A stretch of DNA of 64,000 nucleotides from Plumapathes pennacea (lineage: Eukaryota; Cnidaria; Anthozoa; Antipatharia; Myriopathidae), in the NCBI GenBank assembly GCA_964036295.1, contig OZ038462.1, positions 29,722,855-29,786,854 of the forward strand, read 5' to 3'. The position numbers were made by a program, and so were the translations under genes. The notes under the pieces are model-generated. The model made no database searches, had not been told where the DNA came from, and saw nothing but the letters and a program-made list of their open reading frames with translations. Below are positions 1-64,000 of this stretch, piece by piece (within the stretch, counting starts at the first letter, position 1; each line of letters begins with the position of its first letter).

Positions 1-120
1 CGTTTGTTGTTGGCCTGGCACTCGTACCAGCCAGTGTTGTCTGCATGACTTGGTTTACAGATGACCAGGTGCTCACTGTTAGCTGACTTATCTCCTTTTT
101 TATGATAAAAACCGTTGTAC
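1..120 (-). CDS. RTK-B exon: second half of the split Ig domain (partial)
   Basis: Acceptor GTGATCAG; starts in phase 2 and runs off the window. Contains YNGFYHKKGD, HLVICK and NTGWYECQANN, aligning with the second half of RTK-A exon 11. Confidence 0.72.
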
Positions 121-3100
121 CTGATCACATTCGAAATAAAAAAAAAATCGATTGAGTGAAGGGAAAAAGAATAAAGAGAGAGATGCAAATCGCCGAGCTC
201 CAAGTAAATCATACACACCACCACCCACACCAGCACTGGACACATAACATTACCAACCCCAGTACTAGACACATTAAGATACCAGCCTGCAACCTTCACC
301 AGTACTAGACACATTAACATATAAACCTGCAACCTTCACTAGTACCCAGACATATAACACACCAACCTGCAACCTTCACCAATACTAGACACATAGCATA
401 CCAACCTGCTACCTTTACCAGCACTAGACACATAACACATCGACCTGCAACATTCACCAGCACTAGACACATAACACATAGACCTGCAACATTCACTAGT
501 ACTAGACACATAACATACCAACCTGCAGCCTTCACCAAGGGCAAGAGGATAAGGCTTTAATTTATGGCCATTTCTGAACCACGTGACCTCGGGCCTGGGA
601 TACCCAGCTGATATAGAACAGTGCAGTGATGTCTCGTTTGTCTCTTCCTCCTTGAGTGTTTGGTTCATGAGGGACACTCTCGGTACAACCAGGGCTAATC
701 ATGGATGATAAAAAACAAAAACAAAACAAAACAAAACAAGCATTGATCAAAAGAATCTAAAACAAAAGGGTAACATTTAAAACAGGACAATTAAAGACAA
801 CACTTCCGTTCAGCCTAAAACTGTTAATCTCGCTGCGGATACGTTCGTAAAGCTTAAAACGCAGGTTGAACCTGTAAAGAGCTAACTCTTGTGTGGTTAT
901 GTTCTCTTGTACGACTTCAAATGATTATTTCTCGTTATCGGCACGTGGACAACATTTCGAAAACGGAAGATAGCAGTTTTGTTTAGTGAGAGAGAATGCA
1001 TGCAATCGAACCTCAGGGAAAGCAAGCAACCAAAAATAAGGTAAGGTTATAAATACGTAAGAAACAACAACAAAAGAGGTAGATAACGAGGCAAAAAATT
1101 GATTGCCTCCTCGTGTTGCCTTCGTCCTAAAGCCTTAGGGTGTTCATGTGATTTATGGTGACCAAGGACTTCATTCGGTAAAGCGTCAGCAAAGTTTAAC
1201 GGAAAACGGCATCAATACCTTTGACATTGATAATCACTTGTGCAGACTTGGTATCATTCATAGTCCATCCTACGCATCCGTACACCCCCGCGTCACTAGG
1301 GCGCACGGCTTTGATCGTGATGTTGATAGACTTAGTCATGGCTTTAGTACTGGCAACAGGCACCGCGACCAGCCCAGGCCGTTCCATGTCAACGCGTCCA
1401 TTTCAAACAGATCTCCTTCGCTGGTTATGGTGAGTTCATCTTCCTCATCCACCACGCCTCCGGGTGGAGTGGTACTTATTTGCGGGAGAATTTCATCTGG
1501 GGAATCTGAATTATACAATCAAAATATTTTACAGAAAAACAAAAAATAGAGATTACGCCACTCATTAATACGGGAAGTAAAAAATGCCATCAGCTACTCT
1601 AGATTTCGTTTTTAGGCCTGGGGTCGATCCACTTCTATTGGTGTTAGGCTGAGTAGGCTGATTTTCACAGCTCATTTTTGGTGTAGATGTTCTGGCCCGT
1701 TAAAGCTGGATGCATTGTGATAAGCATGACCGTACAAATATGTCTTCATGTAAGCTTACGTATTGGACTTACAGATATGAATTGTTCTACGTAATTCAAG
1801 TGTTGGACCAGTGGGAAACATGTGACATGCGCATAAAGTACATACTCACGTGAGCCTGCGTATAACTGAACATGTTGATATATATTTTTTTCTGATAATG
1901 TAAAAACTATTTCACAAGCTAGATAAACGAGTGGATAACTTTAACCTTTTCACTCCCGAATAATGATCAACTTTGGTTTATTTCTACCGTATAAAGATAT
2001 ATCATACAGTATGGAAAACTCGTTATCTTTTTTATAACTTGCTCAAATAAAAGCTGAATATACTATCAATACTTATTACATCAATCATACACTTTTTTCT
2101 TAAAAGGTTGGGAGTATCTTCAGTTTTCATGAGCTTGTGAGTGTTTGAAAGGGTTGAACTGTATGATCTCCCTCCAAGACAAAACTTACAATAACGGTAA
2201 ACTGAAAACGTCACGTCATCCTTCCCAACGGGATTTTCTGCAGTACATCTGTAGAAGAACTCGCGCTTTAATGGAGGAATAAAGATGCTACTGGCTCTCG
2301 CGGGAGTTTCATTGGGTGGGGAGGCGGCAAATGTGTCTCGACGAACTCGTCTCCAGGTCGCAGGATTTGGTTGGCACTCGGCCTTTCCAGGGATACATGC
2401 TTCACCCCTGATTGGTTGAAAGTACCATTTGAATTGGGGTTCGGGGTGGCCCTGCACGGCGTTCAACCGCAGGGTCTTGGCAGCATGGAATGGTAACCTA
2501 ACCAGGCTGGCTTCGCTGCGTAGTACCGGTTTCTCTGATGTAAAATCAAGACATTTAGAGGTGTATGTATCTTTCCGCCGCCAGTTTTCTCTAAAACCTG
2601 CAAAAACCACCTGGATTCCGATATACCGTCTATGCAGCCAGCTGTCACGATACTACCTAACTGTATAGTCGGATCCCTCACTCTACTCGCAATACAGTTT
2701 GATTTATCATTTGCGGTCTAAATATAATCGCAACTCAGTCATGTATTTCTCTGAAGTCAAACGTCAGTTGCGAAAATATCTTTATACAGTACAGATGCAG
2801 TCTGATATTCCTCTATAAAGTCGCAACTATTAAGTCTGCACTCAGATATATTTCTTTGCAGTCAAGCATCAGTGACATATCTCTTTATACATTCACAATT
2901 CAATCGACAGATGTGATCCTGACACCATGGAAATACGTTTTTCGGCCGTGCGCGGTCACTTTGCTTTTGAGTCAGCGGTTATTGCACAAAACCGTGGATA
3001 CAGGTGCAGATTTCATAGTTAAATGTAACGCTCGTAAAACCCCAAGATTTAGCCAAGAACTCAATACTAGGACTCGAAACTTAACTGTTAGTTAGCTCAA

Positions 3101-4453
3101 GGCATTTTCTATAACATAAACTGTGCACAAAAAAAAGAGGCTTGCACACGATGTGAAATTGTAACTCGAATTATGAAAAGTTAGATAGCCATGGCGATGA
3201 ACGCTGACCAACGGAAGTGACGTCAAGAACGTATTTCCGCCGTGTCTATGATCCTCTATACAGCCGATAATCATTCGCTTACCGTGGATTGTAATGGTAA
3301 CCGTGGCATTGTCACGACCATGAGGACTAACCGCTGAGCAGGTAAATTTACCAGCATCAAAAGGATGGATTGCATTTTCAACAAACAACTCGCTCCCAGA
3401 CCCCGTCAAGCTCACTCTATAGCGGGCACCAGCCCCTTGTCTTGGTCCGCACGTCTTTTGAAGGCTTGGTAATTGCCCTGAGCACACTCCAACATGCTTG
3501 CCATCTTTGGTCCATATCACGTCAGGTAACGGTGTGCCGTCTACTTTGCAAACAAGTTTCACGTTTTGGGAGGAGTTGACAATCACTTGCGGCAAGAAGT
3601 TTTGTATACGCGGAGGTTTCAAGTCTAGAAATTTACGAAAAGAGAAAAAAAGGCTCATCAAAAGAGAGGGAATAACCCACCACAGCTCTTCAACACGACC
3701 TCCTGTTTGAAAATGTCTTCTTAAAGGTCAGACACTTTAAAAACTTAATAGGTTCAATAGTAGCATGTAATTTTCATTGTTCTGTATTGAATTGCAACAA
3801 ATATTGCACTGCTTACCCCACAGAGGCTAATCATGTTCAAAGTAAACCATCAATTTGATTGATTTTATACTTTGGATATTAATACACATTTCCAGTTTTT
3901 TTTTACCCATCTGGAGGAATTTACTGTGTTAATTAGTCAGGTATACTGTACTCTACATGTTTATGATAAAACACATAAAATGCACCTAACTTAATTCAAT
4001 CACAGGGGATATGTGCCAGCTAAATTTTCTCTTGCTCAAGTAAAATCTGATAGAGGTACCAATTCACGTTTCCTAACTAAAGTACATTTTTTTTTGTTTT
4101 ATGTTTGAGAGAATTTGCATTTTGAGTTTGTGAAATGGTTAAACACAAATGCCACTGACCAAATCTTAGCACTGCAAACTCTTTGCTGTCTTTCCCGATG
4201 CTGTTTTGCGCGATGCACGTGTACAGGGCGTGTTCATCACGTGGGCCCACTACGAGCTGATTGGAGGTTTTCTGAAGGTCTGACCAAGCATGGGTCTGAG
4301 GTTCACACGTTGCACTGTCTAATGGGCAAGATTGATACCACCAAGAGATGGATGCAGGAGGATTGCTTTGTTCAACTTCGCATTGCAGTGTGACAGTCCA
4401 TTTCATTTTCGCCAAAATTGGATTTGGCGTTTGATTTTGTAAGCGCGGTTTCG
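1..4453 (-). CDS. RTK-B: second Ig-rich receptor paralogue, truncated by window edge
   Basis: Minus-strand exons collinear with the ectodomain of RTK-A: an extra Ig (4,160-4,453), then homologues of RTK-A exons 8, 9, 10 and 11. The transmembrane and kinase parts would lie beyond the left edge, so its being a kinase is inferred from collinearity. No signal-peptide exon is visible in the roughly 940 bp between its first Ig exon and the RTK-A stop codon. One exon has an apparent frameshift, so the gene may be a pseudogene or the sequence may contain an error. Confidence 0.7.
190..536 (-). repeat. 39-bp minisatellite at the exon/intron boundary
   Basis: About eight imperfect units of 39-40 bp. 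On the minus strand each holds the motif GCAGGTTGGTAT, the same as the splice donor of the exon ending at 523. The unit length is a multiple of three and one frame stays open over five units. Confidence 0.85.
523..694 (-). CDS. RTK-B exon: first half of a split Ig domain
   Basis: 172 bp, phase 1 to 2, acceptor CATGATTAG, donor CAG|GTTGGT. Contains SLHCSIS and VTWFRNG. I chose this donor over a nearby GTGAAG because it matches the phase of the next exon. The donor lies inside the first unit of the minisatellite. Confidence 0.65.
695..1218. other. RTK-B intron
   Basis: Intron with an A/C-rich tract near 708-738. I see no further element or ORF that I can support. Confidence 0.5.
1219..1505 (-). 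pseudogene. RTK-B exon: Ig-like domain with frameshift (homologue of RTK-A exon 10)
   Basis: The 5' part reads in one frame (DELTITSEGD to ALTWNG) and the 3' part in another (TKSINITIKAV, DAGVYGCVG). Splice signals fit phase 1 at both ends, but the exon is 287 bp, not a multiple of three like every other phase 1-1 exon here. The break lies near 1,350-1,390. This indicates a disabling indel or a sequencing error. Confidence 0.6.
2190..2534 (-). CDS. RTK-B exon: Ig-like domain (homologue of RTK-A exon 9)
   Basis: 345 bp, phase 1-1, acceptor TTACATCAG, donor T|GTAAGT. Contains FKWYFQPI, CQPNPATWRRV and FFYRCTAEN. The first Ig cysteine appears replaced (LRLNAV where exon 9 has DLKCSV). Confidence 0.76.
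3283..3624 (-). CDS. RTK-B exon: Ig-like domain (homologue of RTK-A exon 8)
   Basis: 342 bp, phase 1-1, acceptor TTTCTAG, donor G|GTAAGC. Ig features: VKLVCKV, VIWTKDG and DAGKFTCSA, with the same cysteine-containing central loop as RTK-A exon 8 (GVCSG, KTCG). Confidence 0.8.
4160..4453 (-). CDS. RTK-B exon: Ig-like domain
   Basis: 294 bp, phase 1-1, acceptor TTTCAG, donor G|GTCAGT. Ig features: VTLQCEV, ISWWYQSC and HALYTCIAQN. Closest in style to the exon-9 type Ig of RTK-A. Confidence 0.78.
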
Positions 4454-4610
4454 CTGAAATGGAATAGAAAAGTTAACCCTCTGAAACAACCATAATATGG
4501 TTTTCTAGTGAAATATCTGACCATCTGATCATGGGACAAAAAGCAATCACACAATTAGCATAAATCTCTGATTGACGCCTATTTACTTACTAAGTATGTT
4601 CAGAGACATC

Positions 4611-4925
4611 GTATGGTGACAATCTCTTCAGCATTATACACAATCCTTCCATTCCACTGCAGATAGTTCGCTGTTGACAGACAATTTGGTCCGGAATTTG
4701 AAGGGAGAGCATTAATGAGTTCAAGTCATTCTTGGCAAACCTCAATTCCGTGCGGCATTCTGTATCATCCCAGTTGTTCAAGACAAATTCATCAAACTTC
4801 CAGTACGGAAAACTCGGCTTTGATCTGTTGGCATCATAGAGCACAGCAAACTCCACATCGTCTATGAGATTTTCAGCGAATGCAATAGTTAAAGCATCAC
4901 GAACAGCGTTTAGACCACCAGCCAT
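4611..4925 (-). pseudogene. PIF/Harbinger (HARBI1-like) nuclease N-terminal fragment
   Basis: One frame of about 105 residues begins MAGGLNAVRDAL and includes DDVEFAVLYD, WDDTEC, LRFAKND, a CQQRTICSG motif and MEGLCIMLKRLS, the typical N-terminal part of animal Harbinger nucleases. It then runs into unrelated sequence and a stop, and the DDE catalytic half is absent. A dead remnant between RTK-A and RTK-B, not a host exon. Confidence 0.7.
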
Positions 4926-5393
4926 CTTTGTACACGAAGATCGACGGAAGCATGACGCAAATAAAACGCAACCCAGTTGAACGCGAGATTTAAAAAATGA
5001 TTTAATGGGCTTCTTCACCACAGGATACAGCACTAGATTACTTTCATGTCGAAAGTTACGATAATACAATAGAATATACTAGCTGGACCCCGTAAAATAC
5101 GGGAATCTTTTTTTTCTAACATGCATTGTGCTGAGTTTCGTCCAGCTTACTTGTGAATTAAAGAGTTGCGCCGAGTCCTATCCTACTACTCCTCCATAAT
5201 AATCCTTGGGTATGGTGTATTCCAATCCAGGCAATTAACACGATATACTGGCGTTCGAGAATAAAATTCACCGCCGTCCCATGTTTGCTAAATCACTTTT
5301 ATCGACAGAAAGTGACGGCGTCCTCGGCCCAGTCCTTATCGGTCAAATGGTGACGAATCACGTCGCCGTCGTGAGCCGCGCGCGTTGTCTTTG
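4926..5393. other. 3' flank of RTK-A / spacer before RTK-B
   Basis: Should contain the RTK-A 3' UTR. I found no clear polyadenylation signal on the minus strand, and no signal-peptide exon for RTK-B. Confidence 0.4.
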
Positions 5394-19673
<14,280 letters not shown>

Positions 19674-19679
19674 CTGCAA

Positions 19680-21180
19680 AAACAAATCAATGTTCACATC
19701 TCTCCACACTTTCTCTAAAGAATGTACAAGATAATTATATAACTCAAGCATACATGAAAACAACAGAGATGGACACTACAGTTATAAATATCACACTCTT
19801 TCTCTAAAGAATGTAGAACATGATAAGTATAGTAGCATTACTGTATTTAAAACACATGAAAATAACAAAGATGGACACTATAAAATAATAGTATATTTAA
19901 CACATGCAGAGCATTTGCCATTTGTCATAATAAATTAAAATTTTGATTGTAGAAACTAATGAGATTTGGTGAAAACATGACCATTATTGTACTTTAAATC
20001 AAACATGAACTGTCCGCCAATATGAACTAATAATAATTATAATGCATATATTAAGAACAATATACAAAATTGAAATATGATCAAACATTTATTGTTTCCC
20101 TCTGTAATTTTCTTAGCTTAAAGTTGAATTTATAAAGAGCTGTGCAATTCATACTTAAAGTTATTGGTGATTTGTTGACTTTCCCAGGATTAAGTATTGC
20201 ACAATATAAATCATTCTTCCAATGACCGTAATAGTTCACTGTAGTGAAACTAAAATCTAGATATATTTTGGCTTCATCAGTGTATTGTTTTAATATTTTT
20301 TGTGGTTGAAATGAACACGACTTTCAGATAGATATATTTGCCTCAGAAAGAAATTAAATATATTGTTTTGACGGCTAAGGCGAAACAATAAAGAAAATAA
20401 TTACACCAAAATACACAGAAACAGCTGCAACCAGTAATTGATATACAATGTACACTCATTAAAATTGTATTTCAACTATAATCCAAACTTTCAAACAAAA
20501 GGTGGGAGTAATTTAAATGTTCACTAAATGACTATTTTTTCTAATTTTTCTAAAAAGGTCTTTTCAATTATTAGACCATCAGAACTGAAATAAGATTGTG
20601 AATAAGAATGTTAGTGTATAAAATCTAAAACATAGTACGTTAGATAATAAATTATATTTGATGGGTCATAAAAAATGTTAGTTTAGAATAAATATATTTA
20701 GTTCAGAGGATATATATTGTGAGTTTAGAATCTATATTGTCAGCATAGGAGGTTTATTTAACATTTGGAATAAAAATGTGCAATATATCTAATATTGTCC
20801 CTATCGGCGCCCCATATTCGTAGACACTAGCTGAACTTCAAAATTCGCTGAGAAAACATTTACACGCAACTACAGAATACTCCCGAGGCTTGAAAGCCAA
20901 GCAAAGTCGATCTTGGACACCGAAATTTTTATGAATTTCAAGAAAAGCCGCGATTTCTCCAGCCAATGCTTTATCCTAACCACATACGTGTATGTTTGTT
21001 TTTTGTTTTGTTTTGTTTTTTTTGTGTGCCAAATTTAGAACCGTCAAAGCGAGTCGCTCGTTTACACGCTTTCGAAGTCTCTTAACCGTGTGAATTTTGG
21101 CAGGGATTCAATTTTGAACACAACTACTTTTCAAACTGCGTTTGACGATTTTAAAATCTTTGACAGAAAAAAGAAATCAA
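19680..21180. other. AT-rich sequence upstream of the first RTK-A exon
   Basis: Very AT-rich, with many stops in all frames. A signal-peptide exon of RTK-A may be here or further right, but I could not identify one. Confidence 0.5.
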
Positions 21181-21181
21181 G

Positions 21182-21267
21182 TCACTAAATAATACAAGGT
21201 CCGACTTTATTGAGCGAGCAAACCCGGTCACTAAATAATACAAGGTCCGATTGTGTTGAGCGAGTAT
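21182..21267. repeat. Short tandem duplication
   Basis: The sequence around CACTAAATAATACAAGGTCC occurs twice in a row with small differences. Confidence 0.7.
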
Positions 21268-21699
21268 CTTACGGGGGTCCCGCTAGTAGACATATTGTTT
21301 AATTTGGAAAGCAGTGGCCGTAGCCTTCAAAAAGCAAAAGCACTTCAACACGGTTACATTTCATCCTTAAATACAGTGTGCCAACAATCGCGGCGACAAA
21401 ACTCCACAGCATGTGTCAGACTGTCAGTGAAATTATGCAAACATGTCAGGAATCGGATGACACAATCTTGCACGAAGGCACTCTGAAATAGCTTTGAAAA
21501 CCAGGGAAAAGATAACAGTATAATCCTACTTGGCCTTCATCACAGTTCCCGGGGCATCAAACGACAAAATATACGGCAATTGTTGAAATACCATAATGAT
21601 AACACGACCGTCTTTTAACGAAAGTGTATTGTACGTTAATTGATGTAAATTTTCAAAACTCACCAGTTCCTGAAAGCCATAGCTTTAGCTCTTTTCCAG

Positions 21700-22280
21700 C
21701 AAAGGAAACAAAACCCAAAACACTATTGTTTACGTCTTCAATGATTTCAAAATACACTGTATAGAGCAGTCCTCATACAGTACGAAAATTCCACTTTCCC
21801 ACTTTTGTGTTGTCATCTTGTCAAACGTGGATTTTGAAAACTGCATTCCTGTTATTGCGAAAGGTGAAATTTGCCACAGTGATTGTTCGATTTCCACCGA
21901 CTGTATTTTGCTATTCCTTTCTGAAGAAGTGTCTGCGTTTTAACACAATACTGGCGTCTGGGATTGTGTTCAGGTCGACCAGTTGGGCCTTAAAGAATCC
22001 GTGTTACGTCTAATAAAGCTTGCATCCCATGCACTGGCAAAATATCCGGGCAATTTACAGCCGTCCGTCGAACTGCTTGGCCTTGTATCTGCATCTTATT
22101 GTACAAAATCACTTCAGTTCGTACTCTACCGCATGTCACCAAGAAAATGGCGATTTACAGTTAAGCTGTGATGTAACCTCGCCTGCTGTGGTCGCTTGAC
22201 GCAGAGGGCCTTGGGACGAGGTCGTATCGCACAAACACACGAACATTAAACTTCGAGATGGCCACACGCTTGGAGTCTTC
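21700..22280 (+). repeat. Dispersed non-coding repeat (copy near 60.2-60.64 kb and 62.96-63.07 kb)
   Basis: 21,866-22,280 matches the reverse complement of 60,195-60,640. 21,700-21,830 matches the reverse complement of 62,960-63,066. No coding potential seen; probably part of a non-autonomous element. Confidence 0.7.
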
Positions 22281-22292
22281 GAATGAGCCGAC

Positions 22293-23521
22293 TATCATCA
22301 TCAATCTTTATTTAAACACGGTATTTCTCTCATACAAATGCTCTTCTAGAAATCCGTATAACCTATACTAATTGATAATAATAAATACTACTACTACTAC
22401 TAATAATAATAATGATTATAATAATTGCTAATATTTCAAAACGCTAAAAATGTATTACATACAATCATTTAAATTCTAAAAAATACATTATATCCTAGTA
22501 TAAAAGTTCCCCTAAAGTTATTGTCCTATTAAAAACTATGAAGACTAAAATGGTTATAAAAGATTTAAAAAGGATCTTAAATTTGTCTGACTTTTAAGGT
22601 CATTCGATAGGTTATTCCAGAGAACCGCCCCTCTATAATGGAAGCTATGTTTCCCTGCTTCAGTGTGTGGTCTTGGTACAAATATGTTATATGATGAGTT
22701 TCTTAAATTATAGCAATGTACAGAGTTTGTACTATCAAAGATTTGGGTCAAATAGTTTGGTACAATTTCATTAATTGACTTGTACATTAATATAGCTAAC
22801 TGTTTTGACCTTCGTGTCCCAAGATTATCCCACTTAAGTTCATCCAGTATGTCAACTGACCGCCTATCATAATTTGAGAGGGTCACCACCCTGGCAGCTC
22901 TATTTTGGAGGGTTTGTAGTTTGTCAGCCATCCCTTTCCCACAGCTTCCCCATACTGAACTACAGTAATCGAAATATGGTAGTACAAGAGAGCTGTACAT
23001 CATGAGTAATGTATCATATGGTACAAGATGTCTGACACGCCTTAGAGCTCCAATCCCCCCTGATGCTTTCTTTAAAATTTTGTCTAGTTGCTCCTTCCAA
23101 GTTAATGATTGGTCTATCTCAACTCCTAGATAATTATATGTTGTTTCCCTTAGCAGGGGTTTGTGATCTACCAGTACTTGAAACTGATGCTCAAGATGCT
23201 TTATCTTATATTGACTAGCTATTATCATATATTTTGTCTTGACCACATTCAGGCTCAGTTTATTTGCTTTTAGCCATGTATGTACTTTGCATAGGTCATG
23301 ATTCATCTGTTGTTCTAGTATTTTCTCGTCAGAGTTTGCGATAGTTAAGCTAGTATCATCTGCATACATCCGTACTTTAGAGTAGAGATCACAATTTGGA
23401 AGGTCATTTATATAGATTATAAAGAGTAGCGGACCAAGGATAGAACCTTGGGGTATTCCACATTTTATTGTACAGCTATCTGACAGCACACCATCAACAA
23501 AAGTTTTTTGTTTTCGTTCTG
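22293..23521 (-). mobile_element. CR1/L2/Jockey-type LINE, 5'-truncated copy
   Basis: Carries a 311-residue open frame with CGIPQGSILGPLLF, the MYADDT catalytic box and the complete C-terminus, ending at an (ATG)n tail. Nearly identical to the LINE in copy A but without its frameshift. Truncated at about 23,521 within the RT, so it cannot be autonomous. Confidence 0.85.
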
Positions 23522-23574
23522 AATTAGACTATGCTGCATTAGCGTCGTAAATATTACCCTTGCTTCGCTCGGGG

Positions 23575-23840
23575 ATGAACAGGGCCGGGAAAAGAGTAAA
23601 AGGCGATAAAGGTTTACAGTAGACACAAAAACGGAGACAGTTTAGGAGACAATATTGTCCGTCCCTGGTCAGGCACACTGTTGAGGGGTGGGCTCTAAAT
23701 CCATGCAATGCACAAATACCAGACTAATTCGTTCCAAAAGAGCAACGTTTGGGGTTTATTTCTGGGGGGTGGGTTTGGCGAACATCAAGTCCAAGTTCGG
23801 CTGCTGAATAATTGCAACTGCATCAGATTTTGCTTCGAAA
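23575..23840 (+). repeat. Inverted repeat, left partner of the duplicated Ig block
   Basis: Starts ATGAACAGGGCCGGGAAAAG and matches the reverse complement of about 29,685-29,943 with moderate divergence. The pair brackets duplication copy B. Confidence 0.75.
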
Positions 23841-24633
23841 GAGTGCCTGCCTGTAGAACCAATCGTGCAAAGCACGTTTTGTCGGTGACAGGCAATTGCA
23901 TGAGCCAGGTGCAATTTGGCGACAACTGACTCCCGGGCAATGGCATAATTCTTCTCGTCATGAGAAGCTGCAATCCTAGTCTTCTTGGCTCATTGGTTGC
24001 TGGCCGATTTATGCAGCCATCCTCGAAAAAACAAAACAAAACAAAAGGAAAAAAGAAAAAAGAAAAAGAAAACAGGAAACTTGCTGGGGCGTGAGAATTC
24101 GGTGATAGGAAACATTTTCAGGCGGTGGTTTCGAGTCATTAAGTAAGCACCTTCGAAGCCTGGTGCTTTGAAACTAGAAAAGAAAAGCTCTTCTGAAGAT
24201 GCTGCACCTGAAAACCTTGAGCTGCCTCGACATAGCTGCACTAGTGTATTCTAGCGCCATGCGGCATGAGAAGGTTAGCTATCTTTGGCAGATGCACGCA
24301 ATCTTGCCTAGGGAGTTGGTATAAACCAGCTTTGCAAAAAAGAAAAGAAAAAAAAAAAAAAAAAGAGAGAGAGAAAAGAAAAAAGAAACGTCGTCAATTT
24401 CAAATCATGCAAAATCGGGGCTTTGAAGAAAACGAGAAATCCGAGTGATTCAACGAAAAACAGAAGTCTTTCTTGACTTTAAGATTCTATTTCGGACAGA
24501 CAACAGGACACAAGATGGAGCAGGAAGAAATTCAATCTCGTACCCAGACTCTTCCGTTGTCTTACGGCGCATGCCCTGGAAAGAAACAGAATACATATCC
24601 CGTATCAATTCATTTCATTACGAAAATACTCAC

Positions 24634-24891
24634 TCAATTTAAATTCTGACGACACAGTTTGGCCGACAGAATTTTTTGCGATGCACCAGTATAATCCACT
24701 GTCGTCCGCCGCTTCTTCGATGGTCAGTAAAGTTCGATTCAAGCTCCATTCATTCTGGGCGACAAAGTCTCCGTCCTCGTTCTTCGCATGCCATGCTACC
24801 TTTGGTGTTGGGTTCCCCTTTGCAGAGCAAGCCAATGTTATAGGATAATCTGAGCCTTCTTGACGGGGCAATGATACTATTTCAGGCTTTG
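24634..24891 (-). CDS. Copy-B Ig exon (duplicate of RTK-A exon 12)
   Basis: 258 bp, phase 1-1, same splice signals. One visible residue change (IEEA for IEEV). Its donor could splice in frame to RTK-A exon 1 at 19,673. Confidence 0.65.
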
Positions 24892-25029
24892 CTGTGATGC
24901 AGAGAAGGCAAAGAAAAACAAAATGATAAGCGAGTACGAAGTGTTTTTCTAAAGTCGTTTGTCTTGCTCTGGATGCTTAGTTAATTATTAACTATCCTGA
25001 GTCTTGTGCGACTGGGCCCTTCTTCTTAC

Positions 25030-25365
25030 CAAGTACATTCAAGAAACTCGTTCCATTGGCACTTCCTTTGCTGTTTTTGGCTCTGCATTCATAGTTCCCA
25101 GTGTGCTTCCAGTGCGTCGTCTTGCAAATAATGAGTGTGTGATTGACGACATCTTTTCCCTTCCTTTGCATCCCCTCGTAGAAGCCTTGTGACAAGCGAC
25201 CGCAGTTACGCGACGATTGCCACTCCCAAGTTTCCAATTCCTTTCCGTTTCTGTACCACGTGACCACAGGAGTTGGATGGCCGCGGACTTGACACGTCAC
25301 TGGCGCGGTTGCTTCTCCATTTTGAGTTTGGTTGGGGGAGATGATTACATTTGGCGGTGTGAGAC
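25030..25365 (-). CDS. Copy-B Ig exon (duplicate of RTK-A exon 11)
   Basis: 336 bp, phase 1-1, intact. One visible residue change (NCGRL for NCSRL). Confidence 0.65.
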
Positions 25366-25623
25366 CTGGAAAGAAACAGAAAACATGCAAAGGTTAAGTA
25401 ATAAATGAAGTCAAAAGATTCCCCCCCCACACACACACACACACACACACAACCCTCTTGAGTTTCAAGTCCAGTTCATGTTTGTGACGTTATTTACGTC
25501 AGTCAGTGATATTCACAATTGGCATCACATTGGCACTTACTCCGCTTACTTCCGCTGTCCAGATCGGGGGCTCAAAAATGTTGTCTCACTAGGGAACACA
25601 AGTTCCGTAGCCCAGATTCAGGG

Positions 25624-26550
25624 TAATCGAAATATGGTAGTACAAGAGAGCTGTACATCGTGAGTAATGTATCATATGGTACAAGATGTCTGACACGCCT
25701 TAGAGCTCCAATCCCTCCTGATGCTTTCTTTAAAATTTTGTCTAGTTGCTCCTTCCAAGTTAATGATTGGTCTATCTCAACTCCTAGATAATTATATGTT
25801 GTTTCCCTTAGCAGGGGTTTGTGATCTACCAGTACTTGAAACTGATGCTCAAGATGCTTTACCTTATATTGACTAGCTATTATCATATATTTTGTCTTGA
25901 CCACATTCAGGCTCAGTTTATTTGCTTTTAGCCATGTATGTACTTTGCATAGGTCATGATTCATCTGTTGTTCTAGTATTTTCTCGTCAGAGTTTGCGAT
26001 AGTTAAGCTAGTATCATCTGCATACATCCGTACTTTAGAGTAGAGATCACAATTTGGAAGGTCATTTATATAGATTATAAAGAGTAGCGGACCAAGGATA
26101 GAACCTTGGGGTATTCCACATTTTATTGTACAGCTATCTGACAGCACACCATCAACAAAAGTTTTTTGTTTTCGTTCTGTAAGGTATGAAGCAAACCAGT
26201 TTAGGCTTGCTTGGTCGACACCATAAAGTTTCAGTTTACCTAACAGAATTTTGTGGTCCATGGTGTCAAAGGCCTTTTTTAGGTCCAGAAAAATAACTCC
26301 CTTTAGAAGACCCTTATCTATATTTTGGTACCAGTCATTTGTGGCATCTAGTAGAGCCGTCAATGTGGAATGCAAGGGTCGGAAACCTGATTGTGAATCT
26401 GTAAGTATGCCATGTTCTGTAAGATAACTGTAAAGTTGGTTAAAGATAATCCTTTCTATGAGCTTAGTGACAGCTGGCAGAACTGAAATAGGTCTATAAA
26501 ATGCCTGATCAAATGCCTGGACACTTACCGCTGACGAGCGAGCAAACATA
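25624..26550 (-). mobile_element. LINE fragment in copy B, 3' part deleted
   Basis: Same insertion and same 5' truncation point as the LINE in copy A, so inherited through the duplication. The 3' 983 bp (LINE 3' end plus flank) have been lost at 25,623/25,624. The RT frame is open and includes the MYADDT box. Confidence 0.85.
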
Positions 26551-26596
26551 GACTGAAACGTATTTCGGCGCTAAGCGACAAATCACGTGTACTTAC

Positions 26597-26911
26597 GCAA
26601 AATTTCGAGGTGTCCGGTGAGATTCTTCAGTGCACCATCCTTCTGCTTGAACGCCTGACACATGTACATCCCTGAGTCGTTTAGGTTTGCGCTTGTTATG
26701 TGAAGTATAGCGATGTACTCTGAACCACCCACATCCTTGTTTTCCACGTAAACACGTGCGTTTTTCGTAGTTGTTATATTTGTGCCACCGACACTCCACA
26801 CAGGGTGTGCCCTATAAACAGCCATATTGGCCTTACAGGTCATGTTCACGTAGTCTCCTTCATCTGCATGCTGCCACGGTGGTGTTATTTCCATGGTTTT
26901 GGGCGGAGCGA
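26597..26911 (-). CDS. Copy-B Ig exon (duplicate of RTK-A exon 10)
   Basis: 315 bp, phase 1-1, intact. Differs at PPWQHA (PPAQYA in A) and VNMTC (VNLTC in A). Confidence 0.65.
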
Positions 26912-27386
26912 CTGAAACCGTGTAAAATAGTATTAACGATCTTATTCCTGAGTTTATATTTAACCCAAATACATACAGAGTATACTACAGTTGGGGTCAA
27001 ACGTAATTGGAACACACCAAAAAGAGTAGATTGAACATACTTATCTATTTACTCAATTCAGTTATGTAGATGAAAGTTACCTATACTAATTTATTCATAC
27101 AGAATTATGAAAAGAAAATCCTTGCAAGATACACCCCTTCACAATGTCTCGAAGAAAAAGTTGGGACAATATGTATGTACAATATGTCCTCAATTTAGAG
27201 GATTAAATCTCTCCCCACTCCTCCCTCTCACCCCATCCAACCCGCAACACCCAGACTGTAGAAGCCGGGGGTAGCAACCGTTCTAAACAAATCGATAAAT
27301 AAAGCATAAATACAAAAATTATAAACAAAATTTAAAAAAGGCACAAATAGGGTTTAGGGTGGCCACCAATCCTACTCTTGACTTAC

Positions 27387-27710
27387 CAACTCTTTTAAAC
27401 GCATAAACGACGGAATCGCTGCCTCGGGAGTTCCTGGCCGTACACCTGTAGAAGGCAAACTTCATTCCAGAAGAAACCCGGAAAATGGAATTGATTCCTG
27501 GACCTCTGGAGTACCACCTGCCGACATTTCTCCAGACTCCCTTCGGCTGGCAACTCGGTTCACTTTGTTCACCGCATGACCAGGGCTGGTATTCCCACTT
27601 GAATGTTGGGGCTGGATAGGCACGTGTAACTGAGCACTTCAAATCTGTGGTTTGGCCTATAAAACCGTTCACTACGACTTGCTGACCGCTATCCTTTAGT
27701 CTTGGAATCA
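27387..27710 (-). CDS. Copy-B Ig exon (duplicate of RTK-A exon 9)
   Basis: 324 bp, phase 1-1, intact. I see no residue change from copy A. Confidence 0.65.
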
Positions 27711-28673
27711 CTGCAGATAGAGATAAAGCAAGAATATCATCAGATATGGAAGATAGAAAAACAAAACAAAACAAAACAAAAGCAAACAAAAAACATTTTC
27801 CTCTGTATAGAATAAGAAATAGGTAGTTTTAGACATTCGTCTTATACAAATATGTACTTTTAGACAAAAAATAGTAAGCTCTTATATGGCCGCATTTGTA
27901 ATCTATTAGTCTATAGTTTATAGTCAGTGGTTTGATACTTTTATTATATCTTGGATTTATTGTTTTAGATATATTTTTATCTCTAAGTTCCGTTAGGAGC
28001 TGGATATCAATTGGGACGCAAGTCCTGTTTCTTCCTCGTGATTACGTGCACTCCATTATTTTGTGTGTATGACGAATTTAATAAACTAAACTAAACTAAA
28101 CTAAACCTGTTCTCAGGCTCTTTGAGTGAAAATAGCCTGGGATTGAGTTGTAGTGATCACGTGCTAATCGCATGCGTGCGTTCACAATGCAAACACGAAA
28201 ATAATGTTCTTTTTCCATCTCCAAGATCAAATAGGTAAGTCAGCTTCAATTACATGAAAGAAAGGTGTACTTTTAGGGCTTCACAATTACGGTTTGCCTG
28301 GAATTGATAATTATAGGGTTGTTCCACAGGCGGCCTAAGCTTCGAATAGTTTTTTCAACTTCTTGGAATTGTTAATCCTTTTATACTTTTATAGCTCCTG
28401 AGTGATTGGCTTCAGCTTTCCGCTCACGAGAGATCACAGAGTAGTAAGACTGAACTTGGCAATTAACAATGATGACAACTTGCAGTTACAGATTGCTAAT
28501 TGAGTTATCAATTCTCGGTTCACCATCATATCTCAAGCAGATTTCTCCTTTGCCCTTTCCATGCACTTAAAGATGGCATAATTATGATTTTGACTGTATT
28601 ATTTCATCTTTTCTCTTTGATAAGAGATAAACAAAAATTCATGCTGCTTGTAAAAGAACCCTGGTGTACTAAC

Positions 28674-29039
28674 CATAAAGTGTCACGGTTGTTGTCTGGG
28701 GAGAGCTTTCACCATACTGATTCTTTGCCTTACAAGTGTATGCCCCTGTATCATCAGGATAAAATGCTTTTCTCACAGTCAGGTCACTACTCAGTGACAC
28801 ATTCCTCTTTCTGCAGTTCATCCTTCTGTCAACCCACTGCAGTTTGTACTTCGCATCATCATCTGTGTCGCAGCTTCCACTCTGTCCTCCCATGCATCTG
28901 CCTATTTCCTTGTCTCCTTTAAACCATGTGACCTTTGGTCTCAGAGAACCTGTGACAATGCATCTCAGCCTTACCTCTGCCTCTTCATTCGTGTAAATGC
29001 TTTTTGGGCTGCAATCAGAAATTGCAGGAGCACTAAATG
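28674..29039 (-). CDS. Copy-B Ig exon (duplicate of RTK-A exon 8)
   Basis: 366 bp, phase 1-1, intact. Changes include SDCSPKS (SDGSPKS in A) and GSLRPK (GSPRPK in A). The T-tract before the acceptor is longer. Confidence 0.65.
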
Positions 29040-29160
29040 CTACAAAAAAAAAAAAAAAAAAAAAGCCAGTATAATCTGAGAACATTTTCTCCATGTCAGT
29101 ACAGTAATCACTTCAAGACTCATTGAGGATCTGAGCTCACTTGACCACAGTCAACTCTTA

Positions 29161-29676
29161 GGGCCTCTTCATATGAGCCCGGTTGACCGGGCTGGCTAGG
29201 TCAACCGGGCCAGCCCGGTCGTGTGTTCATATGGGAAGTTTCAGCCCGGGTAACCGAGATAGAGTGTCTATAAAGCAAAAGTTTTTGCCAATTCTTCCAT
29301 TAAAGCCAAATTAAGAAGCAAGTACATTTCAGACTCGCATAGTTGAAACATTTTCATCCCGGTTAACCGAGCTGGAGTGTTCATATGAGAAACGGGCCAG
29401 CCCGGTTAACCGAGATGCCGGTCGCAAAGACCGAGATCTCGGTTAACCGGACTGGCCCGTTTCTCATATGAACTCTCCAGCCCGGTTAACCGGGATGAAA
29501 ATGTTTCAACTGTGCGAGTCTGAAATGTACTTGCTTCTTAATTTGGTTTTAATGGCAGAATTGGCAAAAGTTTTGCTTTATAGACACTCTATCTCGGTTC
29601 CCCCGGCTGAAATTTCCCATATGAGCACACGACCAACCGGGCCAGCCCGGTCAACCGGGCTCATATGAAGAGGCTC
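29161..29676. mobile_element. Fold-back MITE, PIF/Harbinger-like
   Basis: Near-perfect long palindrome of 516 bp. Left end GGGCCTCTTCATATGAGCCC; the right end read in reverse is GAGCCTCTTCATATGAGCCC. Flanked by TTA on both sides, the target size of PIF/Harbinger. No coding capacity. Confidence 0.85.
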
Positions 29677-29684
29677 TTACAAAG

Positions 29685-29943
29685 AAACTGAAGTGAGGCA
29701 GTTGCAATTCCACTACTGTAAACTTGGACTCGATGTTCCAAACGTACACCTCAGAAAGAAAGCCCTATAAAATGCTCTTTTGAAAAGAATTAGTCCGGTA
29801 TTTGTGCACTTGCATGGATTTAGAGCCCATCCCTCAACAGTGTGCCTGACCAGGGACGGACAATATTGTCTCCTAAACTGTCTCCGTTTTTGTGTCTACT
29901 GTAAACCTTTATCGCCTTTTACTCTTTTCCCGGCCCTGTTCAT
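29685..29943 (-). repeat. Inverted repeat, right partner of the duplicated Ig block
   Basis: Reverse-complement match to 23,575-23,840. Lies directly outside the fold-back MITE. Confidence 0.75.
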
Positions 29944-29980
29944 ATCAAAAATATGAGTTAACTATTGGGCCAAAAGGGTT

Positions 29981-30409
29981 TTGATCCTACAGTGTTTTTC
30001 ACAACAACAAATATCGGCAACGTATGTTTTAGACAAGCGTGACATATGCAAATCTGAGCGTGTTAAGCGTGACATATGCAAATCTGAGCGTGTTGTTTCC
30101 ACGACTGCCGACACCTCGCCTATAGTCCGCCAGAAACAGCGAGGAAATATGGCCAGTTGGCAATCGCTGTCGGTTTATTGTTTCGTTTGTGCCATTTCAG
30201 AGAAGTGGAGCATCAAAAAATCGGACTGTCCAGTGAAGCGAATTGTTGTTGACCCGGCTACGCGACAGGAACGAGATTCCTGGGCAGTTTGTCGGCCCCG
30301 CTTTACTGCCCTGGAACCCCTCTTTTTACAGATCTACAGGATAGTTGAAATATTACTAAGACCTGAGAATTGTATTATAACACGAACTATATCCTACCAT
30401 CCAGAATGA
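29981..30409 (+). other. Open frame of 142 codons, unrecognised
   Basis: I do not recognise a domain. The frame includes MASWQSLSVYCFVCAISEKW and several cysteines. It spans a perfect 30-bp tandem duplication at 30,035-30,094 and has no obvious splice or neighbour context. Probably fortuitous; possibly a first exon. Confidence 0.2.
30035..30094. repeat. Perfect 30-bp tandem duplication with octamer motif
   Basis: Two identical 30-bp units, each containing ATGCAAAT, the POU-factor octamer. Confidence 0.9.
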
Positions 30410-31050
30410 ATTAAGCACATTTAACGATAAATCTATTTGAAAATAAGTTCTCTCGATGTTGCGTGACAGTTGCCAAAACATGAAAAATTGCCCATGGATT
30501 TACTTCTCTCGGCGTATGGATTTTAAATTGCCCCGGCAAGCTGAATTTTTTTATATATTGCAGTACAGTGATAGGGCTTTCCTATAGTGTAAATTCCCAC
30601 TCAAAACTTGATGTACCAGGATGCGATTTTTGCCCCTAAACTTTCTCGACTTTCGAGTGTTTACCAAATAACGAGAAGTTGGAATTTTCGAGCCTCCAAA
30701 ACAACCAGTAAAATTACATTCTATTAAAATATTTTTACGTTTCTATGTAGTAAATAGGATGCCCTACAAAGGTATAGAAGATGGTTTCGATCTCTTGAGC
30801 CGTGTTTCCTCCTGGACGGTTTGAACATGCATCAATTTTCGTTGGAATTTCACGGGGCAGATGTAACGCAATCATGGCATTTCACATTTAGGCGGATTTC
30901 CCGACAATAAAAACTCCCGGGGAAGTTAGTTTGTGGTTTTCGAAATTAGTTCACCAAAGGGGTTTTTCTGACGAAAGAAGAAGGAATCCGAAATTTCAGT
31001 TTTGACGGCGAGTTCTCGATATTTACAGTCACCCGCTCTTCATTAGTACG
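30410..31050. other. Intergenic sequence
   Basis: I see no gene or repeat that I can support here. Confidence 0.4.
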
Positions 31051-31053
31051 TAT

Positions 31054-31421
31054 ACGCAATGTTCAGTTCGCTTATTATTAACGTGCAGTCTCGGCACACG
31101 CATAAACGACTTGACGGCCGACAAACAATTAGAACGAAGAACTCTAAAAAATTTCTTGTGTTTGTGCTTGCGTCGTACCAATGTACACGCGCAAACTGGC
31201 GACGCAAACACAAGTGCAAGCAAAAGAAGAAAGGACAAAATATTTTTGCTTGCGTTCGTGGTTGCTCCGTGTCTGAGGCGACGACCGAGAACATCTATGC
31301 CCCACAGGGTCTTCTAGGAGTCTGCACCATTTCCCTCGATCTCACTCAAGTGAAACATTTTCTCAAGTGAAGGAGTTCACATAGCAAAATTAACATGATC
31401 AACTCGAGTCGAAACTAAACT
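31054..31421. repeat. Dispersed repeat (second copy 55,373-55,739)
   Basis: About 370 bp in direct orientation with its copy, differing by small indels. Contains internal self-complementary TTTGTGCTTGCGTCG / CGACGCAAACACAAG-type segments. Confidence 0.8.
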
Positions 31422-31670
31422 AGACTGGCGTTGCCAGTGAGCTCGCGGCGTGAGTTGGGTCGAGACCAGAATATATCAAAGCAGCGTTGCCGCTCAAAGC
31501 TCGCCCATTCTTGTTGGTCGATAGGGTTCACATGGTTTTTGTTTAAAATTTTATTTTGCTTTTATAGTTAGTGAGACATTATTCATATAACAGAATCTGC
31601 TCAAAATTGTGCAGAAAGCACTCTTTAGTTGAACCCAGAAACTTCCAAAGAAGAATCTTTTTGTACATTG

Positions 31671-32012
31671 TGTTGCGGCCTTTCCCGAACAATACCCTTT
31701 GCGGAATTGTGCGAACAATACCCTTTGCTGCTTTGAACAATGCTTTTGCCGAACTATGAACATTGCTTTCATGTAGCCTTCATTTACCCTTCTATTGTTG
31801 TTTTCCCGCGTGTATTCTAGTTTATATGCAAATTATTCATGTACTGTTCAGTTCAATTTTTTCTCTCGCGTTGTAAGTTAAGTCAAGTTCAGTTCAGTCG
31901 TCTTCGTTCATTATAGTTTTTAGTTCTTCCGTACAAATAGAAAACCGTTCGAATTTGTAAGTGAAGAGTATCAGGGAGACAAGAAAGTATGATCAACCAT
32001 TTCTCCCCTACA
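31671..32012 (+). repeat. BEL/Pao 5' LTR
   Basis: 342 bp, TG...CA ends; starts TGTTGCGGCC and ends CCCCTACA. Confidence 0.95.
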
Positions 32013-32026
32013 TTTCTAAAAACTAT

Positions 32027-35000
32027 ATGAAACAGTCGCTGATGAGCCGCTCGGAGAAATCTGAAGTCTCTGGCGCGTCGCGCCACATGCACCATGATGC
32101 CGAAGGAATCCTACAAGAGAAACTGCACACACTCAAGAAGTCCAGGAGTGGATACGTGGGAACAATCACGTCTATTTGCAGAAGGATTGAAGCCTCTCTA
32201 AAGGAATTTGGGAACGTCACGGAGGTTAGGAATCTGCAGCTAAAGTTGAAGAATGTCTGGGAAAGCCTCCAAGCCAGTTGTGAACAATATTTAGGTCTTG
32301 TGACAGATAAAGAGAGCCAAGAAGCCACGGAAACACGCGCTCAATGTGACGCTCAACGAGTTAGAGTGGAAGAATATAACGAGAAGATTGAAAGTTTTGT
32401 GGCAGCTGCGGCCACACACTTCAATGAACAAGTTGTCAAGGACTTCGGTAATCTCAGAATTACTTCAGCATCTGAAGTATCTGGCGTCAGTCGAGCAAGT
32501 TCGAGATATCGGGAGTCAAGGTTAGCCGCCGCGAAAGCAGTTCTGCTTCAAGAACAAGCACAAGAAAGGAAACAGAAAGCCATTGAGAACACGAGGAAAA
32601 GAATGCAATTGGAAATGAGGCAGAAGGAATTTGAACTACAACAGCGACGCCAACAGTTGGAATACGAGCTTGAATTGGCCGAACTGAACGCAGATGACGA
32701 CGTTTTGGATGCAAAGAATCATGCAGAACTCGCTCAGTTAGATGCCAGTGTTGCTAAGCAAGATCTTGCGAGTGCTCTTAACGGAGATTATGAAGGCATA
32801 TCGACACACGTGGCTCCGAATGTTACAACTGTAAACGACAGCATTCCTGCCACCGTTGCTAATGCCGAAGCCTCATCTGCTGCTGCTCCTACTGTTCCAA
32901 CAGTGAATTATGTTTTATCACCAACTTCACCATCCCTTGCCTTTCCTTTTGCGGAAGGACAAAGAGTTGCCGGATTGAATGCGGAACCACGGACTAACCC
33001 GACGTTTACAAATGCAGCGCTATTTCCGCAAGTGCCGCCGGTTCCTGCACCACCCCAGCCCACGAGTGAAAGTCTTCTGGCCATGATTGTTTCTACAATG
33101 GAAAGGATTGGCATGTCCCAAGATCTGCCAGCAATACAAATTCAGAAGTTTGATGGTTCCCCGGAAACGTTTCCAGTATTCAAGCAGAGATTCTACCAGA
33201 TGGTACAGTCAAAACCACTGGATGAATCAACAAAGATGACGCGACTGTTGCAGTTTCTCGAGGGTCCCGCCTTAAAGGCCGTGAGAAGATACGAATCCGT
33301 CCCAGGAGGTTTGGCCAAAGCTCTTGATGTTCTTCAAGATCGTTTCGGCCGTCCCTGCCAAATCGTGCGAGCCTGTGTAGCCTCACTCACGAAAGGCCCT
33401 GTCTTGGCTCCAAGCGATAAAGAAGGGTTAAGACGTTTTGCAGACTCAGCCCAAGTAATGTACGACACCCTAGAGGCAATGGATTGCTTGGGAGAGATGA
33501 ACACTGAGAATCTTGAAAGAATGATTCTTCGCTTACCGAAATGGGCTCAAGGAAAGTTCGGAGGGTACCTGATGAAGATTGAACATGAAGGCCGTACCAT
33601 GCCGACGTTTAAAGATGTGGTCAGTTTCCTTAAGGACCGCGCTGATGTTGCCAATCATCCTTTCTTTTCCAAGGCGTCTGGCGATATCGCCACCACAAGG
33701 TCTACAAAACCCAAAGATAAGCCATCTCCATTCAAGGTTACTACTCTCTCAACAAGCAGTGATATCACTCATTGCACTAATCCCCCTGATGCCAATAGTA
33801 CCAAGAAACCTGAGTCCTGTGCCATGTGTGACCTACCTCATGCACTCTACCGTTGTGAGATTTTCAAGTCCAAGTCAGTACGCGATCGAGGCGAATTTGT
33901 CAAAAGGAAAGGGATTTGCTTCAACTGTATCAGCTCAACTAAGCATACTTCCAGGTCATGCAAATCAAAGGTGCGCTGTAGGATACCAGGCTGTGGGAAA
34001 CCTCATCACACGTTGCTGCACCTCACTGAGCCTCTACAGTACCCGGAAGTAATCCAAGACGATAACCGTGTAACTGTAACTTATCCTGACGAACCCGTTA
34101 CCTCAACTTCTTGTTCCACTGCTGCTTCGCCCGCCTCATCGGAGGTTCTCCTACAAGTAGTTCCTGTTAAGATCATTGCGAACAATGGGAAGACAACCAC
34201 CACCTATGGTTTGATTGACTCAGGCTCTGACGTCACGATGGTTGACCCATCACTGACGAAACATCTGAACATTGAGGGCGAACAAGGTGGACTTTTCCTT
34301 TCGACGGTAAATAGCAAAGGCGTGCAGGAACAAGGAGTGAAGGTCAACTTCAAACTTGCGTCAGTTGATCACGACAGTCAAGAAGTCTACGTACAAGGCG
34401 CGTGGGCAGTGAAAGAGCTCACCATTCCACTTAAGCACGTCACAGTTACTAACCAAGTCAAGAAGTGCCCGCATCTCCAGTACCTACCATACCCGGACGT
34501 GGAACGAAAGAAGATATCAATCCTAATTGGAACCAATGTTCCAGAGGCTTTCATCCCTCTCGAAGTCAAGAAAGGAAGAGCTGACGAGCCTCTTGCTATC
34601 AAGTCCTGTCTTGGTTGGAGTTTCCTTGGACGATGCGCTAGTAATAATGTCAAGAGACAATTCAACTTAAACCATGTTTGTCACGAAGTGACACTGAGCC
34701 GTCAACTGGAGAAATTTTGGGAAGTTGAATCCTATGGCACTGACAAGCACGAAGCCAAGCCTCTATCTGTTGAAGACCGTAAAGCCGAGAGAATCATCGA
34801 GAACACGATCACCAAAGTTGATGGCCACTACCAAATGGACCTTCTGTGGCGACACGATAATCCCAGTTTACCATACAACCGAGTGCTCGCAGAGGCAAGA
34901 CTACAGCACCTGAAGAAGCGCTTTCAGCGAGATGCAGAATTGGAAGCCAAATACAGGGCCGTGATCGAGGACTACGTAGCCGAGGGCTATGCCAAGAAGT

Positions 35001-36505
35001 TGACTAAGAAAGAAGCAGCGGAAAGGACTAACATTACTTGGTACCTACCTCATCATCCCGTATTGAATCCCAACAAGCCTGGGAAGGTACGAGTGGTTTT
35101 CGACGCAGCTGCCAAGTTCAAAGGCACCTCATTAAATGAGCAATTACTGCAAGGTCCAGATCTCGCCAACAATCTCGCTGGTGTCCTTATCCGTTTCCGT
35201 GAGGAAGGCGTCGCATTTACCGCTGATATCCAGGCAATGTTCCACCAGACAAGAGTTAGTCCGAAGGATACCGATGCTTTGCGATTCCTGTGGTGGAGCT
35301 CCAACATCGGTGATCCACCTGACGAGTATCAAATGCTCGTGCACATCTTTGGCGCCACATCTTCGCCCTGTTGTGCAAACACATCCTTGAGGAAAACGGC
35401 GAATGACAACAAGCAGAGCTACGATCCAAAGGTCATCGAAACTGTGCACAGGAACTTTTACGTCGATGACTGCTTAAAGTCAGTACCTACGATTGAGCAA
35501 GCCATCAAGTTTGCAGACCAACTAATCAAACTGCTTAAAGAGGGTGGTCTAAGACTAACCAAATTCAATAGCAACTGCCGTGAAGTACTTGCATCCATTC
35601 CAGCCAAAGAACGTGCCAACCCAAGTATTAACTTAGACCTTGATCTACTACCAGTTCAGCGTGCTTTGGGATTGCACTGGAATGCCGAGACCGACACTTT
35701 CCAGTTCAGAGTTGTGCCAACCAACAAGCCGCCTACCAAACGGGGAATCTTGTCTGTCGTGAGCTCCCTGTACGACCCTCTCGGGTTCCTGAGTCCGTTC
35801 GTCTTGCTGGTTAAAGTTCTTCTGCAAGAACTATGGAGACTGGAAGTACGCTGGGACGAAAGAATCAAAGATCCACACCTATCTCAATGGCAAAGCTGGA
35901 TAGAATCGTTGGCCTATATCACTACTATAAGGATCCCGAGATGCTACAAGGCCCCAACTCTTACCGACGTACTCACTGACGTCCAAGTTCACTTCTTCTC
36001 TGATGCATCAAAGCACGGTTACGCAGCAGTATCTTACGTAAGGATGGTCGATGATGAAGGTAGAATACACTGCGCCTTTGTTATGGGCAAGACTCGCAAC
36101 GCACCTATGAAAGGATGGTCTATCCCCCGCTTAGAGCTTCAAGCGGCCGTCCTCTCAGCGCGCATGCACAGACTAATTCGCGAAGAATTGGATTTGCCGG
36201 TTAACCAGTCATTCTTCTGGTCTGACTCCGTAACTACTCTCCAGTACATCAGCAATCAGAAGCGGCGATTTCAGATGTTTGTTACAAACCGAGTCAACGA
36301 AATCCACGATGTGAGCTCACCGTCGCAATGGCGACATGTGCCTGGCTCTCTCAATCCAGCAGACAGTGGATCAAGAGGCATGAAGATCCACGCATTCAAG
36401 CCGGGATGCCATTGGTGGAACGGTCCAAAGTTTCTTTGGAAGCCAGACGATCAGTGGCCTGTACGACAAGTGGCCGAGGTCCCCGAAAATGATGAAGAGG
36501 TCTGA
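32027..36505 (+). CDS. BEL/Pao gag-protease-RT-RNase H polyprotein
   Basis: The frame opens at 31,961, inside the LTR, so I prefer the first ATGs after the LTR (32,027 or 32,042). In order: a charged coiled-coil-rich gag region rich in Q/E/R; a DUF1759-like segment ([18 protein letters not shown]); Cys/His knuckles from about 33,818 ([14 protein letters not shown]); an aspartic protease ([12 protein letters not shown], about 34,211); RT with FDAAAKF and the catalytic YVDD at 35,459-35,470; and RNase H ([16 protein letters not shown]). Ends at TGA 36,503-36,505, before the integrase in the same frame. It copies element RNA into DNA within virus-like particles. Confidence 0.92.
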
Positions 36506-36520
36506 GCCCCAAGCAGCGTA

Positions 36521-38041
36521 ATGAATTTGAACACAGGGTCCACCCTCGATCTATTCATTCGCCGCTACTCTTCCTGGCCTCGTCTTCAAGTCTTCATGGC
36601 ATGGCTACTGCGTTACGTCCAGCATATCAAGAAAGAACAAGTTGCCCGCGGAGGAATTACGCTAACAGAGATACGCCAAGCGTCAAAGGAAATCATCCGA
36701 CTAATACAGAGCCAGTCCTTCTCTAAAGAGCTAAATGCATTACTAGAGAAAGGACAAGTCAAGGGACATAGCAAGTTAGCCAACCTCAACCCGACGTTGA
36801 TTGATGGAGTTATTCGAGTTGGAGGAAGGGTTCGTCACGCACCAATCACCTTCAATGCCATGCATCCAGTGATACTTCCGAAGGACCATCCAGTCGCTAC
36901 CCTGATAGTACGTCATCATCACGAAATCCTGGGCCATGCCGGACGCGAGCACGTTCTATCGGTCGTGCGCCAACATTACTGGATACTGCAAGGAAGAACC
37001 CTTGTCCGCCGAGTGCTACGACAGTGCGTTGACTGCCGGAAGCGAAATGAGTCCGCAATGCAACAGATGATGGCCGACTTGCCCAAGGAAAGGTTGACCC
37101 CATACGAGCCACCATTCACGTACACGGGAACAGATTTCTTTGGCCCGTTTTCCGTGAAGAGAGGTCGAGGAACTGATAAGGTGTATGGATGCATCTTCGT
37201 CTGCTTTAACAGCCGTGCGATTCACATTGAAGATGTGAGTTCACTGGAAACTGACACCTTCATCCAAGCTCTGCGAAGGTTCATGTCCACTAGAGGTTGC
37301 CCGAGGGAAATTTGGAGTGACAACGGTACTAACTTCTCTGGAGCAGAAAGGGAGATCAGACGATCGATTCGAGAGTGGGATCAAGAGGCAATTAAGGGAG
37401 CATTGCGCGTAAGGGAAGTCGAGTGGTACAATTGCCCAGTACCAAAGTGGCGGTTCCAACCCCCAACAGCCAGTCACATGAGTGGAGTCTGGGAACGATT
37501 GATCCGAAGCGTGCGCAAGTCAATGAAGGCGGTTCTGGGACACCCAAACGCGCTCGTAGGGTTGGAAACCTTGCGTACGGTATTTTCTGAAGTCGTATCT
37601 ATCCTGAACGGCCGTCCACTTTGCCCAAGCAGCGACGACCCTAATGATCTCGAAGCACTCACTCCGAGCCACTTCTTGCTGCAGCGACAAAACATGGCGA
37701 TCCCGCCTGGACTGTTTGCAAAGGAAGACCTGTACTGCCGCAAACAGTGGAGATGCGCACAGTTCCTGGCCAACTGCGTTTGGACAAGATGGATCCGCGA
37801 ATACATCCCTACCCTACAACGTCGACAGAAATGGCTATTTAAGAGACGAAATTTGGCTATTAACGACCTAGTCCTGTTAGTAGATAACAGCACTCCCCGC
37901 GGCCACTGGTCGCTCGGCCGCGTGACCAAGGTGTTTCTTGGTGCAGACTCCCGAGTACGCACAGTAGAGGTGAAGACACGAAATGCCAGCAGGCTGGTCC
38001 GCCCAGTAGCGAAACTGTGCTTGCTAGAGGAATCCAACTAA
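36521..38041 (+). CDS. BEL/Pao integrase
   Basis: 506 codons in the same frame as the upstream polyprotein, 15 bp after its stop. Contains an HHCC zinc motif ([10 protein letters not shown] then CVDCRKR), the catalytic core with [21 protein letters not shown] and a glutamate in [11 protein letters not shown], and a C-terminal DUF5641-like domain ([13 protein letters not shown]). Normally made as part of one polyprotein; here the in-frame TGA either blocks this or is read through. Confidence 0.92.
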
Positions 38042-38084
38042 ACTGAACGAACCCACGGATTCGTTTCAGCTAGGCCCCCCAGGA

Positions 38085-38426
38085 TGTTGCGGCCTTTCCC
38101 GAACAATACCCTTTGCGGAATTGTGCGAACAATACCCTTTGCTGCTTTGAACAATGCTTTTGCCGAACTATGAACATTGCTTTCATGTAGCCTTCATTTA
38201 CCCTTCTATTGTTGTTTTCCCGCGTGTATTCTAGTTTATATGCAAATTATTCATGTACTGTTCAGTTCAATTTTTTCTCTCGCGTTGTAAGTTAAGTCAA
38301 GTTCAGTTCAGTCGTCTTCGTTCATTATAGTTTTTAGTTCTTCCGTACAAATAGAAAACCGTTCGAATTTGTAAGTGAAGAGTATCAGGGAGACAAGAAA
38401 GTATGATCAACCATTTCTCCCCTACA
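38085..38426 (+). repeat. BEL/Pao 3' LTR
   Basis: 342 bp; no difference from the 5' LTR found by eye. Starts 44 bp after the integrase stop codon. Confidence 0.95.
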
Positions 38427-38689
38427 CATTGGACACCTAGATTAGGTTCACTATGTTTCAACTGTTCCATTGGTGACAAATAATTGTGTTCAAAGCCAGG
38501 ATTGCAGTCATGATGCTGTAAATAGTGCAGTACAAAATAATATAAATCAAAATGATAATACTGTTTGTGCAGTTAGTTGCTCAAACAAGAAAGATTGTGA
38601 TTCTTCAGCTGTTGAGGAATGAAAAGCTTATTTGAGAGATTATAAAAGAAAGCAAAGAATGGATCAACAATATCTTGCTAAAGATAAGC

Positions 38690-39235
38690 TAATGAGAATG
38701 CACATGAAACAGAAAAAGTAGTCCCAAAGTAAAACAAAAAGAAGATAAAGCTAAGAAAATATACAGAGAAGCAAACCCAGATTATGTGAAAGAAAAAGAG
38801 AGACAGGCCAAAAAAAGAAAAAGGGAAAAGGACCCAGATTTTGTTAAAGAAAAAGAGACAGCCAAAAAAATACAAAGGCAAAGAAATCCACAATTAGTGA
38901 GACTAAAAGAAAAACAGACGAAGCAAAAACAAAGAGTAAACAAATTAAAAACCATTGAGGGTCTTATTAAGCAACTTCATGAAAATATTAAATGTGGACC
39001 TGAGTTATGTGTACTTGCTGTGATCAACTTTGGTACAAAGCTGGTGTGATTAGATGTCATGAACATTCATTCAACTCAGATCTTAATGCATCAGTCAAAC
39101 TTTGTATCACTGGGGAAGAAAGTGTGAACAATTCTGAATGGATTTGTAGAACTTGTCATCAAAACATCAAAGCTGGTAAGATGCCAAGTTGTGCAAAGGC
39201 CAATAAAATGACATTCCCACATAAGCCACATAAAG
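38690..39235 (+). pseudogene. Helitron replicase-helicase N-terminal relic (DUF6570-type)
   Basis: A lysine/arginine-rich stretch with repeated NPDYVKEKERQ-like units is followed, in another frame, by TCCDQLWYKAGV and a cysteine-rich EWICRTCHQNIKAGKMP segment, typical of the region before the Helitron replicase. Frames are broken and the Rep and helicase domains are absent. The BEL element inserted just upstream. Confidence 0.55.
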
Positions 39236-39239
39236 CCTT

Positions 39240-40027
39240 AATTTTTATGTTTCGTATTTGGCCGCTGCTTACACAGATAAACATATTTGCGAACCTTAAT
39301 CTTGCTCTTATTTACAAGCTTTACGTGCCTCGTTAGACAGTGATTGGCACGGGTTTCATGCTTTTTACAACATTCGGCAAGAGCAGACGACTTGGGAACA
39401 AATTTACTTATGTAGCGACGTACCTTACGCCGCACGTGTTTGCTCTTTCGCAAAAGCCTTCGAACTTTGCGTAATGGAATACGCGACGGTTCTCTCGCTC
39501 GCTTCCGATTAGTTTTACCCTTCCACGTAAAATGTTAACGCGACCGTCCGTCAAGCATTTCACGTTCAGATGTTTCTACCGCAACACAATCCTTGCCATT
39601 CGATCTGGCGACGTGATAGCTTGTGTCAATCACAGCTGTAGAAGCACCCTCGTTTAACGCCTGGTCTTTGTTTACAAAACAGCACAATGTCTGCGTTTCA
39701 TGATCACAGTATTTCATTAATTTCAGTGTCGCTCAATCGCGGTATATTTTCGTAATCACAGCACAATCCCTACATTCGTAGAAACACCCAGGCCTAATGG
39801 CCAAACAAACTTCGAATGCTTGACAACCATGACAAACAAGAAATTCCACATGAAGCTTCGACGTCTTCTGTTTGAACGAACTGCGTAACACGACCATGCC
39901 CAAATTTGGAAACTGACAAGTTCCTTCTTTGGAAATTCCTTATTTGGAAGTCCATTGTTGACACAGAAGCCTGGAAGGACACCGTGACAACTTCAAAGCT
40001 CGCCTTCACTTTGTGAGGCGAGCTTAA
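39240..40027. other. Repeat-like intergenic sequence
   Basis: No supported gene. A short hairpin (AAGCTCGCC / GGCGAGCTT) lies near 39,996-40,025. Confidence 0.35.
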
Positions 40028-41146
40028 AAATGGAAAGTAGGGGACAAGAGCGGAACTCCCAAGAGAGACTTCCAATTTCTCACCATAAAAATATCACCTG
40101 ACACAGTATAGAGAACTTGGCTTTTGACACCTTGCTCTTTTGACACCTTGATTAAACTAAAAATTATTATTGCAACACTCATACACTTGCTTCTTAAAGG
40201 TTGAGCGACCCTGCATCTTGAGAATGCGTGACATATCTTTTTATGCACAATCGATTATGACAGTTTGACCTTGACTCTTATTTCTAATCAGAGGCCACGA
40301 TTAATCCAGCCTTCGCTTCACTACTTATGTGTTTTCTTTTATTAACTCAATACGTTTCTTCTATCAGGCTTTCGAGTATTCGTGCTCTGTAATAAATATA
40401 AAATTGAAAGCGAGGAATGTCACACGAGAGATGTTTACAATTATTGCGGTTTTGTTCACAGTGTGTTCAGTCCATTTGTGACTGCAAACTCAATCCTCAG
40501 AATTACTTCGGTGTATTTTTCATTTCTGGTATTCAATGACCATTGCGAAACAAAGGCTACATGATCGAATGAAAGAAACACTTCAACAGGCAATGTACGA
40601 TACGCAGAAGAATTTTATGAGGCAACAGATGTCATGTACAGCGTAAAGCATAAAGCGTCATTGTTTTACGGCTAAAGCTCACCGTAGCTTTGGTTTCTGT
40701 TTTCGCCCTGTTATCTTCCGAAAAGTATTTCGTGTCGCCACAGAAAGTTTCGTCGGGACTAACTATTTATCGGCGACAGAGATATTAGCAATCCCCCAGC
40801 GGTATCCATCAAATATTTGTTTACGGCTATTCCCAAAGCTTCCGCGGTGAACGCGAGCCAATATCGTTCCCGAAAATCCAGTTTATCCGTGCGCATTCCA
40901 CACAGCCAAATGGTGTTGAGTTTGGATGGGATGCAGTTAACTTTTACACACAAGTAACGAGCAATTCACTGGCCACATCTCAAGTTGTTTAGCGAAGTCA
41001 ATTACGTCATCGCTTAGCACGTGATAATATGAACCAATCACCGTGTGCTGATTTTCGACCGACAAAAAAGAAATAATAATAATAAAAATAAAAATTTGCG
41101 CTTTTAAGCTCGCGTTGGGCCCTAGGCCCCCGCGAGCAATCATGAC
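40028..41146. repeat. Dispersed 1.1-kb repeat, copy 1
   Basis: Matches 48,301-49,212 and, from its middle onward, 49,213-50,016 in the same orientation. No conserved open frame. Ends near CCCCCGCGAGCAA. Confidence 0.85.
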
Positions 41147-41302
41147 AAAATACTAGAAATTAGAAACGCAGCAAGTCTCACTAGAAGGAATAGGTTCGTC
41201 GGGAACAAGCACAGTCAGAAATAGAAGCAACGGTAATTCGGTTTTAAACAAAGACAGATTCCAGAAACTACACCGGCAAAGACAATCATGAAAGGTAATT
41301 AA

Positions 41303-42410
41303 GAGTGACTTTCTGTAAGAATCAAGAACTCGGTGACAGGACCGAAAAATCCGACCCCCTCATATTTTGTCACAAAGAACCTTAAGGTGAACTATTACTA
41401 AAAACGACATTTAAACTTTCAGCCGGATTTTAATTTTTTTATTACAGAGGAAAAACGGGAATTGACTCAAAGACCCTTCTGACCGCTAAAAATTGCCTAT
41501 TTTCAACGGGCTCGCGTGGAAATACTAAAATGTTTAGCTAAATATAATTTCGCCAGCAGCTAAGGCATTCTTTCATCTAACTTTGCAAGGAAAAAAATCA
41601 AGAAAAAAAAATTTCAACTGAATTGAAGACCTTCGATCATGGTATACTTCGCCCATTTTCCCGAAAAGCGAATTTTGGTCATTTTCAGGGGAGTGAAATC
41701 ATGGCTCTTGGTACATAAAGTTCTAACTAGAAATTATATCTCAGAGCAAGTCGGATACAAGCACTTCAATTTTCAAAACTAAAATTTTGGGGCCCGCTAA
41801 ACGCTTCCTAGTTGCACTCTAAAATGTTTAAGGTACTTGCATAAATTAACGCCAGTAACGCAAATACCAATTAGCCGTTGCACAACGACAACAACACAAT
41901 CAAAATAAAAGAATAGAGCACGCTGAACACACAAAATCAATATATATTTCATTTCATTTTACTTGCGATGTTGTTTTATTATGTACTTGCTTTAGGATTT
42001 ACGTTTATGAATTAAAATTTTAATCAAAATGCAGAAAACGCACTTAAAACCGGATCAGGTAACCTGCCATTAAAAATCAACTATATAAGAGGTTTGCCGT
42101 TGTTTCAGGCTGCTGACGGGTCTTAAGATACGCTCAATTCAATTAGTTACTCTCTCACTATTGTGGACAGTCAAAATAATTAGAGGCAGCACAACACGTG
42201 TCACGCAACACTACTGTCGCGCGGTAAATTATTTAACATTATGGTAAACTCTGAATTTTGCGGGCTCTTTTCTGTCGTTTGTTTTTAGTGTTCTGAACGT
42301 GTTTTACCAAAATTTAGCAAATTGTCTGCACACGTGGTACGTTTACTTACACTATGCTTTTACCGCGGTGAATGCACGGCATACGTCACTAATCAGGTAA
42401 TGGATCCGGC
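41303..42410 (+). repeat. Left terminal inverted repeat of the TTAA element
   Basis: Reverse-complement match to 50,750-51,881. The outer 950 bp align well and the inner 150 bp only loosely. Confidence 0.8.
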
Positions 42411-42829
42411 TTTGCAACTCAACTGACAGAGATAAACGCTAGGAGAAACATTTAGCGAAAAACGAAAACTTTGAAGCAATCTTGTGTTGCTGTAAATGTC
42501 TGTTTAACACAAATTTATTACTATTCAGGCGAGCAGCAGATTATTTTTGGCACAAATCTGCATGATCTGTTGTATAAGAAGAGATAAAACTTATTTCCAT
42601 GGTCAAGGTCTGTCGTGCCAATCATGAGCTGGAAGAAATGATGTACGGCTTTAGGTCTTCGCGCGGATCTAATCAGTTACCAGTTGATAATAATCCAGAA
42701 AATTAGTAAGCAGTTTAGGGCGACTACCCGGACAAAAGTTTTAGTAGTAGTTTACAGTTTACTCAGCATATATATACTAAGGTGAAGAGCCCACCGAGGT
42801 AGAACTTAAAGAATTTTAGATACAAATGC

Positions 42830-43737
42830 TTATAGCTTTCGGCTACAAGAGCACTCTTCAACAAGTTTTTGCAAGAGATCGATGTATGGTGCCTTCTTGC
42901 GCACGTTGGGGGCAACGAGGTCGAATTTCTGGCACGAAATCTTGAGCAATGGAAGCTTTAACTTCTGGAGGGACTTGGATTTTACCAGTGCACAAGTATT
43001 GTATTGGTCATGGCAAACTGGGTGATGCAAGCTCAAGGAAGCCAGCACTGCCTCCCTTCCTGCCCTGAACTCGCGTTCCTCCTCCACAGCCAGTGCATCT
43101 TCGTCTACTGTCAGTGGCACTGAATGTTTGCGCACCTTTGCAGCCAGTCTTGAGAAGAACGATGTCACCTGCTACTCGGTCAAAAACTCTGAAGGCAAAA
43201 ACAGCCTTTTCTCATCCGTGTCCTGTGCTCGTCTCATGTCTTTCGCCACAACTTCAGCAGCCGCCTTTTGCCCAGATTCCTGGCCAATGTTGAACTTGAG
43301 CTCCAAGTAATTTTTCTGCTTGACATTAAATCTGTATCCTTTCCTGTTTGGCCTCAGTGCCCAGCCCTCGTACATGGCATCGCGTGTTATTTCAGAATGG
43401 CATTCAGGAGTGAGGGCTGGTACCTCACTGGAACCCTCGTGGAGAATCCTCGCATATGAGCGTTTTGCCCGATCGATTAAGTTGACCCTCTCCGTTTTAA
43501 GGACACACTTGCCATGGGACAGGTGGTTTTCCAAGGATAAATAACGCTGAAAAACACGAACACACCCTTCCTGCGGACAAGCAAAGATCCCTGCCGTTTG
43601 GATTTCACAGCTCTGTTCCATTGACTCTGGCCAAGCACTAGGTGGCTCTTGCGTCCCTTTTTGGCCCTTGCCACGAGGATCCACAGGCTTAAAATCACCT
43701 TCGGAAAATTTCTCGTCGAACCAGTGGTAAGTTTGGC
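42830..43737 (-). pseudogene. TTAA-element gene, last exon (zinc finger, nonsense codon)
   Basis: Acceptor TCCTTCTTAG. Contains TYHWFDEKF, the C2H2-like CPQEGCVRVF, GWALRPNRKGYRFN and, after TAG at 43,172, QVTSFFSRLAAK. Normal stop at 42,830. Confidence 0.6.
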
Positions 43738-43906
43738 CTAAGAAGGACACAATAACATCATGGGTGATTATTTTAGGCAAAACTTGCCTAGTTTGTTTTT
43801 TCTTTATAATCCTTAGTGTGCTTTCATTTGCATTTTTCTTAGAACGCTATACTTCTACTTACAAAGACATTTTAACAGACTTTGTAACAGGGAAAAACTC
43901 AGATAC

Positions 43907-44760
43907 CTCTTGTCCTGTCCAATGATAATAACTTTCCACGTCCCACTTCATAGGCTCTCCATGCCCAGATGCCGTTTTCCTCAAAACAGAAGTTATTTAG
44001 ACGACTGACTCCCTCAAGTTTTGGGCGCTCTTTGACTTTCTCGTCTGACTGTGTGTTGATCTTCACCACGGCGACCCTTACCCCTGAAACGCCTCCACCA
44101 GACAGTATCGCCTTTTCCATCTCTCTGACGTCGGTGACATCGTTGCCTTCATTGATATAGTGTCGGATGTGGGATTTCACGGCTGCTGCCACACGGTCGC
44201 AGGGCCCTTTGCCTCCTTGTGGGTCAGAGAAGTCAATTCGACCAATTGATATTCCACAGTGGTCTGAAAGGGCTGGAATTGCTGTGATGGTAGTGGCAGA
44301 GTGGTAACAGCCAGCATTGTCTTGGCGGAAGTACGCCTTCTTAATCTCGGGATGCTCTGCCTGAAGAGTTTTCATGACATGCTCCATAATGAGGACTACC
44401 GCTGGACTATCCTGGGTGCAACTTTCGATGACATGCACAAAATACTGCGACTCCAGCTGACCAAGCGTCTTCCGGACAACCACAGAAATGTGCCAAGAGA
44501 TTCCTCTCTTACCAAACTAGTCTGCCTGCGATTCTCGGTACTTTTGTGGCAGGTACTTCATAGCCCAATCTTGAGTGATTAAAACTGAACTCTCATTAAG
44601 CAAATACATTAGATCTAGCCGTGCTTGATCCTGTCTAACCGTGCGAAGTTGATGGCATTTCCGTGTCTGGATAGCCTGCACTGCGTGCTGAGCAACATAC
44701 AAGGCTTCGTCACGATCTTCTTCGTTGAGGAAGTTAGCTTCATTAATCTTCTCCAGAATT
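43907..44760 (-). pseudogene. TTAA-element gene, exon 4 (catalytic-like core, nonsense codon)
   Basis: Contains TQDWAMKYLPQKYRE, then TAG (44,517), FGKRGISWHISV, YFRQDNAGCYH and DFSDPQGGKGPCDR. Donor AG|GTATCT at the 3' end; the 5' limit is uncertain. Confidence 0.6.
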
Positions 44761-44932
44761 ACAATTTAGAGAACTCAAGATAGATAGACAAAATAAAGCC
44801 AAAGTGCACTCGTTTTCCCAACCTCATAAACCTTTCTAAATAAAGTTGTTTACTGAATTGTTTTGATATATTTGTTATGGTCCATTATGAATTTGTTGTG
44901 ACAGTTGCTTGATTTAACTTACCTTTAAGTCC

Positions 44933-45945
44933 CCTTTCAAGTACTGCTTTTCCGCCTTCAATGCCTCCTGGACTGAAGCACTGAAGCTGCATCCTTCTTA
45001 TCAACATCAAGCTCCGCCATGCTTTGCGCTAGTCTTCCAAGTTTATCAAAGGCCTTACCTCCCTCGGCTGCAAAATAATCTAAGCCTTGGAGGGACTTCC
45101 GTACAGTGGCACTGCATTCAGAAAGAATCCTCAGCATTGTTGAACTGCTGAAAGGCTTGAATCCTATTTCTTGGCAATACTTGGTGTACTGCTGTACGAT
45201 CCGCTGAGGAATCATGCTTCTAGTAATGTTAGGAACCTCCAGCGTTTCACCAGACGATAGGTGAAGACGCTTCTGACCAAACGGAAGGTCTTGCACAAAA
45301 TGTGGGCTGGTTATAAAGCTTAAGAAGTGATCCAGCTGTGCCTCACTAATTCGTAGCCTTATAGTGTGCTGATCTTGAACGTGCGCTCCTTTTCCAAACT
45401 GAAGTCGATGAAGATTTGCTACAGTGTAGCGATATCGAGTTAGCCCTGGAAGAGCTTCAGATATTGCTGAAAAATCTGTCACACCTGGCATGATTGACAG
45501 AATTTGTTTGCGAGTATCCGAGCCAGATGCATTCGTGTAAGCTTCGGCGAGGGATTCCAGATAGACCCTCTCTGATGGAGGCAGAGACACCTGCAGCCCA
45601 ATCTTCTCATTTATTCTTTGCCGTTCTTGCATAGCTGTCCACAGATGTCCAGCATTTTCCGGCGAAATGACCTTCAGCACAGTCGCTACTGCATCTTCAG
45701 TCTTGGCAATGTACCGGAGTCTACTAAACGCGCTCGCTAGCTTCACACCATGGGAGCCATGCCTTCCCAATTGGCAGAACACCACAGGCATCTAGGAAGG
45801 TTTCCAGCTTGTTAAGTAATTCATCCTGTTCACATCCATCGCTCTCAGAAGATGTTGCCGACAACGGATAAAAACTTTCATCTTTCGTTATAGTTAAGCA
45901 AGAAATGCTATCTGCTAGCTCCTCCGCTTGGCTGGTATTACTCTG
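44933..45945 (-). pseudogene. TTAA-element gene, exon 3 (frameshifted)
   Basis: Largest open part is 44,958-45,791. It begins in one frame (LETFLDACGVLPIGKAW), shifts near 45,725 to the frame of LRYIAKTEDAVATVL, and shifts again near 44,985 before a donor at 44,931. Confidence 0.55.
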
Positions 45946-46290
45946 CTACGTAAAAACGGGAAAAAAGCAGAGAAAGGTGCGGCTGGGCACCAGAAGCCGA
46001 GATAAGGGTGTATTTGGGAGGCAGAAGAATTTTCAATCCACTTTTTAAATGTTACAAGCTAGTATGCACCGACCTGGTCACTGTCCGGAAGAGGTGAATT
46101 GTATTGCAGCTGCTGCAGTATCCGAATGGCTTGGAGACAGCACTTAATCCTCTAATGCTGATCTTATGCCCACACCAGAAAAGCCTTCTCTACAACGCTT
46201 GCAAATTGCTAAACAGAAAAACAAAGAACTGAAATTAGCGTATAAACTAAATGAAACAGGGAAACAGGGATTTTATGGTGAACCTACATC

Positions 46291-46395
46291 ACCCCCCCCC
46301 CCCCCCCCCCCCCCCATTCAATGTTGGGTAGTTGAGCATGGTTCGGCTTATAGCTGCACCACGGGCCAACATTGAATGGAGGGGAGGGGGAGGGA
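46291..46395. repeat. Poly-C tract with flanking hairpin
   Basis: About 24 C residues (46,292-46,315), then CATTCAATGTTGG and its exact inverted copy CCAACATTGAATG (46,366-46,378), then a G-rich run. The C-run and G-run extend the stem imperfectly. Confidence 0.85.
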
Positions 46396-46720
46396 CTTGA
46401 AAACAAGAAATATGAGACCCCCATAGGTTGTATGGACTTACATTGTGCTCCGGATGTGCGTAAGTGGAGCGTCCCAACGACTTTTGACCATGATTGTAGC
46501 TTCATATTGACCGTATTTATGCGTCATTTTTGAAAGGAGCAAACCGAGATTTTTAACATGAATTACATAATACGCAAGCGTGCGAGTTATTGTGAAAAGC
46601 ATCCAAACGAGGCTCTGTACGTACACGTGGCTGCGAAATTTCTATACTGATTTATTCTACAGTCTGCGAATGCCATCCCAATATATTTTCTAGATTTCAT
46701 ACAAAAGCTGTATCACTTAC

Positions 46721-46939
46721 GTGAACCAATAGGAACAAGATGCTGAGTAGCGTGGAAGATATGTGCAGATTGTCTGCTGTCCAGTCCACGATCGAATTTC
46801 GCGGTTACTGTCTTATGATGTGCCAAATCCGCAGGTACCGAGCAACGCAATTTGTTGCATCGCCAACGAATGCCATAAGCATCTCGGTGGAGTGAACAAA
46901 TGGTCAGCCGTAAATGACATTCCATTGTCTTAAACACAC
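46721..46939 (-). pseudogene. TTAA-element gene, exon 2 (Cys/His region)
   Basis: 219 bp, phase 1-1, acceptor TTCAACAG, donor C|GTAAGT. Contains LTICSLHRDAYGIRWRC and HLVPIGS. Confidence 0.55.
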
Positions 46940-47367
46940 CTGTTGAATTATCATAATCTGTTCTAAGATGGGACTACTTTAGACAGGAGCGAGCAACTGC
47001 CGTGGGTAAAGTACAGTTCAAGTCTCAATTAAATTCCGAAAGTGCAGAAACTTTAAAAATTTATGAGAAAAACGTAATTTATGGGAAAAACATTTTTCCA
47101 AGATCTACAAACTGAAAAAGAGAAACACTTGTACTCTTCGCTGAACTTTAAAACAGTGTCGAAAATATGCATAGGCATGTCCCACGACTAATGACATTTT
47201 TCATCCAGCTTTCTCGCTCGTGATGTTGGCGAGTCCGACGTAAATAATGTAATTTCTGATGTGTGTGTGAAGCGACTTCGTAATATACGAGAAATAAAAA
47301 AAGCCGTGTATTTCTGCGCGTCTTGCACGACTAAGTAATTGGACCGTCGCTGGATGTACTTACTTAC

Positions 47368-47578
47368 CAACACGCGCCAAAAGCAGCTTCTTCTCAATTT
47401 CAAGAGAAGCATCCCGAATCCCCAATAACTTCAAGTGAGGCTTGATGTCCTTGGTGCATTCCTTTAGGCTAACACAATCTGCCATAGTCCAATTTTCAGG
47501 ACTAGGCCCACACTGACTTCCAGTTATTGCAGAGAAACTACACGAAGCCATCACAGTTGAATTGAATTTGTTTGTCAA
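47368..47578 (-). pseudogene. TTAA-element gene, exon 1
   Basis: ATG at 47,576 or, in better agreement with the following residues, at 47,551 (MASCSFSA). Ends RVG at donor G|GTAAGT, phase 1. Confidence 0.5.
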
Positions 47579-47584
47579 GTTAAA

Positions 47585-47875
47585 ACATAGGTCCGCAAAG
47601 CGTACGTGAAGCTATTTGCTAGTTGATGATAGTCTATGATAGGTAGTTCGTGTTACAACGGGGCACGAACTATCATCGAATATTATCACCGTTTGATCGG
47701 GGTTTTACACTATGTTCTACTATGCCAGCTACGTACTATGCATGACCAAACACAAATGCACAAACATGACAGTTTATTATATGATTATTTTGAGCTGATC
47801 GACATAAAAGGAGGAAAGTATAGCTTGCCAAAATATTTCAAGTCGTTCTGTAAATTTCTGCGAGGTAAGCCAGAC
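47585..47875 (+). repeat. Internal segment of the TTAA element, inverted copy at 62,660-62,945
   Basis: Shares long blocks such as ATGATAGTCTATGATAG and CATGACAGTTTATTATATGA with the reverse complement of 62,660-62,945. Lies just upstream of exon 1 of the element gene, so it may hold its promoter. Confidence 0.75.
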
Positions 47876-48230
47876 TTCGTTATAGTAGTTTCGTATTAAC
47901 GTAACACACTCCAGCCAAACAAACCTGTTTCTCGTGCTCTTCGAACGGGGGTGAAATAGATTCACAGTAAAATTTCCTGTCGACGTTTCAGCCAATTTTT
48001 CATTAGCGACAAAACCCGCAGACAAACCACAGTCGATCTGGTCATGAAATCATGTGTCAACAAACATATCATGCGAGGTAAACCAGATTTTGACTCGTTA
48101 TAATAGTTTCGTAACGTAACACACTCCAGCCGAACAAACCTGCTTCTCGTGCTATTCGAACGGTGGTGAAAAGGATTCACAGTAAAATTTCCTGTCGATT
48201 TTTCATTAGTGACAGAATCCGCTCGAGACA
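47876..48230. repeat. Tandemly duplicated segment
   Basis: Two diverged copies (47,876-48,060 and 48,078-48,220) sharing GTAACACACTCCAGCC and GATTCACAGTAAAATTTCCT. Confidence 0.75.
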
Positions 48231-48300
48231 ATTTTATAAACAAACTAGACTGGCCTTGCCAGTGAGCTCGCGGCGTGAGTTGGGTCGAGACCAGAATATA

Positions 48301-49212
48301 AAATGGAAAGTAGGGGACAAGAGCGGAACTCCCAAGAGAGACTTCCAATTTCTCACCATAAAAATATCACACAGTATAGAGAACTTGGCTTTTAACACCT
48401 TGCTCTTTTGACACCTTGATTAAACTAAAAATTATTATTACAACACTCATACACTTGCTTCTTAAAGGTTGAGCGACCCTGCATCTTGAGAATGCGTGAC
48501 ATATCTTTTTATGCACAATCGATTTTGACAGTTTGACCTTAACTCATATTTCTAATCAGAGGCCACGATTAATCCAGCCTTCGCTTCACTACTTATGTGT
48601 TTTCTTTTCTTAACTCAATACGTTTCTTCTATCAGGCTTTCGAGTATTCGTGCTCTGTAACAAATATAAAATTGAAAGCGAGGAATGTCACACGACAGAT
48701 GTTTACAATATTATTGCGCTTTTGTTCACAGTGTGTTCAGTCCATTTGTGACTGCAAACTCAATCCTCAGAATTATTTCGGTGTATTTTTCATTTCTGGT
48801 ATTTAATGAACATTGCGAAACAAAGACTACATGATCGAATGAAAGAAACACTTCAACAGGCAATGTACGATACGCAGAAGAATTTTATGAGGCAACAGAT
48901 GTCATGTACAGAGTAAGGCATAAAGCGTCATTGTTTTACGGCTAAAGCTCACCGTAGCTTTGGTTTCTGTTTTCGCCCTGTTATCTTCCCAAAAGTATTT
49001 CGTGTCGCCACAGAAAGTTTCGTTGGGACTAAATACTTATCGGCGACAGAGATATTTGCAATACCCCAGAAGTACCATCAAACATTTGTTTACGGCTATT
49101 CTCAAAGCTTGTGCGGTGAACGCGAGCCAAAATCTTTTCCTAAAATCCAGTTTATCCATGCCTATTCCACAGAGCCAAATGGCGTTGAATTTGAATGGGA
49201 TGCAGTTTACTT
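48301..49212. repeat. Dispersed repeat, copy 2
   Basis: Copy of 40,028-41,146, interrupted near its end by copy 3. Confidence 0.85.
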
Positions 49213-50016
49213 TTTCGCTTCACTACTTATATGTTTTCTTTTATTAACTCAATACGTTTCTTTCTATCAGGCTTTCGAGTATTCGTGCTCTGTAAGAAAT
49301 ATAAAATTGACAGCGAGGAATGTCACACGAGAGATGTTTACAATATTATTGCGCTTTTGTTCACAGTGTGTTCAGTCCATTTGTGACTGCAAACTCAATC
49401 CTCAGAATTATTTCGGTGTATTTTTCATTTCTGGTATTCACTGACCATTGCGAAACAAAGGCTACATGATCGAATGAAAGAAACACTTCAACAGGCAATG
49501 TACGATACGCAGAAGAATTTTATGAGGCAACAGATGTCATGTACAGAGTAAAGCATAAAGCGTCATTGTTTTACGGCTAAAGCTCACCGTAGCTTTGGTT
49601 TCTGCTTTCGCCCTGTTATCTTCCCAAAAGTATTTCGTGTCGCCACAGAAAGTTCGTCGGGACTAAATATTTATCGGCGACAGCGGTACCATCAAATATT
49701 TGTTTACGGCTATTCTCAAAGCTTCCGCGGTGAACGCGAGCCAAAATCGTTCCCGAAAATCCAGTTTATCCGTGCCTATTCCACAGAGCCAAATGGTGTT
49801 GAGTTTGGATGGGATGCAGTTAACTTTTACACACAAGTAACGAGCAATTCAGTGGCCACATCTCGAGTTGTTTAGCGAAGTCAATTACGTCATCGCCCAG
49901 CACGTGATAATATGAACCAATCACCGTGTGCTGATCCTCGACCCACAAAAAGGAAAAAAAATAAAATAAAAATCTCCATTCTTAAGCTCTCGTGGGCCCC
50001 AGGCCCCCGCGAGCAA
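49213..50016. repeat. Dispersed repeat, copy 3 (tandem, partial)
   Basis: Begins inside the repeat (TCGCTTCACTACTTATATGT) and repeats 48,582 onward through the terminal CCCCCGCGAGCAA. Joined directly to copy 2, so copies 2 and 3 are tandem. Confidence 0.85.
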
Positions 50017-50129
50017 CAACTCAGACATACCACAGTCGATCTGCATTTGCAATTATGGCATGAAATCATGTGTCAACAAACATATCAGCGAACGCAAAAA
50101 AACTCGGAATAAGCTTCACACCATAAGCG

Positions 50130-50740
50130 TCACACCATACAGCTGTGTTCCTTCTTTTGTGAGCGGAGCGTATATTCGCAAATGTGTCCAGAAATGTCGC
50201 TCTAAATGTAAATCTGTGTCGCCTGTTTGCCAGATACTACGGATATGTCAGCCGGGGGCTGAAGGGGGAGCAGATTTCCACATGCAATCAAAGAATCGGC
50301 AACGCTCACAGCCGCCATTAAATAATGCCTTGAATTTCCACGTGCGAGAGAGCCAATTATATTTAGAAAACCCCTCCCTGGAGAGGTAATTTAGCTTCTG
50401 ACATTCTGTCGCAAAGTTATAACATTAGCACGGAAACCCTTTACTGGAAATCTCTCTGTGCACTCTTTGTGTTAAGTAGATAATAAAAGACAAACTTTCT
50501 CACAGGACCTGTACCACGGCGGCTTTTATATGGATAACACTTCATGCTCCTCCCCCCTCAGTAGTTTTTGCCACCTAGAGGGGGAGCATTTTAATGACCT
50601 AATGAGATGGGCCGAACGGCTGTTCAACTATCGCCCAAACGCCGACATAGAAGCTATTTGCATGTTGCAAATAGCTTCAAAAATGCGACACGCTAAACCC
50701 TACCGGAAAAGGTGTTGCCACTGCATGCCAATACGATGAG
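50130..50740 (+). repeat. Internal segment of the TTAA element, inverted copy at 61,840-62,465
   Basis: Shares TGTGAGCGGAGCGTATATTC and GATGGGCCGAACGGCTGTT with the reverse complement of 61,840-62,465. No coding support. Confidence 0.75.
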
Positions 50741-50749
50741 TCATCACCT

Positions 50750-51881
50750 GAAAAGTCACGTGTGTCGTGTTTACACGAGACAGTACATTCACCGCTGTAA
50801 TACACCGTTGCACAGCGCTAAGCGTACCACGCGAGTATACAAAGCTCTAAATCTTAGTAAATGAAGTTCAAAACATTAAAGACAAAAAAAAAAAGAAAAA
50901 AGAATACCCGCAAAAATTTGAATTTTACTATCTATGTTAAATATTTTACCGCGCGACAATAGTGTTGCGTGACATGTGTTGTGCGCGTACTCTGCTGCCT
51001 CTACTGAATATTTTGACTGTCCACAATAGTGAGAGAGTAACTAATTGAATTTAGAGCTTTTTAAGACATGTCAGAAGCCTGAAACAACTGCATACTTCTT
51101 ATAGTTGGTTTTTAATGGCAGATTAGCTGCTCCGGTTTTAGGTGCGCGTTGTGCATTTTGATTATATTAATTCATAAACGAAAATCCTAATGCCAGTACA
51201 TAATAAAACAACATCGCAAGTAAAATTCAGTGAAATGTAGACTGATTTTGTGTGTTCTACGTGCTCCATTTTTTTATTTTGATTGCGTCGTTATATCTTA
51301 AAACTGCTAATTGGTATTTGAGTTACTGACGTTAATTTATGCAAGTACCTTCAACATTTTAGAGCGTGACTGAAAAGCGTTTAGCGGGCCCCAAAATTTT
51401 ACTTTTGAAAATTAAAGTACTTGTATCCGACTTGCTCTGAGATACAGTTTCTAGTCAGAACTTTATGTACCAAGAGCCATTTCACTCCCCTGAAAATGGC
51501 CAAAATTTGCTCTTCGGCAAAATGGTCGAAGTATACCACGATCGAAGGTCTTCAATTCAGCTAAAATATTTTTATTTCTTGATATTTTTTCTTGTGAGGT
51601 TAGATGAAAGAATGCCTTAGCTGCTAGCAAAATTATATTCAGCTAAACACTTTAGTATTTCCACGTGAGCCCGTTGAAAATGTGCAATTTTTAGCGGTCA
51701 GGAGAGTCTTCGAGTCGATTTTCCGTTTTTCTTCTGTACTAAAAAAATTAAAAAAATCCAGCTGAAAGTTTAAATGTCGTTTTTCACAATAGTTCACCTT
51801 AAGGTTCTTTGTGACAAAATATGAGGGGGTCGAATTTTTCGGTCCTGTCACCGAGTTCTCGATTCTTACAGAAAGTCACTC
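50750..51881 (-). repeat. Right terminal inverted repeat of the TTAA element
   Basis: Partner of 41,303-42,410. Shared blocks include CCACAATAGTGAGAGAGTAA near 51,020 and CCGAGTTCTCGATTCTTACA near 51,850. Confidence 0.8.
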
Positions 51882-52106
51882 TTAAGAACACGATCATAAA
51901 TAGTTTTAAGCAAAGAAGGACTTCAGAAACTACACCGGCAAGATCATGAAAGGCAATTAAGAACATCATTGCTGCGCAGCGAGCGAAGCAAGCGAAACAG
52001 AAGTTCATATTTCTTATGGTGGAAAAACCTCGATACGCTTCACTGCGTCCGTTTGCAATTAGACCACACTGCCTCACGCGCTTGCAACCAAAATGCTTTG
52101 CGACAC

Positions 52107-52797
52107 CACAGGCGGCCCAAGCTCGGTGACGAAGTGTTGCGTAACTCAAGATTATAAAGAAATGTATGGGGATTTTACCGATCCACGGAAAATCGCAAAA
52201 TTTGAGAATGAAACTCAAATACACGTTCGTTACCTGTTAGTAGTTCTCTCCCGTGTCCCTTGTATCAATTTAAAGCCGCTGCGGCCAGTATTAGTGGTAG
52301 AAATTCCCGCCGATGTTTCCACCCAAAAGAGAGAGAAGGCCAGAAACTCCGTAGGCGAGAGGTCTTCACTCGAGCGCCGATAAATGCCTCCAAAATCTTC
52401 CAACGTCAAAAATTTCTCAACCACGCCATTCCCCGATAAATTTCCCTCATCATATCGATGTTTGGGCAGATTCGCGCTACCCACAAGCTCTCAAATCAAA
52501 CGACATGTTTTCAAACTGCCACGATTTCACGTGCTCTGATGCTTGACCCGAACGAGTGACGACCTCTTGCCAACGGAGTTTCCGGCCTTCTCTTTCTTTT
52601 GTGTGATTGAAACATTGGCGGAAATTTCTACCACTAATACTGGCCGCAGCGGCTTTAAATTGTTACAAGGGACACTACTAACAGGTAGCGAACGTTTTTC
52701 AAATTTTGTGATTTTCCGTGGATCGGTAAAATCCCCATACATTTCCTTATAATCTTGAGTTACGCAACACTTCGTCACCGAGCTTGGGCCGCCTGTG
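52107..52797. mobile_element. Palindromic MITE, CACAGGC family, 691 bp
   Basis: Ends CACAGGCGGCCCAAGCTCGG inverted at both termini, with arms of roughly 270 bp around a unique centre. Target duplication GCGACAC (52,100-52,106 and 52,798-52,804). No coding capacity. Confidence 0.85.
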
Positions 52798-53019
52798 GCG
52801 ACACTTGACTTCTCAACAACAACACGTTCTGCGCGAGTTATTCCTTTCCACATGGGTGACTTGTCGTGTGCTGTTGAATATTAGGCCCCAGTTGTTCAAT
52901 GCAAAACCATGTCCAGTAGATAAGTTGCTATTCAGCAAAAGCAATGTCCTCCCAACTACAGTTATGCGAGATTACACCAAATTTACCAGCGCAGCAATCA
53001 CTATCTTTAGATATCCTAG

Positions 53020-53180
53020 TAAATAGTGCATTATATACTGAATTTTGGCACGAAAATTATGTGACATTGATTATGTCCAAAATTTTAGGCTCTACCCCAT
53101 CCAAAGCCAGTTTTCGTTCTCTTCTTGTCTTCTTGACAGGAAATGGCATTATAAAGGGCCCAATGTAGTAAAACAACACA
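53020..53180. repeat. Dispersed repeat fragment (second copy 55,905-56,060)
   Basis: Shares AATAGTGCATTATATACTGAA and CAGGAAATGGCATT with 55,905-56,060. Confidence 0.75.
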
Positions 53181-53184
53181 TATA

Positions 53185-53300
53185 ATACATGTATACATAC
53201 CCTCGTACACACAATACATACAAGCACACAGTCACGCACACACACATGCACAGACACACAGACACAGACACACACTGACAAACATTCATACATATACTGT
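53185..53300. repeat. CA-rich low-complexity tract
   Basis: Imperfect ACAC/ATAC repeats; open frames here are compositional artefacts. Confidence 0.85.
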
Positions 53301-53455
53301 AGTCATGCAATATTTTAACCAAGGAGCCTATTGCACATAACTCAATATACACACAGACATACACATACGCACGACGAGCGAGCAATGAAAGCGCTGTATC
53401 TTATCCACTTACATCTTTAGGAAATCATTAAAAACTAACAAAGTTATGTACTTAC

Positions 53456-53716
53456 GTGTCTTGAATAAGATTTCATTGGACCATTTTCCAAGCTGACTCG
53501 AAGGCTTCACAAGCCTGACTCGAACACTGTACAACGTGTCCGGATCAAGATGGGTCAGGTATATTTTGATGACGTTTCCTCGCTGTGCCTTATGGCGGAA
53601 CTCAGTTACATCCCTGTTTTGGCGATTGGTGAGTTCGATGATGTAAGCTGGCCAAGGACCGCTGTCAGCCAACAACACTGCCTTCCTCGATTCGATCTTC
53701 TGCATCGTTAGCTTGA
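53456..53716 (-). CDS. Fibronectin type III exon of a cell-surface gene
   Basis: 261 bp, phase 1-1, acceptor GTTACCAG, donor C|GTAAGT. FN3 features: YIIELTN, HLDPDTLYSVRVRLVK and LGKWS. Paralogous to the exon at 59,231-59,497 and the broken copy at 57,272-57,394. Gene identity unknown; it could belong to a further receptor upstream of RTK-A. Confidence 0.7.
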
Positions 53717-53719
53717 CTG

Positions 53720-55372
53720 GTAACAGAGAAACAAAAATGCATTGTAGTTATGGTAGCGTATTGTACTCGGTCTCGGAATTCCTCTAAAAGTTGCCGGTTC
53801 TCACGCACAGAGACCCAAGCACATTTAAGGTGGCTCCATAGGGTTTTCAGACACAATTTCGCGTGGGCACCAAAATCACAATGAAATAAAAACCCGACTT
53901 TCGTAATTCTTTGGAGGAAATCTGAATTTAACAGGAAATTCTAAAAACTCGGAATAAAAACCGTTTACGATGTGTGCACAGTTCTTCGTGTCACGAAGAA
54001 ACCAAACTTGCAAGCCTTTCAATCAAACTAAGTACACGCCGGCTTTACTTGATCGCCGATCTTTATCACTTTACCTTCGAATGTATATAACTCTATTGAA
54101 TTAGTTTGAAAGTATTGTTTCTGCACATCCTGTCAGGCCAATAACTAAACAAGCAACACACGTCGATGAAGAAGTTCTACAATTCAGATTTTATTCTGTT
54201 TGACTTTGAAATGAACAGCCGTGACAAACGCGGCTCGAACGGTCATTTCGGCAATCATCAGTTGCAATGGACAAACCAGTACATTCGGCCTAGTCACAAC
54301 ACTGACAGCAATTACTGGAAGTAAGAAAACTTAGACAGAAATTATTGGCGTTGTTATGAAGCTTTGCAAATCCTACTAACCTGCAGAGTTTGATCCCGTG
54401 TCAGGTCGCAAACCTAAATATTCACGAACTGTACTGAATAAGTATGAATGAACTTGATGGGACACAACTGCCAACAAACTTGTTGGGAGCTAGTGGACTA
54501 GCATACGACGGCTTGAACTGACGACTTTCGAACCGTCTTCACGGCTTTGTATTGAAAAGGACTGAGTTGTTGAACAGCTATCACCCTCAAATTGTTCGAG
54601 ACTTCGCCAACAGTAGTTCGCACAGCATAATTCGTGGCTGACATATCCAGTACGAGCTTCTCAAGACAGAAATTCAGGAACTGCATGGTGTTTCTTTTTA
54701 GCTTTGCACCAAGAAAACTTGCTGTACTTGCTGGCGTGCGATCGCCGCTTTCTCTTCGTGTTTACAATTACGGCTAACGCATGCGCACTTGTCGATCTTG
54801 TCGAGTCATTATTTTGCATTTGATGGCGCAATACGCACGTAAAATATCAAGTTTTTCTCTGCATTTTTCTCGAGTTTCCTTCGGTGAATCTGTCTTAAAT
54901 TTTGCAGGCAAACGAAGATTATATCCGGTTTTGTACTATTTGATTTTAATGGAAATTTATGGAGCAGAATTATTTTTATTTGCAAAAAACATAAATTGCT
55001 AATTAGCTCGAAATCCGCTCCTCTAACCCCAACTTTTTTTCACAGTTATGTTTACCTTATACAAATTTCTAAACATACTGAAAGTTTCAGAAAAATTCAC
55101 CGAAGAAAACTCTAGAAAATAGAGCAGAAAGTTTGAAAAGGGGGTAGAAGACCTTTATTTCAAGGACGTATTGTTTCCATAGTAACCACACTAGAGTGAC
55201 AAAAGTAAGACGTATACGCAACAGACCTTTCGAAACATCTACCCTGCAAATTTGATCAAGAAAGAATATAATAAAATGAAAATATGACGGTTTTGGTGTC
55301 ATAAACTAAATACAAGCAAGTGCAGGGGAAAACCCTATGGAGCCACCTTAAGAACTTACATTATTACGTAGC
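53720..55372. other. Intron or intergenic sequence with one small open frame
   Basis: Only candidate is a 62-codon minus-strand frame, 54,498-54,686, starting MQFLNFCLEKLVLDMS. Unrecognised; it has no intron signals or homologues I know and is weak as a gene. Confidence 0.25.
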
Positions 55373-55739
55373 CGCAATGTTCAGTTCGCTTATTATTAAC
55401 GTCCAGTCTCGGCACACGCATAAACGACTTGACGGCCGACAAACAATTAGAATGAAGAACTCTAAACAATTGTTTTTTGTGCTTGCGTCGCACCGATTCA
55501 CACGTGCAAACTTAGCGACGCAAACACAAGTGCAAGCAAAAGAAGAAAGGACAAAATAATTTTGCTTGCGTTCGTGGTTGCTCCGTGTCCGAGGCGACGA
55601 CCGAGAACATCTATGCCCCACAGGGTCTTGTAGGAGTCTGCACCATTTCCCTCGATCTTACTCAAGTGAAACCTTTTTTTCAAGTGAAGGAATTCACATA
55701 GCGAAACTATTAACATGATCAACTCGAGTTGAAACTAAA
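55373..55739. repeat. Dispersed repeat (second copy of 31,054-31,421)
   Basis: Direct-orientation copy with small indels. Confidence 0.8.
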
Positions 55740-55905
55740 TCATGAGAAAATACTAGAAACTAGAAACGCAGCAAGTCTCACGAGAAGGAAACAAGTACGG
55801 TCAGAAATAGAAGCAACGGTAAATCGGTTTTAAGCAAAGAAGGATTCCAGAAACTACACCGGCAAAGACAATGATGAAAGGCAAATTGATTAAGAACATC
55901 ATAAA
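55740..55905. repeat. Repeat resembling the uninterrupted target of the TTAA element
   Basis: Matches the flank left of 41,303 and part of that right of 51,881 (AGAAACTACACCGGCAA). Here the sequence runs on through ATTAAGAACATCATAAATAG without an insertion. Confidence 0.65.
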
Positions 55906-56065
55906 TAGTGCATTATATACTGAAATGTTTGTACGAAAATTAAGTGACTTTGATTATGTCTAATGTTTTAGGCTCTCCCATCCAAAGCCCGTTTTCGTTC
56001 TCTTCTTGTTTTCTTGACAGGAAATGGCATTCTAAAGGGCCCAATGTAGTAAAACAACAGATATT

Positions 56066-57213
56066 TAACAAATAAACCAGCTTCAAGCGTGCTCCGTTCA
56101 GAAATAAAGCACGCAGCAAGTGACGAGAGCACGAAACTGAGAAGTGTAGGGAGAAACGCGAGCCGAAGGCGAGCGTTTTTCCCCACTTCTTGAGTGCTCT
56201 CGGCACTTGCTAAGTGCTTTATTTCTGAACGGAGCACGCTTGAGGCTGGTTTATTTGTTTTATAACATAGAACTTCAAAACTTTCACAATAAAACTGTCT
56301 TTTTTCATCAAAAATGTTGGAATGCTAACAGCGATGAAAAAATACTAGATTCTCCTAAACGGCTCGGCGGTCCGAATTGCCAAGTCAGTACAGTTTCGCT
56401 TCAATTTTTCAACCAGGCCGTCTGTTCTATAAAATTAGACAACATCTCACAGTAAAGAACTATATTTCCTGTAGAACTTTGGACTACAAGTATATTACAT
56501 GAAATCATGCAGTCGGCTAGTGCATAAAATGCAAATTTGAAGGGAATCAATAATTGCTCCAACGGCCGACTCGAAAATTGTGTGAATGAAAACTTACCGA
56601 TTTCTTGACTCTACCTCGTAGTACAATCATTTGAAGTCCGTCCGAAAATTCTTCAATCATTTTTTTCAGTCACATCGTCGGAAATTCTTTCTCTTGCATC
56701 ACTACAAGCACGTCTGTTCGTCTGTCTTCGCCGTTCATGTTCAGTGATTGCTCACGGCTGATCTTCTTCAACTGAATGATTTGCTCTCTCCTTCCTTGTT
56801 GAAGCATTCAACTTCATTCAAACAACCCACTGATGTAATTGTGACTCCCAAATATGCTGTACTTAGGGACAGTGCTTAAACCGAGTCGCTTTCCGCGACG
56901 CTGACAAGAAACTTGCCGTTCTTCGACATAGATTTTCCCTCTCCAAACTGTTGAAGTGCTTTTTGATGAGGTCACGTTCTTTACCGATTCACGGTGAACC
57001 GTACTAGCCGGTGCCTTCACTTAAAGCCAAATTTTATCTCGAAGGTGGGCATTGGTGACTCCATTCTCGCATTTTTTATTTTCTCTTTTTTGCCAGAGGA
57101 TGACGTAAGCGTGGTTTATAACTTATAAACCACGGGTAAGTGTGGTTTATACTCTGGCAAACCACGGTTTTCGACCAATCAGCGCGCGGCTTGTATCATG
57201 ACTATGTTATAAA
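56066..57213. repeat. 1.1-kb direct repeat, copy 1, with terminal palindrome
   Basis: Nearly identical to 60,637-61,748. The first 200 bp (56,066-56,262) form a palindrome whose arms contain CGTGCTCCGTTCAGAAATAA. The last 100 bp contain GTGGTTTATAACTTATAAACCAC-type inverted repeats. No convincing coding frame. Confidence 0.85.
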
Positions 57214-57271
57214 CATACATGTATACATACCCACGTACACACAATACATACATACACACTACATGCATCAT

Positions 57272-57394
57272 GGCGGAACTCAGTTACATTCATGTTTTGG
57301 CAATTGGTGAGTTCGATGGTATACGCTGGCCAAGGACCGCTGTAAATTGACAGTACTGCCTTCCTCGATTCGATATCTTTAATCACTAGGTTGA
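57272..57394 (-). pseudogene. Truncated fibronectin-III exon
   Basis: Acceptor CTATAACCAG and the first 40 residues (IESRKAVLS, GPWPAYTIELTN) copy the exon at 53,456-53,716, then break at VTEFRH. Neighbouring sequence on both sides also resembles that locus, so this is a partial duplicate with an internal deletion. Confidence 0.65.
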
Positions 57395-58071
57395 CTGGTT
57401 ATAGAAAAACGAAAGTAAATTTCAGATAAATATGGCAGTGTATTGTCTTCGGCTTTGGGTTCCTGTGAAAGCCACCGGTTCACCCTTCTAGTGACGCAAA
57501 CTAGCACAAGAACATAGGCCAGTACATAGCCGCGGTACTTTGTTAATTGTTAGAGGGAAGTCTCGGCATAGATGTCCAGATGGCCGACGATTAAAAGAAT
57601 TGGAATTAATAATGCTGCCAGGGCGTGATAATAGAAACATGAAGCAAGTACAACTGCCTTGATATTTCTCCACATCTTTCTTGTCATTGTTGATCAACTA
57701 AGAAGGAGAGGGGTGTCGAATAATAACTTTAAGGGGAGAATGAAATTGTACGATGAAACGTGACGACTAAGATCACAAGACTTACATCAGTTAGTTTTAC
57801 TTAGGACTATAGGCTTTGAATCCCAACTAAAAATATCTTGTTTTGGTGGAACTTGCTGTTTTAAACAACAGAGCAAAATTTTTTGGGAAAATTGCATGGA
57901 GCGCTGTAATTGGTCGTGACCATCAGCATGCACCGTTTTTCACTCAGTTTGATCTTTTCAAGCCTAAGGCTCGAAAACTAATTAAAATAAATTAAAATTC
58001 GATCAAAAATATACAAAACTATAAAATCGGACACATCAACACAGAAAAATACTTAATATCAGAGAACTCAC
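57395..58071. other. Intronic or intergenic sequence
   Basis: The right flank of the truncated FN3 copy, then AT-rich sequence. Nothing further supported. Confidence 0.4.
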
Positions 58072-58341
58072 CTAGTACTGCAACAAGATTTGTGGTTGTA
58101 TTAATGAATCCTAGTTTGTTTGATGCTTTACAGGTGTAATTTCCCGAATCGTTTAACTGTATTGCGCTTATGCTGAGTCGGCCATCTTGTTGTTGGCTTC
58201 TTCCCTTTGGAAACGGCAACTGCAATCGTGTCCACTCCATTGTTGGTGTAGGTGCACCAGATGCATTGCACTCTATCATGGCATTTTCTCCGGTTGCCCA
58301 ATAGGTGATTTTCTCGGGTACTTTGGTAAACGAAGGAGGAA
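58072..58341 (-). CDS. I-set Ig exon of a cell-surface gene
   Basis: 270 bp, phase 1-1, acceptor CTTTTGTAG, donor G|GTGAGT. Ig features: AMIECNASG, MEWTR, LSISAIQL and DSGNYTCKASN. Lies between the FN3 exons at 59.2 and 53.5 kb, all on the minus strand. Confidence 0.78.
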
Positions 58342-58690
58342 CTACAAAAGAAAAGAGAATTTTCTACTGGTGTCTAAATATCGATTTTCATATCAACCAT
58401 TTAAAATGAAACCTCCTGTTACCGTCACACTCTGCTAACGTGTTTTATCATGCTATCGATTAACACTAAAACCAGGGAAAATAAGGGGGGGAGGGGGGAG
58501 GTGGGAGGGGGGAGGGGTGGTCTGGGAGTGTGTACCTCCAGAGATTTGAATTACAAACGGATACAAAATATACATTTCGGAAAGATCGAACAGATATACC
58601 CAGAATTGATAACAAGGCAAAACAGCAAACACAAACTTGGCAAAAAGAATTTATACAGGTCCCATGGAAAATAATGCCACTAAACAAATA

Positions 58691-58844
58691 CAGTCGAACC
58701 TCGCTATTTCCGAAACTCGGTTAATTCGAAGTCCCCGTTATTTCAAAGTCAAGCCAAATCCCCTTGGATTTATTTTTTCAGCTATCGGCTATTTCGAACT
58801 ATTTTTCATGTCCCGTGCGACTTCGAAATAGCGGGGTTCGACAG
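58691..58844. mobile_element. pogo/Tigger-like MITE, 154 bp
   Basis: Ends CAGTCGAACCTCGCTATTTC and, inverted, CTGTCGAACCCCGCTATTTC, flanked by TA on each side, as expected for Tc1/mariner/pogo-type elements. Confidence 0.75.
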
Positions 58845-58863
58845 TATTGCCATCGACCTCGTG

Positions 58864-58904
58864 CAAAAAGAAAACGTGACTCTGCGGGTCACGTTTTCTT
58901 TTTG
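58864..58904. repeat. Perfect 17-bp hairpin
   Basis: Stem CAAAAAGAAAACGTGAC with its exact inverted copy and a 7-base loop TCTGCGG. Confidence 0.9.
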
Positions 58905-59230
58905 TTTCCCCTTGAAACGTTCCCCGCCTCGCTGAAAACGCTGTGACCTCATGGGTTTCTCGTGATCACGAGCTTTTTACGAACCAGCCTTCGCCACCCC
59001 GTCATTGTTTCTTCAACGAATAGCGAAGTTCGTATACAGTCGGCAATCCAGCGCATCCTTTCATTGGTTCCGAATATTAATGCACGACCATTTATCGACT
59101 CTTGCGTTATATTACATTACTTTACGCGCCTGATAGCATAGTGTCTACAGCTTCTTCAAAGCAGTAGACACAAAAATGTTTTAAAAAGGCTAAACATCTC
59201 CCTGACCGATAGGAGAAGCTTTGTACTCAC

Positions 59231-59497
59231 TTCCAAGTGTTCTGAATGAAGCTTCTTGGGACCACTCTCCCAGCTGTTTCGCGTTCTTTACAAGCCTGAT
59301 TCGAACGTCGTATAATGTGTAGGGATTCAGATGAGACTGGCCTATTTTGATTTTTCCTTCCCGTGCAGCCTGGCGGAACTCAATTATCTTCATGCTTCTG
59401 TGGTTGGTGAGTTCGATGATATAATCTCCCAAAAAAGGGTTGTCGACACTAAACAGCACTGCCTCCCTCTGTTTGACCTCTTCAGTTCTTAGCTGGA
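59231..59497 (-). CDS. Fibronectin type III exon of a cell-surface gene
   Basis: 267 bp, phase 1-1, acceptor TTGTACCTAG, donor A|GTGAGT. Contains YIIELTN, HLNPYTLYDVRIRLVK and LGEWSQEASFRT. Paralogue of the FN3 exon at 53.5 kb. Confidence 0.72.
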
Positions 59498-59599
59498 CTA
59501 GGTACAAAGAAATTATAGAATATAAATGTATTTTGTCGGCCTTAGTACCGCATGTGACATTGCTAATGTAACTTGTATCTTGTATCAACGAATCTGAAC

Positions 59600-60190
59600 C
59601 AAAGCAATTGCAATATTATCTGGTTCCAGAAGAAATGCTACGGTTTCCTTCAATTCAAACCTCGATAATATATGAGACAGGTCAACCTGACTGCCCTATT
59701 CAGTGTCCGTTTTACTGGGTTTCACTAAACCAAGAAAACAGCAACACTATAATAAACTCTGCTACACCCGTACACCCGGCGCACAGAAAAAGCAAACAAA
59801 AAACAAAAACAAACAAAAAAAACAAACAAACAAACAAACAAAAAAAAAAACAAGAAAACAGTGGGGTTTATGAGAGAAATAATAAACAAGCAACGACAGC
59901 AAGAAAGTGACATTGTAAAAATAGCTAGTCAGTATTTACAACACAAATTAGATGAATCAGGATGCTGGAGCGACTGTTGGTTTTCTAATTTGATAGACTA
60001 TGATTTCAACATAACGACAGTTAGAAATCCTTAACAGAGGCAAGATCTTTATAAACAGATTAGACGGCGGTATAGTGCTCTAAGTTGACTTTCAAACGAA
60101 GGTTTCTGATTATCAGAGGAGCACCATCAAAGAGAGCTTTTTTTTTAAGTTGAAGAGACAGTGAACTATTTTCCCCTAGTGAAGCGAGGG
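59600..60190. other. Intergenic or intronic sequence with (AAAC)n tract
   Basis: A/C-rich AAAC-type repeat at 59,795-59,851; otherwise nothing I can support. Confidence 0.5.
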
Positions 60191-60194
60191 TAAT

Positions 60195-60636
60195 AATCAC
60201 GACGCTACTGCTTTTGAGACTCCAAACGGGTCGCCATATCGAAATTTAATGTTCATGTGTCTGTTAGTCTGTCTGGCGTACGACCTCGTCCCCAGGGCCA
60301 TCCGCGTCGAGCGACCACTGCAGGCGAGGTTACATCGGCAACTTAATTTTTTTGGTGACATGCGGTAGAGTACGAACGGAAGTGATTTGTACAACAAGAT
60401 GCAGATACAAGGCCAAGCAGTTCGACGGACGGCTGTAAACTGCCCGAATATTTTGCCAGTGTATGGGAGGCAAGCTTACTAGCCGTGAAACGGATTCTTT
60501 AAGGCATCAACTGGCCGACCTGAACACAATCCCAGACGCCAGTGTTGTGTTAAAACGCAGACACTTGTTCAGAAAGGAATAGCAAAATACAGTCGGTGGA
60601 AATCGAACAATCATCGTGGCAAATTTTACCTTTTAC
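60195..60636 (-). repeat. Dispersed non-coding repeat (inverted relative to 21,866-22,280)
   Basis: Reverse-complement match over about 420 bp, including GGTGACATGCGGTAGAGTACG. Joined directly to the 1.1-kb repeat at 60,637. Confidence 0.75.
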
Positions 60637-61748
60637 TTAACAAATAAACCAGCTTCAATCGTGCTCCGTTCAGAAATAAAGCACGCAGCAAGTGACGAGA
60701 GCACGAAAGAAGTGTAGGGAGAAACGCGAGCCGAAGGCGAGCGTTTTTCCCCACTTCTTGAGTGCTCTCGGCACTTGCTAAGTGCTTTATTTCTGAACGG
60801 AGCACGCTTGAAGCTGGTTTATTTGTTTTATAACATAGAACTTCAAAACTTTCACAATAAAACTATCTTTATTCATCAAAAATGTTGGAATGCTAACAGC
60901 GATGAAAAAATAGATTCTCCTAAACGGCTCGGCGGTCCGAATTGCCAAGTCAGTACAGTTTCGCTTCAACTTTTCAACCAGGCCGTCTGTTCTATGAAAT
61001 TAGACAACATCTCACAGTAAAGAACTATAATTTCCCGTAGAATTTTGGACTGCAAGTACATGAAATCATACAGTCGGCTTGTGCATAAAATGCAAATTTG
61101 AAGGGAATCAACAAATGCTCCAACGGCCGACTCGAAAATTGTGTGAATGAAAACTTACCGATTTCTTGACAATCATTTGAAGTCCGTCCGAAAATTCTTC
61201 AATCATTTTTTTCAGTCACATCGTCGGAAATTCTTTCTCTTGCATCACTACAAACACGTCTGTCTTCGCCGTTCATGTTCAGTGATTGCTCATGGCCGAT
61301 CTTCTTCAACTGAATGATTTGCTCTCTCCTTCCTTGTTGAAGCATATTCAACTTCATTCAAACAACCCACTGATGTAATTGTGACTCCCAAATATGCTGT
61401 ACTTAGGGACAGTGCTTAAACCGAGTCGCTTTCCACGACGCTGATAAGAAACTTGCCGTTCTTCGACATAGATTTTCCCTCTCCAAACTGTTGAAGTGCT
61501 TTTTGATGAGGCCACGTTCTTTACCGATTCACGGTGAACCGTACTAGCCGGTGCCTTCACTTAAAGTCAAATTTTATCTCGAAGTTGGGCATTGGTGACT
61601 CCATTCTCGCATTATTTTTTCTTTTTTGCCAGAGGATGACGTAAGCGTGGTTTATAACTTATAAACCACGGGTAAGTGTGGTTTATACTCTGGCAAACCA
61701 CGGTTTTCGACCAATCAGCGCGCGGCTTGTATCGTGACTATGTTATAA
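60637..61748. repeat. 1.1-kb direct repeat, copy 2, with terminal palindrome
   Basis: Copy of 56,066-57,213 with scattered small indels. Begins TTAACAAATAAACC. Confidence 0.85.
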
Positions 61749-61749
61749 A

Positions 61750-63066
61750 ATAAAATAACAGGAATGTAGTTTTCAGAATCCAAGTTTGACAAGACGACGA
61801 CACACAATACGATGGAAAGAGGAATTTTTGTACTGTATGAGGGTGGTGTTACACTGGTCAATTTGCAACGACGATTTGCAACGATACGATGTTGCGCTAA
61901 AAATTGTTTCGGTGTAACACCCCATTGCCAACGATTTTTTAAGCTATTTGCATATATGCAAATAGCTTCTATGCCGGCGGTTTGGACTAACAGCCGTTCG
62001 GCCCATCTCATTAGGTCAATAAAATGTTCCCCCTCTAAGTAGCAAAAACTACTGAGGGGGGAGGGGCATGAAGTGTTATCCATATAAAAGCCGCCGTGGT
62101 ACAGGTCCTGTGAAAACTTTTGTCTTTTATTATCTACTTAACACAAAGAATGCACAGAGAGATTTTCAGTAAAGGGTTTCCGTGCTAATGTTATAACTTG
62201 GCGAAAGAATGTCAGAAGCTAAATTACCTCTCCAGGAGGGGTTTTCTAAATATAATTGGCTCTCTCGCACGTGGAGAATCAAGGCATTATTTAATGGCAG
62301 CTGCGAGTGTTGCCGATTCTTTGGTTGTATGTGGAAATTTGCTCCCCCTTCAGCCCCTGGCTGACATATCCAGTAGTTCCTGGCAAACAGGCGACACAGA
62401 TTCACATTTGGAGTGACATTTCTGGACACATTTGCGAATATACGCTCCGCTCACAAAAGAAGAAACACAGCACAGGCAGCCCATGCTCCGGGAGTCTGTC
62501 TGTCTGTCACAACTCTGAGTGCGATTTTACTGATAAAATAAAATTACGAAAACTATCACGCTTTTACGTCTACTAATTGTGTCCTGGATCTCTTTTGAAC
62601 GCTTTGGAGCCGTTTTAGAGCTAAAATAAAGAAGTTTTAAACTATGCTCTTTCGCCCGCAGAAATTTACAGAACGACTTCAAATATTTTGGCAATCTATA
62701 CTTTGCTCCTTTTATGTCGATCAGCTCAAATTAATCATATAATAAACTGTCATGTTTGTGCATTTGTGTTTGGTTATGCATAGTACGTAGTTGGCACAGT
62801 TTATAACCCCGATCAAACGGTGATAATATTCGACGATAGTTCGAACTCTCACCCCCGTTTCAACACGAACTATCATAGACTATCATCAACTAGCAAATAG
62901 CTTCACGTACGCTTTGCGGACCTATGTTTCGCAATGTTTGCAGTGCTGCAACGCGTTGCACAACACAATGGAAAGTAGAATTTTCGTACTGTATAAGGAC
63001 TGCTCTATACAGTGTATTTTGAAGACGTAAACAATTATAGTGTTTTGGGTTTTGTTTCCTTTGCTT
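61750..63066 (-). repeat. Inverted fragment related to the interior of the TTAA element
   Basis: 61,840-62,465 and 62,660-62,945 match, in reverse, 50,130-50,740 and 47,585-47,875. The 200 bp between them here are shorter than the 2.2 kb in the large element, which contains invading repeats, so this copy shows the less disturbed arrangement. The end matches 21,700-21,830. Confidence 0.65.
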
Positions 63067-63070
63067 GAAA

Positions 63071-63541
63071 CACAGGCAGCCCACAAGGTGTTACTAAGTC
63101 ACGCCTGATCGGTCAAGGTCTGATGACGTCACGGCCGATCAGTTAATAAGGATTTGTATGGGGAGATTTTCAAATCACATTTTATGCGTGAAAATAAAAA
63201 AATCTTTCTCCTGAAATTGGTCAGATAACATTACGAGTCCTTATTTACCGCTTAAGGTGACTTTCGAGGCGATTTGGCGCTGATTTAGTGATTCTTTTTT
63301 AATCACCACAAAAAACAAAATCGCTAAATCGGCGCCAAATCGCCTCGAAAGGCACCTTAAACGGTAAATAAGAACTCGTAATGTTATCTGACGAACTTCA
63401 GGAGTAAGATTTTTTTATTTTTACGCATAAAATGTGATTTGAAAATCTCCCCATACAAATCCTTATTAACCGATCGGCCATGACGTCATCAGACCTTGAC
63501 CGATCAGGCGTGACTTAGTAACACCTTGTGGGCTGCCTGTG
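63071..63541. mobile_element. Palindromic MITE, CACAGGC family, 471 bp
   Basis: Ends CACAGGCAGCCCACAAGG inverted at both termini; arms of about 220 bp. Target duplication CTTGAAA (63,064-63,070 and 63,542-63,548). Same terminal motif and target size as the element at 52,107. Confidence 0.85.
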
Positions 63542-63769
63542 CTTGAAAAGAGCAGGGGCGTAGCTACCATATACGCACATACGCACGGGCGTACAGCTGA
63601 AATCTGGAGAATATTTCTTAATCTGACAAAAATACAATTTTCTATTGCCTGAGACGTTTTTATCATTAAATTGGTTGATTTTGAATTGATTTCATATATT
63701 TTTTAGTATTATAGTGTACGTTACGCGAAAAAACGCATCCCATTCACGTATTCCTCCATCCAGACGTTA

Positions 63770-64000
63770 GGCCTGGTTCAAATGTCGCACCAGCGTCGTG
63801 TCGAACTCAATTGATCCATTAAGGTCGACACTTAGCGCGACTCTAGCTCGACGTTTGAATCAAACGTCGCGCCAGAGTCGGGTAGCACGACAGCCTGTGT
63901 CGCGCTACCCGTCTCTGGCGCGACGTTGATTCAAACGTCGAGCTACAGTCGCGCTAGTGTCGTGCTAATTGGGAATTAAGTTCGACATTGGCGCGATGTT
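63770..64000. mobile_element. Palindromic MITE running off the right edge
   Basis: Begins GGCCTGGTTCAAATGTCGC after TTA. The arms (GTAGCACGAC / GTCGCGCTAC; ACGTTTGAATC / GATTCAAACGT) fold around about 63,895. Probably PIF/Harbinger-like, but the right end is outside the window. Confidence 0.6.

What the first reader, a model, noticed from the sequence alone, without database searches (positions are those of the whole stretch)
41303..51881. Large TTAA transposon with 1.1-kb inverted repeats and an unfamiliar DDE-like gene
Clear ends (GAGTGACTTTCTGTAAGAAT inverted), TTAA flanks and a multi-exon internal gene form a coherent autonomous-type element. TTAA targets suggest piggyBac or Kolobok relatives, yet the protein motifs (QDNAGCYH, FSDPQGGKGPCDR, a C-terminal C2H2 finger) match neither as far as I can tell. 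It may define an undescribed superfamily in cnidarians.
Basis: partly seen in the sequence, partly recalled or inferred. Interest (0 to 1): 0.75.

Follow-up and report, generated by a model that had tools for sequence, protein, structure and literature searches.

The report
Broken copy of Sola3-like TTAA transposon
This is a decayed copy of a jumping gene with very long matching ends that inserts at TTAA sites; it belongs to a large family in this animal's genome and most likely to a known class (Sola3), so it is a well-defined but probably not a new kind of mobile element.

Summary
Genome copies settle the mobile unit: of 15 copies read at both ends, 14 are flanked by TTAA/TTAA and one by TTAG/TTAG. 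Diverged relatives (37-60% protein identity) carry the same gene and TTAA, with GAG (once GTG) ends; three read at both ends have 0.57-0.98-kb repeats. The gene is a ~1000-residue transposase with an invariant D-D-D triad. The window copy is dead: two stops, a frameshift, a 353-bp deletion, nested insertions.

'Undescribed superfamily' is not supported. The protein is not piggyBac (positive control in the same genome) and lacks the Kolobok C/DxxH signature. TTAA plus DDD fit Sola3 (recalled), and coral genomes are annotated with much 'Sola-3'. A profile comparison with negative controls links it to a second DDD family here, which I recall as another Sola group. No named Sola3 sequence was available and no paper I could open states Sola3's target, so membership is likely, not proven.

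The parts
41299..41302 (.). left TTAA target duplication
   Evidence: the neighbouring repeat unit has one TTAA at the same place
41303..42345 (+). left terminal inverted repeat (~1.05 kb; ~1.1 kb in L039/L040), begins GAGTGACTTTCTG
42830..43846 (-). C-terminal part of the transposase: by eye a C2H2-like finger, a GWAL/homeodomain-like block and a SAP-like tail; stop codon at 43172-43174
   Evidence: SAP hint is 1jjr at E 0.025
43899..44765 (-). catalytic exon of the DDD transposase; D codons at 44568-44570, 44319-44321 and 44196-44198; one in-frame TAG
44764..44776 (-). point where ~353 bp, present in copy L039 and holding the 3' splice site and the C/H-rich DHC..CxHxH..CxxC segment, is missing
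44958..45945 (-). N-terminal part of the transposase, split over two frames that overlap at 45724-45791 (frameshift)
47360..47551 (-). candidate first exon (MASCSFSAITG...), also present in L039
   Evidence: not confirmed by transcripts
46287..46496 (.). 210-bp stretch (poly-C hairpin) absent from L039 and L040: nested insertion
47589..50678 (.). 3.09-kb stretch absent from L039 and L040: nested insertion(s); contains a recent high-copy repeat at 48242-50019
50819..51881 (-). right terminal inverted repeat
51882..51885 (.). right TTAA target duplication

Best explanation
A decayed copy of a cut-and-paste DNA transposon of the Sola3 type. A ~1000-residue DDD transposase binds the ~1-kb inverted repeats, cuts at the GAG...CTC ends, and integrates at TTAA with a 4-bp duplication. 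Shown: boundaries, TTAA (once TTAG) duplication, recurrence with the same gene in diverged families, three invariant aspartates, purifying selection on the catalytic exon, near-identical copies, and deletion derivatives that keep both long repeats. Inferred: RNase H fold, cutting chemistry, transposase action on the long repeats, and the Sola3 label.
For: TTAA/TTAA in 14 of 15 copies read at both ends, TTAG/TTAG in the other. L047, L048 and L049 (1032-, 1016- and 1000-residue frames) have 571-, 982- and 966-bp inverted repeats with TTAA on both sides. D481, D566 and D607 invariant in 9 of 9 aligned members. dN/dS 0.10 between L010 and L012, at dS 1.16. The catalytic exon of L039 and L040 is open (343 residues) and the two copies are 98.7% alike over 2.7 kb. 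Profile link to a second DDD family: probability 94-97%, against 0.2% for piggyBac, 0.1% reversed and at most 1.1% in 30 column shuffles. 'Sola-3' covers the second most bases among the DNA classes tabled for three coral genomes (PMC11370458, table passage) and is enriched in non-syntenic regions of Acropora tenuis (PMC12314368, passages).
Against: No named Sola3 protein could be compared. Sola3's TTAA target and GAG termini, and the Sola identity of the second DDD family, are recalled; no passage I opened states Sola3's target, and one table gives AT as target of a 'Sola' element of unstated group (PMC5704228, passage). One relative (L047) begins GTG, and one single end (L044) is followed by TTCA. 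One of three second-family members alone reaches only 49%. No structure confirms an RNase H fold. No library match names the core: window pieces in Pfam, PHROGs and NCBIfam, nine members in Pfam, PDB by sequence and profile (the one window hit is a designed cytochrome at E 0.0015, unconvincing).
Confidence: 0.8

Rival explanations
1. A DDD transposon group with TTAA targets that is related to Sola but separate from described Sola3, i.e. a new group at superfamily or subgroup rank.
For: No library match names the core in what was searched. Homology to the second DDD family is remote (15-22% identity).
Against: Many matches in this genome (143, a lower bound that includes fragments), so it is unlikely to have escaped repeat libraries; coral genomes carry an abundant class labelled Sola-3.
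Confidence: 0.12
2. A piggyBac element.
For: TTAA target.
Against: The piggyBac DDE model PF13843 gives 102 matches in the same genome, none at the places listed for this family (compared by eye; both lists are lower bounds); profile comparison with 8 piggyBac proteins 0.2%; ends are GAG with ~1-kb repeats, not 12-19 bp with CC[C/T]T (PMC2872659, passage).
Confidence: 0.01
3. A Kolobok element.
For: TTAA target and 5'-RR...YY-3' termini, as Kolobok has (PMC9587614 section 3).
Against: No conserved C/DxxH after the second D: 1 of 8 segments read holds such a string, at an unconserved place; 2 further members were missed by the pattern. No H is invariant between the second and third D. Not compared with Kolobok sequences.
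Confidence: 0.05
4. Not a transposon: a chance or segmental inverted duplication around a gene.
For: None found.
Against: Dispersed copies with unrelated flanks and TTAA on both sides; paralogous empty site.
Confidence: 0.005

Closest known systems
Sola3 group of the Sola superfamily (Repbase; Bao et al. 2009, recalled, not held)
   Same: TTAA 4-bp duplication (recalled for Sola3), DDD triad, GAG/CTC termini (recalled); 'Sola-3' is an abundant annotation in coral genomes
Second DDD transposase family in the same genome (L062-L064), from recall another Sola group
   Same: Three catalytic D regions align: DWAMKF/DFAEN, DNAGCY/SDGxxSQ, GKxxCDR/HGKGxxDG
   Different: 15-22% identity; its ends and target were not read
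piggyBac
   Same: TTAA target; DDD catalysis (recalled)
   Different: No PF13843 match, no profile similarity, long GAG-ended repeats
Kolobok
   Same: TTAA target, RR...YY ends
   Different: Lacks a conserved C/DxxH signature

Membership tests
Sola3 | 4-bp TTAA target duplication (recalled for Sola3) | tested here: met
   14 of 15 copies read at both ends TTAA/TTAA, 1 TTAG/TTAG; 3 of 3 related families read at both ends TTAA/TTAA
Sola3 | DDD catalytic triad | tested here: met
   three invariant D in 9 of 9 aligned members, spaced 82 and 40 residues apart in the window copy; catalytic role inferred, no structure
Sola3 | GAG...CTC termini (recalled) | tested here: inconclusive
   met in the window family, L048, L049 and the L042/L043 end; L047 begins GTG; the criterion itself is recalled
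Sola3 | sequence similarity to named Sola3 transposases | not testable with these tools
   no Repbase/Dfam proteins held
Sola superfamily | detectable similarity to other Sola groups | tested here: inconclusive
   94-97% profile match, with controls, to a second DDD family whose Sola label is recalled
piggyBac | match to DDE_Tnp_1_7 (PF13843) | tested here: not met
   no match in three window pieces or 9 members; the model finds 102 matches elsewhere in this genome
piggyBac | 12-19-bp inverted repeats with CC[C/T]T ends (PMC2872659, passage) | tested here: not met
   GAGTGAC, ~1.1 kb
Kolobok | 5'-RR...YY-3' termini with TTAA (PMC9587614 section 3) | tested here: met
   GA...TC in the window family; L047 is GT...AC
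Kolobok | C/DxxH signature after the second D (PMC9587614 section 3) | tested here: not met
   not conserved
DDD/E transposases in general | RNase H fold of the core | not tested

The most novel reading that the evidence does not exclude
A TTAA-targeting DDD transposon group distinct from described Sola3, with ~1-kb inverted repeats and a transposase carrying a C/H-rich module before the core and a C2H2-like finger, a homeodomain-like block and a SAP-like tail after it.
Probability: 0.12. Interest if true: 0.5.

Novelty: new member of a known kind. Interest (0 to 1): 0.22.

Why it matters
It shows that a TTAA-targeting transposon that is neither piggyBac nor, by signature, Kolobok is common and recently mobile in this genome, with open-frame members and with deletion derivatives that keep full ~1.1-kb repeats. 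No Pfam model matched nine members (only chance-level hits), so such proteins will probably stand as uncharacterised in gene catalogues; a profile would correct that. One target in three DDD groups is a good case for comparing how transposases pick and duplicate a site.

Tried and rejected
Relatives were sought in viral contigs and in bacterial/archaeal genomes for both DDD families: none confirmed. PDB searches gave no transposase; one search's single hit is a designed cytochrome at E 0.0015. PADLOC, tried on L049's protein alone, gave none. A full-text search for protein motifs found 39 papers with any of five strings; in the 20 listed, only two short strings occur, in unrelated papers, and the three longer strings do not occur. 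Papers on Sola3: 21 hold 'Sola3' or 'Sola-3', 20 listed; in the passages I opened none states its target. Other searches on Sola, TTAA and related terms. PMC5704228 tables AT as target of a 'Sola' element of unstated group. Bao et al. 2009 and Yuan & Wessler 2011 are not held. Considered and rejected: piggyBac, Kolobok, KolobokP (long direct, not inverted, repeats; PMC9587614 abstract), segmental inverted duplication.

In one search I set the right end of L039 and L040 one base short, so its table prints CTTA; one search shows the TTAA. The first empty-site alignment overlapped itself and was replaced. L044's one read end is followed by TTCA, not TTAA. L041 and L046 show only unpaired candidate ends and are not counted. 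One search scored 40 of 89 candidates and listed 42 repeat matches; I read 34 of these ends (15 pairs, 4 singles) and left 8, among them truncated ones, so the sample is not random. Two of the four singles share the same flank and may be one duplicated site. On checking, I corrected an earlier claim that Sola-3 is second in copy number in three corals: it is second in bases in all three, second in number in one.
Full report
OBSERVATION. The element lies at 41303-51881 with TTAA at 41299-41302 and 51882-51885. The 20-base end sequence occurs only at the two ends, inverted. The inverted repeats align over ~1.05 kb at 85%. In full copies L039 and L040 the repeats are ~1.1 kb and 88% alike between sides, while same-side stretches are 93-94% alike between the window and those copies. 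The difference between the two repeats of one copy is therefore mostly inherited and does not date the insertion.

TARGET. The window insertion sits in one unit of a local repeat. Joining the flanks with one TTAA gives a sequence that aligns, with small gaps, to the neighbouring unit, which has a single TTAA at the same place. A genome search with the left repeat listed 42 matches, having scored 40 of 89 candidates. I read 15 copies at both ends: window, L039, L040, L050, L051, L052, L053 and eight more. 14 are TTAA/TTAA and one, L052, is TTAG/TTAG. Four further single ends read TTAA, two of them with the same flank. Eight matches were not read. TTAA is 331 of 63,997 4-mers (0.5%) in the window. 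The TTAG/TTAG copy suggests a true duplication rather than a fixed part of the element.

THE GENE. It is on the minus strand. The window copy has a TAG in the catalytic exon and another at 43172-43174, a frameshift in the N-terminal exon, a ~353-bp deletion at 44764-44776 relative to L039, and stretches at 46287-46496 and 47589-50678 that L039 and L040 lack. L039 has open stretches of 339, 343 and 312 residues for the N-terminal, catalytic and C-terminal parts, with plausible splice sites between the first two. L040's catalytic exon is open too, but its N-terminal exon lacks a part. L046-L049 carry the protein as one stop-to-stop frame of 974-1032 residues.

FAMILY. The catalytic exon gave 143 matches in the genome, a lower bound that includes fragments (135 of 385 candidates scored), at 34-100% identity, many in long open frames. 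In nine aligned members, some of them only the catalytic part, three aspartates are invariant; the window spacing is 82 and 40 residues. dN/dS between L010 and L012 is 0.10, at a high dS of 1.16, so the protein is under selection. L048 (7586 bp, 982-bp repeats 94% alike), L049 (6700 bp, 966-bp repeats 98% alike) and L047 (6.6 kb, 571-bp repeats 93% alike) have TTAA on both sides; L048 and L049 begin GAGGCTG, L047 GTGTCATTG. In the 55-60% group, single ends in L042, L043 and L027 read CTC|TTAA, but L044 reads TTCA. L045 shows one CTC|TTAA end. The association of gene, ends and target is thus old.

DERIVATIVES. L050 and L051 (3.8 kb) keep both ~1.1-kb repeats and only a C-terminal remnant of the gene. 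Of the 15 copies read at both ends, nine are 3.7-3.84 kb long by their coordinates; only L050 and L051 of these were read through. L052 contains a 708-residue frame that looks like a reverse transcriptase by eye and L053 further TTAA-flanked stretches. A tblastn with family and piggyBac proteins found only family remnants in L050, L051 and L053, and nothing in L052; there a remnant was seen with the window protein. Window, L039 and L040 were not searched with piggyBac proteins.

WHAT IT IS. piggyBac: PF13843 gives 102 matches in this genome, none at the places by eye, and none in our proteins. Kolobok: ends fit, but the C/DxxH signature is not conserved. Sola3 remains as the known TTAA group (target recalled from Bao et al. 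2009; that paper is not held). Against this, no passage I opened states the target of Sola3, and one table gives AT for a 'Sola' element of unstated group (PMC5704228). Coral genomes are annotated with much Sola-3: 17,315, 4,051 and 3,249 copies in three species, second in bases among the tabled DNA classes in each, second in number only in the first (PMC11370458, table passage). Acropora tenuis has Sola-3 enriched in non-syntenic regions (PMC12314368, passages). These are labels from other genomes' annotation and were not compared with our sequence.

A SECOND DDD FAMILY. Three cores (L062-L064) compared by profile with our family gave probability 97.0%, 95.7 and 96.4% and 94.4%, with the three D regions aligned in the printed alignments. 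Single members scored 81, 93 and 49%. Controls: piggyBac 0.2%, reversed 0.1%, best of 30 column shuffles 1.1%. E-values of a one-against-one comparison are not calibrated for a database. The result places our family in a wider DDD clan. That the second family is a Sola group is my recollection and not a result.

MECHANISM. Most likely cut-and-paste: the transposase binds the long repeats through its N-terminal region, C/H-rich module and C-terminal finger/homeodomain-like/SAP-like parts (by-eye assignments; the SAP hint is E 0.025, with no Pfam match of note), cuts next to TTAA and integrates into TTAA with a 4-base stagger. Shown: ends, duplication, conservation, recurrence, near-identical copies (L033 and L034 99.9% over 3.8 kb). 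Not shown: excision, protein-DNA contacts, fold.

VERDICT. A real, well-bounded TTAA transposon family with many copies; the window copy is dead; most likely Sola3, hence a new member of a known kind.

Noticed in passing
window 48242-50019: A ~1.78-kb repeat without an evident long gene inside the nested insertion; 41 other near-full-length matches at 98-100% identity are listed in the genome (a lower bound), twice as adjacent head-to-tail pairs. A very recent high-copy element, not identified; it holds an internal ~634-bp duplication.
   Followed up: partly
window 31961-38038 (+): Two long consecutive frames (1514 and 511 residues) that look by eye like a BEL/Pao-type retroelement.
   Followed up: no
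window 11542-12429, 22557-23528, 25575-26570 (-): Reverse-transcriptase-like frames that by eye belong to one LINE-like family, nearly identical where the printed parts overlap.
   Followed up: no
L053 positions 2770-6549 and 3617-5694: Candidate further TTAA-flanked inserts with GAG...CTC ends, one nested in the other, inside a copy of this family.
   Followed up: partly
L062-L064: A second, remotely related DDD transposase family with ~1000-residue frames in the same genome, without Pfam or PDB match of note.
   Followed up: partly
L033, L034, L035, L037: A related group with near-identical copies (L033 and L034 99.9% over 3.8 kb) and open 644-residue frames, suggesting recent activity or duplication.
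   Followed up: partly
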